From a virus, in the IMG/VR virus record IMGVR_UViG_3300010885_081169, positions 1 through 64,000 of that record: a stretch of 64,000 nucleotides of DNA; one strand, given 5' to 3'. Made by a program: the position numbers and the translations under genes. Under the pieces are notes generated by a model. It searched no databases and was not told the DNA's origin. It worked only from the letters and a program-made list of their open reading frames with translations. Of the stretch, positions 1 through 64,000 are shown one piece after another. Within the stretch, counting starts at the first letter, position 1; each line of letters opens with the position of its first letter.

Positions 1-1269
1 AGAGCTGCAACAACACTTGTAGCCGGAGCCTCGGGAGGTTCAACAACTTTCCAAGGAAATATCACAGGTTCGAATGCACTTCTAAGTGGAGATCTTGCAG
101 TTAACGGTGGTGATATAACATCAACATCATCAACTTTTAATCTAGTAACAGGGTCTGTTGCTACACTTAATATCGGCGGATCAGCAACAGCCATTACAAT
201 CGGATCAGGATCATCAAACAGCGTAATGACGTTAAATGGTGTTATTACAGCAAGTAGCGGCAAGATTGCTCTCACAAATGCGGCCGGAAGCCTTATTAGC
301 TTCCCAGTTGGTGGAGGGGCGTTAGGCGCACCCACGTTCACAAACTCATCTATCGGTACACGACTTCTTCTATACCCAAGCATAGGTGCTTCTAGCGCAG
401 ATTGGGCAATTGGAATGGAGAACCAAGCCATGTGGTTTGGTGTCAATGTTGCAACTACGACGCCTCGCTTCAAGTGGTATGCAGGAACAACAGAGATCGC
501 AAGTCTGAGAGGCGACGGTCTCTTCACGGTGACAGGAAGCCTAGCAACATCTACGGGCAATATCATCGGTGCGCCTGGGACAGGCAACAATGTGATGACG
601 CTAATCTCCAGCGGAAATATCATCGCAAAGATTGACACTGATAATAGCGCTGAAGGGCACAAGTTTGCGGTCCGGGATTGGAGGGACATCGACCAATTTT
701 CTGTCGGTGAGAACGGAAATGCCGAGCTATCAGGAAGTTTGGTTGTTAGCGGAAGTTCAATACAGACTGTAACAACTACAACTTATAACCTTCTTACAAC
801 GGCACTCACTGGGACGCTTAACTTCGGAACCTTGGCAAGCTCCATTTTGGTTGGTGGAACAATGGCAACGAGCAGCTTCACGGGAGCAATACAAGTTGAC
901 GGAAGGACTACACTCTCATCAATCACTGAGAAGATGGTCCCATCAGTCGGCGGTACGGGAACAGTTGCTTATGACCTGTCGCTTGCAAGCATATTCTATG
1001 CCAATGCACCAACAGGCGACATCACCGCAAACTTTACGAATGTCCCAACAACCAACAATAGAATTATCACACCCACCGTCATCCTCTCGCAGAGCGCCAC
1101 TGCAAGAATCGTCAGTGCAGTCCAAATTGACACAGCAGTTCAAACAATCAACTGGGCAAACGGAACTACTCCAGCTGGAACTGCAGGCAAGCAGGATGTC
1201 TTTGGATTCAGCCTCATCAGATCAGGATCCACATGGAAGGTCCTTGGTCAGATGAGCACATACGGTTGA
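1..1269 (+). CDS. Tail fibre protein, 5'-truncated by window edge
   Basis: The reading frame is open from base 1, so the start lies upstream of the window; about 422 residues are visible. The sequence is rich in Gly, Ser, Thr and Ala with short beta-strand-like repeats, as in trimeric fibre shafts. A motif of the type TSTSSTFNLVTG...LNIGGSATAITIG (about bases 118-210) recurs in diverged form at about 763-855 (TVTTTTYNLLTT...LNFGTLASSILVG). The last 100 residues (FTNVPTTNNR, then TINWANGTTPAGT, ending STWKVLGQMSTYG) match a C-terminal pattern I know from tail fibres of marine T4-like phages. Two further adhesin-like genes follow, so this is probably part of the distal tail. It could equally be a baseplate-attached short fibre. 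Family level is fairly sure; exact position in the virion is not. Confidence 0.75.
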   Translation, partial: RAATTLVAGASGGSTTFQGNITGSNALLSGDLAVNGGDITSTSSTFNLVTGSVATLNIGGSATAITIGSGSSNSVMTLNGVITASSGKIALTNAAGSLISFPVGGGALGAPTFTNSSIGTRLLLYPSIGASSADWAIGMENQAMWFGVNVATTTPRFKWYAGTTEIASLRGDGLFTVTGSLATSTGNIIGAPGTGNNVMTLISSGNIIAKIDTDNSAEGHKFAVRDWRDIDQFSVGENGNAELSGSLVVSGSSIQTVTTTTYNLLTTALTGTLNFGTLASSILVGGTMATSSFTGAIQVDGRTTLSSITEKMVPSVGGTGTVAYDLSLASIFYANAPTGDITANFTNVPTTNNRIITPTVILSQSATARIVSAVQIDTAVQTINWANGTTPAGTAGKQDVFGFSLIRSGSTWKVLGQMSTYG

Positions 1270-1273
1270 TCTA

Positions 1274-2023
1274 ATGTATGGCAGGTTCTCAAATTTTGCA
1301 GGACCTATCTCAACCCGCCCTTTCACGAGCGGTAGCTCAATCGTGTCAACAGGGCTCATCCTCAACTACGACATCGGTAATGCGTCCTCCTATCCGGGAT
1401 CCGGCGCGACTGTCACAGATCTTCAGGCCAGCAGCAATGCCTCTCTTTTCAACACCCCGACATACGCATCCGGCTACCTCACGTTCAACGGCACCAACCA
1501 GTACCTCACGACCAACACCAGCCTCAACTCGAAGCTGTCTCCGGCAAACACTTCGACAGTGATTTCCATATTCACCTGGGTCTATCCCATGGACAACGGT
1601 GTCATTGTCCAGGAGATGGGCCAGACTACTCCAAATTCTGCCTGGCACGACTCTCAGATTGAGATGGTTGCCGGAACAATGAAGTTCTCTGTCTGGAGCA
1701 ACCAGCCAGGATTTTCATCGACGATATCGACCCCGCTGAGTGCCTGGTACTACGCAGGTTTCACGTTCGATGGATCGGTCCTGCGAGGATATGTCAACGG
1801 TGCGCTTGCCGTTACATCCTCCACTATAACACGTTCGACTCCCTACAACGATGGTGGCAACCTACCGTTACACTACGCCATCGCCCACACAGACGCAACG
1901 AACCTGGGAGACGGAACTTTCTCCAACATGAGACTTGGCGCATTCCAAGTGTACAACATAGCACTCTCGGCAGGGCAGGTCTCAACTAACTTCCAGGCTG
2001 GTCGCAGCAGGTACGGTGTCTAA
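1274..2023 (+). CDS. LamG/concanavalin-A-like lectin-domain virion protein
   Basis: This 249-residue protein is almost entirely one LamG-type (concanavalin A-like) jelly-roll: opening strand GLILNYDIGN near residue 27, YLTFNGTNQYL near 68, the central FTWVYP strand, SAWYYAGFTFDGSVLRGYVNG near 155-180, and the closing strand MRLGAFQVYNIALSAGQV. Such domains bind carbohydrate or act as structural caps on phage fibres. The first residues (MYGRFSNFAGPIS) resemble the N-terminus of the next gene (MFSRVSSFAGSLA), suggesting a shared short attachment peptide. It starts 4 bp after the fibre gene and its stop overlaps the next start (TAATG). A host-recognition role is inferred. Confidence 0.75.
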   Translation: MYGRFSNFAGPISTRPFTSGSSIVSTGLILNYDIGNASSYPGSGATVTDLQASSNASLFNTPTYASGYLTFNGTNQYLTTNTSLNSKLSPANTSTVISIFTWVYPMDNGVIVQEMGQTTPNSAWHDSQIEMVAGTMKFSVWSNQPGFSSTISTPLSAWYYAGFTFDGSVLRGYVNGALAVTSSTITRSTPYNDGGNLPLHYAIAHTDATNLGDGTFSNMRLGAFQVYNIALSAGQVSTNFQAGRSRYGV

Positions 2024-3054
2024 TGTTTTCTAGAGTTTCTTCATTCGCTGGCTCACTCGCTCCCAGAAACGTGACAAACCAAACATTCCGTTACTTCAGA
2101 TTCGCTGTCACCAAGGTACGCGACATCACGCAGGATCCGACCTACCCCGTCGGGATGATGCAGATGGCTGAATTCCATCTCACATTCATGGGCACTCGTG
2201 TTGACTACACAGGAGCAACTGCGACCAATCCAAGCGGAGTCAACCCAGCCGGTCAGGACGCGAGCAAGGCGATCGACAACAACACCGGAACCGTTTTCCT
2301 CGACTGGTCTGGAAACGGAACTGTGAGTGGCAATGTGACCGGTGTCACCAAGTCCTGGGTCCTACAGATTGACTTTGGTTCCAGAAGAACAGTTGACGGT
2401 TTTAGGTATATTACGGGTGCCGATGTCAACGGTCGTGATCCAGTCCAGTGGATTCTGGAGGGAAGCAATGATGCCTCGTCATGGACGGTAATCTATGTCC
2501 AGTCGACAGACGCCTCAATCACCACCAGCAGGATAACGGCAACACAGATCTTCTACATCACAAGAGGATCGAGCCCTTACCTTGCTGGTCTCTATCGCAC
2601 AACGTACTCTGGATACTTCGCAGATGCTGTGAGCTGGTTCGCAACTGCGACGGCTACGGCCACTAATGTGCAGACAACGGTCATTGAAGATTCCAGCGCA
2701 GAAGAAGGCGAGAGCTTCAGCAGGCAGTGGCTTGGATACTTTGTTCCTACGACCACAGAGACCTACACTTTCTATCTGAATTCTGACGACGCATCTTACA
2801 TGTGGATAGGAAGTAACGCAGTCTCCGGATTCTCAACAACTAATGCGACTATCAACAACGGCGGTCTCCATGGTCCAGTTGAGGTATCAGGAACAGCATC
2901 ACTCACTGCTGGAGTCTACTATCCGGTCAGGTTCCAGTTCGGTGAGAATGGCGGTGGTGATATCATGACCTTCAGCCACTCGACTGCAACAATCGGCAAG
3001 ACGACGACTGTAACAGGAAAGGTCTTCTATAGCCCAGCAACAAGAGGTTTCTAG
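2023..3054 (+). CDS. Adhesin with F5/8 type C (discoidin) and PA14/GLEYA-like domains
   Basis: There are two carbohydrate-binding-type domains in 343 residues. Residues about 25-165 look like a coagulation factor 5/8 type C (discoidin) domain: DASKAIDNNTGTVF, SWVLQIDFGSRRTVDGFRY and WILEGSNDASSWTVIY are the typical core strands. Residues about 190-340 resemble PA14/GLEYA: GLYRTTYSGYFAD, RQWLGYFVPTTTETYTFYL, SDDASYMWIG and GVYYPVRFQFGENGGGD. The short N-terminus resembles that of the preceding LamG gene. Together the two genes form an adhesin pair downstream of a fibre. Both domain families commonly bind sugars; that this phage uses them for receptor binding is inference. No signal peptide or membrane segment is seen. 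Confidence 0.72.
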   Translation: MFSRVSSFAGSLAPRNVTNQTFRYFRFAVTKVRDITQDPTYPVGMMQMAEFHLTFMGTRVDYTGATATNPSGVNPAGQDASKAIDNNTGTVFLDWSGNGTVSGNVTGVTKSWVLQIDFGSRRTVDGFRYITGADVNGRDPVQWILEGSNDASSWTVIYVQSTDASITTSRITATQIFYITRGSSPYLAGLYRTTYSGYFADAVSWFATATATATNVQTTVIEDSSAEEGESFSRQWLGYFVPTTTETYTFYLNSDDASYMWIGSNAVSGFSTTNATINNGGLHGPVEVSGTASLTAGVYYPVRFQFGENGGGDIMTFSHSTATIGKTTTVTGKVFYSPATRGF

Positions 3055-3084
3055 AGAAACTTCTTCAAGATGAGAAGCTTCCTC

Positions 3085-3108
3085 AATAGAGTCTTTTATC
3101 TATTTTTT
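3085..3108 (+). terminator. Weak candidate rho-independent terminator
   Basis: A 6-bp A/T-rich stem (AATAGA/TCTATT) with an 8-base loop runs straight into a short T tract, about 30 bp after the adhesin stop codon. The position suits a terminator, but the stem has little G/C, so its strength is doubtful. Confidence 0.3.
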
Positions 3109-3124
3109 CTGCTCAGTAGAATCT

Positions 3125-3180
3125 ACTAGTTGTTCTACTGGTCGTTACTAGTCTCTGTTCTCTTTTCTCTTAAAACTAGT
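3125..3180. repeat. Three ACTAGT palindromes
   Basis: ACTAGT occurs at 3125-3130, 3147-3152 and 3175-3180. Each copy is a 6-bp palindrome. The copies are 22 and 28 bp apart and lie just upstream of the ribosome binding site of the first glycan gene. They could be operator half-sites or chance; no regulator gene is visible in the window. Confidence 0.35.
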
Positions 3181-3220
3181 ACCTCCAGAAGTTGAAGTGT
3201 TCAATTTTGAGGAGTGAAAA

Positions 3221-5128
3221 ATGTTCGACAGTCCCTTTGGTAAGAAGCTCAGCATCCCTCAGGAGTGCGAGATCATCTTCGTAGCTGACCTGTTCCAGGA
3301 GGAGTATCTCGGAGGTGCGGAGCTCACCTCTGGTGCCCTGATCAGCTCAGCTCCCTTGCCTATCCTGAAGCTCCACTCCAGGGACGTTTCGCACGAGCTC
3401 CTCGAAGAGGGCAAGGACAAGTACTGGATCTTCGGAAACTTTGCACAGATGGATCTCAATCTGATCCCGTCGATCGCTGCAAATATCAAGTACTCCATCC
3501 TTGAGTACGACTACAAGTTCTGCAGGTACCGCTCTCCCGAGAAGCATGAGGCTGCCGAAGGCAAGCACTGCAATTGCAACAACGAGGATCACGGCAAGCT
3601 CGTATCAGCGTTCATGTACGGTGCTCAGTCCCTCTGGTTCATGTCTGAGCGCCAGCAGGAGAGGTATACCAAGCGTTTCCCGTTCCTGCTCGAGAGAGAG
3701 AACTGGGTCCTGTCTTCGGTCTTTGACGACCAGTTCTTTGCGTCAGTGAAGTTCCTCAGGGAGCGCGCTGCTGGAAAGCCTCGAACAAAGTGGCTCGTCC
3801 TCGGTTCTGATTCCTGGATCAAGGGCTTTGCCGACGCCGTGAAGTGGTGCGAGGACAACGGGAAGGAGTACGAGGTCATCAGCGGCTGGAGGTATGAGCA
3901 GGTCCTCGAGCGCATGTCCACCGCAGAGGGTTTCGTCTACCTCCCGCTCGGTGGCGACACCTGCCCCCGAATGGTCATCGAGGCGAAGCTGCTCGGCTGC
4001 GAGGTCGTAACCAACGACAACGTCGAGCATGCCAAGGAGGAGTGGTTTGCGACTGATGACGCAGGTCTCACTGAATCCTATCTCTACGCTGCGAGGGGCA
4101 AGTTCTGGAACTCCATCCTCAGCTCAAGGACCCCAGTCGTGGGAATCTCTGGGTACACGACGACACTCGACTGCATAAGGCACAGTTATCCTTGGCGGGA
4201 AAGCATAACTTCCCTGCTGGGATTCTGCGGGCAAGTCGTGGTGGTCGACGGCGGTAGCAAGGATGGTACTTGGGAGGAGCTTCAGGAGTGGGCCAAGCTG
4301 GAGCCAAAGCTCGACGTCCACCAGGTCGCCAGAGACTGGAACCACCCCCGGTTTGCGGTGTTCGATGGCGCCCAGAAGGCCGAGTCCCGCCGGCGATGTA
4401 AGCTCGAATTCCTGTGGCAACAGGACGCCGATGAGGTCGTCCATGAGGACGACTACTCCAAGGTCCAGCAGCTTTGTAAGAGGTTCCCAGCTGGGGTTGA
4501 CCTCCTCGCGCTGCCGGTGATCGAGTACTGGGGAGGTCCAAGCAAGGTCCGCGCTGACATAAATCCCTGGAAGTGGCGCTTGAGCCGCAACAGACCAAAC
4601 ATCACCCACGGGATTCCTGGAGTCTTTAGGGTCACCGATGAGGATGGCGGCACTTACTCTAAGCCGGGATCTGATGGTTGTGACTATGTCGACGCTGAGA
4701 CTGGTGATTTCATCAAGTTTGCCAACTTCTACGATGACAATGTCCACGGTGCCAGGATTGCGGGACTCAATGGAAACTCTGCTGCCCTTGAAGCTTACCA
4801 GAACTGGTTCTACGCCGCGACCGATGGCCTCCCTTCAGTGCACCACTACTCGTGGTTTGATATGGAACGCAAGATCAGGACCTACCGTGACTACTGGTCA
4901 AAGCACTGGCAGAGCATGTACAATATCCCGCAGGTCGATACATCTGAAAACAACATGTTCTTCGACAAGCCTTGGTCAGAGGTCACTGACGCGGACATCC
5001 GCGAGCTAGCCAATAAGCTCTCTAGTGAGATGGGTGGATGGATCTTCCACCAGAAAATCGACTGGAGCAGAAAGACTCCTCACCTGAACCCGCCTAAGCC
5101 ACAGCCCGGAGTCATGAATGATAAGTGA
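3221..5128 (+). CDS. Two-domain glycosyltransferase (GT4-like + GT2)
   Basis: This 635-residue protein looks like a fusion. Residues about 1-290 resemble a GT-B glycosyltransferase: a Rossmann-like segment TKWLVLGSDSWIKGF and a late GGDTCPRMVIEAKLLGCEVV motif in the place of the GT4 E-x7-E element. Residues from about 305 form a GT2/GT-A domain: VVGISGYTTTLDCI, VVVVDGGSKDGTWEEL and the metal-binding QQDADEVV. Between them the N-terminal half has a Cys/His-rich stretch (CRYRSPEKHEAAEGKHCNC) that might bind metal. It is the first gene of the sugar operon, preceded by a strong GAGGAG, and overlaps the next gene by 11 bp. Donor and acceptor cannot be read from sequence. One chain with two transferase folds could add two sugars in succession. 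Confidence 0.78.
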   Translation: MFDSPFGKKLSIPQECEIIFVADLFQEEYLGGAELTSGALISSAPLPILKLHSRDVSHELLEEGKDKYWIFGNFAQMDLNLIPSIAANIKYSILEYDYKFCRYRSPEKHEAAEGKHCNCNNEDHGKLVSAFMYGAQSLWFMSERQQERYTKRFPFLLERENWVLSSVFDDQFFASVKFLRERAAGKPRTKWLVLGSDSWIKGFADAVKWCEDNGKEYEVISGWRYEQVLERMSTAEGFVYLPLGGDTCPRMVIEAKLLGCEVVTNDNVEHAKEEWFATDDAGLTESYLYAARGKFWNSILSSRTPVVGISGYTTTLDCIRHSYPWRESITSLLGFCGQVVVVDGGSKDGTWEELQEWAKLEPKLDVHQVARDWNHPRFAVFDGAQKAESRRRCKLEFLWQQDADEVVHEDDYSKVQQLCKRFPAGVDLLALPVIEYWGGPSKVRADINPWKWRLSRNRPNITHGIPGVFRVTDEDGGTYSKPGSDGCDYVDAETGDFIKFANFYDDNVHGARIAGLNGNSAALEAYQNWFYAATDGLPSVHHYSWFDMERKIRTYRDYWSKHWQSMYNIPQVDTSENNMFFDKPWSEVTDADIRELANKLSSEMGGWIFHQKIDWSRKTPHLNPPKPQPGVMNDK

Positions 5129-5858
5129 GAAAGAGCCGAAGGTTCTGGTCGTGATTGCGTGCTACAATCACGGAAGGTATCTCAAGCAGAGCGTCCAGAG
5201 CATCCAAAATCAGACGTGGAAGAACCTCGAAATTGCCGTCGTTAATGACGGCTCGAGCCCTGACCAAGGGATCGATGAGATTGTTAGCGAGCTCGCAAAG
5301 GAAGATCTGCGCGTCAAGTACCACAAGTTCGAAGATAATCACGGAAAGTGGCATGCCCTCAACTACGTGATGTCAAATAGCGAATGTGACTTCTTCACGT
5401 CCCACGACTCCGATGACATCTCGCTTCCTGATAGGATCTTCCGTCAGCTCAGATGCCTCTTTGAGACAAATACGCTGCACAATCTCTGTGGTTTCTACCA
5501 CTGTTATGACGAAGATGACGTGGATCAAGCGATGTCACTGCCTGCTCTCGGAGAAGAACTAACTGTGATGGAGCAGGAAACAGTCTCGAAGCTTGTCCTG
5601 GGTGGATTCCACACGCCAGGAGTGAACCACTACTCGACTGGAAGGTTTGAGACTGCCGGAGTCTCTGCAATGTTCCACCGAGCGCTGTTCGGATATGGGC
5701 TCAGGTTCAATCCTCCCGGTGTCGGCCTCCGTGTGCTGAACAGTGAGGACAGCGACTTTAACTTCAGAGCGACAGCCCTCTTGGGAAAGACTTCGATTCT
5801 TGCTGAGCGCCAGTACTGTTACCGCAGGAACACATCTACGAACAATCAGGACAAGTGA
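5118..5858 (+). CDS. GT2 family glycosyltransferase
   Basis: The 246-residue protein has a GT-A fold of the GT2 type. The N-terminus reads VLVVIACYNHGRYLKQSVQSI, followed by IAVVNDGSS (nucleotide-binding Asp 44) and the metal-binding DSDD at residues 97-100. A later NSEDSDF near residue 208 fits the catalytic-base region. The family transfers a sugar from a nucleotide-sugar to an acceptor with inversion. It is short for the family, so it carries only the catalytic domain. It starts inside the preceding gene and its TGA overlaps the next ATG, consistent with translational coupling. The sugar transferred is unknown. Confidence 0.85.
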   Translation: MISEKEPKVLVVIACYNHGRYLKQSVQSIQNQTWKNLEIAVVNDGSSPDQGIDEIVSELAKEDLRVKYHKFEDNHGKWHALNYVMSNSECDFFTSHDSDDISLPDRIFRQLRCLFETNTLHNLCGFYHCYDEDDVDQAMSLPALGEELTVMEQETVSKLVLGGFHTPGVNHYSTGRFETAGVSAMFHRALFGYGLRFNPPGVGLRVLNSEDSDFNFRATALLGKTSILAERQYCYRRNTSTNNQDK

Positions 5859-6604
5859 TGCGATTCAATATTGTCGTACCAACCTACAACACAGAGCACT
5901 GGATCTCCAGGTGCTTGCACTCCATCCAGTCGCAGAGCCACACTGATTTTCGGTGCATTGTCTATAATGACGCCAGCACCGATAACACTGGGGCAGCAAT
6001 TGACAAGCATTTTGCGGAATTTCCAGACGCCAGGTTCACAGTAGTCCACAACACCGAGAACAGGAAGGCGCTGCACAACATTGTCGAAGGCTTCAAGCTC
6101 CTCGAGACTGACAAAGATCCTGAGTCAGTTCTTATGGTCATCGATGGAGACGATTTCCTGTTCTCTGAGTTCTCTCTTGCGATTGTCAGCAATGTGTACC
6201 GAGACTTTCGCGTCCTCTTGACCTACGGAAATCATATTCATTGGCCAACTGGCCAGACCCGAACAAACTGCGAGCCATTTCCCGATGATGTTGTCAGGAG
6301 TAACTCCTACAGAGATTATAAGTTCATCTCCAGCCACCTACGCACGTTCAAGAGCAGGATCTGGAACGCGATAAGGGACGAGGATCTGAGGGACGTTGAC
6401 GGAACGTACTTCAAGACTGGCTGGGACGTTTCTTTCATGATTCCAATGCTTGAGATGGCTGGAGAGCGCCACGCTTTCATTCCGAACGCTCTCTATGTCT
6501 ATAATCGTTGGAATCCTTTGAGCGACGATGTTATCAATTCTGCCGATCAGGGTAGAGTTGATAGGCTGATCAGGACCCGACCAAAATATAGCAGGATCAG
6601 CTGA
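5858..6604 (+). CDS. GT2 family glycosyltransferase
   Basis: This is a 248-residue GT2-type enzyme with opening strand FNIVVPTYNTEHWISRCLHSI, CIVYNDASTDNT and the metal-binding DGDD at residues 96-99. C-terminal residues YKFISSHLRTFKSRIWN and TGWDVSFMIPMLEM resemble the acceptor half of GT2 enzymes acting on surface polysaccharides. I chose the ATG that forms a TGATG overlap with the upstream stop; a GTG one codon earlier is the alternative. It is probably a second, distinct sugar transferase in the same pathway as the preceding gene; the two are not close copies. Substrate unknown. Confidence 0.85.
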   Translation: MRFNIVVPTYNTEHWISRCLHSIQSQSHTDFRCIVYNDASTDNTGAAIDKHFAEFPDARFTVVHNTENRKALHNIVEGFKLLETDKDPESVLMVIDGDDFLFSEFSLAIVSNVYRDFRVLLTYGNHIHWPTGQTRTNCEPFPDDVVRSNSYRDYKFISSHLRTFKSRIWNAIRDEDLRDVDGTYFKTGWDVSFMIPMLEMAGERHAFIPNALYVYNRWNPLSDDVINSADQGRVDRLIRTRPKYSRIS

Positions 6605-6610
6605 GGTTCC

Positions 6611-7201
6611 ATGAAAGAGTCTGATTACTACAGCCAAAAGTTCTGGTTTGAGCAAGTCCATCTCCACGGTGATGTTGACAACTACAGCAGGGACTACTAC
6701 GCTTGCAAGATCTATGAAGACGTGGTCTTCAAGATTTCTGACATTCCAAAGCATGGATTCATCCTCCTGATGGGGACCAACAACTGCGTTGGGTTTGACA
6801 TGCTGTGTGAGTTCTTTGGCAGGGATCGCTGTATTGGATTTGACATCGCAAACCCGAAGAACCACGACAGAGTGAGGATCAAGAACTCCCTTGACCTATC
6901 TCCTGATGACAATTTTGAGATCGCCTTTGTCCACAACGACATAGGCTCGTTCCCGACCACGCCAGTCGCCAAGTGGGCTGGTCAGGACTGGGCAGCAAAG
7001 AACGTGGTCCAAGGCGGTTACCTCTTGGGCAGGAATAACTTCAATGCCGCAAAGTACCCACTTGAGCAGCACCTCGAGAGGCTGGGGTTCACCAACACAC
7101 ATTTCCTCGGTCTAGATGGACTCTTGGACTTGGGCAGGCTCGACAAGGAAGTCATCGAGGGCCACATGCTCTCAAAGAGAAATAGGCCAGCGCTCAGATG
7201 A
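6611..7201 (+). CDS. Putative class I SAM-dependent methyltransferase-like protein
   Basis: The 196-residue product has a Rossmann-like core: HGFILLMGTNNCVGFDMLCEFF fits the SAM-binding loop, RCIGFDIANPKNHD the acidic strand 2, and FEIAFVHNDIGSF strand 4. The glycine loop is not the canonical ExGxGxG, so the match is weak and the protein might only share the fold. It lies between a GT2 and a GT10 gene and overlaps the latter by ATGA, so it probably modifies the same glycan or a sugar precursor. Function uncertain. Confidence 0.45.
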   Translation: MKESDYYSQKFWFEQVHLHGDVDNYSRDYYACKIYEDVVFKISDIPKHGFILLMGTNNCVGFDMLCEFFGRDRCIGFDIANPKNHDRVRIKNSLDLSPDDNFEIAFVHNDIGSFPTTPVAKWAGQDWAAKNVVQGGYLLGRNNFNAAKYPLEQHLERLGFTNTHFLGLDGLLDLGRLDKEVIEGHMLSKRNRPALR

Positions 7202-8040
7202 TTGTGAACTTGATAGACGAGAACATCTCGCATGCCGACTCCTATGACGAGACGCTTGAGCGTGGGAGAATCCCTGAAAAAATCTCCTACGTCAAGATGC
7301 TCTCAGAGTACGACGGCATCACAATCTTCACAGGCAGGATGACGCAATTTGTTGGGAGGGTAAACACAAAGAAGAACGTTGCTTGGATCATGGAGCCCAG
7401 GGCTTTTGAGCCTCAGTCTTACCAGATCCTCGAGCAGATTGGATCTAGCTTTGACCTAATCTTGACCCACGACCAGAAGCTTCTCGACATGTATCCCGAA
7501 AAAGCGGCTTACATGCCTGCAGATGGGATCTTTGTTGATACGCCAGCGATTCACGACAAGCATGCCAAGTCAAGAGACTGCTCTCACATATTCTCTGACA
7601 AGAGAATCCTTGAAGGTCACAGGTTGAGGCATGACATTGCGCACCACATTCGGAAGGCTGGATATGATGTCGATTTCTACGGTCGAGGCTGCAATCCAAT
7701 CGACAGAAAAGCCGAAGCCCTATTGCCGTATCGATTCTCGATATCGATCGAGAACAACAGGGCGCCAAACTACCACACTGAAAAGATACTAGACTGCTTT
7801 GCTTGCCGCACGGTACCAGTGTACTGGGGAGATCCAACCGTATTTGAGCATTTTGACCAGAAGGGCATCATTGTCTTTGAGAGCGCAATGGACCTCATGC
7901 AGATCATTCCAAAGCTAAATGAAGACCTCTACCTGTCAATGCTAGATCCCATAGAGGCAAATCACGCAAAGAGCCTCGATTACTACAGCATTGACAACAT
8001 CGTGGCTGATATCCTGAGCAGGAGATTCGGAGTTGAGTGA
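7198..8040 (+). CDS. GT10 family (alpha-1,3/1,4) fucosyltransferase
   Basis: The C-terminal half has the GT10 donor-binding signature at residues 178-212: YRFSISIENNRAPNYHTEK followed by ILDCFACRTVPVYWGDP. It contains the conserved E185-N186, Y192, T194-E195-K196 and the VPVYWG turn. GT10 enzymes transfer L-fucose from GDP-L-fucose, usually in alpha-1,3 or alpha-1,4 linkage to GlcNAc or Glc. The 280-residue length is shorter than many family members, with a reduced N-terminal acceptor domain. The match is strengthened by genes for GDP-L-fucose synthesis 5-7 kb downstream in the same operon. It starts by ATGA overlap with the preceding gene. Linkage and acceptor cannot be predicted. Confidence 0.85.
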   Translation: MIVNLIDENISHADSYDETLERGRIPEKISYVKMLSEYDGITIFTGRMTQFVGRVNTKKNVAWIMEPRAFEPQSYQILEQIGSSFDLILTHDQKLLDMYPEKAAYMPADGIFVDTPAIHDKHAKSRDCSHIFSDKRILEGHRLRHDIAHHIRKAGYDVDFYGRGCNPIDRKAEALLPYRFSISIENNRAPNYHTEKILDCFACRTVPVYWGDPTVFEHFDQKGIIVFESAMDLMQIIPKLNEDLYLSMLDPIEANHAKSLDYYSIDNIVADILSRRFGVE

Positions 8041-8812
8041 GTATGTGAGCTTCTCCATGCTGGGAAGCTACGGTCGGCTCTGCAATCAAATGTTCCAGGT
8101 CGCGGCTGTGTCTTGCCTTGCAAAAGATAGAAATCTCCAGCTTATCCTGCCTGATGAGAGCAGAGCAGAGATTAGAAATCACTTCAAGATTCCAGCCGTT
8201 GATCTGAACGAGCAGACTGCGCAGTTCATAAAATATAGGTGGAATGAACCCGGGTTCTCCCATTCTCGAGAGATGGCTTTGATACCTGGGAACTGCGATG
8301 TTGTCGGCTATCTACAGTCTTGGAAGTACATCACCGATCCAGAGCATGTACGAAAGATCTTCCAGTTTGAAGAGACGCTGAGAAACGCCACTAAAGACAA
8401 GCTACCTGTTGGTAAGCAGAGAGTCGCTATCCACGTAAGGAGGGGAGACTATGTCAAGCTCAGAGACACTCATCCACCGCTAAGCGTTGATTACTATCGA
8501 GCGGCGATTGATATACTCAGGAAGAGGCTTGGTAGCGTTGACTTCATTGCTTTCTCGGACGACAGAGAGTGGTGCCGGCAAAATATTGCTGAAGCAACGG
8601 TGTATGAAGGCCTCTCTAACATTGAAGACCTGTGTGCCATGTCAAGCTGTGAACACCACATCATCGCAAATAGCTCTTTCAGCTGGTGGGGATCTTGGCT
8701 GGCCAGCTCAAGTGAGCAAGTCGTGATTGCTCCGAAAAATTGGTTCGGACCCTCTGGACCAAAAGACACTCAGGATCTTCTTCCAGAACACTACGAGGTT
8801 ATCGATGTATGA
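8033..8812 (+). CDS. GT11 family (alpha-1,2) fucosyltransferase
   Basis: This carries diagnostic GT11 motifs (numbered from the TTG start): an N-terminal SYGRLCNQMFQVAA that matches the family's GxLGNQMFQ region, HVRRGDY at 134-140 (GDP-fucose binding), SDDREWC at 175-181 and NSSFSWWGSWL at 213-223. GT11 enzymes transfer fucose from GDP-L-fucose in alpha-1,2 linkage, typically to galactose. Length is normal for a bacterial member. The frame opens at TTG 8033, overlapping the GT10 gene; GTG 8045 is an equally plausible start. Together with the neighbouring GT10 gene it indicates a glycan carrying fucose in more than one linkage. Confidence 0.9.
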   Translation: MSEYVSFSMLGSYGRLCNQMFQVAAVSCLAKDRNLQLILPDESRAEIRNHFKIPAVDLNEQTAQFIKYRWNEPGFSHSREMALIPGNCDVVGYLQSWKYITDPEHVRKIFQFEETLRNATKDKLPVGKQRVAIHVRRGDYVKLRDTHPPLSVDYYRAAIDILRKRLGSVDFIAFSDDREWCRQNIAEATVYEGLSNIEDLCAMSSCEHHIIANSSFSWWGSWLASSSEQVVIAPKNWFGPSGPKDTQDLLPEHYEVIDV

Positions 8813-9509
8813 CATTACCGCTATGTTAGATAGGGATGGAGTCAAGAACAATCCGGAATTTCCACGGCTAGTCTCTTATCCGAGGACTGGTTCTCACTGG
8901 CTCAGAATTCTGCTCGAGTCATATCTCGGAGAGCCGTCTTATGTCCAGAGCTTCTTTGACCCTAATCCAAAGTCGTTCTGGGGATTCCACATTCATGATC
9001 GGCGCGTGGGAAATTACGAACCCTCTGAGGGTCTCACCGCTGGCCTCAAGAAGGTGATCTACCTCCACAGAGACCCAGTAGACACGATTTATTCCCAGTT
9101 ACGCTACGATCACACTATTGCCAGCAACTGGAACGGCGAGAGGAATCAGTGGCTTGACGATCAGGTTCAGTCTCTAGTTGAAGAATACAGAGCGCACCTC
9201 TCCAGGTGGACTAGGGATAATTCTGACATTGAGTCGATGATCAGCCTCTCTTATGAAGAGCTCAAGTCAAATCCAGTCGAATCCATGGCCCACGTTCTTA
9301 GATTCCTCGGTAGGGAAGTAGATACCACCAAAATTCTTGCCGTATATGAGAAGTGCAACAAGAGCCTCACTAAGTCTGTGACTCCTCATGATCCAGCCGC
9401 GTTAAGTGCTGAAGCCGTCCAAGCCCCCGAAGTCTATGAGAACACCAGAGAGAGGTTCAGGGTCGCTTACGATTCAATCATCAGAGAGCAATTTGCGGGA
9501 CTAAGATAG
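8805..9509 (+). CDS. Sulfotransferase (PAPS-dependent family)
   Basis: This 234-residue protein has both cofactor motifs of the sulfotransferase family: the 5'-phosphosulfate loop SYPRTGSHWL at residues 24-33, and the 3'-phosphate site VIYLHRDPVDTIYSQ with its Arg-Asp-Pro and following Ser. Sulfotransferases move sulfate from PAPS to hydroxyl or amino groups, here most likely on a glycan given the context. I chose ATG 8805, which overlaps the GT11 gene by 8 bp; the frame extends further upstream without a better start. PAPS would come from host sulfate assimilation. Acceptor unknown. Confidence 0.82.
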   Translation: MYDITAMLDRDGVKNNPEFPRLVSYPRTGSHWLRILLESYLGEPSYVQSFFDPNPKSFWGFHIHDRRVGNYEPSEGLTAGLKKVIYLHRDPVDTIYSQLRYDHTIASNWNGERNQWLDDQVQSLVEEYRAHLSRWTRDNSDIESMISLSYEELKSNPVESMAHVLRFLGREVDTTKILAVYEKCNKSLTKSVTPHDPAALSAEAVQAPEVYENTRERFRVAYDSIIREQFAGLR

Positions 9510-9517
9510 GAGACTCC

Positions 9518-10189
9518 ATGCCGGTAATTCTTGACTACGATGAGACCAAATTTCCGATCAGAAGCCACGTGCAAGATCTGTTCGGCGTGACTGCTTTAGA
9601 GCTTCTGCATGTCCAGAGAAGCGACCTCATGTTCGATAACCTTGACAGTAGCAATGAGAGCAAGACTGAGTATCACTCTGCTTTCTATAAGAGGCTGAAC
9701 CATGATGGTCCATTCTCTTGGACTGAAATCATCGATGCTTATCACGGCATCTTGCGTGAAGTCGTTTCTCCCCTCGTCAACAAGGAATTTATCTATCAGA
9801 CATTTCCTTCGTTCAGAGTCCATGTTCCAAACTACAAGGCCACTTACAAGTGGCACTATGATAGCGATATAGACCACAGGCACCCTGATGGAGAAATCAA
9901 TTTCCAGATCCCTCTCACAGTGATGTATGGGACCAGCGCTACTTGGTGCGAGAGCGTACCAGGACTCGGAGACTATAAGCCCATGAACTGTCATCCTGGC
10001 CAACTGGTCTGCTTCAATGGAAACAAGCTCACGCACGGAAACAAGATCAATGAGACTGGTCTCACTCGCGTGAGCTTGGACTTTAGAATCCTGCCAAGAG
10101 ACAAATACTTTCCAGAGAGAAACCTCACCTCAGTCACCAAGGGAACAGATTTCAAGGTTGGAGGCTACTACTCTGAGTTTTCTCGATGA
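9518..10189 (+). CDS. StrG-like 2-oxoglutarate/Fe(II) oxygenase
   Basis: The 223-residue protein has the facial-triad layout of 2OG-Fe(II) dioxygenases: H113-x-D115 in KWHYDSD, distal H173 in LTHGNKINETG and R184 in TRVSLDFR for 2-oxoglutarate. The string NFQIPLTVMYGTSATWCES followed by GDYKP and the HGNxxNxTGxTRVSLDFR tail resembles the StrG family of streptomycin clusters and related proteins in phage and bacterial polysaccharide loci. It would hydroxylate or oxidise a sugar or amino acid side chain. AGGAG at 9508-9512 precedes the start; the stop overlaps the next ATG. Substrate unknown. Confidence 0.65.
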   Translation: MPVILDYDETKFPIRSHVQDLFGVTALELLHVQRSDLMFDNLDSSNESKTEYHSAFYKRLNHDGPFSWTEIIDAYHGILREVVSPLVNKEFIYQTFPSFRVHVPNYKATYKWHYDSDIDHRHPDGEINFQIPLTVMYGTSATWCESVPGLGDYKPMNCHPGQLVCFNGNKLTHGNKINETGLTRVSLDFRILPRDKYFPERNLTSVTKGTDFKVGGYYSEFSR

Positions 10190-11082
10190 AAAAGTTCTGC
10201 ATACTCGAGCAGGGAAGGTACGTCAATGACCCTCTGTCAGTCCAAAAGCGCGAGCTATTCACGCGTGACTTTTGCGACTTCTATAGACTGAACTGGAGCA
10301 CCCCTGAAGATCCTGCGTCGGACTTCTACCAGTCTAAGCTTCTATTTTCTGAGGGTCGGACATTCTTGTACGATGTGGTCCAGAAGAACTACGAGTACTA
10401 CATCTTCATAGATGATGACACGGAATTCATCACTGAAGATCCTGCCAGCGAGATTCTTCGTTGCCTCGAGAAGTGGAAGCCACTTTGCGCTACTTTCCAA
10501 GAAGTCAGTAGCGGAAAAATTGTTTATGAAAATCCAGAAGGCAAAGAGGCGTTCTGCATCACCGACTACGACCAACAGACTAATGTCTATCACCGGTCGT
10601 TCATGGAGAATGTCTTTCCATTTGTTTGCCACGCAAGCGGCGGAGTCAGCTTATTCTGCCAGTATTTGGGCAACAAGATTGCGCCGAACAAGCAGGTATG
10701 CTTTGACAGCATAAGAGTAAGGAACACCAGACACGAGCACGATACTTTTGCGCACCCTGAGAGAGTCGCTAGAAGCGAATCAGTTGTCGATCTAGTCTGG
10801 AAAGTCTTCAATCAGATGACTCACCACAAGGATTTCCCGCACAAGTTTAGAGACGCTCAAAATTGTGCTTTGACGTACGGCTTGAGTCCATCTGCTGAGA
10901 GCTTCACGCTGACCAAAGACCACGTTGCAGGCGCCATAGATGATCAGTCAGAAGTTTGGAAGTCAAGATCTCCCGTGAGATCTAAGCAGCTTGCTAAACT
11001 TCTGATCTCTCGAGATAAACTAAAGGAACATGAGCTGCAGTATTTGAACCTGTTGCTTTGGTGGGAGGAGAATGTTCGCTAG
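10186..11082 (+). CDS. Putative GT-A type glycosyltransferase
   Basis: The 298-residue protein has a YEYYIFIDDDTEF segment (Asp 76-78) that looks like a GT-A metal-binding DxD after a hydrophobic strand. An N-terminal KFCILEQGRY and a His/Asp-rich middle (NTRHEHDTFAHPERV) follow. I do not recognise a CAZy family. The C-terminal 60 residues are helical and charged. It overlaps its neighbours at both ends (ATGA upstream, 11 bp downstream) and so belongs to the sugar operon. It might instead be a nucleotidyltransferase-like or hydroxylase-associated protein. Confidence 0.45.
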   Translation: MKKFCILEQGRYVNDPLSVQKRELFTRDFCDFYRLNWSTPEDPASDFYQSKLLFSEGRTFLYDVVQKNYEYYIFIDDDTEFITEDPASEILRCLEKWKPLCATFQEVSSGKIVYENPEGKEAFCITDYDQQTNVYHRSFMENVFPFVCHASGGVSLFCQYLGNKIAPNKQVCFDSIRVRNTRHEHDTFAHPERVARSESVVDLVWKVFNQMTHHKDFPHKFRDAQNCALTYGLSPSAESFTLTKDHVAGAIDDQSEVWKSRSPVRSKQLAKLLISRDKLKEHELQYLNLLLWWEENVR

Positions 11083-11737
11083 TATTGAGGAAATTAAGCC
11101 AAAGCTAGAGGGTCTTGGGTTTGTCATCAATGACCCCTGGGACGTTGTTGATGCGTTTGAGAAGATGGTCGCTAACTACGCAGGTAGCAAGTACGCTGTA
11201 AGCGTCGATAATTGCACCGACGCGTTGTTTCTCTGTCTCAGGTACAACAACGCTAGCGGCAAGATAAAAATTCCATCCCGCACGTATGTCTCAGTTCCAC
11301 AGACTATCATACACGCTGGCTGTACTCCAGATTTTGTCGACTTCGATTGGTCTGGGTGCTACAAGCTAGATCCATACAACATTGTCGATGGAGCTACGAG
11401 ATTCACCAAGGGGATGTATGTGCAGGATACATTCCACTGTCTTTCCTTCCACATCAAGAAGACAGTGCCGATTGGAAAGGGCGGCATGATCCTGACAAAT
11501 GACAAGGCAGCATATGACTGGTTCAAGCTTGCTCGGTACGAGGGGCGCGATATTACTGTGCCCTACGATCAGGACAAGATCCAGATGATGGGATGGAACA
11601 TGTACATGCCACCCGAGCAGGCCGCTAGAGGAATTCAACTGTTCCTTGAGGTCTCTGACGACAACAAAGACTGTGGCGGTTCTTGGAAGTACCACGACGT
11701 CTCAGGACTAGAAATCTTTCAAAGCACCGGTAAGTGA
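11072..11737 (+). CDS. DegT/DnrJ/EryC1-type aminotransferase, short form
   Basis: This is the N-terminal, PLP-binding domain of the DegT/DnrJ/EryC1/StrS sugar aminotransferase family: YAGSKYAVSVDNCTDALFLCL (phosphate-binding region), IKIPSRTYVSVPQTIIHAGCTPDFVD, NIVDGATR (cofactor Asp 106) and SFHIKKTVPIGKGGMI, with K130 as the likely Schiff-base lysine. Family members are about 370-400 residues; this one ends at 221 and lacks the C-terminal small domain. The downstream frame does not resume it, so it is a genuine short gene or an old truncation. An intact member could aminate a 4-keto sugar such as the Gmd product. Whether this short form is catalytic is unclear. GGAGGAG lies just before the start. 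Confidence 0.72.
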   Translation: MFASIEEIKPKLEGLGFVINDPWDVVDAFEKMVANYAGSKYAVSVDNCTDALFLCLRYNNASGKIKIPSRTYVSVPQTIIHAGCTPDFVDFDWSGCYKLDPYNIVDGATRFTKGMYVQDTFHCLSFHIKKTVPIGKGGMILTNDKAAYDWFKLARYEGRDITVPYDQDKIQMMGWNMYMPPEQAARGIQLFLEVSDDNKDCGGSWKYHDVSGLEIFQSTGK

Positions 11738-12418
11738 ATGTCTTCTGTTTCAATTGCGGCGTTTGACGCGCAAGAGTTCCTGAGAACAAACTCTTGCATC
11801 GAGTTTCGTAACGAGAGGATCTCTGGATTTCATAGAGACGCGATTCTCTGTGATTTTATGATCAAGCTCTTGAGGCATTATGACATCTTTGTAGAGACAG
11901 GAACGTACTTAGGCATCACCTGCGACTACGTTTCTTTGAATTCTCCAGGGACAATTTTACATAGCTGCGAGCTCTCAAGGAGCAACTACGAAGCAGCAAC
12001 TTTGCAATGTTCCGTCCGCAAAAATGTCTCGATAACTCACTCGGACTCTTTGAGCTTTCTTGGGCAGATCGATAAGGCCGTGCCCCGCGATGCTATTCCT
12101 GTATTTTGGCTAGACGCTCATTCTGATGAAGATGATGATCCAACCGTCCTAAGAGAAGTTGAGCTAATAACTCAAAAGTACAAGAATTACGTCATACTGA
12201 TTGACGACCTCAAGAATCCTAGAGTCGAAGGCTGCAATGCACAGATTAGGTCTGCTTCCATAATTGACACTCTAAATTCTGCCGGCGCAGTTTGGCCAAA
12301 GTACAGCGCTACCCATCGATTTCAAGGCGGAAGATTAGATTTTGACCCCAACCCCAGCTGTTCTTCGTGGTGCATGATCACCAGTGAGAACATTACTAGC
12401 CCTCTCTTTGAAGCCTAG
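11738..12418 (+). CDS. Class I methyltransferase-like protein
   Basis: The 226-residue protein opens its Rossmann fold with YDIFVETGTYLGITCDYV, fitting motif I (E-x-G-x-x-x-G). ILHSCELSRSNYEAA fits motif II with an acidic residue for the SAM ribose, and IPVFWLDAHSDEDDDP and YVILIDDLKNP fit later strands. This arrangement is known from methyltransferase-fold proteins in polysaccharide loci. The WLDAHSD motif is also seen in relatives that are not proven methyltransferases. It starts immediately after the previous stop (TGAATG). Probably O-methylation of the glycan; substrate unknown. Confidence 0.55.
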   Translation: MSSVSIAAFDAQEFLRTNSCIEFRNERISGFHRDAILCDFMIKLLRHYDIFVETGTYLGITCDYVSLNSPGTILHSCELSRSNYEAATLQCSVRKNVSITHSDSLSFLGQIDKAVPRDAIPVFWLDAHSDEDDDPTVLREVELITQKYKNYVILIDDLKNPRVEGCNAQIRSASIIDTLNSAGAVWPKYSATHRFQGGRLDFDPNPSCSSWCMITSENITSPLFEA

Positions 12419-12433
12419 ACAAAGGAATTAGCC

Positions 12434-13081
12434 GTGAAGAATCTGGTATACATCGGTCTATCTTATTGCTCTACATTCATAGAGCTAGTGAACTCAGGAA
12501 GATTCGATAGGCACTATGGGATTGACCCTCTTGAGAAGTATGCGGATCTTCACAAGCGACTTAATGAGATTCCAAATGTCGAGGTCATGACTGCCGCAGC
12601 ATGGACTCATGATGGCGAGATTGAGTTTACGCTTTCAGGTGGATCAGACCTTGGCACAAGCTCTATATCAAAGGGAAATAGTTTAGATTTTCCCTATCGT
12701 TCACATGAAAATCTTCATAATGGCAAAGTTGTGAAGGTCAGAAGCGTGAACTATCCTGCTTATTTGCAGTCTAAGGGAATCGAACAGATAGACACTCTGA
12801 TAACAGACGCCCAGGGTGCAGATCTCACAATATTGAAGACCTTTGAGGCTTATCTCAGGTCGCAGAAGATTGGATCGATAACCCTAGAGCTAGAAGACGC
12901 AAGGAAGGGGAAAATCTACCCTGATCTTCCAGACAACACAGTACAATCAGCAGCTGAATATCTCAAACAGTTTGGTTACATTTTAGTTGGTTCTAGCCAC
13001 GGCATAGTGACTAGAGGAGAGTTTCATGATTTCTCTGATGACAGATGGTGGGCAGATTACCTCTTTGAGATTGCGCCATGA
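12434..13081 (+). CDS. FkbM-family methyltransferase
   Basis: This 215-residue protein fits the FkbM family: YIGLSYCSTFIELV near the start, HYGIDPLEKYADLHKRLNE as the SAM-ribose strand, VMTAAAWTHDGEIEF as the linking strand, and IDTLITDAQGADLTILKTFE near 116-135, which corresponds to the family's D-x-E-G-x-E-x-x-x-L region with variation (DAQGAD). The classic motif I glycine loop is reduced. It starts at GTG with AAGGA at 12422-12426 and a 7-bp spacer. FkbM enzymes methylate hydroxyls on sugars or polyketides; here a sugar is likely. Confidence 0.65.
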   Translation: MKNLVYIGLSYCSTFIELVNSGRFDRHYGIDPLEKYADLHKRLNEIPNVEVMTAAAWTHDGEIEFTLSGGSDLGTSSISKGNSLDFPYRSHENLHNGKVVKVRSVNYPAYLQSKGIEQIDTLITDAQGADLTILKTFEAYLRSQKIGSITLELEDARKGKIYPDLPDNTVQSAAEYLKQFGYILVGSSHGIVTRGEFHDFSDDRWWADYLFEIAP

Positions 13082-13308
13082 AAGATGACATAGCTACCAG
13101 CAAGTTCTTGATCAGATTTAACACAAAGCATGGCAATAGCAATCTTGTGTGGCGTATCTTCCAAGACGGAGTCGAGAGATGCGCTTCTGGAGTCAACATT
13201 AAAGTCCCATCCTGGAGTGAATCTTCGCTTGAGGGTGACGTGAAAAAGTGGAACTTAGCTTGTCTTGGAGTCGCTGTCTGGACAGGCGACGAGGTCCTTA
13301 TCAAATGA
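13078..13308 (+). CDS. Small conserved-looking protein of unknown function in glycan operon
   Basis: This 76-residue protein is fixed between two genes by ATGA overlaps on both sides, which argues that it is real. It has beta-strand-like segments (FLIRFNTKHGNSNLVWRIF, GVNIKVPSW, WNLACLGVAVWTGDEVLI), five tryptophans and two Cys, and no signal or membrane segment. It may be a small beta-sandwich or accessory factor for a neighbouring enzyme. I know of no family assignment. Confidence 0.65.
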   Translation: MKDDIATSKFLIRFNTKHGNSNLVWRIFQDGVERCASGVNIKVPSWSESSLEGDVKKWNLACLGVAVWTGDEVLIK

Positions 13309-14237
13309 AAAATTTAGTCACAGGAGCAACTGGACTTCTTGGCAGCGAGATTCTTGCTCTGTCTCCTGGTTCCGTTGGACTCAGCTCGAGAGAATGTGAT
13401 CTCACGGATTCGAATCATGCTATCCTCACTCTGGAAGATGGACGAGTAGACACGGTCATTCACTGTGCCGCAAGGGTCGGAGGTGTGAAGGCTAACACTG
13501 ACTATGTCGCTGACTTCTTTGATGACAATGTCAAGATGAACATGAATGTGCTGAATGCCTGCAGAGTGAATAAGCTGAAGCTTGTCTCTGTGCTCTCGAC
13601 CTGCATCTACCCAGACGCGCCTTATGTGAAGTACCCGCTCACAGAGGATCAGCTTCACATGGGTCCTCCGCATCTATCGAACTTTGGATATGCGTACGCA
13701 AAGAGGATGCTTGAGGTCCAGAGCAGGGCTTATCGCCAGCAGTTTGGGTGCAACTTCATCTCGGTCATTCCAAACAATCTCTACGGTATCAATGACAACT
13801 ACGATCTCAACAGTGGTCATGTCATTCCAGCTCTCATCCGGAAGTTCCATGAGGCAATGCAGGCAGGCAGGAATGAAGTCGTTGTCTGGGGATCTGGACG
13901 TCCAATCCGTGAGTTCACTTTTGCCAGGGACGCAGCCAAGATCATTCTGTGGCTTGCGGAAAACTATGATGGCGAGGAGCCTATCAACATCGGTAACCCT
14001 GATTGGGTCTCTATCGAAAATCTTTCTCTGATGATCGGAGAGGAAATCGGATTTGAGCGACACATCAAGTTTGACTCTTCAAAGCCTGACGGACAGTACG
14101 AGAAGCCGTCTTCAAATGATAAGCTGAGGTCTCTTGGCTGGTCAGCAGAGTATACACCACTTCGAGAAGGCCTTCAAGAGACTATTAGAAAATTCCAAGA
14201 TCGATATCCAAACGTAAGAGGATTCCATGTACACTAA
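13305..14237 (+). CDS. fcl: GDP-L-fucose synthase (GDP-4-keto-6-deoxymannose epimerase/reductase)
   Basis: The 310-residue protein is an extended SDR enzyme with NADP loop TGATGLLGSE at residues 6-15. It carries the active-site set known for GDP-fucose synthase: S98-T99-C100-IYP (C100 matches the epimerase Cys), Y129-x3-K133 (catalytic Tyr/Lys) and H172 in the NSGHVIPALIRKFHEA string, which is highly typical of Fcl/WcaG. It converts GDP-4-keto-6-deoxy-D-mannose plus NADPH to GDP-L-fucose. Length matches the family (about 310-320). I chose the ATG overlapping the preceding TGA; the open frame extends upstream. Gmd lies one gene downstream and two fucosyltransferases upstream, so the assignment is strong. 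Confidence 0.93.
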   Translation: MKNLVTGATGLLGSEILALSPGSVGLSSRECDLTDSNHAILTLEDGRVDTVIHCAARVGGVKANTDYVADFFDDNVKMNMNVLNACRVNKLKLVSVLSTCIYPDAPYVKYPLTEDQLHMGPPHLSNFGYAYAKRMLEVQSRAYRQQFGCNFISVIPNNLYGINDNYDLNSGHVIPALIRKFHEAMQAGRNEVVVWGSGRPIREFTFARDAAKIILWLAENYDGEEPINIGNPDWVSIENLSLMIGEEIGFERHIKFDSSKPDGQYEKPSSNDKLRSLGWSAEYTPLREGLQETIRKFQDRYPNVRGFHVH

Positions 14238-14940
14238 GCTTGAGGTTCCTCATGATTGCCAGATTGAATCTTTGGAGCAGATATACAATAAGTGGCTCTT
14301 GCCAAACGCTGGTGAGGACCCAGTTTTTGTAGAGGTCGGCGCTTATGATGGAATAAGCTGGAGCAACACTTACGCCTTATCTAAGCTTGGCTGGAAAGGG
14401 CTATATGTTGAGCCTGTCTCTGAGTACGCTCGTGCCTGCTCTTTGAATCACTCTCACAATCCTGAGATAAAAGTAGTTTGTTGCGCTGTTGGAGAAGTCG
14501 AATCAAAAGCAAGAATTGCTGTCGCAGCCAGCATCACGACACTTGACAAGGACCATCTTGAAGCTTACAAAGAGATCTCGTGGGCTAAAGAAGCTTTGGA
14601 ACAGAATTTCTCTGGAGTAAGAGAGGTTCAAGTCTATAGGTTGGAAACTATCTTAGACGCCGTTGGCTTGAAGAATGCTGATCTACTCGTGATCGACGTT
14701 GAAGGCTACGAAGAAAGCGTATTGAGATCTTTCGATCTCAAGCAGCTAGACCCCAAGATGCTGATTTGCGAGATTCAAGATGGGCACAAAGACTTTGCCA
14801 GATACAGTGAAATTGTAGAAAGAGAGCAGAGAGTAAGAAACTTCATCTTGAATTCTGGTTATAGTGAAGTCTATAGAGATCAAGTAAACACAGTGTTTGT
14901 CAAGCAAGAAATCTTTAACCGCACAAAGGACTCAACGTGA
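14227..14940 (+). CDS. FkbM-family methyltransferase
   Basis: The 237-residue protein is a clear FkbM member: [20 protein letters not shown] at 32-51 (SAM loop), [17 protein letters not shown] (ribose-binding acidic strand), [17 protein letters not shown], the family's TLDKDH segment, and [19 protein letters not shown] near 154-172 with the D-x-E-G-x-E motif intact. The enzymes methylate hydroxyl groups, often on glycans. It sits between Fcl and Gmd and overlaps both, so the pair is co-translated with a methyltransferase. It might methylate fucose or another sugar of the same chain; 2-O-methylfucose occurs in nature but is only a guess here. Confidence 0.85.
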
Positions 14941-15908
14941 AGACTGCACTAGTCACTGGAGTCACTGGGCAAGATGGGAGCTATCTCGCCGAGCTCCTTC
15001 TAGAGAAAGACTACAGAGTTATTGGAATGAAGAGGAGAACTTCTCTTCTTGCGACTGATCGAATTGATCACCTGCTTAAGCACCCGAACTTTCAGCTTGT
15101 CTATGGCTCCATGAATGATGCAGGATCTTTCTACAGGCTCTTTTCGAATCAAAAGTTCGATGAAGTCTACAATCTTGCTGCGCAGTCTCACGTCCGAGTT
15201 TCTTTTGACGTTCCAGAAGAGACTGTGGATGCCGTCGCTGTTGGTCCTTTGAGACTGCTAGAATGTATCAGGACCATGCAGCCGAGCTGCAGATTTTACC
15301 AGGCATCTTCTTCTGAGATGTACGGAGATAATCCCGAGCACCCTCAGAGTGAGGAGACTCGTCTGATGCCAGCCTCACCATATGCTTGCGCCAAGGTCTT
15401 CGCGCATGGTCTCACTCGCAACTACCGTGAGGGTTACGGAATCCACGCATCTTCTGGTATTCTGTTCAATCATGAGAGTCCGCGGCGTGGCGAGACTTTT
15501 GTGACTCGCAAGATCACCTTGGCGGCGGCGCGGATCAAGCTTGGCCTACAGGACAAGATCTCTCTTGGGAACCTCGACGCTCTACGAGACTGGGGCTATG
15601 CCAAGGACTACGTTGAGGCGATGTGGCTTATGCTCCAACAGGACAAGCCTGATGACTACGTTGTCGCAACTGGTGAGACCCACACGGTCAGAGAATTCCT
15701 GAACGAAGTGTTTGATATTGCGGGTCTCAATGTGGACGAGCACCTTGTGATTGACGACAGGTTGAAGAGGCCACACGAGGTTCCGTGGCTTGAGGGCGAC
15801 TACTCAAAGGCGAAGGAAAAGCTTGGATGGACTCCTAAGACTACGTTCAAGAGTCTGGCAAAGCTGATGTACGAAGCGGATCTTGAACTCACAAAAAAGT
15901 CTCTGTAA
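14937..15908 (+). CDS. gmd: GDP-mannose 4,6-dehydratase
   Basis: The 323-residue extended SDR enzyme has NADP loop [15 protein letters not shown] at 7-21, the R-rich segment MKRRTS for the cofactor phosphate, S125-S126-E127 (catalytic Ser/Thr and Glu), Y149-x3-K153 in SPYACAK, and the Gmd hallmark [16 protein letters not shown] at 177-192. It converts GDP-D-mannose to GDP-4-keto-6-deoxy-D-mannose, the substrate of the adjacent Fcl. It starts at GTG (GTGA overlap) with AAAGGA about 10 bp upstream. No guanylyltransferase or phosphomannomutase is in the window, so GDP-mannose must come from the host or from genes elsewhere in the phage. Confidence 0.95.
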
Positions 15909-15944
15909 ATGTGAAATTGAGATTGCGTTGGTATATGATGTTGC

Positions 15945-16742
15945 ATGTTCCCAACCCAAAAGCCACACGTATCTTACTCTGAAATCAAGACCTGGAAGGA
16001 GTGTCCATGGCGTCACAAGCTGGCTCAGATCGACAAGGTCGATCTTTCGAAGCCATCTCCCAATCTTGACTTTGGAACCATAGTCCACGCCGAGCTCGAG
16101 AACTTCCTGACAACCAGGACCATGAATCCTGACAATGTCGAGGCTGAGATTCGCCGCGTGTGGGCGGAGAAGAAGTTTGATGAGCTTCCTGACGCCAAGA
16201 AGAATGGACTTGTCGACAGCTGGGTCAAGTGGGCTCGTCAGATCCTTGATGAAGTTCCAGCTTTCCTTGATCAGAATTTTCCTAATTGGGTCGCAATAGA
16301 GGCTGAGCATGCACTCTATGAGGATATCCCTGGGCAGGAGATCAAGTTCAAGGGATTCATCGACGGTCTCATTGAGTGCGATGGCAAGCGGGGTCGGGTC
16401 TACTGGGTGATCGACTGGAAGACTTCCAGTGCCCGTGGATGGAGCACAGACAAACGCCGAGACTTCAATGTCCTGGCACAGATCGCTCTCTACAAGTCTT
16501 TCTGGCGAGCCAAGAAGTCTTTGCCGTCAAAGGACGTGAAGTGCGGCTATGTTCTTCTCAAGAAGGGCGTGAAGCCTGGACGCTCCTGTGAGCTGTTCAC
16601 AGTCTCGGTCGGGCCAACCGTTGAAGAGAAGGCGAGGAAGATGGTTGCCAACATGATCGCCTCAGTGAAGCGCGGACTCTTCATGAAGAATCGAGAGTCC
16701 TGTAAGTACTGTGACTACCATCAGACTAAGTATTGCACTTGA
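15945..16742 (+). CDS. PD-(D/E)XK nuclease with probable Fe-S cluster (RecB/Cas4-like)
   Basis: The 265-residue protein has all core motifs of a RecB-type PD-(D/E)XK nuclease: SYSEIKTWKECPWRHK at the N-terminus, GTIVHAELE (H48), GFIDGLIE (D140), VIDWKTS (D157, K159) and LAQIALY (Q179). Cys 20, 253, 256 and 264 have the spacing expected for a 4Fe-4S cluster as in AddB and Cas4. Such phage enzymes are 5'-3' or 3'-5' exonucleases for recombination or host DNA breakdown. It is separated from the sugar operon by 36 bp and is not itself a sugar enzyme. No Cas1/Cas2 or repeats are present, so it is not a CRISPR Cas4. Confidence 0.82.
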   Translation: MFPTQKPHVSYSEIKTWKECPWRHKLAQIDKVDLSKPSPNLDFGTIVHAELENFLTTRTMNPDNVEAEIRRVWAEKKFDELPDAKKNGLVDSWVKWARQILDEVPAFLDQNFPNWVAIEAEHALYEDIPGQEIKFKGFIDGLIECDGKRGRVYWVIDWKTSSARGWSTDKRRDFNVLAQIALYKSFWRAKKSLPSKDVKCGYVLLKKGVKPGRSCELFTVSVGPTVEEKARKMVANMIASVKRGLFMKNRESCKYCDYHQTKYCT

Positions 16743-16756
16743 TCTCCTTTAAACCA

Positions 16757-16791
16757 TCTAGAGCCATTGATAGTTTTGCAAAGGTTCTAGA
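16757..16791 (+). promoter_or_regulatory. Hairpin overlapping the ribosome binding site of the first GT4 gene
   Basis: TCTAGAGCC at 16757-16765 can pair with GGTTCTAGA at 16783-16791: nine pairs with one G-U, across a 17-base loop. The 3' arm overlaps the Shine-Dalgarno AGAGGA (16789-16794) of the gene starting at 16797. The folded form could hide the ribosome binding site. There is no T run, so it is not a standard terminator. Confidence 0.4.
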
Positions 16792-16796
16792 GGAAT

Positions 16797-18050
16797 ATGA
16801 GCAAGAAGAAAATACTACTTTTGTCTGATCACGCACTGAGCACTTCTGGCGTGGGAACTCAGAGCCGCCACCTGGTGAACGGCCTGATTGCAAAGGGCGA
16901 GTGGACTGTTAGACAGTTCGGCGCTGCGGTCAAGCACGATAACTACGACGCGATACAGGTCAACCCAGACTTCATCATAAAGCCAATAGACGGATTTGGG
17001 GATAGAGATTTGATCAGGAAGACTTTGGCTGCCGAAAAGCCAGATGTCATCTTCCTGTTCACGGACCCCAGGTTCTTCTATTGGCTTTTTGAGATGGAAG
17101 ATGAAGTACACCAGGTCTGTCCGATCGTTTGGTGGCATGTATGGGACAATCACCCGTATCCAGAGTTCAACTCGCCGTTCTATGAGGCGACTGATCTGAT
17201 CAATTGCCACTCTCACATGACTTATGAGCTCATCAGGGAAAAGTTCCCTGAGAAGACGAACTTCATTCCCCACGCTCTTCCTGATTCCGTCTACTATCAG
17301 ATGCCAGAAGATCAGGTCAAGATCCACAAGAGAAACATTCTTGGACCTGCCAGAGAAGATCACTTTGTTACTTTCTGGATGAACAGGAATGCTAGGCGCA
17401 AGCGCCCTTCTGACGTGCTTTGGGCCTGGAAAAAGATGCTTGATATTCTCAAGTCTCGTGGAGACGCAAATCCGAAAGCGACTCTCGTGATGCACACGGA
17501 TCCAAAAGACATGGAAGGCCCGAATCTCTACTCGGTCGCCGAGCAGTTGGAGCTTAGAGACACCGTAGTCTTCTCTCCAGATCGCGTCGGGTTTGAGCAG
17601 ATCAACATCCTCCACAATGTTTCGGACTGTTGTCTCAACATATCTTACGCAGAGGGATTTGGTCTAGCAACGTTAGAGGCCATGCAGTGCGGCAGGCCAA
17701 TCATTGCTGCAAAGACTGGAGGCCTGACAAGGCAAGTTGTAGACCACAGAGATGGATCTGAGAATGGAATCGCTCTAGAGATCCGGCAGAAGACGCTTGT
17801 AGGATCTCAGCACGTTCCCTACATCTATGAAGACTTTTGCGATATCGATGAGACCGCGCAAGCCCTTGTGAAGATGTACGACATGGGATTTGACAAGAGG
17901 CGTGAGCTCGGCACAAAGGCCAAGAGCTATGTCAAGAGCGAATTCTCTTACCAGAAGACAGTCGATCTTTGGCATGAGACCCTAAAGAAGACTGTAGAAG
18001 ACTGGAAGACTACTAAGAAGAGCCGCTGGAATCTCAAGGAGGTCAAGTGA
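16797..18050 (+). CDS. GT4 family glycosyltransferase (GT-B)
   Basis: The 417-residue protein has a two-domain GT-B layout. The N-terminal half starts KKILLLSDHALSTSGVGTQSRHLVNGL, the usual GT4 acceptor-side glycine loop. The C-terminal half has FWMNRNARRKRPSDVLWAW, LVMHTDP, and the nucleotide-sugar site SYAEGFGLATLEAMQCGRPI (E-x7-E) near 278-298. The family is retaining and uses NDP-sugars. It is placed after the nuclease gene with its own ribosome binding site, and shares GTGA overlap with a second GT4. It probably works with the sugar operon upstream, though it could glycosylate a different target such as DNA or a structural protein. Confidence 0.85.
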   Translation: MSKKKILLLSDHALSTSGVGTQSRHLVNGLIAKGEWTVRQFGAAVKHDNYDAIQVNPDFIIKPIDGFGDRDLIRKTLAAEKPDVIFLFTDPRFFYWLFEMEDEVHQVCPIVWWHVWDNHPYPEFNSPFYEATDLINCHSHMTYELIREKFPEKTNFIPHALPDSVYYQMPEDQVKIHKRNILGPAREDHFVTFWMNRNARRKRPSDVLWAWKKMLDILKSRGDANPKATLVMHTDPKDMEGPNLYSVAEQLELRDTVVFSPDRVGFEQINILHNVSDCCLNISYAEGFGLATLEAMQCGRPIIAAKTGGLTRQVVDHRDGSENGIALEIRQKTLVGSQHVPYIYEDFCDIDETAQALVKMYDMGFDKRRELGTKAKSYVKSEFSYQKTVDLWHETLKKTVEDWKTTKKSRWNLKEVK

Positions 18051-19201
18051 AAGTACTGTGCCGAGCACCGCTGCTCACCTTATCTGGTTACGGAAATCAC
18101 TCGAGGCAAGTCTTCCGCTGGCTTCTTGACCAAAAGGGAATTGACCTCCGCTGTCAGGTCTTGAACTGGGGAATCACACCCTGGATGATAAACCCCGACA
18201 TGGAAGATGGACTCATCGGCGAGATCATGAAGAGGACTGCGCCGATAAATGAAAAGTTCGACGTCTCTGTTCAGCTCCAGCTTCCAAATGAGTGGGATCC
18301 AAGCCTCGCAAAGGTAAACATTGGACTCTCAGCCTTTGTTGAGACTGATAAGTGCAACCCACAGTGGCTTGAAGCATGCAACAACATGAGCCACGTTGTA
18401 GTTCCCTCTACGTTCGTCAAATCGACAATCGAGAGGACTGGAAGGGTCAACACTCCGATTTCCGTGGTCCACGAGTGCTTTCCAGAAGATATTCTCAAGA
18501 GTCCAGATCCTCTTGATATCGATGTCCAGACTGACTTCAACTTTCTCATGTTCGGACAGATCACTGGGAACAACCCTGAGAACGACCGAAAGAACACGTT
18601 CTACACCATCAAGTGGCTTTGCGAGCTGTTTAGAAATGATCCCAAGGTTGGCATCATCATCAAGACCAACCATGGCAGCAACTGCACTCTTGATAGAAAG
18701 CACACTGAGAACATGTTACGCCAGCTTCTTAAGGAAGTTCGACAGGGTCCATTCCCTAGATTCCACCTTCTTCACGGCGAGATGACTACTTCTGAAGTTG
18801 CATCTCTGTACAAGAATGAGAAGATCAAGGCCCTCATTACAGCGACAAGAGGCGAGGGATTTGGTCTTCCCATCTTGGAAGCGGCTGCAAGCGATGTTCC
18901 TGTGATTGCCACAAACTGGTCTGGACACCTTGACTTCATGAACCTTGGGAAGTTTGTGAAGCTTGAGAACCAGCTGACTGATGTGCACCAGAGCAAAATT
19001 GATGGAACGATATTTGTTCCTGGAATGAAGTGGGCATCAGTATCTGAACAAGAGTTCAAGAAGAAGGTCACTAAGTTCAGAGAATCAAGCGCGGTGCCGA
19101 AGGAATGGGCCATTGATCTCGGTGACAAGGTCCGGAAAAATTTCTCTCACGCCGCAATTTCTGAGAGCTACGACAGGGAGATAGGACGGTACTTCAGATG
19201 A
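18047..19201 (+). CDS. GT4-like glycosyltransferase
   Basis: The 384-residue protein is a second GT-B enzyme. The N-terminus CRAPLLTLSGYGNHSRQVFRWL fits the GT4 opening. FLMFGQITGNNPENDRKNTF is the linker strand and ATRGEGFGLPILEAAASDVPV near 265-285 carries the E-x7-E nucleotide-sugar motif. It overlaps the preceding GT4 (GTGA) and the following small gene (ATG within the stop region), implying a unit. The two GT4 proteins are clearly different in sequence. Acceptor unknown. Confidence 0.82.
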   Translation: MKVLCRAPLLTLSGYGNHSRQVFRWLLDQKGIDLRCQVLNWGITPWMINPDMEDGLIGEIMKRTAPINEKFDVSVQLQLPNEWDPSLAKVNIGLSAFVETDKCNPQWLEACNNMSHVVVPSTFVKSTIERTGRVNTPISVVHECFPEDILKSPDPLDIDVQTDFNFLMFGQITGNNPENDRKNTFYTIKWLCELFRNDPKVGIIIKTNHGSNCTLDRKHTENMLRQLLKEVRQGPFPRFHLLHGEMTTSEVASLYKNEKIKALITATRGEGFGLPILEAAASDVPVIATNWSGHLDFMNLGKFVKLENQLTDVHQSKIDGTIFVPGMKWASVSEQEFKKKVTKFRESSAVPKEWAIDLGDKVRKNFSHAAISESYDREIGRYFR

Positions 19202-19524
19202 TGGGCACTGTTGTATCTCTTAGCGTGATATGTATCGTTTTGCTGGTTTTGCTGATAGTTTCTCTGTACTTCAACTATAAGCATGGCCTGATGATTCTCA
19301 AGATAGTTGACAGGATCGAATCTTCTCTTGACATCTTAGATGAGAGATATGCTTCGATTTCTGAGATACTGCAAATCCCACTGTTCTTCGATAGCCCGCA
19401 GGTACGAGCCGTGCTTGAGGACATCAGAATCTGTAGAGATGCCATTCTGAAGGTCGCCAACCTCATCGGCAAAGTAGAGGAAGTGCAACTAGAGGAGGGT
19501 TCAAATGCTGAAGAAAAGAACTAG
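19198..19524 (+). CDS. Small single-pass membrane protein of unknown function
   Basis: The 108-residue protein begins with a hydrophobic segment at residues about 5-26 (VVSLSVICIVLLVLLIVSLYF), followed by a helical, charged domain with acidic C-terminus (QLEEGSNAEEKN). This suggests an N-in or N-out anchored protein facing one side of the inner membrane. It overlaps both the GT4 gene and gp55. No holin or Rz motif is recognised, and a single TM with a long soluble domain is unlike most holins. Confidence 0.6.
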   Translation: MMGTVVSLSVICIVLLVLLIVSLYFNYKHGLMILKIVDRIESSLDILDERYASISEILQIPLFFDSPQVRAVLEDIRICRDAILKVANLIGKVEEVQLEEGSNAEEKN

Positions 19525-20254
19525 GCGCTCCAAGAAGTCAGGGACAGACGGTCCTAATTTCTACTTTGACAGCAAGACCCAGCAGGGGATAGTGGAGTTC
19601 CAAAATACTCCAGACCACCTCGCAAGGGCAGTTGTTTACGAACAGCAGATCATGCCAGCGTTCAATACGCTGGTTGAGAACCTGATCCTCATCTATGGAT
19701 TCTCCAGAGATGACAGCTTTTCAGTGCTCAAGAACGACTGCGTCTCATTCCTGTATGAGACACTTCACAAGTTCGACAGCTCAAGAGGCACCAAGGCCTT
19801 CTCATACTTCAACGTTGTGGCAAAGAACTGGCTGATCTTGAACTCTCGCCGGAAGAAAAAGAACCGCGATAATCACGTCAGCATCAACGACACCGATAGG
19901 CTCTCGAAGAGAGATGAGTACCTGATAGCCAGCAGTCAGATCTCACCGTCGCCTGATGATGTCATGATCGACCGCGAGAAGCGAGGTGAGATCATGCGTA
20001 TCCTCCACGGTATCAAGAGCCGTGTCGAGAGCGAAAATGATGTGTCCTGCATTAACGCCGTCATAACTGTCCACGAGAACCTAGACAATCTAGACTTTTT
20101 GAACAAGAGGGCTATTTATGTCTATGTGAGAGACATTTCTGGCCTGAATTCCAAACAGCTTTCGTCATCAATGTCGATGATAAGGCGGCTGTACAAGGAC
20201 GTTCAGAGAGAAATTTACCTCGAGGACTCAGGGAGAAAAGATGAATCACGTTGA
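19505..20254 (+). CDS. gp55: Late-transcription sigma factor, T4 gp55-like
   Basis: The 249-residue protein is a divergent sigma70-region-2 protein of the gp55 type: HKFDSSRGTKAFSYFNVVAKNWLIL near 95-120 corresponds to sigma region 2 (core binding and -10 recognition), followed by SRRKKKNRDNH and a helical C-terminal half. In T4, gp55 binds host RNA polymerase core and, with gp33 and the gp45 clamp, directs late promoter recognition. T4 gp55 is 185 residues; this one has longer N- and C-termini. It is encoded just before the baseplate block. I saw no clear TATAAATA late promoters in the window, so its promoter may differ. Confidence 0.78.
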   Translation: MLKKRTRRSKKSGTDGPNFYFDSKTQQGIVEFQNTPDHLARAVVYEQQIMPAFNTLVENLILIYGFSRDDSFSVLKNDCVSFLYETLHKFDSSRGTKAFSYFNVVAKNWLILNSRRKKKNRDNHVSINDTDRLSKRDEYLIASSQISPSPDDVMIDREKRGEIMRILHGIKSRVESENDVSCINAVITVHENLDNLDFLNKRAIYVYVRDISGLNSKQLSSSMSMIRRLYKDVQREIYLEDSGRKDESR

Positions 20255-20600
20255 CGTTGCAGATCTCCAAGAGGTTAAGCTCAATAAGATCAAGCAATTT
20301 TCTGAGCTGCTTGACACCATCACGACCACCGAGGACAAGAAAAAGGCGCTTTGGAAGGAGATCTACGAGAATGCGATCTCTGACCGACAGAACGCCTTCC
20401 TGCTATTCCACGAAGCTTATGGAAACATGCAGAATTCAGTTGCTGAGCACATTGCTGTTGGACCGATCCTGAACAAGTACATCGAGAGAATGGCAAAGAG
20501 CAATGAACAGCTCATCAAGCTTGCTGAGCTAGTCTCTGAAGCTGAGGCTCAGAACGCAAAGATAGACCCCGACGACGTCTTCAGCAAGATCAAGGACTGA
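20241..20600 (+). CDS. Small helical protein of unknown function after gp55
   Basis: The 119-residue, mostly alpha-helical protein (LQEVKLNKIKQFSELLDTI, KKALWKEIYENAISDRQNAF, AKSNEQLIKLAELVSEAEA) has no Cys and ends with an acidic tail. It starts inside gp55 after GGGAGAAAAG and its TGA overlaps the next ATG. Similar small proteins occur near gp55 and baseplate genes in marine T4-like phages. A gp33-like or small-terminase role has not been shown and the sequence does not carry the C-terminal motif of T4 gp33. Confidence 0.6.
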   Translation: MNHVDVADLQEVKLNKIKQFSELLDTITTTEDKKKALWKEIYENAISDRQNAFLLFHEAYGNMQNSVAEHIAVGPILNKYIERMAKSNEQLIKLAELVSEAEAQNAKIDPDDVFSKIKD

Positions 20601-22147
20601 TGTCTGACGTACGCAATAAGTCTGCTCCAGGTCCAGCCTCTCCGTCTACTGCCGGCGCGGGAGGCGGAAAGATACTGTACCGCGCTGTGGTCTCAGAATT
20701 CATAGGTGACCCATCGGTATTCACGGCAGAGAAGCTGGCACTCCTCAAGCCTACGATTGGAAATGAGAACTATCTTCTCACCTGTCCTAGAAATTCCTGC
20801 ATAGTCAGGATTGTGACGGACAACTTTGATAAGCAGGGAAAGGCAATGATTGCCTACCCGCTGTTTCCTCCGCATATCTGCATGCCAATCAAGCCTGGAG
20901 AGCAGGTCTGGCTCATATCTGAAGGATCAGACGGGGTCGGACCTCTACCCTACTGGATTTCAAGAATTCCAGAGAATTCAGCCATCGATGACCTGAACTT
21001 CACCCATGGTGACAGGAAGCTAGCTCTCTCAACTTCTCTCTCGACCGCAGAGAAATCTGACAAGTCTGCATCTTCTGGCGGGAATAAAATACCCAGCTTC
21101 GAAAATGGCGATGGAACGATTGCTCGCGCTACTCTTAGGTTAGATGACGTAAAGAAGAACCCATATGATGACCTGATCGCAGGCTCTGAGTCGTACAAGG
21201 ACCTCGCACTAGAGCCTGTGCCTCGCTTCACAAAGAGACCAGGTGACATGACTATCCAGGGCTCTAACAACACGCTCATATGCCTTGGTGAGGAGCGCGG
21301 CTGGGGAGCAGACTCAGAGCCTGACAAGTCAAAGACGAGCAACGCGATAAAAACAGAAGACCAGAGAAAGATCTTGCAAGCGGGCGCAATTGACATAGTC
21401 GTTGGCCGCGGCAGGTTCTTACCGGCAAGTCCAACGAGTGAGAGCGCAGCTGGAGAGGACCCTAAGCTCACCGCGCCAAGGGTCATAGCAAACTCTAGGA
21501 AATTTAACGAGCTCGATAAGAATCCCGGAATCAACAAGATAAAGCCAGGGCTAGCCTCTGAGGGAGATCCAGATCTAGTCAACGATTCTTCTAGGGTGTA
21601 CCTCTCTATGCGGTCTTCAGGAGACTTGCAGTTCGGAATTGACACTGCCAACGAGAGGATGGCAAAGCCCTTCGAGTCCCCAATTGAGGACATCGCTGAC
21701 TCTCCGTTTGCAGTGATCAAGTCTGATCAAGTTCGAATCATCGCAAGAAAGAATGAAGAGCAGACCATAAATGGCGGAATTAGAATCGTCAAAGAGGGAA
21801 CTCCATCAGAAGATCTTGCAGTTATTGCTCTTCTGCCAGACGGTACCGTCCAGGTAAGCGGAAGCAAGATCTTCTTGGGACGCACAAAAGACGATGGTGG
21901 AGCTGGCGGTGGACCCGGACCAGGAGAGGGTCAGCCATATGTCAAGTACCAGCAGCTTGAAGACCTGCTCAAGGCAATTATCGCAGACATCAAGACTTTC
22001 TGCGATACGCTGAGCACCCACACTACGCCAGGGTACGGCGCGCCATCTCCTCAAATTCTGTCAGCCCAAGCAGCGCTCAAGGCTGCCATGGCAACTCGAG
22101 AGAGCGAGATAGCAAACATCAAATCTGAAAGGATATTTGGAGAGTAG
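20600..22147 (+). CDS. Baseplate hub/central spike candidate (OB-fold, gp5-like position)
   Basis: The 515-residue virion protein has a probable N-terminal OB-fold: LYRAVVSEFIGDP, CIVRIVTDNFDKQGKAMIAYPLFPPH, KPGEQVWLISEG and LPYWISRIP resemble the N-terminal domain of T4 gp5 and related spike proteins. A long linker with Pro/Ser/Asp follows, then a beta-rich region (VRIIARKNEEQTINGGIRIV, DLAVIALLPDGTVQVSGSKI) that could form a spike prism, and a helical C-terminus. No lysozyme domain like that of T4 gp5 is visible. It sits directly before gp25 and gp6, which supports a hub role. Assignment is by pattern and position. Confidence 0.5.
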   Translation: MSDVRNKSAPGPASPSTAGAGGGKILYRAVVSEFIGDPSVFTAEKLALLKPTIGNENYLLTCPRNSCIVRIVTDNFDKQGKAMIAYPLFPPHICMPIKPGEQVWLISEGSDGVGPLPYWISRIPENSAIDDLNFTHGDRKLALSTSLSTAEKSDKSASSGGNKIPSFENGDGTIARATLRLDDVKKNPYDDLIAGSESYKDLALEPVPRFTKRPGDMTIQGSNNTLICLGEERGWGADSEPDKSKTSNAIKTEDQRKILQAGAIDIVVGRGRFLPASPTSESAAGEDPKLTAPRVIANSRKFNELDKNPGINKIKPGLASEGDPDLVNDSSRVYLSMRSSGDLQFGIDTANERMAKPFESPIEDIADSPFAVIKSDQVRIIARKNEEQTINGGIRIVKEGTPSEDLAVIALLPDGTVQVSGSKIFLGRTKDDGGAGGGPGPGEGQPYVKYQQLEDLLKAIIADIKTFCDTLSTHTTPGYGAPSPQILSAQAALKAAMATRESEIANIKSERIFGE

Positions 22148-22414
22148 ATGCCAATAGCCGCGCCGGGCAAATCCATTATGCAGCAGTCGATAAGGGCTGC
22201 CTTTGTGAAGGCCAAAGATGCTGGTGCCCAGGACGGTGCTGATCCTGACCAGATTACTGCAGAGCTTGCCTCAGATATTGCCGCTGCGGTAGATGCTTAC
22301 GTCACCACAATTGTAGTGACAGTCAATGTGTCACCGGGAATACCCGTGACAACTGCTGGATCTCCGTCGGCTCAAGTGGGAGCTACCACAGGACCTGGAG
22401 TCGGAGTTTCGTAA
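22148..22414 (+). CDS. Small structural protein near the baseplate spike, unknown
   Basis: The 88-residue protein has a helical N-terminal half (MQQSIRAAFVKAKDAGAQ, ITAELASDIAAAVDAYVT) and a Gly/Pro/Val-rich end (VSPGIPVTTAGSPSAQVG). It starts one base after the spike candidate's stop. Small proteins of this type often lie next to spike and gp25 genes and may cap or chaperone the hub. It lacks a PAAR repeat signature. Function unassigned. Confidence 0.55.
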   Translation: MPIAAPGKSIMQQSIRAAFVKAKDAGAQDGADPDQITAELASDIAAAVDAYVTTIVVTVNVSPGIPVTTAGSPSAQVGATTGPGVGVS

Positions 22415-22463
22415 GCAAGCACACTGAAAAAGCGGTTCGACAATACTTAGAAGGTAAGATACC

Positions 22464-22958
22464 ATGCCACAGCAGAACCGCACAGTCTATGACTTCAAGT
22501 CAGTTGGAGAGAGAGTCTCGCCCTACCGGCAGAACAACCGGTTGGACGACGAGGTCATCAATCCAATTGGCATCAAGACGCCAGTCCAGCTCGGCGGCGA
22601 GAAAGAGGGATTTCTCGCCATGCATTACAATCTAAAAGATACCATCCAGGACAATCTCAAGAACCTGATCTTGACAAATCACGGTGAGAGGCTTGGAAAC
22701 TATTACTTTGGCGCAAACCTTAAAGAGCTGCTCACTGAGCTTGGCTCTGAAGACGGTGACATAGAAGCAATCTCTAGGATCAAGGCTGCAATCAAGAGGT
22801 ACATGCCATTTGTCGAGCCCCAGACATTTGAGACAGGGAGGCTGGCGCTGCTTACCACACAAGATCTTACGGCAATATCCATCAAGATCACATACTCTAT
22901 TCCGAACTTGAGAGTTACGAATCAGGGTCTAGAAGTTATCATGTACATGGCGGCATAA
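22464..22958 (+). CDS. gp25: Baseplate wedge subunit gp25 (GPW/gp25 family)
   Basis: The 164-residue protein is typical of the gp25 family. The core LKDTIQDNLKNLILTNHGERLGNYYFGANLKELL contains the family's T-x-x-GER motif near 70-76; AISRIKAAIKRYMPFVE and an amphipathic C-terminal strand ISIKITYSIP follow. In T4, gp25 bridges gp6 and the sheath initiator at the inner baseplate. Gene order gp25-gp6 matches T4. A 49-bp gap precedes it, with a modest AAGG ribosome site. Confidence 0.88.
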   Translation: MPQQNRTVYDFKSVGERVSPYRQNNRLDDEVINPIGIKTPVQLGGEKEGFLAMHYNLKDTIQDNLKNLILTNHGERLGNYYFGANLKELLTELGSEDGDIEAISRIKAAIKRYMPFVEPQTFETGRLALLTTQDLTAISIKITYSIPNLRVTNQGLEVIMYMAA

Positions 22959-24809
22959 ATGGCGACACTAAAGACCACATCACTGAACAGTCGGTTCAGC
23001 CAGAAGACCTACCTCGCAAAGGATTTTGCCGGATTCAGAGCAGATCTCCTCACCTATGCGAGGAACTATTTTGGCGAGCAGATCCAGGACTTCAACGAGG
23101 CTTCTCTCGGTGGAATGTTCCTTGAGCTGGCTGCCTACGTCGGCGACTCCATGTCGTTCTACCTGGACCACCAGTTCAATGAGCTTGATCCTGGAACGGC
23201 TGTAGAGTCAGTCAACATTCAGGCGCATGCTAGAAACGCTGGAGTAAAAGCCATCGGCGCGGCTCCTGCCGTTGCAAACGTGACTTTCTACATCGAGGTG
23301 CCAGCTCTCCTCTCTGAGGATGGAGAATATCTGCCAGACAGTTCTGCGCTGCCCATCATAGGGTCTGGCACGACAATGTCAAGCGGAGCCGGCGTCAAGT
23401 TCAGGATCGACTCCGAGCTTGACTTTGGTGAAACTGACAGCTATGGAACTCTCTACGCCAAGTACGTTGTTGGAGAGCTCGGTGATGATGGAAATCCATC
23501 GACGTTCATCGTAAGCAGGTCGATAGAGGCTGTCTCTGGAGAGACTAAAGTCGAGTCTTTCCTAATCTCTGACAGCTTTGTCCCGTTCAGGACGATAAAC
23601 CTTGCAAATCCCGACGTCACGCAGATCATTGAAGTCAAGGACTCAGACGATGAAGACTACTATGAGGTCGAATCTCTGTCTCAGGACGTGGTCTACAAGA
23701 GGATCAAGAATTACGGATATGACGACGACCTCGTCTCAGAGTCGCTACAGATCATACCCGCTCCGAGAAGATTCACTGCGACCATGAACATAACGAATCG
23801 ACTCACCACGCTCCAGTTTGGATCTGGTGATGCGACCTCTCTGGACGATGATATTCTGCCAGACCCGTCAGAGCTAGCCCTCCCGCTTTACGGAAAGAGG
23901 ACGCTCAGCAGGTTCTCGATTGATCCAACTTCCCTATTGCAGACCAAGACGCTTGGCACAGCCCCGAGAAACACAACACTCAGAGTCACGTACCGCTATG
24001 GTGGTGGACTGAACCACAACGTGGGCGCAAATACAATCAGGACAATATCGAACCTGATAATAGACTTCCCAAGGAGCCCAACGCTTGCAGTGTCAAATGC
24101 GGTGGTTACAAGCATCGATGTGAGGAACGAAGAGGAGGCCAGAGGCGGCGCTTCTGCAATGAGCCTCGAGGACCTGCGCTCTATGATATTTGCGGCCAGG
24201 AACCAGCAGTCGAGAATTGTGACGCAGGAAGACTTGATATCCAGAGTCTACACACTGCCGTCAAACTTTGGTAGGGTATACCGAGCCAGTGTGGCAAAGA
24301 GCACAGACAATCCTCTGGCATCCAGGCTGTACCTGATTGGAAAGAACTCCTCAGATGAGCTCACTCACACATCAGACACCCTAAAGAAGAACCTTGCCAC
24401 GTACCTGAACGACTTCAGACTTGTCTCAGATGCGGTCGACATCTTGGACGCGACCGTCATCAACTACAAGGTGAACTTCTCGATCATCTGCACGCCAAAC
24501 TCCAACAAGAATGTTGTGGTCGCAAATGTGATCAACGCACTCAAGGAAAAGCTCGACAGGAAGTATTACCAGATTGACCAGCCGATAATCGAAGCTGACC
24601 TCATCAACTCGATAATCAATGTGTCCGGAGTGCTATCTCTTGTCAGCCTCACGCTTACTGGCCTCACGGGAGTCATTCTTGAGCGCACATACAGCGATTT
24701 CTCTCTTGACTTCCAGAAGTCCAAGCTGAATGGCTTGTATCTTGGCCCTCAGGGTTCCATATTTGAGCTCAAGTATCCGGATAGTGACATCATAGGAGCG
24801 GCCCAGTAA
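22959..24809 (+). CDS. gp6: Baseplate wedge subunit gp6 (baseplate J-like)
   Basis: The 616-residue protein follows gp25 directly. The N-terminus (DFAGFRADLLTYARNYFGEQ, SLGGMFLELAAYVGDSMSFYLDHQFNE, HARNAGVKAIGAAPAVANVTFYI) has the conserved pattern of gp6 and gpJ baseplate wedge proteins. A middle beta domain and a C-terminal segment with AASAM-type loop (EEARGGASAMSLEDLRSMIFAARNQQSRIVTQEDLIS) are also family-typical. gp6 dimers form the inner ring of the baseplate and drive sheath contraction. Length is close to T4 gp6 (660). High confidence. Confidence 0.87.
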   Translation: MATLKTTSLNSRFSQKTYLAKDFAGFRADLLTYARNYFGEQIQDFNEASLGGMFLELAAYVGDSMSFYLDHQFNELDPGTAVESVNIQAHARNAGVKAIGAAPAVANVTFYIEVPALLSEDGEYLPDSSALPIIGSGTTMSSGAGVKFRIDSELDFGETDSYGTLYAKYVVGELGDDGNPSTFIVSRSIEAVSGETKVESFLISDSFVPFRTINLANPDVTQIIEVKDSDDEDYYEVESLSQDVVYKRIKNYGYDDDLVSESLQIIPAPRRFTATMNITNRLTTLQFGSGDATSLDDDILPDPSELALPLYGKRTLSRFSIDPTSLLQTKTLGTAPRNTTLRVTYRYGGGLNHNVGANTIRTISNLIIDFPRSPTLAVSNAVVTSIDVRNEEEARGGASAMSLEDLRSMIFAARNQQSRIVTQEDLISRVYTLPSNFGRVYRASVAKSTDNPLASRLYLIGKNSSDELTHTSDTLKKNLATYLNDFRLVSDAVDILDATVINYKVNFSIICTPNSNKNVVVANVINALKEKLDRKYYQIDQPIIEADLINSIINVSGVLSLVSLTLTGLTGVILERTYSDFSLDFQKSKLNGLYLGPQGSIFELKYPDSDIIGAAQ

Positions 24810-26353
24810 TGCAGTTGTTGCTCACGGCAAGCGCCGACACCTACATCACAAACAAGATAATCAACAACAGCTTCAGGGCTACCGATGCTAATGTTGGCAA
24901 GGCTGGCACTCTCGACCTGTTCAAGCTCTACAACGAGTCGGAGCTATCGAGCGAAGAGAACCCCATCGAGCTCTCCAGGATACTCCTGAAGTTTGATCTA
25001 AGTTCCGTCAGAGATCTGACAGGCTCCTCGATAGACTTGAACGCTTCAAACTTTAAAGCCAGCTTAAAGCTTTTTGACGTCATTGCAGGCCAGGCGACTC
25101 CATCGAACTTCACGGTATCCGTCTTCCCTCTCTCAAACTCATTTGACGAAGGAATCGGCAGGGACATATCAGCCTTCAGCGACCTCGATGCATGCAACTT
25201 TGTTACACGCTCCTATGTCGACGGTGCCAGCGTGCTATGGCACGCCACTGGCGCAAACGCCCTGGGTCTTCTTGGATCGAATAACATCGACGTCATTGCT
25301 TCGGGAAATCTTGGAGCGGGAGTAATTCATCTCGGATCTTATCAGACTTTCGTGAACGGCAACGAGAATCTAGACATAGACATCACGACAGTCGTTTCAG
25401 CCACCCTAGCAGGTCTGATACCAGACTGCGGATTTAGGGTCTCCTTCTCTGGCTCTCAGGAGACCGACAACAAGACGAGATTTGTCAAGAGGTTCGCCTC
25501 AAGAAACTCTGCCAACAAGTTCAAGTCTCCAATCGTATCCGTCTCGTGGGACGACTCAGCGCAAGACCACAGGAACGATCTGGTGTTCAACCAGTCTGGG
25601 TCAATCTTCTTCCGCAATTTTGTCCGCGGCGCTCCCTCAAATCTAACTTCTGGATCCAGCAACTCACCCGTCACAGGAGACAACTGCCTGCTACTGAAGA
25701 TGGTGAAGAACGACCTTACGCTGTACTTCACGGGTTCGCAACACAAGCAGGGCACAAATGACACCAGGGTGACAGGATTCTACTCTGCTTCGTTTGCTGT
25801 AGACATGTTCAGCAGGAGCCGAGTCCAAGGCTCTAACAGAATTATAGACATCATGAATGCCTCAGGCAGCGACTTCATCGAGTTCGACGCATACTGGAAC
25901 TCCCTGGACGACTCTTTCACCTTCAAGAAAGAGACTCTCAGAGTCAACAAGCCGATGGCGACATCTCAGATTGGAGACCCCGCAGACCTGCAGTTCAAGA
26001 TAACAAATCTCCGGCAGAGCTACTCAAAGACCGATGACGTGAAGCTTCAAGTCTTTGTCTTTGACAAAGTCCGAGAAGACGCAGTGTTCCGCACCCCGTA
26101 TGTCAGAAAGGGAATCATCTTGTCGAGCGTATACTACCAAATCAGGCTTGCTGACTCCAACACGATAGTGATTCCCTTTGACAAGCTCAACAATAGCACC
26201 AGGCTCTCAAGCGACTCAGATGGAATGTACTTCAACATTCTCATGAAATCTCTACAGGAGGGCTACACCTACGAAGTAGAGTTTTTATGCGATGACTTCG
26301 GTATGAGCACTGTTCACAAGAGCGTAAGTGGAAGGTTCAGGGTTGGTAACTGA
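24809..26353 (+). CDS. Virion structural protein with DNRLRE-like N-terminal domain
   Basis: The 514-residue protein starts inside the gp6 stop. The first 180 residues (LLTASADTYITNKIINNSFRA, GTLDLFKLYNES, SRILLKFDLSSV, SNFTVSVFPLSNSFDEGIG) resemble DNRLRE-type beta domains known from surface-exposed extracellular proteins. The rest is beta-rich with a possible Ig-like C-terminus (YTYEVEFLCDDFGMSTV). It occupies the place of T4 gp7/gp8 but I see no sequence likeness to either. Baseplate or peripheral tail protein by context. Confidence 0.6.
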   Translation: MQLLLTASADTYITNKIINNSFRATDANVGKAGTLDLFKLYNESELSSEENPIELSRILLKFDLSSVRDLTGSSIDLNASNFKASLKLFDVIAGQATPSNFTVSVFPLSNSFDEGIGRDISAFSDLDACNFVTRSYVDGASVLWHATGANALGLLGSNNIDVIASGNLGAGVIHLGSYQTFVNGNENLDIDITTVVSATLAGLIPDCGFRVSFSGSQETDNKTRFVKRFASRNSANKFKSPIVSVSWDDSAQDHRNDLVFNQSGSIFFRNFVRGAPSNLTSGSSNSPVTGDNCLLLKMVKNDLTLYFTGSQHKQGTNDTRVTGFYSASFAVDMFSRSRVQGSNRIIDIMNASGSDFIEFDAYWNSLDDSFTFKKETLRVNKPMATSQIGDPADLQFKITNLRQSYSKTDDVKLQVFVFDKVREDAVFRTPYVRKGIILSSVYYQIRLADSNTIVIPFDKLNNSTRLSSDSDGMYFNILMKSLQEGYTYEVEFLCDDFGMSTVHKSVSGRFRVGN

Positions 26354-29300
26354 TGTCGACAGATCCATACAGCACTCAGAAGATCTTCACGCCAAGCTTC
26401 ATCAAGAAGCTCCAGAATGGAAACAGCGCCGTGGAAGGCGTGACAATGTCCCAGGTTCCAGAGATGTCGTCCGGAGGCGGCAACGGCGTGGACTTCACGG
26501 TCTTTGAAGACGGCTTCAGATCCACGCAGCAACTGCCGGTTGACTGGTCCAACTTTGCAAACCACACGTTCTTTGACTCCGCAGAGAGCAAGACTAACGT
26601 CGCGTTCGACTCGATAATCAACTACTTTCCTTTCGACTCCACGAAGTCTGAGATAAACAAGTTCATCGACGGGCTCACGGGATTTGAGAAGTGGGTCTAC
26701 GACTCCTGGCCCAAAAATATCGGGTACCTGAACTTCTCGGGCACACTAGGGAACGAGAATCCGGGCGGTGGGTACTCAGCAGGTCTCGGAACCTATGTCT
26801 CTATCGAGGACAGGGCTGGAATTCTCTACCCGACCCTCTCGAAGAACAGGTCTGGCCAGAGAGTTATCGACCCACTTGAGAAGTCATTCTCAGCTGAGAT
26901 GTATCTTGCTCCGGCAAACGTGGCCAGCAATGACAACCAGGTGATCCTCCAGAAGCTCGGGACCAACAATCACGGGTTTACGCTGGCGCTCTCGAGCTCA
27001 TCAGGGGTCGGAACAAGTCTCGTCTTCCTGGTGACCAGCGGTACGCTGGCAATGTCAGCGAGCTGTGGTATAGCAAGAGGCAGATTCAGCCACGTTGCTG
27101 CGGTGATGGAGAGAAAATACGCCACAACTCCAGCGCTGAAGCTGTATGTTGACGGTGAGCTCTTGGGGTACTCTCAGTCAGCCGTGGAGTTCTCAAAGTT
27201 CGACTTCTCAAGCGCGCCTCTGATTATCGGGTCAGGAAGCACACAGTCCCTGACATCTCTGGGAGTTCCAGCTTTCACGCCAAAGCAGACCCTGAGCGGC
27301 TCGATAGACGAGTTCAAGTTCTATCACGGGAACAGGTCCAAGACCGCTATAGTGACCAGCGCTTCTGGAACAGTGGAGCCATCGGCAGACCTCCGCCTCT
27401 ACATGAGGTTCAACGAGGGTCCTGGAACTTATGACAACAACCGCGTCGTCCTCGACTTCTCAGGCAACTCTCTCCACACTCAGATCAGCAACTACAGGAC
27501 CTCCCTCAGGACCACGTCTTCTCTTCCAGTTCCAGTTGCGACCGAAGATCCATTCTACAGTCCTGTACTATTTCCAAGCTATCCAGACCTCGTCACGCTA
27601 AACTCCACGCTGCTCACCTCTGCGTCATCTTACGACAGCAACAACCCGAACTTGATCACGAAGCTGGTTCCAGCCCACTATCTTGAAGAGTCAGCCGCGG
27701 CTCAGGGTCTTCCTGATGACGGCACCATCCTCGAGGGAAACTACGGCTATAGCATTGACTTCCCAGGCGGTGGCAAGATCTCATCTCCGCAGATTATCGC
27801 GTCCATCCTCTACATGTGGGCTAAGTTCTTCGATGAGGTCAAGCTGTTCATTGACCAGTTCGGAAAGCTGGTTCACGTGGACTACAACTCACAGGACGGA
27901 ATCTCGGACCTGATGCTGCCGTACGTCGCAAAGTACTACGGATTCCAGCTTCCGAACTCATTCTCAGCCGCCAGCATTTCACAGTTCCTTGAGGGTCGAG
28001 ACCTCACGACCAATGCCTCGTCAGCCACCCTGTCGTTGACTCAGATTCAATCTACGATCTGGAGGCGTATTCTTACAAACATGAGCGAAATCATCCGCTC
28101 GAAGGGAACTGTGCACTCTATCAAGGCAATCATGAGGGCGGCAGGCATAAATCCCGACAACAGCTTCAGCTTCAGGGAATTTGGTGGCAGTCGACTGCTC
28201 ACCACCGACTCGCAGCGCTCAAAGGTCTCAGAGGTCTCCACCATGCTGGCGCTCACTTCGAGCGCTGCGGTGGTCATCTCACCGTTCCTGTCCGGCTCGA
28301 GGACAGAGCCTGGATATCCATTTGTCGCAGGGAACAGCTCGGACGGATTATTCACCTCCGCCAGCTGGACCTACGAGGCCCACTACCACTTCAGTGGTCT
28401 ATCGACGGTCCAACCCGCGACCATGAGCCTCGCCAGAATCTACACCACGGGATCTTCTGCACCTGCCAGCACAAGGGCGCTGGTCGCAAACTTGGTCGCA
28501 TTTGGAACGGGCTCGACCAGAGATGACCTCCCATCCCTGTCGCTCTATCTCGCCCCAACAAGCACGGGCCAGTTCACAGAGATCAAGGTCTATGATGTCA
28601 ATCTGTTTGACAATGACAAGTGGTACGTCTCCTTCGGCAGGAACATCGGAGATGCGACGGAGACATTTCCGACGTCATCTTACTTCCTGAGAGTTGGCAA
28701 GCAGGAGTTTGGCGACCTCACAGTGTTCAAGGAGGAGAGCCAGCTGTTCTTCGACTCTCCGACATCGAACGTGTTCTCCAACAAGAGCTCGACACGGAAC
28801 TCGAGCGGTTCGTTCTTTGAGATCGGAAATGCCACAGTCACCTCTGCGGGATCTGGCGGCTTCTTGAATGACACCACGGTAGCGACCTCAAGCCTTACGA
28901 GGACATCAAAATTCACGGGTAAGGTCGGTCACATAAGATTCTGGTCAAGGGATCTCACCACCGCCGAGTCGATGGAGCACGCCAGGAACTTCAAGTCGCT
29001 CGGTTCGGATGACCCGCTGCTGAATTACAACTTCCGGACAAAGGACTCTGGATCATTTGAACGCCTGAGGATAGACGCCAGCACTGACCAGCTCACCACG
29101 GGCTCTGATTCCCTTGGAAAGCTTGACATCTTCGACTTCTCTCAGAACTCTCTGCACCTCTCGGCATCAGGCCTGGGTGGAAACACCAATGTCGTGGTAC
29201 CTGCGCAGTTCAACTTCACAATCCTGAACCCACAGTTCGACGAGAGGACTGCTGACAACAAGATCCGAGTGCGTGGATTCGATGAGCAGGTCAACATAGA

Positions 29301-29787
29301 TGAGTTCAATGCCCTCAAGGCTCCAGTCCGCTCGATTCCGATCTACGAGCCGGTCACTGATGACAACAGGTTCTCAATCGAGATCTCATCGGTGCGGGCC
29401 CTGAACGAGGACATGATCAACATCATCTCTGCGCTGGACTACTTCGACAATGCGATTGGTGCCCCTGAGCTACAGTTCTCGCTGGGATATCCTGAGCTCC
29501 AGAGACTCAGGGAGGTGTACTTCAAACGCCTGACTGGGAGGGTCAACTACAAGAACCTGCTGGAGTTCTACAAGTGGTTCGATGATTCACTGGCTGGAAT
29601 GATCGAGGCGCTCCTTCCGAGAAACACCAGGTTCCTCGGGATCAACTACGTTATCGAGTCCCACATGATGGAGCGCACAAAGCTGCGTTACGCCCAGGAG
29701 GATATTTACATGGGCGAGAATGACCGGCGTGGGATTGGATCCAACATCTTTCTACAGCAGATCGTAGGATCGCTCAAGAGGTTCTGA
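26353..29787 (+). CDS. Large baseplate/tail protein with two LamG-like domains
   Basis: This 1144-residue protein contains two concanavalin A/LamG-like domains: residues about 170-340 (FSAEMYLAPANV, ALKLYVDGELLGYSQS, GSIDEFKFYHGNRS) and about 660-870 (ASWTYEAHYHF, KWYVSFGRNIGD, GKVGHIRFWSRDLTTAESM). Between them lies a helical region (YMWAKFFDEVKLFIDQFGKLVH, FLEGRDLTTN, WRRILTNMSEIIRSKGTVHSIKAIMRAAGI) similar in style to phage tail protein I and gp7-like wedge proteins. The length matches T4 gp7 (1032) and the gene order agrees, but the likeness is weak. It is probably a wedge protein whose surface is decorated by lectin-like domains. Confidence 0.62.
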   Translation: MSTDPYSTQKIFTPSFIKKLQNGNSAVEGVTMSQVPEMSSGGGNGVDFTVFEDGFRSTQQLPVDWSNFANHTFFDSAESKTNVAFDSIINYFPFDSTKSEINKFIDGLTGFEKWVYDSWPKNIGYLNFSGTLGNENPGGGYSAGLGTYVSIEDRAGILYPTLSKNRSGQRVIDPLEKSFSAEMYLAPANVASNDNQVILQKLGTNNHGFTLALSSSSGVGTSLVFLVTSGTLAMSASCGIARGRFSHVAAVMERKYATTPALKLYVDGELLGYSQSAVEFSKFDFSSAPLIIGSGSTQSLTSLGVPAFTPKQTLSGSIDEFKFYHGNRSKTAIVTSASGTVEPSADLRLYMRFNEGPGTYDNNRVVLDFSGNSLHTQISNYRTSLRTTSSLPVPVATEDPFYSPVLFPSYPDLVTLNSTLLTSASSYDSNNPNLITKLVPAHYLEESAAAQGLPDDGTILEGNYGYSIDFPGGGKISSPQIIASILYMWAKFFDEVKLFIDQFGKLVHVDYNSQDGISDLMLPYVAKYYGFQLPNSFSAASISQFLEGRDLTTNASSATLSLTQIQSTIWRRILTNMSEIIRSKGTVHSIKAIMRAAGINPDNSFSFREFGGSRLLTTDSQRSKVSEVSTMLALTSSAAVVISPFLSGSRTEPGYPFVAGNSSDGLFTSASWTYEAHYHFSGLSTVQPATMSLARIYTTGSSAPASTRALVANLVAFGTGSTRDDLPSLSLYLAPTSTGQFTEIKVYDVNLFDNDKWYVSFGRNIGDATETFPTSSYFLRVGKQEFGDLTVFKEESQLFFDSPTSNVFSNKSSTRNSSGSFFEIGNATVTSAGSGGFLNDTTVATSSLTRTSKFTGKVGHIRFWSRDLTTAESMEHARNFKSLGSDDPLLNYNFRTKDSGSFERLRIDASTDQLTTGSDSLGKLDIFDFSQNSLHLSASGLGGNTNVVVPAQFNFTILNPQFDERTADNKIRVRGFDEQVNIDEFNALKAPVRSIPIYEPVTDDNRFSIEISSVRALNEDMINIISALDYFDNAIGAPELQFSLGYPELQRLREVYFKRLTGRVNYKNLLEFYKWFDDSLAGMIEALLPRNTRFLGINYVIESHMMERTKLRYAQEDIYMGENDRRGIGSNIFLQQIVGSLKRF

Positions 29788-30698
29788 TGTCAACCACGGT
29801 GACTCCATCATTCACGGGATCCATATCAGCAACCCTTCAGGGGACTGACGTCAAGGACTATCGCACCTTCGGCTCGTCCCTGTTGCCGCTGATTGGGCGC
29901 TCTGACAGGGACGTGACATATGTCTCGAGCTCAGATGGAGTGCTCAAGTACGACACATCCAAGGGATTCTTTGATGACTCCCTGCGATTCCCCATCGAGA
30001 AGCTCGGCACGATAAGCGATGACACCAGCAAGGTGATCAAGGCTCCGAACTACGAGCTCGAGGACACGACTTACGGAATCACTCGCAATTTTAGGGCGAC
30101 CTCTCCATACCTCGAGATGGGTGTCCTGTCCGCAAAGCAGTACATCACTGAGAAGAGGCCAACCTACGAGTACCCGATAGTCCTTGACCATCCGAACGCG
30201 ATAGATCCCCTTGACATGAATGGCGTGATCGAGCCGCTGACCATCAGGAGCGTCGCGATCAGGAGTTCCCTGTTCCTCGGAAATGAGCAGGATCCAGAGC
30301 CCCATGCGACCCGCGGCGGGATCTCGGGACCCTATGGAATGTCGGCTCTCGGCAGGGCGTATGTGATGTCGAGCTTCTATGAGCCAGGCAATGACGCCAG
30401 CCTCGAGGCGTTCAAAGAGTGCATGGGCACAGACGACGAGGTGTTACTGTACGGAAAGCCTGTGTATACTACTGATGAACACTTTGGCAATCCCGCATTC
30501 ACAGACTCTGATGATGCTGAAGCCAGGGTCGCCACACTTGAGGATTCTGTGATGAAGAGCAAGATCACTTCACTTAGCCTGTCAGGAAGCAATGTCACCC
30601 AGACAAGCTTCACGGCACGGACCACTGGCTGCGGTTTTGTCTATGACAATTGCCTGGTCGGCACTGACTCCATCACGTTCGGAGGGCTGCTCAAGTGA
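29787..30698 (+). CDS. Virion structural protein, unknown
   Basis: The 303-residue beta-rich protein is Ser/Thr/Gly/Asp-rich and has no recognised domain. The N-terminus TVTPSFTGSISATLQGTDVKDYRTFG resembles a short docking region; ERPTYEYPIVLDHPNAIDPLDMNGVIEPLTIRS sits in the middle. It overlaps both neighbours (ATG within stop regions). In the baseplate block by context; a partner of the following 1041-residue protein is plausible. Confidence 0.55.
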   Translation: MSTTVTPSFTGSISATLQGTDVKDYRTFGSSLLPLIGRSDRDVTYVSSSDGVLKYDTSKGFFDDSLRFPIEKLGTISDDTSKVIKAPNYELEDTTYGITRNFRATSPYLEMGVLSAKQYITEKRPTYEYPIVLDHPNAIDPLDMNGVIEPLTIRSVAIRSSLFLGNEQDPEPHATRGGISGPYGMSALGRAYVMSSFYEPGNDASLEAFKECMGTDDEVLLYGKPVYTTDEHFGNPAFTDSDDAEARVATLEDSVMKSKITSLSLSGSNVTQTSFTARTTGCGFVYDNCLVGTDSITFGGLLK

Positions 30699-33600
30699 AG
30701 ATAGACTCAAGAACTAACTTCTCTGGAAGTGGTGTGATCTCTGCCAGCCCCAGGAACATCTTGGCTGACAGGGATAGCAGATCAGAGTACCCCGTAATCC
30801 AGCTGCCAGGAGACCAGAATCGCCTTGGTTCCCGTACGTGGTGTTTCGACGACACGAACGTCAGGGTCTTCCAGACTGGAAGCAGGCCACTTACTGTCTC
30901 TTATCCATCGGCTATACCCACCGAGAGCCCATATGGGCTTCGAAAAAGCGCAGTTACGACCCCAAACTCAGGCTCTACAATCACGGTCTACGGTGGTTTT
31001 GGTAGCTCTGTGTATGCGGAGTTCGATCCGTACCAAGACTCCAACAGGCCATCTCCAAATCTGGCGCCATTCACGGAGCAGAATATCGACAGTGTTGGAG
31101 AGAAAGACGTCATCAAGATTGATATGAGATTCTCAGGTAGTGTAAACCGGTTCTCTAGAGCCCTGACAACTGGCGTTCCAGGGTACAAAAGAGAGACCTC
31201 AAATGGCGTCTTCTACTACAACAGCAAGAATGGTTATGAGTTTGACATCGTGGGTCCAAGAGATCCGGTCACGGGATTTCGCTACTACAGGCCGGCAAAT
31301 CACACCAACGCCACATACACGGCTCCGAACGGCTACCAGAGGCTGACTAGTCCAATCACCACTCGCGCCACGATGTTCCATGAGATGTCGATGGACGCAG
31401 TGTCTCTTCTGTCACAGCTTGGAACTGGGGGAGATGATGTGATCAATTCCTACTTCACAAGCTCGTTCGCCTCAGTGGGACAGCCCTCTAACGTCTTCGG
31501 TGGTCCATCAAATTTTAGGTTCTATGCTACTTCTAGCAACCTCATAAAGATGAGCGACTACATCAATGCTGCGTTCGAGGTGGAGAGCATAGAGATTCGA
31601 GTTACAGGAAGCCTGAACAAGATTTTCGATGGCCAGTTCACCGGTGGTTATCCATTCGACGCTTACACTTTCTTCCTGATACGCCAAGACGGACCCAACG
31701 CCAATGTCGCCACCGCAAAGAACGTCTCATCAAGTTATAGGGAGCTGGTCTCATACAGCACCCTGCTTGCCTGGAACAAGAACAACTACTTCAGTGGTAG
31801 CTTTGCAGACTCAGTAGGAACAAGAAATCTCAAGATACGCTACACTGCAAGTCTAGATTACTTCATAAACAAAGACAATTTTGCTTTCTCGCACGAGTGG
31901 GGACAAGATGGACAGACCGCAATAGGGACTAGCTCGATAGGTTTTGACTGTACCTTAGACCTGACTCCAAAGATTGCACCTGCAAATATCCACCAGGTAT
32001 CAGTTGGATATCTCGATAGAGGTGGTTGGTGGGGAGGTGGATCTTCTAATCTCCCACAGCCAGTTTTGTTAGCCACTCCGGGAGTCACATATGACTATTC
32101 CTGCGAGGGAGTGGATCCGACAGGAAAATCGATACCACTGGTGACGCAGGAAGTAACTGCAACCACTGCAAGAAACCCATTTGATACTGTCACTCTGGCT
32201 GCCAGGCCATCCGCAAGAACCAAATTTCCATTCAGCGGTAGAAAGCCAGGAGTGCTCAGTGTCAAGACTCCTGGAGACTTCCAAATCTACAACCAGAGCG
32301 CCGAAGTTGTCAAAACGTCTTACTTGCTCCTGCCAACAGATAACCTGATCTTTGGAATCAACGTCAACAATACGGCGCCAGACTTCTATACCACTGACCC
32401 AGAAGTATATCCGCAGTACTCTTTCTCAACGGGATCTTACCTGAGCTTGCCTCCGCAGATAACGAGCCTGGTCATAAAAGGAAGGTATGTCAAGGACGGA
32501 GAAAAGTACCACACATCTCTCCCTCAGACTCTTAATACTCCAGCCGTGCATGAGTCTCTGCACTATCTGAACCCTGTCCTAGATCAGCACGAGGTGGCTA
32601 GCATCAATGAGTACACGGGATCGGTCCGCTCTAGCTGGATCACTGGATCCATGACAGTTCCAAGGACTGGCTGGCCAAGATCTGGTTCTTCTGAGCTGAT
32701 TGAGGGTGATAACACTATCAGAAAAGTCTTTGGAAGTGTGATCGATGGAACTGCAGGGGATATGGCTAGCTTGCAGAGAAACATCAGGATCGTTGATGCC
32801 GCAGAGCGTTATTATGACAGCTTTGTTCCAGATCCCGTGGAAATGTGGAGAGCCACTGGCTACACTCCGATCTTGGTTGGATCTGGCACCAGCCAGAGCC
32901 TAAAAGATGGCTTGTATCTGCTCAAGATCACGCCATTTAGCACAAACGGCAGCGGTGGAGGTAGCACATATGAGATTTTCTTTGGAAATGCGACCGGAGG
33001 AACAAAGTACATCAATGACAGCTGGCTCCACAAGTACCCCTTCTCAAGCGAGTTTGCAGGCCTCCAGCGCAGGCAGAGAAAACTGACATACTCTATTGTC
33101 TATGAGCTAGACAGGGGATTAGTAAATCAAGATATCGGTTTCTTGACTTCAAGCGGGTACACTGACGTCTTGAGCTATTTCTCTTATCCTCAGCGCAATT
33201 CAAATGTCTTGAGTGGTATCAGAAGAACTTCGCTAGACACTTCTTCTACGGCTTATGCATCGATTGTCGGTGGTCTTAAGCAACTACCCGCAGAAGTTTC
33301 TAACAGGATCCTGTTTGGAATCGGAGATGGTCCCTATGGCATCCATCTTCCGGCAGAAAGAACAAGATTTATGGCAACTCTTGCAAATGTGACCCTTCCC
33401 CTCGTCACACTCCAGAAGCCAGTCGGATTTAAGTACGGGTTGATCAACGCAAATCCGATGCCAACCAGCGCTGTCTTTAGAGCAACCCACTATGGACATC
33501 TCAGAGACATGCTTGAGCAGAGACAGTACGCCGCGATAACTCTGGAGAGTATACAAGAAAAGTCTCAGATCTTTCCAGCCACCAACAGCAAATCTGCTAG

Positions 33601-33820
33601 GATCAAAAAGGCGACCAGGCCAAAGACTGAATCTCCAACCAAGTTCCCTATCGAGATCAAGTTCAGGACTCCAGTGCACGAGAATCCGACCCTTCTTGGC
33701 TCCAGCAAAGATCCAATGTCCACCCAGTCCTGCAACTTGAGCATCTATGCCACGTCTTCGCTCCCATACTTTGATGATGAAGTCGTGAGGAACAGGACAT
33801 ATCCATCTGGCACGATCTAG
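30695..33820 (+). CDS. Large virion structural protein, unknown
   Basis: The 1041-residue protein starts at GTG with a GTGA overlap. It is beta-rich throughout, with a Gly/Ser-rich segment (STNGSGGGSTYEIFFGNATGG) near 750-770, a basic KSARIKKATRPKTES linker near 965-980 and NPTLLGSSKDP near the end. No LamG or FN3 motif is clear. Possibly a tail-side or fibre-connector protein. It ends 46 bp before the next gene. Confidence 0.55.
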   Translation: MKIDSRTNFSGSGVISASPRNILADRDSRSEYPVIQLPGDQNRLGSRTWCFDDTNVRVFQTGSRPLTVSYPSAIPTESPYGLRKSAVTTPNSGSTITVYGGFGSSVYAEFDPYQDSNRPSPNLAPFTEQNIDSVGEKDVIKIDMRFSGSVNRFSRALTTGVPGYKRETSNGVFYYNSKNGYEFDIVGPRDPVTGFRYYRPANHTNATYTAPNGYQRLTSPITTRATMFHEMSMDAVSLLSQLGTGGDDVINSYFTSSFASVGQPSNVFGGPSNFRFYATSSNLIKMSDYINAAFEVESIEIRVTGSLNKIFDGQFTGGYPFDAYTFFLIRQDGPNANVATAKNVSSSYRELVSYSTLLAWNKNNYFSGSFADSVGTRNLKIRYTASLDYFINKDNFAFSHEWGQDGQTAIGTSSIGFDCTLDLTPKIAPANIHQVSVGYLDRGGWWGGGSSNLPQPVLLATPGVTYDYSCEGVDPTGKSIPLVTQEVTATTARNPFDTVTLAARPSARTKFPFSGRKPGVLSVKTPGDFQIYNQSAEVVKTSYLLLPTDNLIFGINVNNTAPDFYTTDPEVYPQYSFSTGSYLSLPPQITSLVIKGRYVKDGEKYHTSLPQTLNTPAVHESLHYLNPVLDQHEVASINEYTGSVRSSWITGSMTVPRTGWPRSGSSELIEGDNTIRKVFGSVIDGTAGDMASLQRNIRIVDAAERYYDSFVPDPVEMWRATGYTPILVGSGTSQSLKDGLYLLKITPFSTNGSGGGSTYEIFFGNATGGTKYINDSWLHKYPFSSEFAGLQRRQRKLTYSIVYELDRGLVNQDIGFLTSSGYTDVLSYFSYPQRNSNVLSGIRRTSLDTSSTAYASIVGGLKQLPAEVSNRILFGIGDGPYGIHLPAERTRFMATLANVTLPLVTLQKPVGFKYGLINANPMPTSAVFRATHYGHLRDMLEQRQYAAITLESIQEKSQIFPATNSKSARIKKATRPKTESPTKFPIEIKFRTPVHENPTLLGSSKDPMSTQSCNLSIYATSSLPYFDDEVVRNRTYPSGTI

Positions 33821-33866
33821 CGCCTATCATCTGATCTCCCGTGTGTAAGATTGCACAGGAGAAAGC

Positions 33867-34226
33867 ATGATACCCCAATCTGTTCTAGAGACAAAGAGAG
33901 AAGCCTCCAGCAAGTTGGCTGGAGAGTTTGAGGTCGCAGAGAAGCACACCCTGCCTCACCTCGAGTCAGTCATCCTCACGATGCAAGAACGCCTGCAGAC
34001 AGTGAATGGAGCGCCCGACTATGAGGCGGCTTGCACCATACTACTGAAGTCGTTTGAGGTCATCCGGGACCAGATTGTCCAGATACCAGTGAAGCTCCGA
34101 TCGGCTGGCGACATAGAGCGTGGAAAGGTTCTGGCCTATGACGAGGTCCTCGAGTCCCTGGAGACTGAGGACTCTAAGGATTTCGAGCAGATCGCAAGCA
34201 AGTTTGAGGGACAGTCTGCCACTTGA
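33867..34226 (+). CDS. Small helical protein of unknown function
   Basis: The 119-residue, highly charged, alpha-helical protein (TKREASSKLAGEFEVAEKHTL, LTMQERLQTV, AACTILLKSFEVIRDQIVQI, RGKVLAYDEVLESLETED) may be a coiled coil or chaperone. AGGAG lies 6 bp before the ATG. It sits alone between large virion genes with short gaps on both sides. Confidence 0.6.
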   Translation: MIPQSVLETKREASSKLAGEFEVAEKHTLPHLESVILTMQERLQTVNGAPDYEAACTILLKSFEVIRDQIVQIPVKLRSAGDIERGKVLAYDEVLESLETEDSKDFEQIASKFEGQSAT

Positions 34227-34264
34227 AAACTTTGAGTGTCTCATACTTAGAGTGAGGGAATGAA

Positions 34265-35167
34265 TTGGCTGGCATCCTCGACAACAAGTCAAGAGTAGTA
34301 GACGCGATCATCACCCGAGAGGGCAGAAGACAGATTGCGTCTGGTATGCTGCGCGCGAACTTCATAAGCTTCACTGATCGAAACGTGGTGTACTCCAAGG
34401 ATTCAGACGGGTACTTGGAGGACCCGGGCTTGAGCATCTACTTTGAAGCCTCGTCCAACAATGACGACTCGATCATTCCAGAGACCAGTTTTGATGGAGA
34501 CATGCTCCCGTTCAGCACCAATGACTTTGAGACGACAAACGGAAGAGTTCCAGGTCATAGTCTAACTGGAAGCGTCCAAGTGTACGAGAGCATATCAAGC
34601 TCTTCAATAGACAGCTTCAGAAGGCAGATGATCATTGGATCTCGAGACACGCTAAGGGTCCAGCTGGACTACGGATTCCGAGTGGGGGTGGACAACACGG
34701 AGTTCTACATCACAGATAGCCTCGTCTCACAGTCGAATGGAATTTCTCGAGCTTACGTCGATGATATCGAGTGCGTGTTCCAAGACTACAGGTTCGGGAA
34801 CTTTGACAACTATAAGTTCATGCCGCCTCTCGATAGACCCATCGATGAGTCTATCGCCCCAAAGCAGATGGCAACCTATACACAGATCAACGAGAATCCA
34901 CTAGACACTTTGGAAGAGCTCCAGCAATACCTTGCTGGCAAGCAGATCTCAGAGATAAGATTCACCAACACAAGTGACAGCAACAACTTGGTCTCGCAGG
35001 TGTTTGAGCATGGGACAAACGGCGTGATGAAGCTTTCCGTCGTAGATGGTGGCCAGTTCGAAGGCTCAGATGGGAAGTTCCAGCATGTGTTCTTCGCTGG
35101 AAAGCTATACAGGGACACGGCTCAGAACTTGAACTTTGTCAACATTTTCACCATGGTGTTTGAGTAA
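34265..35167 (+). CDS. Virion protein, paralogue of the gene at 43114
   Basis: The 300-residue protein opens AGILDNKSRVVDAIITREGRRQIASG, a pattern also found at the N-terminus of the gene at 43114 (GFLDHSTNNIIIDAVLTDRGRQLLAR). The shared core is a short hydrophobic strand, TxxGR and a basic/helical turn, also seen in structural proteins of large marine phages. The start is TTG: the nearby ATG at 34260 is out of frame and stops early, and AGGGA at 34255-34259 suits the TTG. Downstream residues are beta-rich with a helical LDTLEELQQYLAGKQI. Role in the virion unknown. Confidence 0.6.
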   Translation: MAGILDNKSRVVDAIITREGRRQIASGMLRANFISFTDRNVVYSKDSDGYLEDPGLSIYFEASSNNDDSIIPETSFDGDMLPFSTNDFETTNGRVPGHSLTGSVQVYESISSSSIDSFRRQMIIGSRDTLRVQLDYGFRVGVDNTEFYITDSLVSQSNGISRAYVDDIECVFQDYRFGNFDNYKFMPPLDRPIDESIAPKQMATYTQINENPLDTLEELQQYLAGKQISEIRFTNTSDSNNLVSQVFEHGTNGVMKLSVVDGGQFEGSDGKFQHVFFAGKLYRDTAQNLNFVNIFTMVFE

Positions 35168-37530
35168 TGCTCACTCCAGAACTGCTCAGAGACAAGGACT
35201 TTGTGTTTGTCGAGCCTGACTTCGTGAATGTCACCGTGGCACAGCGCACCGTGAGGTCTTCCAAAGGGGCTGCCAGCCTGCTCTACGACGTCAAGTACGT
35301 CATGCGTGTCTACCTGAACCTGCATCTGGCTCTCATCAAGGAGTTTGATGAGATAGAGGCCAGGATAACAGATCACACAGAGCCGAAGCTCAGCTACTTC
35401 ACATCAGACACTTCGCCAGAGGGAGTATCCAGCTCTGTCACCAGCTTCATCTCAAGAGTCAGGACGACTCTTACTGACTCAAGAAAGACCTCAGAGCTGG
35501 CCAGCACAAGGGTGAAAGTCTCATCCTACTTGGATGATCAGACTGTCGCGAGAATCGGTTCCGGCAGAATCAACGAAGAGAACTATGAGCTGTTCTTGCC
35601 GAGTGTGGATGTCGCAAAGAACTCATGGATAGAGACAGAAACAAAGCCAAGAGATATCGACTTAGTCTCTGCGTCTAGAAACGCAAAGAAGTCTTTTGAA
35701 GAGTACTCTCTTCATCCGAGCGAGATTGTCAAGATGTTTTCTCGGAGAATTCCAAGCAATTTCCTTCCGTCTCTTGAGCTGTTTGAACTTCTAGATGAAG
35801 CACAACCATCAAGCCCAAAGATAACATCGGAGAGCGCAAAGCAGAAGTACAAGCCCTGTGAAATAGTCGTGGTCATAAACTCTCTCACCGAACAGCAATT
35901 CCTGAGCCTCGCGGCAAAGAGGCAGTACTTCTTGGATCTCGTGTTCTACCGATCCCAGGTCCCCAAGCTCAAGTCTTCGTTTGGTTTTCAGAACAGGACC
36001 GAGTTTCAGAACCTGTGCACCAGGGCTCAAGACATGAGCCTGACTCTCACTAATGGCCAGTTCACGGTTGGCAAAGACTCGATCAGGATATCGAACCCGA
36101 ATCCTTTTCCCATGCTCTACAACCTTGAACAGCATGCCATAGTCAATCAGGCATTCACGGTCACCAAAGTTTCTTCGGGCAAGATACTCCCGAAGTCATC
36201 CACGATAGTCACGGGAAAAGTCGACTTTGGCAACAAGTCTGAGTCTAGGTCATACACTCTGTCTGGGATAAGGGACCTGCCAGTCAAGAACGGAAGTTCA
36301 AAGATCATGGATTGCGTCTCGATTCCAGCGGCAAGAAAAATAAGCTATGAGTCCATCAAGCTGGAAGCATTTGCAGAGCAGAGTGGTGACACAGTGACGG
36401 TGTACACCAAAAATGTTCCCGACTTTGTTGACGCCGTCAAGATTGAGAGGAAAGACAAGTACTCAGACTCATACGAAACCCTCACCTCAGTGCCGCCGAA
36501 CACGCCGTACGTTGACCAGCAGATAATCGAGTACACTCCCTACGTTTACCGTGTCAGGTTCATATCTGGTGGCTGTGAGGTGCTCGAGAAGATCACGATA
36601 CCCATAACCGTGCTGGAGAAAAAGAGGGAGATACTTGAAATCGACTTTAGCGTCTCTCTCGCAAACAGCTCGGCAAACGGCAACTTGATCACCCACGTAA
36701 TCCAGATAGATGAAACTCGAACCACAACGGTGGCCGGATCTCTCCAGAGTGAGATAGTTTCGTCAGGACTCAGTGACAAGTTCGATGAAGAGCGAGAGAA
36801 CAACAAGTCCCAGCTCTCTGTCACTTCCAGGTACAAGATCACCAGGGTGGACCTTGAGACCGGAGCCATGGTGACGATACCGACTCTCTATAGCCCTGGT
36901 CCGATCACGGTGTCATTCAATGGAGATCCAACTCACGTGTACAAGTACATCGTGAAGCTCCTTGCAGTCAACACCGCTTCTGTCTCCTATCTCACGGTGG
37001 TGCAGAGAGAAGACGTTAAGACTGGCAACGGGTACAAGTTCAGGTACAGAAAGTGGAGAAGCTCTGGCATCAAGAGAATTGAGTCGCTTCCGTCCCAGCA
37101 ACAGATTGTCAAGAACTCACTTGAAGACAGCGTGGAGATCGGTGGCATGGGCGAGCAAAAGACGATAGAGGTCAGCCCCTCTATCAAGAGGCCAGAAGTA
37201 TCTGACCTCGCGGTCCAGCAAGACGCACCAAATCGTGTAAACTACCTGACATGGTCAGTCAACGGCGACGTCACTGAAGTCGACCACTTCTTGATTCTTG
37301 GAGAGTACTCGGGTTCTGAGAGAGTTCTTGGAACAGCCTCGCGCAGCAAGTTCGATTCTGGCTCTCCGTTCGCTTTTGAAGATCGAAAGCTGGCAAATCT
37401 TCTTGGAGAAGTGAAGTACAGGGTAATTCTTGTGGAGAGAGGCATGCAGTTTAAGCAACCAGTCGGACCTGTGTCTATCTCAATAGACCAGAGCGTACCA
37501 GAGAGAACACTCTTGAGGAGCAACAGATAA
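35167..37530 (+). CDS. Virion structural protein with FN3-like repeats
   Basis: The 787-residue protein's N-terminal 200 residues are helical and charged (LYDVKYVMRVYLNLHLALIKEFDEIE). The middle (residues about 260-500) is beta-rich with Ig/FN3-like strands (FAEQSGDTVTVYTKNVPDFVDAVKIERKDKYS, TPYVDQQIIEYTPYVYRVRFISGG). The C-terminal part has more (NRVNYLTWSVNGDVTEVDHFLI, VKYRVILVERGMQF). FN3-type modules in phages are structural spacers. It starts on ATG overlapping the previous stop (TAATG). Confidence 0.55.
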   Translation: MLTPELLRDKDFVFVEPDFVNVTVAQRTVRSSKGAASLLYDVKYVMRVYLNLHLALIKEFDEIEARITDHTEPKLSYFTSDTSPEGVSSSVTSFISRVRTTLTDSRKTSELASTRVKVSSYLDDQTVARIGSGRINEENYELFLPSVDVAKNSWIETETKPRDIDLVSASRNAKKSFEEYSLHPSEIVKMFSRRIPSNFLPSLELFELLDEAQPSSPKITSESAKQKYKPCEIVVVINSLTEQQFLSLAAKRQYFLDLVFYRSQVPKLKSSFGFQNRTEFQNLCTRAQDMSLTLTNGQFTVGKDSIRISNPNPFPMLYNLEQHAIVNQAFTVTKVSSGKILPKSSTIVTGKVDFGNKSESRSYTLSGIRDLPVKNGSSKIMDCVSIPAARKISYESIKLEAFAEQSGDTVTVYTKNVPDFVDAVKIERKDKYSDSYETLTSVPPNTPYVDQQIIEYTPYVYRVRFISGGCEVLEKITIPITVLEKKREILEIDFSVSLANSSANGNLITHVIQIDETRTTTVAGSLQSEIVSSGLSDKFDEERENNKSQLSVTSRYKITRVDLETGAMVTIPTLYSPGPITVSFNGDPTHVYKYIVKLLAVNTASVSYLTVVQREDVKTGNGYKFRYRKWRSSGIKRIESLPSQQQIVKNSLEDSVEIGGMGEQKTIEVSPSIKRPEVSDLAVQQDAPNRVNYLTWSVNGDVTEVDHFLILGEYSGSERVLGTASRSKFDSGSPFAFEDRKLANLLGEVKYRVILVERGMQFKQPVGPVSISIDQSVPERTLLRSNR

Positions 37531-40500
37531 TGCCAGCAGCCAGCTCTAAGATTGGTCCACCTCCGGTTCCCCAGAGCAAGTCGACGGCAAGCTCTTCCCT
37601 GAAGTTTAAGAACTCAGGTGCGGTCAGGATTGTTGAGAACAAGGAGTCCAATCAGGTCACAAAGCCCACGTCAGACACTTCTATCGACGTTGGCAGCAAG
37701 TTTGACACTCGCATGCTTCAGGCAAAGGGCATCACCAACACGAGGCTCGAGATCCTTGCGCTCATGGACTTTCAGCCACTATTTGAGGGCGAGTCTAGGT
37801 CTCTAGCTGGGAACTTGCTGAATGTCAGGTATGGTCTCCGGAGCATCGATCTTGCCACAACAAAGAAGATCATCTCTGACCTGAAGACTAAGAATCCAGA
37901 TGCTTTCCAGAACGCTCTTGACATCTACACCGCCAACTTAGAGTCCGCAAGAGTTGACACTGAGCTTCTCAAGACCGCATATCTCATGAAAGAGTATGGT
38001 GCCAGAGCTCTTGACTACAACTCCCACCTGAGCAACACTATCCTCCAGAATTCTGACGGCGCCAACATCGGATCTCTGGCACTGGACTTCTACCCAGTGT
38101 CTCTGCTGATCGACCCCAAAAGTCCCAGCTTTGCCAAGAATGCCAGCGTAATGTTCGGTCAGTTTCTCTCAGATATCGTGATCTTCTCGAGGGTTGGATT
38201 CCCAGGTGCAATAGGTTCAAAGCAGAGAAGCCTACTAATTGACGCGATAATCAATGACCCTGGAGTCTCTACTGTCCAAAAGACCAGCACGACACTCGCT
38301 TCGATCAGGATAGCCAGGGAGCTGGCCGCATCTCTGAAGCTTGGCGAGGTCCAGTCTGGCAGCGGAGATGAGAAGGAACTTCACCCCACCATCAAGTCGA
38401 CGGTCGGAAGCGACTACTTCAGCCTCACGGTCGTACCAGATCAGTCCGTCTTTGAGCGCTCTATTGGAATTGATCCGTGGCAGGACCTGTCAGTGGAGCT
38501 AGACTTTGACTTGAAGTCGAGGTCTCCAATCAAAATCACAGATGCCCTAAACTTCTCTGGACTCATAGGGCAGATAGACATACCAGACAAGAACATCTTA
38601 CTGCTTGAGAATGGGAGCAGGAGCTATAACGGGATCACATACACGCCATCGAACGCTCTTGTCAACAGCGCGTTTAAACCATCCTCTCCCCTGAACTTCA
38701 CTGATTATACGAACGCTTCTAGGGCATTCTACACGTCATGCAAGAACGCGTCAAGTCTTCTGAGGACTCTCTACTTTCCGAGGTTCAGAGGAAAGACGCC
38801 CACCGAGACATCTTTTGCCGTCGGTGAGAGAATAACTGCGGCATCAATGCTCCAGGCGTCGATCAAGACATTCAGCGACCGGTTTGCGACCAAGATCTCA
38901 AGCTCAGCCTATCCGTCTTCTGGTAAAATGACCTCTGGGAATGAGCAAATCCAGTACGTAAAGAGCATCGCACACGTATTCATTAGGGACAATCCATCGG
39001 GCGCGGCAAAGATTCTCGAAGCCTTCATCAAGGACTACAACTCAGGAAAGCTGAACACATCACCTACCGCTAGCGCAATTGGGACTTCAGTTGCAGTTGC
39101 TTCCATCGGTACGGCTGTTTCTCTGGTGCCACAGTCCTCGAACTTGCAGTCGGCAAAGAAGTACTTCAGGGACTGGCTGAGATCCAGGGAGCTGGTATCT
39201 AACCTCGGCACTGCCACAAAGACCAGCTCAAAGTCAAGTCCAAGCTTCCTCTCAAAGAAGACTGATCCAGAGGTCTTGATAACCGTCGATGGAGACCTTA
39301 GATCCCAGACAGTGATCTTCACCAGCTCGACTGTCTCTGGCAACGAGTCTAAGGTTTCTTCATTTGAGGACGTTGCGATATTTGAGATTATCGATTACGG
39401 AATCGACGTGCTCAAGGGTTTGATCTCACGATTTGCCACAATCAATGAGCTGGAAGAAGATGATCCAGTCTGGCCAAATCCTGGGAAGTACGTGTCGATC
39501 ACCACAAACACTGTGGTTGAGCCATCATTCCCGACGTCCAATCAAGTTCCAGCTCCTTACTACAACCAGCTTCCCGTGGCCACCCTGAGCTCGAGATTCT
39601 GGATTCCAACAGTGAGAGAGTTTTCATCTAGATTCTTCCGCGGATCCACTGGAAAGACATGGCTCAGCGGCATGTCAGTAGCAAATGTCCTCACAGGAAT
39701 CTACAGAGTTCAGAGCAATCTGATGAGCACAAACTACGAGATGCTGAAAGTCAAGAGGGCAGAACAGCCTGAGATTCTTGTCGCAGGCATGCCCAAGCTT
39801 GAGTTTGCTTATCTCTCTGTAGATGTTCCTGAGGCTACTTCTACTGCATCAATTGTTGGTGGAAGACCTCCTGGTAATTCGCGCTACAAGCAATACTTCT
39901 CTGAAGTGCCAAACGCGTTCATTGCAGTGCTTGCTAGCACTCCAGCTTCGTATAAAAATGTCACTGTGGCGTCTACAAACTCATCGACCCTAAAAGCTCT
40001 AGAGCGGATTAAGTCATCAATCACATCGGTCAAGGAAGATGACCTGAGACTCAAGGTTGCAATACAGATCCTCGATGGCTTCGCAAAGAGGTCTTCCAGT
40101 TTCTCTGAGAAGGCAATTGACACGTTCACGGGATCAAGCGACGACACAAACGCTGTCTATGAACTAGCCACAAGTCTGGTCAAGCAGGGAAATGCTGGTC
40201 TTGACATTCTTGAATCTCTCAACCAGACCCAGATAACTCTCCGTGACATCTCGCTGTCTAGGCAGTCTGGAGATCGTGCAAATGGGTACGTGCCAGGAAT
40301 TTCCATCGTTAGCTCCAGAGAGAAGCTTGCGATAGAGTGCCTTGCGGCTTCCCAGAGGATGAGATCTCCTGAGGGTCTGAACGTTAGAAATCTGATAGTC
40401 GGGATTCCCGCAGGCGCAAATGGAAACATAGGCTATGAGAATGAGTACTCTGTCGCAGTAAGGATAGCTGACCTAGAGTACAGCGATCTCACCTTCCTGC

Positions 40501-41336
40501 CAAAGAGCTTCAACTTTGACAACAGGCTGTACGCTGGTCCATCGGCGTTCGACAGAGTCACCACATTCTCCAACTTTAACGATCTTGTCAACCAGGCTAG
40601 CTTCTACTACAACGACTTTGAGGTACAAGAGGTTCCTGGGACGGCTCCAAAGCTCATCAAGAAGCAGACCATAAGATACGTGAAATCGAACACGCAGAAG
40701 TTCGACATCTGCTCAAACACTGCGGTGTCTTCCATCCTTGAGCTCTACTACAAGACCCTGGTCGGAATAGAGATCAATGAGGATACATTCCCGAGCGTAC
40801 AGGGCTCCTCAGGCATTCCGCTGAACAAGTATGCTGGAAACCTGACCGCGGCGCTGGCGTCTCTCTCGGCAGATCTGGCACCACCAAATTCGAAAGCTGC
40901 GGAGTACTACAAGACCGCTGCGGACATAACTTCAGAGAAGAATGCCTCGAGAGCAGTTGCAATCGATGGATTCACGGAGCTTGATGCGGAGTTTGTGGCG
41001 AGCATGAGGAATGCGTTCACGACAAGGCTGCTCAGCGCAGAAGACATGAAGGACGCAGTGCTCAAGGCTAAGATCTTTGACAGGGTGCTGTATCTCCCAA
41101 TCGATCCCGATGAGTTCGTCATAGCGACCCAGGCAAACTCCAAGTCTTCTTTCACGCCGGGTCCCGTGATTGATAAGTACATCAGGAAGGGAATCTTGTT
41201 GGCTTTCACAGAGAATGGCGCGACAAACTACAAGCTTGCTCCGAGAAAAGTTGCTGATGGAAGAATGGCATTCGTGAAGATGATGGCATCTCTTGAAGCA
41301 CCAAGCAACACTGGAAGCCTACTGGTGGAAAAATGA
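37530..41336 (+). CDS. Largest virion protein in the window, unknown
   Basis: The 1268-residue protein has a Pro/Ser/Lys-rich, probably unfolded start (PAASSKIGPPPVPQSKSTAS), followed by mixed helical/beta domains (LETLKTAYLMKEYGARALDY-like helices and repeated SSTVSGNESKVSSFEDV stretches). It is not obviously a tape measure: no long uninterrupted coiled coil or transmembrane segments are present. It is overlapped by its neighbours at both ends. Structural by context only. Confidence 0.5.
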   Translation: MPAASSKIGPPPVPQSKSTASSSLKFKNSGAVRIVENKESNQVTKPTSDTSIDVGSKFDTRMLQAKGITNTRLEILALMDFQPLFEGESRSLAGNLLNVRYGLRSIDLATTKKIISDLKTKNPDAFQNALDIYTANLESARVDTELLKTAYLMKEYGARALDYNSHLSNTILQNSDGANIGSLALDFYPVSLLIDPKSPSFAKNASVMFGQFLSDIVIFSRVGFPGAIGSKQRSLLIDAIINDPGVSTVQKTSTTLASIRIARELAASLKLGEVQSGSGDEKELHPTIKSTVGSDYFSLTVVPDQSVFERSIGIDPWQDLSVELDFDLKSRSPIKITDALNFSGLIGQIDIPDKNILLLENGSRSYNGITYTPSNALVNSAFKPSSPLNFTDYTNASRAFYTSCKNASSLLRTLYFPRFRGKTPTETSFAVGERITAASMLQASIKTFSDRFATKISSSAYPSSGKMTSGNEQIQYVKSIAHVFIRDNPSGAAKILEAFIKDYNSGKLNTSPTASAIGTSVAVASIGTAVSLVPQSSNLQSAKKYFRDWLRSRELVSNLGTATKTSSKSSPSFLSKKTDPEVLITVDGDLRSQTVIFTSSTVSGNESKVSSFEDVAIFEIIDYGIDVLKGLISRFATINELEEDDPVWPNPGKYVSITTNTVVEPSFPTSNQVPAPYYNQLPVATLSSRFWIPTVREFSSRFFRGSTGKTWLSGMSVANVLTGIYRVQSNLMSTNYEMLKVKRAEQPEILVAGMPKLEFAYLSVDVPEATSTASIVGGRPPGNSRYKQYFSEVPNAFIAVLASTPASYKNVTVASTNSSTLKALERIKSSITSVKEDDLRLKVAIQILDGFAKRSSSFSEKAIDTFTGSSDDTNAVYELATSLVKQGNAGLDILESLNQTQITLRDISLSRQSGDRANGYVPGISIVSSREKLAIECLAASQRMRSPEGLNVRNLIVGIPAGANGNIGYENEYSVAVRIADLEYSDLTFLPKSFNFDNRLYAGPSAFDRVTTFSNFNDLVNQASFYYNDFEVQEVPGTAPKLIKKQTIRYVKSNTQKFDICSNTAVSSILELYYKTLVGIEINEDTFPSVQGSSGIPLNKYAGNLTAALASLSADLAPPNSKAAEYYKTAADITSEKNASRAVAIDGFTELDAEFVASMRNAFTTRLLSAEDMKDAVLKAKIFDRVLYLPIDPDEFVIATQANSKSSFTPGPVIDKYIRKGILLAFTENGATNYKLAPRKVADGRMAFVKMMASLEAPSNTGSLLVEK

Positions 41337-43066
41337 ACTCTTCTTATCCGTCGAAAGCGGCATTCATCTTTGATGTTCCGGAGCCCTCTGGAATAAGTGC
41401 TAAGTTCAGGTACCGGTACTTCCAGCGCGATGAGAAGATCAGTGACAACACAAAGGGCGCCGACTCTGAGTTTAGGCGCCACGGTCAAAGTTACGCCAGG
41501 GACATCTTGATCGAATTCTCGCCGGCGACCTCGAAGATCGGAATCGGGACTGGACAGAAAGAGCTACAGTTCACCTCTGCCGAAAAGACCAAAATATTCC
41601 TCGAGAACATATCGGCCATCTCAAATGAGCTCTCGGTCGGATCCAGGGCTTACACGACAGTTATTGTGCAGGACCCCACGGCAAATGCAGCGCTGCAATA
41701 CGCCATCGAGAACTCTCTCGCGGTCAACAAGAAGCCATCTGCAGGGCTGTCACCGATCCAGAAGGTGCTCAAGTATGGCTCTCTTCCCACTGAGGTCGAT
41801 ACCCAGAGCCTGCTAGACTACACTGATGTCGATGCCACCAATGAGTACTCGACTTTTGATCCCGTGACGGGAGATGTCGTGTCGAAGGTCGGCGAGGGAG
41901 ACGTTGGCAAGCTGGCTTTCTCCCTGACAATCAACAACAAGTTCATCTCAGACGTAGCGATCCGCTCGCAGAAAGCCGCGCTCAGCCCCATATTTGACTC
42001 GATCGAGCCGATCTTGAGCAGTGCCAACTCGATCTCGCAGTCTTCTGCCAGCTCCGATAAGTCATCGGTCATAGAGATCGACGACTTTGAACCCTCTACC
42101 ACGCCCGTGTCCACCACTGTGCTAGACGTTGACACAATGTCAGTGTACGGAAACACCCTTCTTGGGTACCTGATAACGAAGCAGATCGTAAACCAGGACG
42201 GCACCGTGCAGGACCTTGCCAGCTTTACGGTGACCAACCCAAGCCAGGCGAGCTTTGTCGACACTGCGATAATCTATGGGCAGAGGTACCGGTACTCAAT
42301 CCAGAGCGTTTACTTGGTCAGGATCCTGTCCTATGATGGATCTGATCTGATATCATCAGACTACCTGATTTCTTCGAGGCAATCTCCATTTAGTGAAGTC
42401 CTATGCGAAGAGGCCAAGCCGCCGCCCCATCCCGTGGATCTCCGGTTCTGGTTCACCCAGGAGAAGAAGTTCTACATAGAGTGGCAGCATCCGTTCAACA
42501 GGCAAGAGGACGTAAAGCGCTATCAGGTCTTCAGGAGGAGGAGCATCTCCGAGCCATTCCAGCTCATTGCAGAGCTGGATTTCGATGACAGCGCTGTGAA
42601 GACCCCGAGAGCTGAAAAGATACCGAACCAGTCGAAGCTTGCGTACCAGTATCCAACTGCGACTTTCTACGACAAGTCATTTGGGTTAGACTCTGATTAC
42701 ATCTACTCGGTCTGCTCTGTGGATGCAAGAGACCTGAGCTCAGGCTACTCTGAGCAGTTTAGGGTCACCTTCCAGAGGGAGTACGCAAAGCTCAAGGTCG
42801 AAAGAATCGCTTCGGCTGGAGCACCAAAGCCATACCCCAACTTCACGCTGGACAGGCCTCTGACGGTCGACTCTATAAAAACGAGCGGCTCAAGCAAGCT
42901 CAAAGTCTACTTCGACCCCGACTACTTGCAGGTCCTGGACATCAAGGAGAAGGACCTCGGTCATCTGGCCACCAGTCCAGATTCTCCAACTTACTCTGTA
43001 CAAATGATCAACGTTGATTTACAGCAGGACTCGAAAGTTAGCTTTTCAGTAGTGGACAAGAGATAG
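41333..43066 (+). CDS. Virion structural protein with FN3-like C-terminal half
   Basis: The 577-residue protein's segment PPPHPVDLRFWFTQEKKFYIEWQHPF and following KRYQVFRRRSISEPFQLIAEL, near residues 360-415, look like an FN3 module, with KSFGLDSDYIYSVCSVDARDLSSGYS near 450-475 completing it. The N-terminal half is mixed alpha/beta. Starts by ATGA overlap. It resembles the FN3-bearing gene at 35167 in style, and both sit in the same run, so they may form one sub-assembly. Confidence 0.55.
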   Translation: MNSSYPSKAAFIFDVPEPSGISAKFRYRYFQRDEKISDNTKGADSEFRRHGQSYARDILIEFSPATSKIGIGTGQKELQFTSAEKTKIFLENISAISNELSVGSRAYTTVIVQDPTANAALQYAIENSLAVNKKPSAGLSPIQKVLKYGSLPTEVDTQSLLDYTDVDATNEYSTFDPVTGDVVSKVGEGDVGKLAFSLTINNKFISDVAIRSQKAALSPIFDSIEPILSSANSISQSSASSDKSSVIEIDDFEPSTTPVSTTVLDVDTMSVYGNTLLGYLITKQIVNQDGTVQDLASFTVTNPSQASFVDTAIIYGQRYRYSIQSVYLVRILSYDGSDLISSDYLISSRQSPFSEVLCEEAKPPPHPVDLRFWFTQEKKFYIEWQHPFNRQEDVKRYQVFRRRSISEPFQLIAELDFDDSAVKTPRAEKIPNQSKLAYQYPTATFYDKSFGLDSDYIYSVCSVDARDLSSGYSEQFRVTFQREYAKLKVERIASAGAPKPYPNFTLDRPLTVDSIKTSGSSKLKVYFDPDYLQVLDIKEKDLGHLATSPDSPTYSVQMINVDLQQDSKVSFSVVDKR

Positions 43067-43085
43067 CCACTTCATTTTGCTTAGT

Positions 43086-43099
43086 GCTATAGTTATAGC
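43086..43099. repeat. Short inverted repeat upstream of the gene at 43114
   Basis: GCTATA-GT-TATAGC: two 6-bp arms with a 2-base centre in the 47-bp gap. CTATAGT could serve as a -10-like element, and GGAG at 43102-43105 follows as ribosome binding site. A two-base loop makes an RNA hairpin with full pairing unlikely, so a protein-binding site is the better reading. Confidence 0.3.
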
Positions 43100-43113
43100 G
43101 TGGAGATTCAAGT

Positions 43114-43836
43114 ATGGGATTTCTCGACCACTCGACAAACAACATCATCATTGACGCTGTCTTGACGGACAGGGGTCGCCAGCTCTTGGCGAGAAATGAT
43201 GGCTCTTTCCAGATCACCAGGTTCTCTTTTGGCGATGACGAGGTAGACTACTCGATCATCAAGAAGTTTGGCAGGACTGTCGGGAAGGAGAAGATAGAGA
43301 AGAACACGCCAGTGTTTGAAGCGCAGACAAACGCAGATCTCGCGCTCAAGTACAGGATGATCAGCGTAGCAAATCCTTATCTCGACAATCTTCCGTTCCT
43401 GTCTATCTCTACCGTCAACGGTGCAACCACTCTGGTGAGAGGTAGCACACCGACGCAGGTTGACCTGCAGGTCAAGCAGACTTCTCAGAACAACTCCACA
43501 ATAGAAGTCGACCTGAGAGACACGAGCTTCATTGTCAGCTACGATTCAAGATTCCTCACGGTCACTGGCTATGAGAACAACGTTTCGACGCCGACTACTG
43601 GCCAGAACTACATCTCCACAGTTCGTGTTCGACAGACATCGACAAATTCCGACGGTAGCGAAGGTTCTATATCGACGTTTAGAGTCTCCGTGAAGGGATT
43701 CAATGACGACTACTACAACTACTACGCTACTGCAACTAATTCTGGCGTGATCACCACTTTCATCAACATATCTGGCACCGCTTCAGGCGCCGTGGTGACT
43801 CAGCAGATCAACATCAACAAGAACAGTAGCGTATAA
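43114..43836 (+). CDS. Virion protein, paralogue of the gene at 34265
   Basis: The 240-residue protein's N-terminus (GFLDHSTNNIIIDAVLTDRGRQLLAR) matches the pattern of the gene at 34265 and continues FQITRFSFGDDEVDYSI, a string I associate with structural proteins of large T4-like marine phages. The C-terminal half is a Ser/Thr-rich beta region (FNDDYYNYYATATNSG). GGAG precedes the ATG. It is followed after one base by the next virion gene. Role unknown. Confidence 0.62.
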   Translation: MGFLDHSTNNIIIDAVLTDRGRQLLARNDGSFQITRFSFGDDEVDYSIIKKFGRTVGKEKIEKNTPVFEAQTNADLALKYRMISVANPYLDNLPFLSISTVNGATTLVRGSTPTQVDLQVKQTSQNNSTIEVDLRDTSFIVSYDSRFLTVTGYENNVSTPTTGQNYISTVRVRQTSTNSDGSEGSISTFRVSVKGFNDDYYNYYATATNSGVITTFINISGTASGAVVTQQININKNSSV

Positions 43837-43837
43837 C

Positions 43838-45178
43838 ATGTCCACATTCAAGACCATAACAGCGGAAGACATTCAGGTAACGACCAGCGTTCTGAACCAG
43901 CTGGTCGATGTAATCCAGGAAGACGTATCTGGTTCCTCTTCTAGAAGGAAGTACCAGGTATTCGTGACTGGCGGCGTGGGTCCAGGCGTCACGTCTTCCC
44001 TCTTCCAGACAGTGTACGATCAGGACTTCTCGCTCCAGACCGCAAACGCAGTGTTCGACATGACTGTCGGATTGTTTGAGGATGGAGATACTGTGCAGGA
44101 CTGCACCACGGGCACTGATGCAAATGGAAAGTTGCTGTTCCCATCCCAGTCCCTGATGATGAGAGAGAAGGTCCAGAACTACAAGCAGTACTCGCAGTTC
44201 CTGCTAGGAGACTCTGAGGCCGCATTCTTCTCACCAGGTGTAAATGCGTTCGATGTCAACACCTCGTTCACAGGTATGCAGACGGGTTCTGCAGGAGATA
44301 GAATCGAGGAGGCTCTATTCCTGAGCTTCAAGCGTCTATTTGCCAGGGATGAAATCAAGAAAGAGACTTTTGCTCTTAGGTTGTTCCAGAGCGCAGCCCT
44401 AGATGGCAACTCTCTTGATGGCAGCGCAAATGGTCTTGGACTAAATTTCACCACAGCGGGCGGTATCAACCAGGCCTATACTGGATCAAACCTCTACAAG
44501 ACATCTCCGTCTGGCTCTGCGATCTATGCTGATGTTGGATCTTCGACCGCACAGCTAAAGTACTTTGGTGGTGATGTCGGCTACATCAAGAACACCGCAA
44601 ACACCAGTGAGTACGTTGGCCTCGTCTGGTACGATCACGGCATCATGGTCCTCGACATGGGGAGGGTCTTTGCAGCAAAGCAGCACATGTCTGGCGCAAT
44701 AGACGCCATGTCAACGGTGGCTTCTTCCGTATACGGAAATTCGACCAACGTTGGACAAGTGATGCTCGGCAACGGCACTAAGGGCGGTGATAATCCTAAC
44801 GCGAAGTTCATTCCAGATTTGGTTGTCTCAGCCTCCATAGACAATATCGTGGACCACATCGCTTCCACAAGATTCGGTTCAGGTTCTCTGACGGCTGCAA
44901 CATTCCAGAATACCACGGGTATCAACTCCACATTGCTGTTCTGCCGTGCCACAGCTGATGAGTTCAACTACTCATCAAATCCCACCTTTAGGGACACAAG
45001 CGGCAATATCACGGTCATTGATCCAGGTAACAGCACCGGACAGAGATCATTTACCTTTGTGACTACAGTCGGTCTCTACAACTCCAACAATGAGCTACTT
45101 GCGGTCGCAAAGCTCTCGAGGGCTGTTGAGAAGAACGATGAGAAGGACCTATCTGTAAGAGTCAGGCTAGACTTCTGA
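43838..45178 (+). CDS. Virion structural protein, shares C-terminal module with next gene
   Basis: The 446-residue protein begins TFKTITAEDIQVTTSVLNQLVDVIQEDVSGSS. Its last 45 residues, FTFVTTVGLYNSNNELLAVAK then EKDLSVRVRLDF, parallel the end of the next gene (YTVISGLLIHDENLNVIARAN then KYMFRLKFDF). The parallel suggests a common assembly module. The middle (DHGIMVLDMGRVF, IDNIVDHIASTRFG) is conserved-looking but unassigned. Probably a tail or baseplate protein of this phage type. Confidence 0.6.
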   Translation: MSTFKTITAEDIQVTTSVLNQLVDVIQEDVSGSSSRRKYQVFVTGGVGPGVTSSLFQTVYDQDFSLQTANAVFDMTVGLFEDGDTVQDCTTGTDANGKLLFPSQSLMMREKVQNYKQYSQFLLGDSEAAFFSPGVNAFDVNTSFTGMQTGSAGDRIEEALFLSFKRLFARDEIKKETFALRLFQSAALDGNSLDGSANGLGLNFTTAGGINQAYTGSNLYKTSPSGSAIYADVGSSTAQLKYFGGDVGYIKNTANTSEYVGLVWYDHGIMVLDMGRVFAAKQHMSGAIDAMSTVASSVYGNSTNVGQVMLGNGTKGGDNPNAKFIPDLVVSASIDNIVDHIASTRFGSGSLTAATFQNTTGINSTLLFCRATADEFNYSSNPTFRDTSGNITVIDPGNSTGQRSFTFVTTVGLYNSNNELLAVAKLSRAVEKNDEKDLSVRVRLDF

Positions 45179-45190
45179 GGCGGCGATGCA

Positions 45191-47518
45191 ATGGCCATAC
45201 TTCCGCTCACTAAAGACAACTTTGAAACAGTTGTCCTAGAGTTACACCCGAAACGGTCGTTCTCATCTTCTTCCCACGGAACGACTGGTTCTGTGTATGT
45301 GCTTGCTGAGAGGTCTAGCTACAACAAGGAGATGTTGGGTCTTGCCGCCTTCAATGATGGCAAGGCAGACGATAACAACCTCGAGTCTGTTAGGGAGCTG
45401 TTGTTCTCGAGCACAAGCTCGAACCTCTACGTCGAAACCCTTAGCTATTTGAACTCAGTCAATCAGACTCAGGTCACCGCGCGGCAGTCGAAGCAAGTTG
45501 AAGTCATACGCTTCATACCATCAAGCGATTTCACGAGTAACACTCTGAGAAAGTCTGTGACACGGGATGTGTTATTTCCATTCTACAGACCGACTTACAC
45601 GACGGCTCACTGGGGTTTCACGAACTACCAGTGCTTGAATTTCTTCACGTCGTCGAATGTTCCATCATACAAGTGCCTGGCATATCCAGCTCCGACAGCC
45701 GGAAGCAGGAACGACTACAATGTCACAGGCAGCTTCACGTTCAGCTTCTACGTCAATCCAAGAAGCACGGTCATCAACGTTGGTGACAGTTACACCGCAG
45801 GCTGCATATTGCATATGTCATCTGCCTATGCGATCTCCCTGATCACGGGATCTCACATCGGACAAGATGGACGCCCTGATAAGTTCAGGATCATGCTCCA
45901 GCTCTCATCTAGCGCTGACACAAGCCCTTCTCTTATCAATCCCGACTTAACACCTCTCTCGCAGGTGTTCACAACTAGCGACAATTCTCTTTCTTTGAAC
46001 AGTTGGCACCATGTTGCAGTTAGATGGGGAACTGATTTCAACGCTGGAACTGGATCTTTCTTCATCGATGGTGTCGAAGACGTGAGCTCGAGATTCACGC
46101 TTGGCACGTCCAACATCAACACCTCTGTAGACTCTTATGGCTTCAATCCAGTGATAGTCGGCAACTATCTGAACACTGGAGTTCTGGATGCCCAGAACAG
46201 GTTCTTCAACACTGGAGTGAGCGCTGACGAGGGAATATACGACGCTGGAGTGGCCAGCGACGTGACCACCAGTTGGCTAAACCTCCCGCTCAACGCCGAG
46301 TTGCACGATGTCAGGATCTACTCTAAGACCCTCACAAAGGGCGAAATTGTGAGCGCCTCTCTGCAAGGTCCCGAGAGCTACAACGACCTGCTCTTCTACT
46401 TGCCCGTGCAGTTCGTCAAAGAGAGCCCGACAAGAGACGTGTTAGTCACGCCGTTCCAATCAAAGTCTCGCGCCACAGAAGTCCCCTTCAACGAAGAGCT
46501 GGCGTTTGGAGTTCGCGGAAAGGACATCAACGCCGAGAACTACCTCCGCGAGATGGTCCAGGGAAGATACCCAAGAATGTTCTTCCTCACTTCTTCAGTG
46601 ATAGACACAACGACTCAGACTTACACGGCAGACCAGTTTCTGTACGACATCTCTCCGTCAGCTCCATCGACAAGAGCGAGAAATTTGCTGATACTTCCGT
46701 GCGATAACGGAAAGTTTGCTCCAAACTTTAAGCTTCTCTCTTCAGGAAGCAATGACCGCTTTGTGAATGACACCGGAGCGCAAGACCTCACGATGGTGTC
46801 TCTTCTGAACCTGATCTCGACTTCTTCAATAAATCCTGGAATGCTACAGTCTAACCAGGACGGCACTGACAGCTCGGATCCAAGCGGCATCATGCAGGAG
46901 ATGCTGGGGTCTTCTCCTGAGAATCCCGGGGTAAGTCCTGGCAGTGGCTTCACAATCCTCCAGCGCACAAGAGACAACTCTTCTAACGAAGTTGTGTTCT
47001 TCGACAGCTCAAACTTGTTCTACGGCAAGAGCATCAGGCCTGGCACAGTTGTTATAACTGACCCCTCAGTTACAGCCTCGAACTCCAGGGTTTCTATGAC
47101 TCTAAAGGACGATGGGTACGGCAACCTGTTCAGGGCTGACAGCAACACGGAATCTGCCAAGTGGTCTTCGGTAGGAAACGTGCTGTATGATGAGGGCTTG
47201 ATAGTGGTCAAGTCACCAAACATACTGCACTTTGGGAAGGACGAGTTCGAGGTATCGTTCGAAGGAGTTCAGAACCTCCACATACTGGAGCTCAATGCTC
47301 TCTCGATGCCAGGCATGATAAACTCCTCGTCGAATCCCTCATTTGTGACAGCCACACCATCAGCCAACGCCTCCGACACGGACACGAACTACACTGTGAT
47401 ATCTGGTCTTCTGATACACGATGAGAACTTGAACGTCATCGCAAGAGCAAACTTGGCTCAGCCAGCGGTGAAGAAGCAGAACGACAAGTACATGTTCAGG
47501 CTCAAGTTCGATTTCTAA
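45191..47518 (+). CDS. LamG-domain virion protein, shares C-terminal module with preceding gene
   Basis: The 775-residue protein has a LamG-type domain at residues about 175-375 (GSFTFSFYVNPRS, LSLNSWHHVAVRWGTD, GSFFIDGVEDVSSR, ELHDVRIYSKTLTKGEI). The last 45 residues match the C-terminal module of the preceding gene. The N-terminal 150 residues carry FETVVLELHPKRSFSSS and are beta-rich. It is the last gene of the large structural block; 26 bp separate it from the RuvC-like gene. Carbohydrate binding is inferred from the fold. Confidence 0.65.
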   Translation: MAILPLTKDNFETVVLELHPKRSFSSSSHGTTGSVYVLAERSSYNKEMLGLAAFNDGKADDNNLESVRELLFSSTSSNLYVETLSYLNSVNQTQVTARQSKQVEVIRFIPSSDFTSNTLRKSVTRDVLFPFYRPTYTTAHWGFTNYQCLNFFTSSNVPSYKCLAYPAPTAGSRNDYNVTGSFTFSFYVNPRSTVINVGDSYTAGCILHMSSAYAISLITGSHIGQDGRPDKFRIMLQLSSSADTSPSLINPDLTPLSQVFTTSDNSLSLNSWHHVAVRWGTDFNAGTGSFFIDGVEDVSSRFTLGTSNINTSVDSYGFNPVIVGNYLNTGVLDAQNRFFNTGVSADEGIYDAGVASDVTTSWLNLPLNAELHDVRIYSKTLTKGEIVSASLQGPESYNDLLFYLPVQFVKESPTRDVLVTPFQSKSRATEVPFNEELAFGVRGKDINAENYLREMVQGRYPRMFFLTSSVIDTTTQTYTADQFLYDISPSAPSTRARNLLILPCDNGKFAPNFKLLSSGSNDRFVNDTGAQDLTMVSLLNLISTSSINPGMLQSNQDGTDSSDPSGIMQEMLGSSPENPGVSPGSGFTILQRTRDNSSNEVVFFDSSNLFYGKSIRPGTVVITDPSVTASNSRVSMTLKDDGYGNLFRADSNTESAKWSSVGNVLYDEGLIVVKSPNILHFGKDEFEVSFEGVQNLHILELNALSMPGMINSSSNPSFVTATPSANASDTDTNYTVISGLLIHDENLNVIARANLAQPAVKKQNDKYMFRLKFDF

Positions 47519-47544
47519 TCAGTTCCTGCAAGATACCTTTGAAC

Positions 47545-48105
47545 ATGATTCTAGGTCTAGACATATCGACTTCTTGCACAGGTGCTTCCATCATATCGAG
47601 CGATGGAGAACTGCTCCACACGATGGCAATAAAGCCTGGTGGAGACGACATGTTCCAGAAGGCGAACAGCTTCAGGATACAGCTCAGCCAGTGGCTTCGC
47701 CAGTGCAAGGTCACTAAACAGCACATAAGCGCTGTCTACATCGAGGAGAACCTGCAGGGATTCAGGCCGGGTCTCTCATCTGCTGGAACGCTCCTCACTC
47801 TGGCCAGATTCAACGGCGTGGCATCGTACATAGTGTTTCTGGAGCTGGGCATCGTTCCAGAGTACATCAATGTCACGGCAGCGCGGAAGCTGGTCTCCCT
47901 CAAGATAGACAGGACCCGTGACACCAAGGAGCAGGTGCTTGAGTGGGCCACCGCCAAGTTTGGCTACACTCCTACATCGAGAGCCGTGAAGACTGGCAAG
48001 AAGAAGGGTCAGATGGTAATCGAGACCCACCACTTCGACATTGCTGACTCAATTGTGATCGCGGTCGCAGGGCTTGAACAACGGAAGTCTGTAGATGTAA
48101 ATTAG
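47545..48105 (+). CDS. RuvC-like Holliday junction resolvase
   Basis: The 186-residue protein has the RNase H-like RuvC fold with its four acidic positions: D6 (LGLDISTSCTG), E67 (AVYIEENLQG), D165 and D168 (HHFDIADSIVIA). RuvC cuts four-way junctions; in phages such enzymes remove branches before packaging. I chose the ATG at 47545; TTG two codons earlier is the alternative. It overlaps nothing upstream and is followed 3 bp later by the primase gene. Its place before primase, Mre11-Rad50 and terminase suggests a recombination/packaging unit. Confidence 0.82.
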   Translation: MILGLDISTSCTGASIISSDGELLHTMAIKPGGDDMFQKANSFRIQLSQWLRQCKVTKQHISAVYIEENLQGFRPGLSSAGTLLTLARFNGVASYIVFLELGIVPEYINVTAARKLVSLKIDRTRDTKEQVLEWATAKFGYTPTSRAVKTGKKKGQMVIETHHFDIADSIVIAVAGLEQRKSVDVN

Positions 48106-48108
48106 CGT

Positions 48109-49068
48109 ATGGAAGTAAATCTCGAAGCCAAACTGCATTTCATCACTTCCATTTTTGGTCCAGGAGTAGTAAACAAAGGCGCGGTCGCCGTCGCCTGTCC
48201 AAAGTGCTCGAAAGACAATCCCGATAAGAAGAAGCTCATCATCCAGCTTGAGAATGGACTTCACCACTGTTGGGTCTGTGAACTCAAGGGCAAGACGCTT
48301 ACGTATACTGTCAAGAAGTATGCGCCAGATAAGCTTGACATGTACCTCCGGATATTCGAATCGGGAGACTATGACAGCGTTCTAGCCGAAGAAGTCAAGG
48401 AGAAGGTTGAGCTGCCAAGCGACTTTGTGCCGCTCGGTCCGGCAGCCGACAGCCTCGATCCAGACATACAGGCATCTAGAGAGTATTGCCTGTCAAGAGG
48501 CTTGACAGAGCGTGATATCTGGTACTTCAAGCTCGGCGCTTGTTCTTCTGGAAAGTACCGACGTAGAGTGATCATGCCCTCATTTGATTCTGAGGGAGAG
48601 CTCAACTACATCACTGCCAGATCCATCGATCCTGAAAGCAAGTACAAGTACATGAACTCCAAGGCGGAGAAGAAGGGCCTCATCTTCAACGAGATCAACA
48701 TCGACTGGAAGAAAGAGCTCACAATCGTCGAAGGGCCATTTGACTTAGTCAAGTGCGACAGGAACGCAGTGACCCTTCTCGGATCTGGACTCAACGAGGG
48801 CTATGAGCTCTTTAGAAAGATAGTAACAAACATGACTCCAGTCGTCCTGGCACTGGATCCTGACGCAAGGGACAAGTCAGAAAAAGTCTGCTCCCGTCTG
48901 TATTCATATGGAATTAGAGTTAGAGTTATGAACGTGGAGCCCTTTAAGGATGTCGGCGAGATGTCCAAGCAGGAGTTCCTTGCTAGGAAAGAGGCGGCCA
49001 AGATTTGGTCCCCTGAAGATCGCCTCCATCACCTCTTCACTAAGATAAGAAGCGGCTCGCTCATCTAA
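48109..49068 (+). CDS. DnaG-type DNA primase (zinc finger + Toprim)
   Basis: The 319-residue protein has an N-terminal zinc-binding domain (C30-x2-C33 ... C54-x2-C57, in ACPKCSKDNPD and HHCWVCELKG). A Toprim core follows: the catalytic E208 in LTIVEGPFDLVK and D250-x-D252 in LALDPDARDKSE, preceded by a basic RNA-polymerase region (FKLGACSSGKYRRRVIMPSF). This is the architecture of DnaG-like primases; T4 gp61 (342 aa) is similar in size. It synthesises RNA primers at the fork. The helicase partner (gp41) is not in the window. Confidence 0.85.
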   Translation: MEVNLEAKLHFITSIFGPGVVNKGAVAVACPKCSKDNPDKKKLIIQLENGLHHCWVCELKGKTLTYTVKKYAPDKLDMYLRIFESGDYDSVLAEEVKEKVELPSDFVPLGPAADSLDPDIQASREYCLSRGLTERDIWYFKLGACSSGKYRRRVIMPSFDSEGELNYITARSIDPESKYKYMNSKAEKKGLIFNEINIDWKKELTIVEGPFDLVKCDRNAVTLLGSGLNEGYELFRKIVTNMTPVVLALDPDARDKSEKVCSRLYSYGIRVRVMNVEPFKDVGEMSKQEFLARKEAAKIWSPEDRLHHLFTKIRSGSLI

Positions 49069-49078
49069 TCGGAGAAAC

Positions 49079-52000
49079 ATGAAGTCATTTAGCTGCGTAC
49101 ACCTCTCTGACATCCACTTTCGAGGCCTGTCCAGGCACGATGAGTACCGAGAGGCGTTTGAGGACTTCTTCCTGAAGGCGAAGGATCTCAAGCCTGACGT
49201 CATCATGGTCGGTGGTGACGTTGTCCACTCTAAGACGCAGGGAATCTCGCCAGAGCTTGTCGATATTCTTGTCTGGTGGTTCTCCAAGCTCTCAGAGATT
49301 GCACCCACGCACATCATCTTGGGAAACCATGACGGTCTCATCACCAACAAGGACCGCCAAGATGCGATCAGTCCGCTGATCAACGCTCTGAACAATCCAC
49401 GGCTCACGCTGTACAAGAAGTCTGGAGTCTACCCGACTGGCGTTCCAGGCTACAACTGGTGCGTCCTCTCTTGCTTTGATGAAGAAGGGTGGGCAGACGT
49501 CAAGCCTGTGCCGGGAGAGATCAACATTGCGCTCTTCCACGGCGCAGTTCGAGGTTCTCAGATCGACAGCGAGTACGAAATCGAGGGCGAGGTTGAGAAC
49601 AACCTGTTCGAAGGTTTCGACTTCGGTTTCCTGGGGGACATTCACAAGTTCCAGTATCTTGATTCAGCAAAGAGGATCGCTTACCCAGGCTCCACGCTCC
49701 AGCAGAACTATGGTGAAGACCTCGAGAAGGGATTCCTGTACTGGCAGATCAGCTCGAAGGACAGCTACAGCTCGAAGTTCATTCCAGTCAAGAACCCCTC
49801 TCCGTTCATCACCATCGACTGGCAGGGCTCTGTCATGGAGACAGCTCGCCACGCCCTCCAGTTCCCTAACCGATCGAGGTTCAGGGTGCGGCACACCGAT
49901 GCCCTTCCCCAGGCTGAGATCAAGCTGCTCTACTCTGAACTCAAGGAGCAGAAGAACGCGTCTGAGATCGTGTTTAAGTTCGATAACGATCTCCAGGCCG
50001 GATCAGTTGACACTGAGACGATATCGACTGAAGATCACAACTATCACAATCCTGCCAACATCTTGGAGCTCATCAAGCAGTTCTATAGCAACAAGCAGAT
50101 TAGTGAAGAGACCTGGGAGAAGATCTCTGGAAAGGTCACAAAGTACTGCGACGAGATTGGAAAGTCTGATCCGGTCAGAAACGTCAAGTGGTCTGTGAAT
50201 TCCATGAAGTTCGATAACACGTTTGGATACGGCAAAGAGAACTACATCAACTTTGATGGTCTCAGCGGAGTGATCGGCCTCTTTGGAAAGAACAGGATTG
50301 GAAAGTCCTCGATTCCTGGCACAATGATGTACGGTCTCTACAACTCCAATGACCGTGGCATCGTCAAGAACCTCCACGTGATCAACACTCGAAAGAGCCA
50401 CTGCTCAGTGGAGCTGGACTTCACCGTCAATGGCCAGCAGTACCGACTTGAGCGCCAGACCGTCAAGAATCAGAATAAGTCTGGAGAGGTATCAGGTAAG
50501 ACGCACGCCAACATCTTTCAGATCCTTCCAAACGGAAGCCTCAAGGACGTGAGTGGTGAGCAGCGCCGAGACACCGATGTCCTGATGCAGGAGCTCATCG
50601 GCACAAAGGAAGATTTCCTGCTGACTTCTTTCGCGAGCCAGGGCGAGATGAACAACTTCATTAAGCAGAAGTCCACGTTCAGAAAGAGCACTCTGGCAAA
50701 CTTCTTAGACCTCGACATCTTTGACAAGATCTGCGACATGGCAAAGAATGAGTCACTGCCGACAAAGGCGCTCATTGATAGAATGCCGCAGCGCGACTGG
50801 AATGTTACAATCTCCGAGAAGAAGTCTGAGCTGGCGTCCCTCAAGAACGAACGCGCGGACGTAGAGTCTCAGCTGGAGAGCACAAAGTCCAGAATTGAAG
50901 TCTTGAAGAAGAAGTCTGCTGATCTTGGAGCAGACAAGCTTGTTACCAAAGAGGATGTGGAGAGGATCCAGCGAGCTCTTGATAACGCCAAGGCGCTTCA
51001 AGACCAATTGACACAGAATCTTGCCAAGTGTGATTCTGACATATCCGCCGCCAAGGAAAGGCTCACGAAGATCTCTGCGATCAAGAGCCAGTTTCCCATC
51101 GAGGAGCTGAAGGCAAAGCTTGCAGAGCAGAACGACCTCGAGAGGTCGATACTGAAGCTTGAGCACGAACTTGAGAGAGAAAAGATTGAGCTCTCAAGCC
51201 AGCAGAAGTCAGTCAAGCTGCTTGAGCAAGTGCCTTGTGGAGATGGCTTTCCTACATGCAAGTTCATCAAGGACTCGCACAAGAACAAGCTGACGCTTGA
51301 CGACCAGGTAGCAAAGTGCGACCAGCTCAAGGATGGTCTCAATGCGATCAGAAAGACGCTGAAGAAGATCTCTGAAGAGAACTATGGCGAGAAGATAGAG
51401 AAGTACCAGAAGGTCCTCGACCAGGAGAATGCGACAAAGGTCTCTGTCGCCAACCTTGAGAGCGCAAAGGTGCGGATCACCAGGGAGCTTGACGACGCAA
51501 AGAAGGAAGTGGCCCGCCTGGATGACAATCTACTTGTCGCCAAGAACTCCGTTGTGGACGTCGGTGAGACCAGCGAGGTAAGCTCTCTGAAGAAGGAGCT
51601 GGCATCCCTTGATGATGCCCTTCGCAATGGTGACCAGCAGAGGGTCAGCCTCAGTGAGAAGATAGGCCTCACCACCTCGAACATTGCTCAGCTTGAGAAG
51701 GAGCAGAAAGAGTACCAGCGCCTGATCTCTGAGTGGACAGTGTTTGAGAACATTGTCGTTGCGACCAACAAGCGCGGAATCCCGCTCCAGGTCCTGTCAA
51801 GCGAGCTGCCCAAGATCAACTCAGAGATCTCAAAGATCCTCCAGGGTGTGGTCGGTTTCACAGTTGAGCTAGAGGCGGACCACCAGTCCAACTCCATGGA
51901 TGTCTTCATCAACTACGGCGACTCCAGGCGGATCATCGAGTGCGCTTCAGGCATGGAGAAGATGATGGCATCTCTTGCGATCCGTGTCGCGCTCATCAAT

Positions 52001-52219
52001 GTCTCCTCCCTGCCAAAGAGCGACATGCTCATCATTGATGAGGGCTTCGGTGCCCTTGATGAGATGAATGTCGAGGCCTGTAACAGGATGCTCCAGAGCC
52101 TCAAGCGGTGGTTCCGAGTGATATTCGTGATCTCCCATGTCGATGCCGTCAAGGATGCTGTTGACAACTTTGTGGAGATCACCAGCAACGGCAAGGACTC
52201 CAGAGTGCACTATGAGTGA
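49079..52219 (+). CDS. gp47-gp46: Mre11-Rad50 (gp47-gp46/SbcD-SbcC) fusion protein
   Basis: This 1046-residue single chain joins two recombination proteins. Residues 1-200 form a calcineurin-like nuclease (gp47/Mre11): D11-x-H13, GGD47, GNH84-D85, H154 in LFHGAVRG and GD187-I-H189. Residues from about 370 are an SMC/Rad50-type ATPase (gp46): Walker A GKNRIGKS at 403-410, coiled coil about 570-930, a Cys pair C720-x6-C727 at the hook, ASGMEK in place of the usual signature, Walker B DMLIIDE at 982-988 and a final ISHVD. In T4 the two are separate genes. The complex resects DNA ends for recombination-dependent replication and degrades host DNA. The reading frame is unbroken. Confidence 0.92.
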   Translation: MKSFSCVHLSDIHFRGLSRHDEYREAFEDFFLKAKDLKPDVIMVGGDVVHSKTQGISPELVDILVWWFSKLSEIAPTHIILGNHDGLITNKDRQDAISPLINALNNPRLTLYKKSGVYPTGVPGYNWCVLSCFDEEGWADVKPVPGEINIALFHGAVRGSQIDSEYEIEGEVENNLFEGFDFGFLGDIHKFQYLDSAKRIAYPGSTLQQNYGEDLEKGFLYWQISSKDSYSSKFIPVKNPSPFITIDWQGSVMETARHALQFPNRSRFRVRHTDALPQAEIKLLYSELKEQKNASEIVFKFDNDLQAGSVDTETISTEDHNYHNPANILELIKQFYSNKQISEETWEKISGKVTKYCDEIGKSDPVRNVKWSVNSMKFDNTFGYGKENYINFDGLSGVIGLFGKNRIGKSSIPGTMMYGLYNSNDRGIVKNLHVINTRKSHCSVELDFTVNGQQYRLERQTVKNQNKSGEVSGKTHANIFQILPNGSLKDVSGEQRRDTDVLMQELIGTKEDFLLTSFASQGEMNNFIKQKSTFRKSTLANFLDLDIFDKICDMAKNESLPTKALIDRMPQRDWNVTISEKKSELASLKNERADVESQLESTKSRIEVLKKKSADLGADKLVTKEDVERIQRALDNAKALQDQLTQNLAKCDSDISAAKERLTKISAIKSQFPIEELKAKLAEQNDLERSILKLEHELEREKIELSSQQKSVKLLEQVPCGDGFPTCKFIKDSHKNKLTLDDQVAKCDQLKDGLNAIRKTLKKISEENYGEKIEKYQKVLDQENATKVSVANLESAKVRITRELDDAKKEVARLDDNLLVAKNSVVDVGETSEVSSLKKELASLDDALRNGDQQRVSLSEKIGLTTSNIAQLEKEQKEYQRLISEWTVFENIVVATNKRGIPLQVLSSELPKINSEISKILQGVVGFTVELEADHQSNSMDVFINYGDSRRIIECASGMEKMMASLAIRVALINVSSLPKSDMLIIDEGFGALDEMNVEACNRMLQSLKRWFRVIFVISHVDAVKDAVDNFVEITSNGKDSRVHYE

Positions 52220-52505
52220 AAGCAGAAAGATAGTAGAAGTTGGGAACGTCAAGATTGTCGTGGAGAACAAGCTCTCGAACAGGAATCCCCTTGCATGCCC
52301 CGTGTGCAAGATCCTTCTTCGCGACAGGAATGACATGCTCGCGCAGAGCTCTTATGGATGCTGCAGACTGTGTGAGATCGAGGTCGCATATCCCAACAAA
52401 TCCAAGTGGATGTCTGGTTGGCGCCCAACGGGAGATGAATTAGAGGGGATCAGGAAAAAACGCAAGCAGGTTCCTAGTTATCTGCTGAGGACTTCACCAT
52501 GCTAA
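52212..52505 (+). CDS. Small zinc-ribbon protein
   Basis: The 97-residue protein contains CPVC near residue 29 and CCRLC near 49, giving a four-Cys zinc ribbon. The C-terminal half is basic (GIRKKRKQVPSYLLRTS), suggesting nucleic-acid binding. I chose the ATG that overlaps the end of the Mre11-Rad50 gene; the frame extends further upstream inside that gene. The stop overlaps the next ATG. It may assist DNA processing or packaging, but no family is recognised. Confidence 0.65.
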   Translation: MSESRKIVEVGNVKIVVENKLSNRNPLACPVCKILLRDRNDMLAQSSYGCCRLCEIEVAYPNKSKWMSGWRPTGDELEGIRKKRKQVPSYLLRTSPC

Positions 52506-52876
52506 GCATGCAACAGGTAAATCTGCTCGGAGAGATAATCAACTCTGACTTTGGAAAGGCTTCGTCAAACGACGGGACCTATGGGATCAAGCCGCACATT
52601 GCTGGAAACAGGCTGATCATAAACTACAATACGATGGCGTATCTCCCTGGCGAGAGGTCGATCCAGCAGAACATACCGATGCTGGCTGACCAGGCCAACC
52701 AGAGAGTGGATTCCCTGATCGCAGAGGTGAAGCTCGCGTACAAAGAAAGGTCTGGGCAGAACATCAAGTTGGCAAATCCTGGTATGTCTGATGCCGTAGA
52801 GTTTGTGCAGGCGTCATACAACAGCCCGCGCAAGGTGGTCCTCTACAAGAGAAAGTTCGTCTACGACCTGGGGTGA
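52499..52876 (+). CDS. Small protein just before the large terminase, unknown
   Basis: The 125-residue mixed alpha/beta protein (GEIINSDFGKASSNDGTYGIKPHIAG, YNTMAYLPGERSIQQNIPMLADQANQRVDSLIAEVKLAY, AVEFVQASYNSPRKVVLYKRKFVY). Its place, immediately upstream of gp17, is that of the small terminase gp16 in T4. The sequence does not look like gp16 (no helix-turn-helix or clear coiled coil), so that identity is only positional. ATGCTAA overlap with the zinc-ribbon gene supports co-translation. Confidence 0.6.
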   Translation: MLSMQQVNLLGEIINSDFGKASSNDGTYGIKPHIAGNRLIINYNTMAYLPGERSIQQNIPMLADQANQRVDSLIAEVKLAYKERSGQNIKLANPGMSDAVEFVQASYNSPRKVVLYKRKFVYDLG

Positions 52877-52879
52877 TCC

Positions 52880-54490
52880 TTGACCACCCCACTTCAGAAA
52901 AAGAAGCAGATCGAAGAGATAATCAGGTGCGGCAAGGATCCAGTCTACTTTCTGAACAAGTACGTCAAGATCCAGCACCCCACGAAAGGAACGATACCGT
53001 TCAAGACGTTCCCATTCCAGGATGATTGCGTCAAGGACTTCATTGACCATCGCTTCAACATTGTTCTGAAGTCCAGACAGCTGGGTCTATCGACCCTTGT
53101 CGCCGGTTATGCCGTGTGGCAAGCGCTGTTCTACAAGGACAAGAACATCCTGGTCATTGCGACCAAGCTCTCTGTCGCAATGAACTTCATCAAGAAGGTC
53201 AAGACGGCAATTAGGGCTCTTCCGCCCTGGCTTGTCATGACGGACGTGGTTGGAGACAACAAGCAGGCGATAGAGTTTGGGAATGGCTCCTCCATCAAGG
53301 CGATCCCGACGTCAGAAGACGCAGGTCGTTCTGAAGCACTGTCACTCCTGATCGTTGACGAGGCTGCATTCGTTAGAGACTTCGACACTCTGTGGATGGG
53401 TCTCTACCCCACGCTATCTACCGGTGGTCGTGCGATCATCCTCTCCACTCCGAACGGTGTCGGAGGCCAGTACTATGACCTGTACGTCAAGGCTGAGTCC
53501 GGTGAGAACGAATTCCACCCGATAAAGCTCCCATGGGACGTCCATCCTGAGCGTGATGAGGCTTGGTTTGAGAAAGAGTCAAAGAACCTGACCCAGCAAC
53601 AGGTCGCACAGGAACTCCTGTGCGACTTCTCCGCATCAGGTGACACTTTCCTCACGATCGATGATATCGAGTATCTCAGATCTCTGATTAGGAACCCGAT
53701 AGAGAAGTGGGGTCCAGAGATGGGAGTCTGGGTCTGGAAATACCCGATGCCTGGCCACTCCTACATAGTTTCCGCCGACGTGGCTCGAGGAGATGGCGCT
53801 GACTACTCGACTTTCCATGTCATAGACACCAATGAGTCTGAGATTGTGGCAGAGTTCAAGGGAAAGTCTCCACCTGACCAGTTCGCAATCGTGCTAAATG
53901 AGGCTGCGCTGCGATACAATAAGGCGCTTCTCTGTCCAGAGAGCAACACATACGGATATGCTCTGCTGATGAAATTGTCAGAGCTCAGGTACCCTAACCT
54001 GTACTTTGAGAAGCAGAGTGACCGCTATGCCTTCATGTACGGTGACGGGTCGATATCGAAGGCAGGATTCTCTACTCAGGGTCCATCTCGCGCAAAGATT
54101 CTCACGAAACTCGAAGAGATTGTGAGAAATAAGAACATCAGGAGCTACTCATCGAGGCTCTATGACGAGATGAAGACCTTCATCTGGAAGAACAACAAGG
54201 CTCAGGCCATGAAAGACAAGAATGATGACCTTGTCATGTCCCTTGCTATTGGAGTCTGGCTGTTTGAGGTCACTCCACACAACAAGCAGGCTGTCGACAT
54301 CAATATGGCGATTCTCAAAGCTATGTCCGTCAACCGTGGCGGGACAGGTGAGGCTCTTGATCCATTCCTCTCGCACGCTGCGAAGGCTGGAAAGCCCGTT
54401 GTATGGTCTGGTGAGCTAGGAGTCCCAGGTCCAGACAGCGGAACGAGGGCACCGGTCGGCCCCGTCGATTTCAGGTGGCTTTGGTCATAG
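52880..54490 (+). CDS. gp17: Large terminase (packaging ATPase-nuclease), T4 gp17-like
   Basis: The 536-residue protein is a complete two-domain packaging motor. ATPase: Walker A region KSRQLGLST at 64-72 (the usual Lys before Ser/Thr is Leu; a Lys sits at the start instead), Walker B LLIVDE at 156-161 and coupling motif ILSTPNG at 187-193. Nuclease: D300 in SADVARGDGADYS, an acidic residue in CPESNTYGY, and D in NDDLVMSLAIG, the RNase H-like triad. It cuts concatemers and drives headful packaging into the portal. The start is TTG with a weak ribosome site; no in-frame ATG lies nearby before the conserved part. Length is close to the family (T4 610). Confidence 0.93.
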   Translation: MTTPLQKKKQIEEIIRCGKDPVYFLNKYVKIQHPTKGTIPFKTFPFQDDCVKDFIDHRFNIVLKSRQLGLSTLVAGYAVWQALFYKDKNILVIATKLSVAMNFIKKVKTAIRALPPWLVMTDVVGDNKQAIEFGNGSSIKAIPTSEDAGRSEALSLLIVDEAAFVRDFDTLWMGLYPTLSTGGRAIILSTPNGVGGQYYDLYVKAESGENEFHPIKLPWDVHPERDEAWFEKESKNLTQQQVAQELLCDFSASGDTFLTIDDIEYLRSLIRNPIEKWGPEMGVWVWKYPMPGHSYIVSADVARGDGADYSTFHVIDTNESEIVAEFKGKSPPDQFAIVLNEAALRYNKALLCPESNTYGYALLMKLSELRYPNLYFEKQSDRYAFMYGDGSISKAGFSTQGPSRAKILTKLEEIVRNKNIRSYSSRLYDEMKTFIWKNNKAQAMKDKNDDLVMSLAIGVWLFEVTPHNKQAVDINMAILKAMSVNRGGTGEALDPFLSHAAKAGKPVVWSGELGVPGPDSGTRAPVGPVDFRWLWS

Positions 54491-54541
54491 TAGTTTATGT
54501 CTAGCCGTCTGTGGTGATATTTACATCATTAGAGTGGGTTG

Positions 54542-56587
54542 ATGGCAGACAATCAAGCTGGGCTTTTTAGGAAGCTCACACAACTATTCAGGTCTGGACC
54601 GACTATCAAGCGTCGCGTCAAGGACTTTAACTCAAAGACCGGTCCTGGTACCAGCTCACTACAAGCATTTAGACGTGCTCACAGTGATGTTTACACCAGC
54701 ACAATGAGCGCATATGGCTCATTCGACCGCATGTCGAGGTACTCTGACTTCTCGGAGATGGAATCCACTCCGGAGATAGCCAGCGCGCTTGACATTTACG
54801 CTGAAGAGAGCGCAAGCAGCGATGAGAGGGGAACAATCCTCCACGTGCACTCTGACAACAGGAAGGTCAAGGAACTCCTCGACACTCTGTTCATAGACAC
54901 ACTCAACGTCAACTTCAACCTCCCGATGTGGGTCAGAAATCTCTGCAAGTACGGAGACTTCTTCGTGTTTAATGACGTCTCGCCTGAGTACGGCGTCATC
55001 GGAGCCTACCCGATCCCAATTTCTGAGATCGAGAGGGAAGAGGGGTTCGATCCGAAGGATCCGACGGCTGTCAGGTTCAAGTGGATGACGCAGGGCAACC
55101 AGACGCTTGAGAACTGGCAGGTCACGCACTTCAGACTGCTTGGAAATGATGCATTTTTGCCCTACGGTTCATCAGTCCTTGAGTCTGCCAGGAGAATATG
55201 GCGCCAGCTGATCCTGATCGAGGACGCGATGCTTGTGTACCGCGTCATCAGGTCTCCTGAGCGCCGAGTATTCTACATCGATGTTGGAAATGTGCCTCCA
55301 GAGAACGTTCCTGAGTACCTCGAGCAGGCAAAGAACTCCCTGAAGCGCTCTCCAGTGGTAAACAAGCAGGACGGAAGGGTCGACCTCCGCTTCAATCCCA
55401 TGTCAGTTGACGAGGACTACTTCATTCCGGTCCGCGGTGGTGACTCGGGCACAAAAATTGACACACTTGCCGGCGGTCAGAACACGACAGCGATCGAAGA
55501 CGTTGAGTACATCCAGAAGAAGTTGTTCTCGGCTCTAAAAGTCCCGAAGGCTTACCTCGGCTACGACGAAATGTTGAGCTCGAAGGCAACTCTGGCACAG
55601 GAAGACATCAGGTTTTCAAGGACGATCACGAGAATCCAGAAGACGATAATCGCAGAGCTCAACAAGATTGCCATGGTTCACCTCTATGCGCACGGATTTG
55701 AGGGTGAGCAGCTTGTAGACTTTGAATTGAAGCTCAGTAACCCATCTTCTGTTGCCCAGCAGCAAAAGCTTGAGCTCATCAGCACCAGATTTGACATCGC
55801 GGGTAAGGCTCCTGAGGGTTTGGTCGACAGGAAGTGGATCCGTAAGAACATCATGGGCTTCACCGATGATGAGATCAACGAAATCGAAGATGGTCGCAAG
55901 AAGGACAAGGTAAACGACGCTGGAGTTGAGAGCGCCGGCACCGCGGGTGGCGATGCTGGTGGCGGAGCCGCTCCGGCTGGTGGCGATACTGGCGGAGGAG
56001 ATGCTGGCGGTGGCGAGGCGGCTGGCGGACTCTTTGCAGGCGACAGAAAGCGTGGCACAGTCCTATCTGGAGGACCAATCAAGCCCTCTGGAAGGTCGAG
56101 ATTTAAGGAAGCCGACAACGACGAGGACAATCTTGATGAGGAAGATGACGACGATGTCGTGATCCCTATGTCCATCAAGGACGCTGATGCTCCGGTGAAG
56201 GTCGACAGGATGGTCAAGAACATCTGGAATGAGCCGATGGCTAAGTCTAGGAAAAAGAGTGGCGGTCCCGCAAAGACCCATATGCCAGATTTTGCCAGTA
56301 TGACCGGTGCAGGTAGGAACACACGCAGTAGAAACTCAATCAACAAGCCGTTCGGCGACGACATTATGAAGAATCCCTTCTCTGAGTCGCTTGAAGGCGA
56401 ACTCTCAAAGCAATTTGCGAAAGCAGATGCCCCAACAGAAAGGCCTAGACTTGATCGCGCAGCCCTAACGATGCTCAATCAGCTCAGGGGAAGTATAGAT
56501 ATAAGAACGAGAGGAGTCCTTGCCGAAGGGGAAGAGAACGATTTCGAAGTAGACTTTGAGGAAAACAAAGAGAGTGACAATGGCTAA
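54542..56587 (+). CDS. gp20: Portal protein, T4 gp20-like, with long C-terminal extension
   Basis: The 681-residue protein's residues about 1-450 carry the gp20 pattern (YGSFDRMSRYSDFSEMESTPE, ALDIYAEESASSDERG, NLPMWVRNLCKYGDFFVFND, RRIWRQLILIEDAMLVYRVIRSPERRVFYIDVGN, KLFSALKVPKAYLGYDE). Twelve copies form the head vertex used for packaging. T4 gp20 is 524 residues; this one continues with a Gly/Ala/Asp-rich low-complexity stretch (about 55935-56030), an acidic run and a basic C-terminal region. I chose the ATG; a TTG is the codon before it. Its stop lies inside the next gene. Confidence 0.93.
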   Translation: MADNQAGLFRKLTQLFRSGPTIKRRVKDFNSKTGPGTSSLQAFRRAHSDVYTSTMSAYGSFDRMSRYSDFSEMESTPEIASALDIYAEESASSDERGTILHVHSDNRKVKELLDTLFIDTLNVNFNLPMWVRNLCKYGDFFVFNDVSPEYGVIGAYPIPISEIEREEGFDPKDPTAVRFKWMTQGNQTLENWQVTHFRLLGNDAFLPYGSSVLESARRIWRQLILIEDAMLVYRVIRSPERRVFYIDVGNVPPENVPEYLEQAKNSLKRSPVVNKQDGRVDLRFNPMSVDEDYFIPVRGGDSGTKIDTLAGGQNTTAIEDVEYIQKKLFSALKVPKAYLGYDEMLSSKATLAQEDIRFSRTITRIQKTIIAELNKIAMVHLYAHGFEGEQLVDFELKLSNPSSVAQQQKLELISTRFDIAGKAPEGLVDRKWIRKNIMGFTDDEINEIEDGRKKDKVNDAGVESAGTAGGDAGGGAAPAGGDTGGGDAGGGEAAGGLFAGDRKRGTVLSGGPIKPSGRSRFKEADNDEDNLDEEDDDDVVIPMSIKDADAPVKVDRMVKNIWNEPMAKSRKKSGGPAKTHMPDFASMTGAGRNTRSRNSINKPFGDDIMKNPFSESLEGELSKQFAKADAPTERPRLDRAALTMLNQLRGSIDIRTRGVLAEGEENDFEVDFEENKESDNG

Positions 56588-57413
56588 GCACAACAAGAAG
56601 CGGAATGTTGGCATAATCTATGAACAGCTATTGCTGTCGATGTCCAACGCGATCGTTGAGAATGATATGGCCAAGGTCGAGTCGATCAAGGGCATCATAA
56701 AGAAGCACTTCAAGCAGGGAACTGAGCTGTACAAAGAGTTCCGACTCTTCAACGCTCTCATAAAAACCACAGTGCCTTCTGATTCCCTGGCAACGAGGAT
56801 TTTGGAAGAGTCCATGAAGGCGGCGCGCAATCATGACCCAATGAAGCTAGAGAGGGAGAAATCCCTGCTCATCAAGGACGTGAACTACATCGTCAATGAG
56901 TCTAGCTTCTACGACCAGAAGGTAAACGCCTACAAGTCATATGCGACCATCCAGACCCTCTTAAACACTTGGAGAAGCGCAAGTCCAGACATTGCTATTT
57001 CTGCCGAGTATGAATCCAAGGTGTTTGGCATGCTGAGGGAGGAGAAGTCGGTGGCTGACCTGAGCAAGGAGCCGAAGGCTGACAAACTGACTCTTAGAAT
57101 CATGCAAGAGAAGTTCAACAAGAAGTATGGCGCTCTCCTCAATGAAGAACAGTCTGAGCTGATGCGATCATACATCTTTGGTGATGGCACGAAGGCTAAG
57201 AAAGTCATGAAGTCGATCAAGGAATCAGCAGAGAAGAGCCTCTCCAAATACAAGAGAGAGTGCGGAAACAAGGTTTTGCTTGAGAAGATCGACAGGGTAG
57301 AATCAGGCGTCAAGATCCTGAACGAGAATGTTCTCGATGACGATCAGGTCTCTAGGTTCCTGCTCCTGTCGAAGCTCAAGGACGAGATAATGGAGTCGAA
57401 GGATGCAGAATAA
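56580..57413 (+). CDS. Head-region protein of unknown function
   Basis: The 277-residue, mostly alpha-helical protein has strongly charged stretches (KHNKKRNVGIIYEQLLLSMSNA, YKSYATIQTLLNTWRSASPD, EEQSELMRSYIFGDGTKAKK, KLKDEIMESKDAE). The start inside the portal gene gives an 8-bp overlap. It lies between portal and prohead protease, where T4 has small prohead core genes 67 and 68. It might be a core/scaffold or portal chaperone. I recognise no family by sequence. Confidence 0.6.
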   Translation: MAKHNKKRNVGIIYEQLLLSMSNAIVENDMAKVESIKGIIKKHFKQGTELYKEFRLFNALIKTTVPSDSLATRILEESMKAARNHDPMKLEREKSLLIKDVNYIVNESSFYDQKVNAYKSYATIQTLLNTWRSASPDIAISAEYESKVFGMLREEKSVADLSKEPKADKLTLRIMQEKFNKKYGALLNEEQSELMRSYIFGDGTKAKKVMKSIKESAEKSLSKYKRECGNKVLLEKIDRVESGVKILNENVLDDDQVSRFLLLSKLKDEIMESKDAE

Positions 57414-58014
57414 CCTAAAGCTCATCACGGACTGGGCTCCGTTCGAGTACACAGTAAATCAGATCAAGGAATCTCGCGACAAGAATGGCGGCAAGATCGT
57501 CATGCGAGGCATCCTTCAGAAGTCTGACACCCTCAACCAGAATGGCAGAGTCTACCCGAGAGTGATTCTGGAGAGAGAGGTCAGAAATTACCAGAAGTTC
57601 ATCAAGGAGAACCGCGCACTTGGAGAGTGCGATCACCCTGAGTCTTCTGTCGTTGAGCTGAAGAATGTCTCTCACATCGTCAGGGAAGCCCACATGGAAG
57701 GCGACGTCTGCTACGGAACCGTAGAGCTCCTCGACACTCCGTCAGGAAAGATTCTCCAGAGCCTCGTTGAGTCTGGCGTAACGCTGGGTATTTCATCGCG
57801 CGGCGTAGGATCAACGAAGAGAGAGGGAGACTATCAGGTCGTCCAGGACGACTTCCAGCTGATCTGCTGGGACTTCGTATCAGAGCCCAGCACTCCAGGC
57901 GCCTTCATGATGAGAGAGGGAGTCGAAGTCTCCCGTCGAGACCTGAACAGAGTCTTCAATAAGACCGATAGGATCGACCGAATCTTTAACGACATCTTGG
58001 ACTGGAAGAAGTAA
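57403..58014 (+). CDS. gp21: Prohead core protease, T4 gp21-like
   Basis: The 203-residue protein is of the S77/gp21 type: the catalytic His H78 in ECDHPE and a Ser (S131 or S132) in VTLGISSRGVGS, with the family strands MRGILQKSDTLNQNGRVYPR and WDFVSEPSTPGAFM. It cleaves scaffold and capsid proteins after (I/L)-x-E during head maturation and then degrades itself. T4 gp21 is 212 residues. Order portal-protease-scaffold-capsid agrees with T4, with extra genes between protease and scaffold here. Confidence 0.92.
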   Translation: MQNNLKLITDWAPFEYTVNQIKESRDKNGGKIVMRGILQKSDTLNQNGRVYPRVILEREVRNYQKFIKENRALGECDHPESSVVELKNVSHIVREAHMEGDVCYGTVELLDTPSGKILQSLVESGVTLGISSRGVGSTKREGDYQVVQDDFQLICWDFVSEPSTPGAFMMREGVEVSRRDLNRVFNKTDRIDRIFNDILDWKK

Positions 58015-58418
58015 TGTCAACCAATTGGCCAAATCTCAATCACAATTACGTTCCTGAGTACCAGCAGTCCGTAATCCCATACGTGACTTCATCTGTTACT
58101 ACAGCCAATGGTATCACCTCTGTCACATTTCCATATGTTGCTCGCTGGGTCGTGATCAGCAACCAGGGCACCAGCGCGACAAGAGCGGTATCAGATAACC
58201 TTGCTTTCGGTTTCTCCCTCACGGGATCCAATGGTGGAAACAAGTTCATTGTCCAGGCTGGTCAGACCACACCGAGACTAGAGGTGAAGTGCACCACGCT
58301 GTTCTTCTCTGGCTCCTCATCGGCTGTACCGTTTAGCATTCTTGCCGGACTGACAAATATCCCAGCAGGCTCTCTGCCTGCGATCAGCGCCTCCAATGGC
58401 GTTCTCGGAGTCGGTTGA
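58014..58418 (+). CDS. Probable head-associated beta-rich protein
   Basis: The 134-residue protein is almost all beta: TSSVTTANGITSVTFPYVARWVVI, LAFGFSLTGSNGGNKFIVQAG and TLFFSGSSSAVPFSILAGL. The composition (few charges, many Ser/Thr/Gly) is like that of phage decoration or fibre-tip proteins. Its place after the protease suggests a capsid accessory protein. Starts by TAATG overlap. No family recognised. Confidence 0.55.
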   Translation: MSTNWPNLNHNYVPEYQQSVIPYVTSSVTTANGITSVTFPYVARWVVISNQGTSATRAVSDNLAFGFSLTGSNGGNKFIVQAGQTTPRLEVKCTTLFFSGSSSAVPFSILAGLTNIPAGSLPAISASNGVLGVG

Positions 58419-58888
58419 TGAGTAAGCTCTCCAGAGATGAGCTCAAGTCGATTGTCAAGGAGTGCCTTGTCGAGATCCTGAGCGAAGGTCTTGTGAGCTC
58501 AAGCTCCAAGATTGCTGAATCGAAGTCTTCCCGCCAGGCGCTTCCAAGACCCGCAATGGCAAATAAGATGCCAGACCAGGCTGAGTTCCGCAGGAAGCTG
58601 GCTGAGAACACTAGGGTCGGACCAGCATCACAAGTAAATACGCATGCCCAGACAATTGCAAGAGTGACCAGCGATCCAATACTCGCCGATATTCTTGCGG
58701 ACACAGCAAATACCACGCTGGTGCAGATGATCCAGGCTGAGAAGAATCCGGGGCTAGCTAGTCTCAGAGAGGGAAGCGTGGATCAAGCGACGCTCAAGGT
58801 AGCCAACTCAGATCCTGCAGACCTCTTTGAGGGCGCCGGCAATTGGGCAAATCTGGCGTTTATGCCAAAGAGGGGCGGTCCAATCTAG
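58418..58888 (+). CDS. Head-region protein, unknown
   Basis: The 156-residue protein opens SKLSRDELKSIVKECLVEILSEGLV, an amphipathic helix similar in style to the N-termini of other head-region genes here (gene at 58950: TPALLRKIVLEERAKLMEVL). Middle: helical, Ala-rich (VTSDPILADILADTANTTLVQM). Candidate cleavage site for the prohead protease: LVEI/ILSE near residues 18-22, so it may be part of the core. ATG 58418 overlaps the previous stop. Confidence 0.55.
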   Translation: MSKLSRDELKSIVKECLVEILSEGLVSSSSKIAESKSSRQALPRPAMANKMPDQAEFRRKLAENTRVGPASQVNTHAQTIARVTSDPILADILADTANTTLVQMIQAEKNPGLASLREGSVDQATLKVANSDPADLFEGAGNWANLAFMPKRGGPI

Positions 58889-58949
58889 TATTGAAGTTGG
58901 TTTTACCGCCAGCAGAATATGTAATCTTGCTGCTTAGCACGGAGTAAAA

Positions 58950-59225
58950 ATGTCACGTAACGTAAGATCACTCACCCCAGCACTGCTCAGGAAGATCGTT
59001 CTTGAAGAGCGTGCAAAGCTCATGGAAGTCCTCGAGACCGGAAAGGAGCACCCTGAAGATGTCGACGCCGATGAGACCGACGCGGACGGCTATGCCGACA
59101 CGCTCGAGAAGGACATCGACCACTACAAGGCTCTGAAGATCCATGAGGCCCGCCTTCGCAACCAGCTCAGGAAGATCTCAGAGTCCAAGGTACGTCTCGG
59201 TCGCAAGATCCGCAGAAACGCCTAA
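58950..59225 (+). CDS. Small helical head-region protein, unknown
   Basis: The 91-residue, highly charged helical protein has an amphipathic opening (LTPALLRKIVLEERAKLME), an acidic run (PEDVDADETDADGYADTLEKDIDHYK) and a basic end (LRNQLRKISESKVRLGRKIRR). The acidic segment recalls T4 gp67, a small prohead core protein, but similarity is only in composition. A 61-bp gap precedes it. Probably structural. Confidence 0.55.
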   Translation: MSRNVRSLTPALLRKIVLEERAKLMEVLETGKEHPEDVDADETDADGYADTLEKDIDHYKALKIHEARLRNQLRKISESKVRLGRKIRRNA

Positions 59226-59252
59226 TTAGTGAATAGGACAAGGAGATAAGAG

Positions 59253-59762
59253 ATGCCAACAGGAACACAGGGAACAGTTGAGGTAGTCCGTAAGGACACG
59301 TCACTATCAAAATCAGACACTGCCGTGCTCAAGAGCTGCTTTCCTGCTAGCCCCGTTGGCGTAGAGGAGCCTCTTACCATCGCGGCCAACAGGCTTGAAA
59401 GCAAGTTGCACCAGTACTACCAGACAAATGTTCTTGACGGAGACGTCGAAAATGGCCTGTTTGGTAGCACGGTTCACATGGACTACTCCAAGAATGGAGC
59501 CCCTGACTGGGGCGATGTCCCGACAGGCGCCGCTGGCCTACCAGCCTCTGCTTGGACGCCGAATCCAGTCTCCCCGGGGCCTGGAAGCATAAACCCCGCA
59601 GACAAGGTGGCGGCACCTGCCGATTACGGCACTACAGCCACCGACTCTTCCTACGGAGTCTTTGCAACTGGCGTTGGTGCTTCGCCCTCTGAGGCTTCTA
59701 AGAAGCAGTCCACGTCTAAGCTTGGTGACTACATGTCAGGAAAGTCCGCAGGGTCAAGATAA
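59253..59762 (+). CDS. Head-region protein, unknown
   Basis: The 169-residue protein has a short helical N-terminal part (LTIAANRLESKLHQYYQTNVL) and a long Pro/Gly/Ser/Ala-rich, probably flexible remainder (PTGAAGLPASAWTPNPVSPG, ATGVGASPSEASKKQSTSK). AGGAG precedes the start. It is followed 1 bp later by the gene at 59764. Both have a disordered, linker-like character. Function unknown. Confidence 0.5.
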   Translation: MPTGTQGTVEVVRKDTSLSKSDTAVLKSCFPASPVGVEEPLTIAANRLESKLHQYYQTNVLDGDVENGLFGSTVHMDYSKNGAPDWGDVPTGAAGLPASAWTPNPVSPGPGSINPADKVAAPADYGTTATDSSYGVFATGVGASPSEASKKQSTSKLGDYMSGKSAGSR

Positions 59763-59763
59763 C

Positions 59764-60375
59764 GTGAACCACTACTTCAGGGACAGTAAGGGCGTCAACA
59801 CTGTCTCTGGACGCGGACACATCAACAACATCCCCAATGCGGCGGATGCAAAAACCGACTTGGGTTATGGGACTCTCAAAGCAAAGTTCCATAACCCTCG
59901 CGCGTATTACCAGTACGACTACGAAGCGTCTCCGGCTGAAGATACTGAAGCCGCCGATGAGATCGATGATGAGACCTACGAGGCGGTGCTCTCCAGGCTC
60001 TCCACGTACAATCCTGGTGACCCCTATGCAAAGAACAAGGTCGATCCGTTCACGTTCGCCGGCGCGGCAACCAAGCTCTCTGAGACCTCCACCTCAAAAG
60101 GCATGGTGCCGTTTCCAAGGATGTACCAGGGAAGACAAGCAGTTGCCGGCGGTACAGCGCCAGTCTATCCTCAGGGGCCCACTGACGGCTTCAGCTCCAG
60201 GATAAGGCCAACGGGAACAAAGCTTGGTTTCTCCAAGCCACCATATCCGCAGTTCGAAGAAGAGGACTATGATCCGCTCTCGCTCAGCGACATAATGGAA
60301 AAAGATCTGGATGAAGACCACCTCAATGACATTTTGCGCAAAACCCGCAAGGTGACATCGCAGAATCGCAGATAG
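59764..60375 (+). CDS. Head-region protein, unknown
   Basis: The 203-residue protein starts at GTG 59764; the frame is open upstream inside the previous gene but without a good start. Tyr- and Asp/Glu-rich: LGYGTLKAKFHNPRAYYQYDYEAS, AADEIDDETYEAVLSRLSTYNPGDPY, and an acidic, helical end (SLSDIMEKDLDEDHLNDILRK). Gly/Pro-rich middle. It lies before the scaffold gene and may be a core or neck component. No family recognised. Confidence 0.5.
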   Translation: MNHYFRDSKGVNTVSGRGHINNIPNAADAKTDLGYGTLKAKFHNPRAYYQYDYEASPAEDTEAADEIDDETYEAVLSRLSTYNPGDPYAKNKVDPFTFAGAATKLSETSTSKGMVPFPRMYQGRQAVAGGTAPVYPQGPTDGFSSRIRPTGTKLGFSKPPYPQFEEEDYDPLSLSDIMEKDLDEDHLNDILRKTRKVTSQNRR

Positions 60376-60433
60376 CGTAGGAAGTCTCTGCTGGATCGTA
60401 ATAGATAATCTTGAGCAATCATCTGAGGAAGGA

Positions 60434-62275
60434 ATGAGCATCAACATATTCCAGGAAGCAGTTATCGAAGCCAGGCAGCTTAGAGAGCTCGCTGAGAATA
60501 ACGCAAAGAACAAAATCCTTGAGGCCGTCACGCCGAGGATCCAGCGCCTGATTGAGGCTGAGCTGGTCGGTGAGGAAGAGGACTCAGAAGGTAGTGATTC
60601 CATGGACATGGAGATGCCCGATGAGGCGTCGCCTGAGCCAGACACAACTGGCGGAGAGTCAATTGACCTCTCCAGCCTAGCCACACCCGCAATGTCAGAT
60701 CCGAGCTCCAAGCTCTCGATCTCCGTGCAGGGTGATCTCAATCTCAATCTCGAGGGTGACAAGTCCAGAAGGAACCTGATCCTGAATAAGGAGAGCCTAA
60801 ACAGGTCTGCGGCGAAGTCTCGAATCCTCAAGTTAGCGGGCAAGGCAATAAACCTGCAGGAGGCACTCAAGGGAGTTGACCTCCGGAATGTATCAGCCAC
60901 TGAGCGCAAGACGGCAATCCTATACTATGGGAGGCTGTTGCACGAGGCGGCAACTTTGCTCGGCAGCAATATAGTTATGACAGAGTCGAGAGGCTCTAGG
61001 CTCAAGAGACTTTTGGACGCAACACTTTTGGAGATTAAGAACATGGCTAACAGAAGAGACACAGCGGCCTTCAAGAAGCTTTTCTTGGAGATGGTCGGTG
61101 AGACTGGAATGCACGACGAGGGAATGCACGACGAGATGTACGAGGCCGACGACGAAGAGGGCGGCGACGAGCTCGACCTCGGAGACGACGAGGGCGGCGA
61201 TGAGGACATGGGCGACGAGGGCGGTGACGTCGACGTCGACGCCGTGAAGTCCGCCATCGAGCAGCTTGCCGGCGCGGTCGGAATGGAAGTCTCGGCCTCT
61301 GATGAAGAGGGTGGCGAAGAGGAAGAGGAAGGCGGTGAGGAGGAGACGGTCGAGGAGGCTGTCCGCCGTGCCACCCGCGCTCTTGTCGAAGCCCGCAAGA
61401 AGAAGACCAACGAGTCTGACAAGAAGAAGGCTGAGACCAAGAAGAAGAAGGAAGCCGACAAGAAGAAGAATGAGGCCAAGAAGAAGAAGGACGAGGCAAA
61501 GAAGAAGAACGAGACTCGCGCTCGTGCTCTCCGCGCCATGGGCCTCATGGAAGGCGCCTCTGAGGACGAGGTTGATGAGTGCGATGACGGTGACATGATG
61601 GAGGCCGAGGATGAGGCAGCCGAGGACGAGAAGGTCTACGAGATCGACGAGTCCATGATCCGCCGTGAGCTCGGTCGCCTCCGCAATCTTCGCGAGAGCC
61701 GTCGTCCAGTTTCCCGCCGTGGCCGTCGCCTCTATGAGGGCGAGGCCGTCGCCGCCGCCGGTTCATTCGGTGGTGGTGAGGTCGGCGATGAGATGTTTGT
61801 GGACGTTGACGAGGACACCCTACTCAACGCCCTAGTCGATGAGATCGGTGATGCACCGGTGCCGAAGAAGATGGCTTCTGAGTCGCGCCGTCGTACCGCC
61901 TCCGCTGAGCGTCGCGCCCAGGTTGCTGAGGCGGCGGCTGACAAGCTCAAGCGTCAGATCTCTGAAATGAACCTTTTCAACGCGAAGTTGCTGTTCGCAA
62001 ATAAGCTCATGCAGAATCGTGAGCTTTCGAACAACCAGCAGCGCGCTGTGGTCGAGGCGCTCGACGGCGCCAAGACAATCCGTGAGGCGAAGCTTCTCTA
62101 TGAGAGCCTCAGCTCCTCACTCCGTAAGTCGTCAACAAGTGGCTCTCTAACCGAGAGCAACAACAGACTGCTCGCATCTTCTTCCAGATCAACCCGGTCC
62201 GGTGCTCCGGCCAATAGTGGTGTTGAGGTGGACCGCTGGGCAACCCTCGCCGGCATCAGAAACGGCGGCGAGTGA
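60434..62275 (+). CDS. gp22: Prohead scaffold protein, gp22-like, enlarged
   Basis: The 613-residue protein is placed directly before the capsid gene like T4 gp22 (269 residues). The N-terminal helix INIFQEAVIEARQLRELAE resembles capsid-scaffold proteins. It is very acidic in the middle, has seven-residue lysine-rich repeats (about 61422-61513), a second acidic region, and a helical end (LKRQISEMNLFNAKLLFANKLMQNRELSNNQQRAVVEALDG) that fits the conserved scaffold C-terminus of gp22 relatives. Several (I/L)-x-E sites could be cut by gp21. Arg codons change from AGA/AGG in the first part to CGC/CGT later. AGGAAGGA precedes the start. Confidence 0.75.
   Translation: MSINIFQEAVIEARQLRELAENNAKNKILEAVTPRIQRLIEAELVGEEEDSEGSDSMDMEMPDEASPEPDTTGGESIDLSSLATPAMSDPSSKLSISVQGDLNLNLEGDKSRRNLILNKESLNRSAAKSRILKLAGKAINLQEALKGVDLRNVSATERKTAILYYGRLLHEAATLLGSNIVMTESRGSRLKRLLDATLLEIKNMANRRDTAAFKKLFLEMVGETGMHDEGMHDEMYEADDEEGGDELDLGDDEGGDEDMGDEGGDVDVDAVKSAIEQLAGAVGMEVSASDEEGGEEEEEGGEEETVEEAVRRATRALVEARKKKTNESDKKKAETKKKKEADKKKNEAKKKKDEAKKKNETRARALRAMGLMEGASEDEVDECDDGDMMEAEDEAAEDEKVYEIDESMIRRELGRLRNLRESRRPVSRRGRRLYEGEAVAAAGSFGGGEVGDEMFVDVDEDTLLNALVDEIGDAPVPKKMASESRRRTASAERRAQVAEAAADKLKRQISEMNLFNAKLLFANKLMQNRELSNNQQRAVVEALDGAKTIREAKLLYESLSSSLRKSSTSGSLTESNNRLLASSSRSTRSGAPANSGVEVDRWATLAGIRNGGE
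61106..61135 (+). repeat. Perfect tandem repeat, 2 x 15 bp, in the scaffold gene
   Basis: The unit GGAATGCACGACGAG is repeated exactly twice in tandem, at 61106-61120 and 61121-61135, encoding GMHDE twice in frame. It marks the boundary between the conserved N-terminal part and the acidic region of the scaffold protein, and may be a recent slippage duplication. Confidence 0.85.
61422..61513 (+). repeat. Lysine-rich heptad repeats in the scaffold gene
   Basis: At least four imperfect 21-bp units encode a seven-residue pattern of the type KKxEAxK (ETKKKKE, EADKKKN, EAKKKKD, EAKKKNE). They would form a long, strongly charged single helix or coiled coil. Flanking segments are acidic, so a folded-back or multi-subunit charge pairing is possible. 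Confidence 0.75.
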
Positions 62276-62283
62276 TCTCGAAT

Positions 62284-62301
62284 CTATAACCCAATCAGGA
62301 G
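62284..62301 (+). promoter_or_regulatory. Ribosome binding site and possible late-promoter element of gp23
   Basis: AGGAG at 62297-62301 sits 10 bp before the capsid ATG, embedded in A-rich sequence. TATAAC at 62284-62289 is the nearest thing to a -10 or T4-like late element in this 36-bp gap. The ribosome site is clear; promoter activity is a guess from the need for very high capsid expression. Confidence 0.35.
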
Positions 62302-62311
62302 AATAAAAATC

Positions 62312-64000
62312 ATGTCTAAGTTTTCATTAGACCAGCTGACTGAGGGGATTCGCCAGCGCCACGTTGGCTCCCAGAACCGTCACCTGGTAGAGAAGTGGAG
62401 CCGCACAGGCCTCCTCCGTGGTCTCGAGGGCACTGGCCGCGAGAATATGGCAACCCTCCTGGAGAACCAGGCTGCCCAGGTCCTCCGCGAGGTGAACTCA
62501 CTCGGAACTGGTGGCGCTAGCGCCTCTGACTCCGGTGATATCCGTGGATTCCAGAACGTCGCGTTCCCGATCGTCCGTAGGGTGTTCGGCGGACTCATCG
62601 CCAACGAGCTCGTCTCGATCCAGCCGATGAGCCTCCCGTCAGGCCTCCTGTTCTACATGGACTACACCTATGGTACCAACCAGGGTGGACTGGACGCCGG
62701 CTCAGCGGTCTACGCCACTGGCTCATCGATCTACACCTCACCGACAGGCAAGGGCATCCAGAGCGGATCTCTCGCGGTCGGTGGTCAGTACGACCTCGCC
62801 GGCTCTGGCTACTCCAGGGTCCGCAGCTCGGTCACTGGCGTTAACAACGTTGGCACCAACGGCGCTCGCGGTGCATACCGTGGTACGAACACGATCACTG
62901 CCGGCACCGTGGCCTTCGCCACTGGTACTGACGGTCGTCTCCTCGGATTCGATCCCCAGGTCACCAACGCGATCGAGAACAACTCGGCTGGCGCAGGCGC
63001 TTCGACTGGTGACGGCGTCTACTCCTTCGTGATCTACCCGACAGCTGGTCTCAACAACTGCGACGGTACGATGATCAAGGACGTGGCACTCGTCTCGTCA
63101 ACTGCGACGATTGGCGCCCAGATCGGCCTCGCGCCGATCAGCGGCGACCTCCAGCAGGGCATCGGCGTCTACAACGTCCGTCGCCTTAACGAGCTCGGCA
63201 CCTACTCGGGTGGCGTCTTCACAGCGAACCCCCTTGCACCCCTCTCCGCTTCCACCACGGTTGTGAAGATGGTTGTTTCCGGTGCGCTCAGCCAGGTAGA
63301 CATGAGCTCGAACTTCAAGGTCGACTTCGTTGTCGGTGACCAGTTCAGCGCTAACTCGACCGATGGTTCCGCGATCACGATCCCGGCCTTCGAATCGACG
63401 TTCAGCACCGGCGCGGCCAACCCCACGATCCCGGAAATCGACATCAAGATCGAGTCGATCGCAGTCACCGCTCAGACCCGCAAGCTCCGTGCTCGTTGGT
63501 CCCCGGAACTGGCGCAGGACCTCAATGCATACCACTCGCTGGATGCTGAGGTTGAGCTCACCCAGATCCTCTCCGAGCAGATCGCGCTTGAGATTGACCG
63601 CGAGGTCCTCAACGACCTCGTCACCGGCGCCAAGACGAACTTCTTCTGGTCGCGCAGCCCAGGCAAGTTCCTCAACAAGCGCACCGGCGCTGAGATTGCC
63701 CGTGGCAACACGCTCAATCCGGGTCCGGCGTTCACCGGTACGGTCCGCGAGTGGTACGAGACCCTCACCGAGACGATCATCGACGTCGCCAACGAGATCC
63801 ACAGGTTGACCCTGCGCGGCTCGGCGAACTTCATCGTGGTCTCCCCTGAGGTCGCCACGGTTCTTGAGGCCTCCGTCCTCTACCGCCCGAACTACAGCAT
63901 CGACGGCTCCGGCCAGGTCGGCGCTCCGTTCACCATCGGCGCAGAGAAGGTTGGTACCCTCTCGAACCGCTTCACGGTCTACAAGGACCCGTACTTCCCG
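62312..64000 (+). CDS. gp23: Major capsid protein gp23, 3'-truncated by window edge
   Basis: The frame is open from ATG 62312 to the end of the window (563 codons). It begins SKFSLDQLTEGIRQRH, and its hallmark FQNVAFPIVRRVFGG near residues 84-98 and LRARWSPELAQDL and IDREVLNDL regions identify gp23. T4 gp23 is 521 residues; this one is already longer at the window edge. The first 60-80 residues are probably a propeptide removed by gp21; LLE and LRE sites near residues 55-65 fit its (I/L)-x-E rule. Arg is coded almost only by CGC/CGT, unlike most genes in the window, as expected for the most abundant protein. Confidence 0.95.
   Translation, partial: MSKFSLDQLTEGIRQRHVGSQNRHLVEKWSRTGLLRGLEGTGRENMATLLENQAAQVLREVNSLGTGGASASDSGDIRGFQNVAFPIVRRVFGGLIANELVSIQPMSLPSGLLFYMDYTYGTNQGGLDAGSAVYATGSSIYTSPTGKGIQSGSLAVGGQYDLAGSGYSRVRSSVTGVNNVGTNGARGAYRGTNTITAGTVAFATGTDGRLLGFDPQVTNAIENNSAGAGASTGDGVYSFVIYPTAGLNNCDGTMIKDVALVSSTATIGAQIGLAPISGDLQQGIGVYNVRRLNELGTYSGGVFTANPLAPLSASTTVVKMVVSGALSQVDMSSNFKVDFVVGDQFSANSTDGSAITIPAFESTFSTGAANPTIPEIDIKIESIAVTAQTRKLRARWSPELAQDLNAYHSLDAEVELTQILSEQIALEIDREVLNDLVTGAKTNFFWSRSPGKFLNKRTGAEIARGNTLNPGPAFTGTVREWYETLTETIIDVANEIHRLTLRGSANFIVVSPEVATVLEASVLYRPNYSIDGSGQVGAPFTIGAEKVGTLSNRFTVYKDPYFP

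Follow-up and report, generated by a model that had tools for sequence, protein, structure and literature searches.

A probable glycan-building gene island with a predicted GDP-L-fucose pathway in a T4-like phage

The window, i.e. the whole stretch of 64,000 nucleotides analysed here, carries a run of 16 genes, all on the + strand (3221–15908), in which predicted enzymes of GDP-L-fucose synthesis (Gmd and Fcl) are found together with fucosyltransferase-like proteins of two families (GT10 and GT11). The run is probably a glycan-building island such as large cyanophages are known to carry, in which Gmd and Fcl would provide GDP-L-fucose for the GT11 and GT10 proteins. Phage-encoded GDP-L-fucose synthesis with two fucosyltransferase families in one run had been proposed in the sequence-only reading of this DNA, and at the level of prediction it is borne out by family scans, motifs, the constraint on Gmd and Fcl, and a high-confidence model of the GT10 protein.

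The gene run and its surroundings

The phage fragment, known from metagenomes only, is T4-like, with a gp23 capsid protein (PF07068, 221 bits) and a T4-type terminase. The genes of the run, separated by −11 to +15 bases, and two flanking genes are as follows.

3221–5128, +, 635-residue GT2-domain protein at the left end of the run (PF00535, 31.9 bits)
5118–5858, +, GT2 glycosyltransferase (PF00535, 83.3 bits)
5855–6604, +, GT2 glycosyltransferase (PF00535, 71.7 bits)
6611–7201, +, small protein, possibly methyltransferase-like (no Pfam or PHROG match; phmmer relatives in L034, L157 and L151)
7198–8040, +, GT10 fucosyltransferase-like protein, 280 residues (PF00852, 34.9 bits; AlphaFold2 model)
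8033–8812, +, GT11 fucosyltransferase-like protein, 259 residues, HVRRGDY motif (PF01531, 106 bits; phrog_2644, 193 bits)
8805–9509, +, sulfotransferase, overlapping the GT11 end by 8 bases (PF00685, 61 bits; PDB 7d1x, 34.5 bits)
9518–10189, +, 2OG-Fe(II) oxygenase-like protein, weak (TIGR04324, 28 bits, below the cut-off of 150; no Pfam match)
10186–11082, +, 298-residue protein with a DDD stretch, possibly a glycosyltransferase (no Pfam or PHROG match)
11072–11737, +, compact DegT/DnrJ/EryC1/StrS aminotransferase, 221 residues (PF01041, 84.8 bits; predicted model)
11738–12418, +, putative SAM-methyltransferase-like protein, from reading the sequence (no Pfam or PHROG match)
12434–13081, +, FkbM methyltransferase (PF05050, 36.9 bits)
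13078–13308, +, small ORF, 76 residues (no Pfam match)
13305–14237, +, Fcl, GDP-L-fucose synthase (3,5-epimerase/4-reductase), 310 residues (PDB 4e5y, 258 bits; NF047922, 249 bits)
14227–14940, +, FkbM methyltransferase (PF05050, 79.5 bits)
14937–15908, +, Gmd, GDP-mannose 4,6-dehydratase, 323 residues (TIGR01472, 442.5 bits; PF16363, 429 bits; PDB 1n7g, 376 bits)
16797–18050, +, glycosyltransferase flanking the run (glycosyltransferase models, the best being TIGR03999 with 46.6 bits, below its cut-off)
18047–19201, +, glycosyltransferase flanking the run (phrog_2170, 69.8 bits)

The positions first assigned to Gmd, Fcl, GT10 and GT11 hold, and the four genes lie in one packed + strand run. 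The original gene list was correct for these four and incomplete for the rest, as the run also encodes the sulfotransferase, two FkbM proteins, the DegT protein, and three proteins with GT2 domains. Upstream of the run are genes with LamG, PA14 and F5/8-C domains, and downstream is a baseplate wedge gene. A promoter and terminator scan of the window gave nothing exceeding shuffled sequence, and the T4-type late octamer TATAAATA has no occurrence in it.

With its glycosyltransferase, nucleotide-sugar and methyltransferase genes side by side in a T4-like phage, the run matches the cyanophage-type glycan (LPS) clusters. Among the genes of 3221–19201 the largest 19-residue hydropathy mean is 1.31, and no membrane-like protein, flippase or polymerase is found there. 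The flippase, polymerase and initiating membrane glycosyltransferase of a Wzx/Wzy-type polysaccharide locus are thus missing from the island, a statement that applies to the island only, the genome being incomplete. Because the run lacks membrane-like proteins, a complete exported polysaccharide is less likely than decoration in the cytoplasm, either of a virion protein or of an acceptor made by the host. Since, in addition, the run lies among structural genes, we more weakly infer that the acceptor is a structural protein of the phage; proximity to such genes is in itself no proof of a virion acceptor.

The island could also remodel the surface polysaccharide or LPS of the host during infection, e.g. 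excluding other phages, by acting in the cytoplasm on lipid-linked sugars that host flippases then export; we regard this as possible, if doubtful. T4-like phages are usually lytic, so a long-lasting surface change would be less useful to them, and the position of the run amid structural genes also speaks against it. On the other side, a run without export genes is compatible with such remodeling if the host's own serve, and this is the published view of the clusters of the S-SCSM1 and P-SSM2 type, the 'LPS genes' of cyanophages, in the accessible part of the source (PMC9602691).

As for the host itself, the capsid protein matched 2442 records in tblastn, and the best matches among those listed are spread over Rhodothermus phage RM378, the huge phage LR756508, Flavobacterium phage immuto, and Microcystis phage Mel-JY01. 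Because of this spread, and because psbA gave no match in any of 12 records of the lineage (all partial), no host was assigned. The window would add GDP-fucose synthesis by the phage to a T4-like lineage in which psbA was not seen in these 12 partial records.

The predicted fucose pathway and a possible second sugar

The NCBIfam score of Gmd is above the curated equivalog cut-off of 415, and its best PDB match (1n7g) is a GDP-D-mannose-4,6-dehydratase. The S-[ST]-S-E motif is conserved in 18/18 sequences (the window and 17 relatives; the Y-x3-K pattern was too loose to be counted). For Fcl, NF047922 (GDP-L-fucose synthase) is the best NCBIfam model, with a score below the equivalog cut-off of 500. 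This also applies to the Fcl candidates of other contigs with all four families, of which 10/10 score below that cut-off (196–450 bits) with NF047922 still the best model; this re-check covered 10 of the 13 accepted contigs (S-SRM01, L027 and L188 were left out). The nearest solved structures are nevertheless GDP-fucose synthases, under various names, which occupy the top 18 of 57 PDB matches, and the first match past them is a GDP-mannose 3,5-epimerase with 55 bits. The motifs S-[TS]-C, Y-x3-K and [SG]-G-H-V, in which we take S-x-C, Y-x3-K and H to be the epimerase/reductase residues, are each present in 18/18 sequences (the window and 17 close relatives). Of the 14 Fcl proteins taken from contigs with all four families, 14/14 have S-x-C and 6/14 have G-H-V as written.

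The median pN/pS is 0.10 for Gmd and 0.22 for Fcl (153 pairs each), indicating that both genes are under purifying selection; pN/pS is given rather than dN/dS because synonymous sites are near saturation. The set used for these values and for the motifs comprises the window and L012–L028 (L010 and L011, which are the window phage itself, and L029, at 39% and without Gmd in its stretch, were dropped).

The GT10 protein exceeds the PF00852 cut-off of 23.9 bits, and has no match in NCBIfam or PHROG. Its model (pLDDT 92.9) has a GT-B fold resembling that of characterised GT10 enzymes: the top PDB matches are the alpha1,3-fucosyltransferase 2nzx/2nzy (TMq 0.62–0.64, rmsd about 6), presumably the Helicobacter pylori enzyme, and ranks 1–7 and 9 are fucosyltransferases of the GT10 family (rank 8 is TarM). 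The GT11 protein likewise exceeds the PF01531 cut-off (23.9 bits) and carries the HxRRGDY motif, of which R136 and D139 are invariant in 44/44 aligned sequences; none of the solved structures in the PDB matched it significantly. Addition of fucose in two linkages by these two proteins, which would be alpha-1,3/1,4 for GT10 and alpha-1,2 for GT11, is predicted from the family names only.

By family assignment, Gmd would convert host GDP-mannose to GDP-4-keto-6-deoxymannose, and Fcl would convert the latter with NADPH to GDP-L-fucose. The GT2 enzymes would assemble a short cytoplasmic glycan, to which GT11 and GT10 would attach fucose at two sites and which the sulfotransferase and FkbM enzymes would modify further. 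The sulfotransferase gave no tblastn match at E 1e-4 against 50,697 phage records; since sulfotransferases are described as viral genes elsewhere, in the accessible parts of two sources (PMC13079714; PMC10580990), this rarity concerns close relatives only.

The compact DegT protein, whose gene lies 1.6 kb upstream of Fcl, may also convert part of the Gmd product into an amino sugar. The best PDB match of its model (pLDDT 92.7) is the GDP-perosamine synthase 3dr7 from Caulobacter, so a second sugar may derive from the Gmd product: Fcl would make GDP-L-fucose, the DegT protein would make GDP-perosamine or a similar GDP-amino sugar, and the glycan would carry both. This reading is tentative, and on balance we doubt it. 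The residues K130, D106 and G137-G138, which we take to be those of the PLP site, are invariant in 9/9 sequences, and eight viral relatives have a similar size (202–242 residues, stop to stop). However, the structure search scores ArnB and further sugar aminotransferases nearly as high, so the substrate is not settled; none of nine family models reaches its curated equivalog cut-off (six NCBIfam matches, all below); and with 221 residues against about 365 in the matched structures the protein may be inactive or otherwise employed. The presence of this GDP-perosamine synthase-like aminotransferase in the run also puts a fucose-only reading in question.

Distribution and pairing of the four families

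The counts per contig for other viral records cover the fetched stretches only, mostly 10 kb on each side, and the GT10 scan comprises the best 80 matches (79 contigs). At least 12 further IMG/VR contigs, among the matches listed, have all four families inside the fetched stretch. The Fcl scan gave 20 loci, 19 of them with Gmd, and is circular as regards Fcl. A further Fcl profile also picked up other epimerases, and its threshold of 310 was set after inspecting the motifs of every fourth row. When the anchors were genes other than Gmd and Fcl (the baseplate wedge and a flanking glycosyltransferase), full-length Gmd was found in 3/15 records that are not the window phage, with scores of 436, 433 and 381 bits, of which 381 falls short of the cut-off of 415. 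Nine of the 12 records without it are under 25 kb, and one of 51 kb, with about 17 kb upstream (G039), has only Gmd matches of 67 and 40 bits. We do not claim that Gmd and Fcl are universal in the clade.

Among the GT10-scan contigs listed, Gmd and Fcl are both present in 10/79 and both absent from 63/79 (fetched stretch only), and two whole records, S-SCSM2R and one more, have GT10 and GT11 with no Gmd above cut-off. A phage donor pathway is thus not required to feed these transferases. These contigs and records, together with the GDP-mannose 3,5-epimerase adjoining Gmd and Fcl in S-SCSM1 (PMC9602691, accessible part), would fit a use by GT10 and GT11 of a donor other than GDP-fucose, e.g. 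another host GDP-sugar, with Gmd and Fcl serving another transferase. The fucosyltransferases ranked first by the GT10 model have GDP and GDP-fucose bound, which makes this improbable. To our knowledge, moreover, the enzymes characterised in both families transfer fucose.

In 10 of 34 contig clusters with both families, among the matches listed, GT10 and GT11 are fused or at most 30 bases apart, a descriptive figure because the GT10 scan kept the best 80 matches. Pfam-checked fusions are GT11-GT10 (L041), GT2-GT11-GT10 (L035), GT10-FkbM (L037 and L038) and GT2-GT11 (L037). The recurrent adjacency and the fusions point to one assembly line, and hint at two fucosyltransferase families acting on one phage glycan. 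A bolder proposal, which we consider speculative and rather unlikely, is that T4-like phages have an exchangeable locus for glycan synthesis. Its enzymes would assemble, while still in the cytoplasm, a Lewis-like oligosaccharide with two fucoses, sulfate and methyl groups on tail or capsid proteins of the phage itself, and GT2-GT11-GT10-FkbM would form one assembly line and sometimes one polypeptide. The sugars of the virion surface would then vary among relatives as capsule types do.

Comparison with known systems

A full donor pathway with both transferase families had been called unusual. This was rejected, as all four families occur in the S-SRM01 cluster and in the further viral contigs, and S-SCSM1 also argues against it (PMC9602691, accessible part). 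Finding this gene set in most of the related phages had been named as evidence against the first reading; as so worded it is not found, since of 30 records picked by a close Gmd or Fcl 6 carry GT10, 8 carry a GT11 above cut-off, and 5 carry the two together (3 of the 5 being the window phage), and yet the rarity itself fails. No relevant paper on a phage carrying GT families 10 and 11 was found in the open-licence PMC literature.

The Lewis antigen enzymes of Helicobacter pylori include GT10 and GT11 members acting on one glycan, there a bacterial LPS, while in the window the genes are those of a phage. Prochlorococcus phage P-SSM2 has a Gmd-Fcl pair, after which come genes for a glycosyltransferase, a 2OG oxygenase, GT11 and methyltransferase, but GT10 has no match across the whole record. 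Chlorovirus PBCV-1 also encodes Gmd and an epimerase/reductase, described as fully functional, and its capsid glycan contains L-fucose; it is an algal virus, and the accessible part of the source does not present a118r and a295l as a single operon (PMC4691112). Synechococcus phage S-SCSM1 is T4-like, with Gmd, Fcl and three fucosyltransferases; the accessible part of its description names a protein O-fucosyltransferase, NodZ and an alpha-1,2 enzyme, with no mention of GT10, and a GDP-mannose 3,5-epimerase lies beside Gmd and Fcl (PMC9602691).

The closest parallel is the isolate Synechococcus phage S-SRM01 (NC_070963), which shares Gmd, Fcl, GT10, FkbM and GT11 on one strand within about 11 kb, flanked by structural genes as in the window (between tail fibre and baseplate genes). 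It differs in an extra NodZ/FUT8-type fucosyltransferase and a second GT11, and in the region shown neither the sulfotransferase nor the compact DegT protein of the window was found to have a relative; its four proteins are 31–51% identical to those of the window. The window is thus a good new example of a gene set already present in a known cyanobacterial virus.

The island and its enzymes

The window is a portion of a 70,524-base IMG/VR virus record, and the phage is T4-like by its gp23 capsid protein, T4-type terminase and baseplate wedge protein. Two other IMG/VR contigs represent the same phage (at least 99.9% identical over the fetched stretches). The run at 3221-15908 comprises 16 genes on a single strand, with intergenic gaps of -11 to +15 bases. 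Family scans confirmed the Gmd, Fcl, GT10 and GT11 genes reported by the sequence-only reading; the run also encodes GT2 enzymes, two FkbM methyltransferases, a sulfotransferase, a compact DegT aminotransferase and a weak match to a 2OG-oxygenase. Proteins with LamG, PA14 and F5/8-C domains lie 5' of the run, and on its 3' side a PD-(D/E)XK nuclease-like gene is followed by two glycosyltransferases and then a baseplate gene from 22959. Two large LamG-domain proteins are found among the structural genes.

7198-8040, + strand, GT10
8033-8812, + strand, GT11
8805-9509, + strand, sulfotransferase, overlapping the GT11 end
11072-11737, + strand, compact DegT aminotransferase
13305-14237, + strand, Fcl
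14937-15908, + strand, Gmd
26353-29787, large LamG-domain protein, possible tail adhesin
45191-47518, large LamG-domain protein, possible tail adhesin

The reading frames of Gmd, Fcl, GT10 and GT11 are intact, and Gmd and Fcl are under constraint, with median pN/pS of 0.10 and 0.22, respectively (window and 17 relatives, 153 pairs, synonymous sites near saturation; the relatives were picked up via Fcl, so its presence in them is circular). Gmd scores 442.5 bits, above the strict NCBIfam cut-off of 415. For Fcl the top NCBIfam model is GDP-L-fucose synthase at 249 bits, under the cut-off of 500, as are the Fcl candidates of other four-family contigs (10 of 10 tested); GDP-fucose synthases are the first 18 of its 57 PDB matches.

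GT11 is a clear Pfam match (PF01531, 106 bits). The GT10 match is weak at the sequence level (34.9 bits), and the structure was therefore modelled (pLDDT 92.9, built from 50 sequences). The top PDB matches are the α1,3-fucosyltransferase entries 2nzx, 2nzy and 2nzw with GDP or GDP-fucose (TMq 0.61-0.64, rmsd ~6), an H. pylori enzyme; Arabidopsis FUT11, human FUT9 and mango FUT13 also rank high, amid many other GT-B enzymes. GDP-L-fucose would be produced and serve as the donor with which GT10 and GT11 decorate a short glycan, itself predicted to carry methyl and sulfate groups as well.

Acceptor, fusions and a possible second branch

The maximum 19-residue hydropathy mean among the genes of 3221-19201 is 1.31 (3.24 in the next gene, 19198-19524); by this measure the run shows no sign of a flippase, a polymerase or an initiating membrane transferase. 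Given this and the location among structural genes, we lean to a virion protein as the acceptor. Virion glycosylation is reported for mycobacteriophages (cited in PMC12619734); the published interpretation for cyanophages is alteration of the host surface (PMC9602691).

GT10 and GT11 occur together in 57 contigs, or 34 clusters at 80% GT10 identity, and in 10 of the 34 they are fused or at most 30 bases apart, in both gene orders (a descriptive count with no null model). Pfam confirmed these fusion proteins in viral contigs:

L041:2300-3973, GT11-GT10
L035:8423-10834, GT2-GT11-GT10
L037 and L038, GT10-FkbM
L037, GT2-GT11

Since these steps are fused in single proteins, GT2, GT11, GT10 and FkbM may act on one product, on circumstantial grounds. 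One viral contig, L034, shares with the window a cassette of the 6611-type protein (window 6611-7201), sulfotransferase, oxygenase-like protein and compact DegT, surrounded there by GT10, Fcl, GT11 and Gmd. The window sulfotransferase had no match in 50,697 phage records (tblastn, E 1e-4), and phmmer found one relative beyond the window phage in the loci searched (L034:11481-12191).

The compact DegT has 221 residues and eight viral relatives (202-242 aa stop to stop), with 37 positions invariant among the nine:

window 11072-11737
L017:3558-4238
L034:12857-13531
L151, L157, L047, L158, L038 and L037

This family (about 200-240 aa) is shorter than its solved relatives (~365 aa) and keeps K130, D106 and G137-G138. 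Matches were also found in Flavobacterium phage immuto and S-SCSM2R, and ten longer DegT ORFs (280-407 aa) in the same loci. The best PDB match of the model (pLDDT 92.7) is Caulobacter GDP-perosamine synthase, with ArnB and others scoring nearly equal. Because the substrate of GDP-perosamine synthase is the Gmd product, a fucose-only reading may be incomplete.

Distribution and known counterparts

A tblastn search of 50,697 phage records gave 89 with a relative of Gmd (E 1e-20), 75 with one of Fcl (E 1e-15), and 102 and 22 with relatives of GT11 and GT10 (E 1e-3). Synechococcus and Prochlorococcus phages account for 64, 61, 89 and 14 of these, respectively; the remainder consist of uncultured phages, marine phages from single cells and human-faecal phages, plus a record named Cyanophage in each of the GT10 and GT11 lists. 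The Gmd list further includes archaeal viruses and a single Escherichia phage.

A scan for GT10 gave 79 countable contigs from its best 80 matches. The fetched stretch contained both Gmd and Fcl in 10, one of them in 6 and neither in 63; among these matches, therefore, phage GT10 genes mostly lack a donor pathway close by. Thirty records were picked for a close Gmd or a close Fcl; 6 of them have GT10 and 8 have GT11 above cut-off, or 10 at E 0.001 (three being the window phage in each count). Full-length Gmd occurs in 3 of 15 records found by anchors independent of Gmd and Fcl; 9 of the 12 negative records are under 25 kb, and one of 51 kb lacks it. The glycan island is thus variable cargo, and among window relatives Gmd-Fcl is retained more often than GT10 or GT11.

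Of eight records searched whole, S-SRM01 and the 288-kb L034 contig are the two with Gmd above cut-off, GT10 and GT11. S-SKS1, LR756501 and LR756508 gave no GT11 match, and P-SSM2 none for GT10; S-SCSM2R and the L062 contig carry GT10 and GT11 without Gmd above cut-off. In L062 another epimerase ORF (8725-9828) adjoins GT10.

The sequence-only reading was accurate in observation and reasonable in biochemistry, and overstated the rarity of the set: all four families lie within the fetched stretch in 16 of the 168 contigs or records counted, three being the window phage and the other 13 comprising 12 IMG/VR contigs and the isolate S-SRM01. For specialists, the parts worth attention are the GT10/GT11 fusion proteins, together with the sulfotransferase and the compact DegT enzyme.

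The four-gene set in the window is a further example of a kind already known. In S-SRM01, Pfam places Gmd, an Fcl-like epimerase, a FUT8/NodZ-type enzyme, GT10, FkbM and GT11 in ~11 kb, and the paper on this phage names the NodZ-type gene (PMC8557907). Cyanophage S-SCSM1 is described with Gmd, Fcl and three fucosyltransferases (PMC9602691), and the virus-encoded pathway of PBCV-1 is described as fully functional (PMC4691112).
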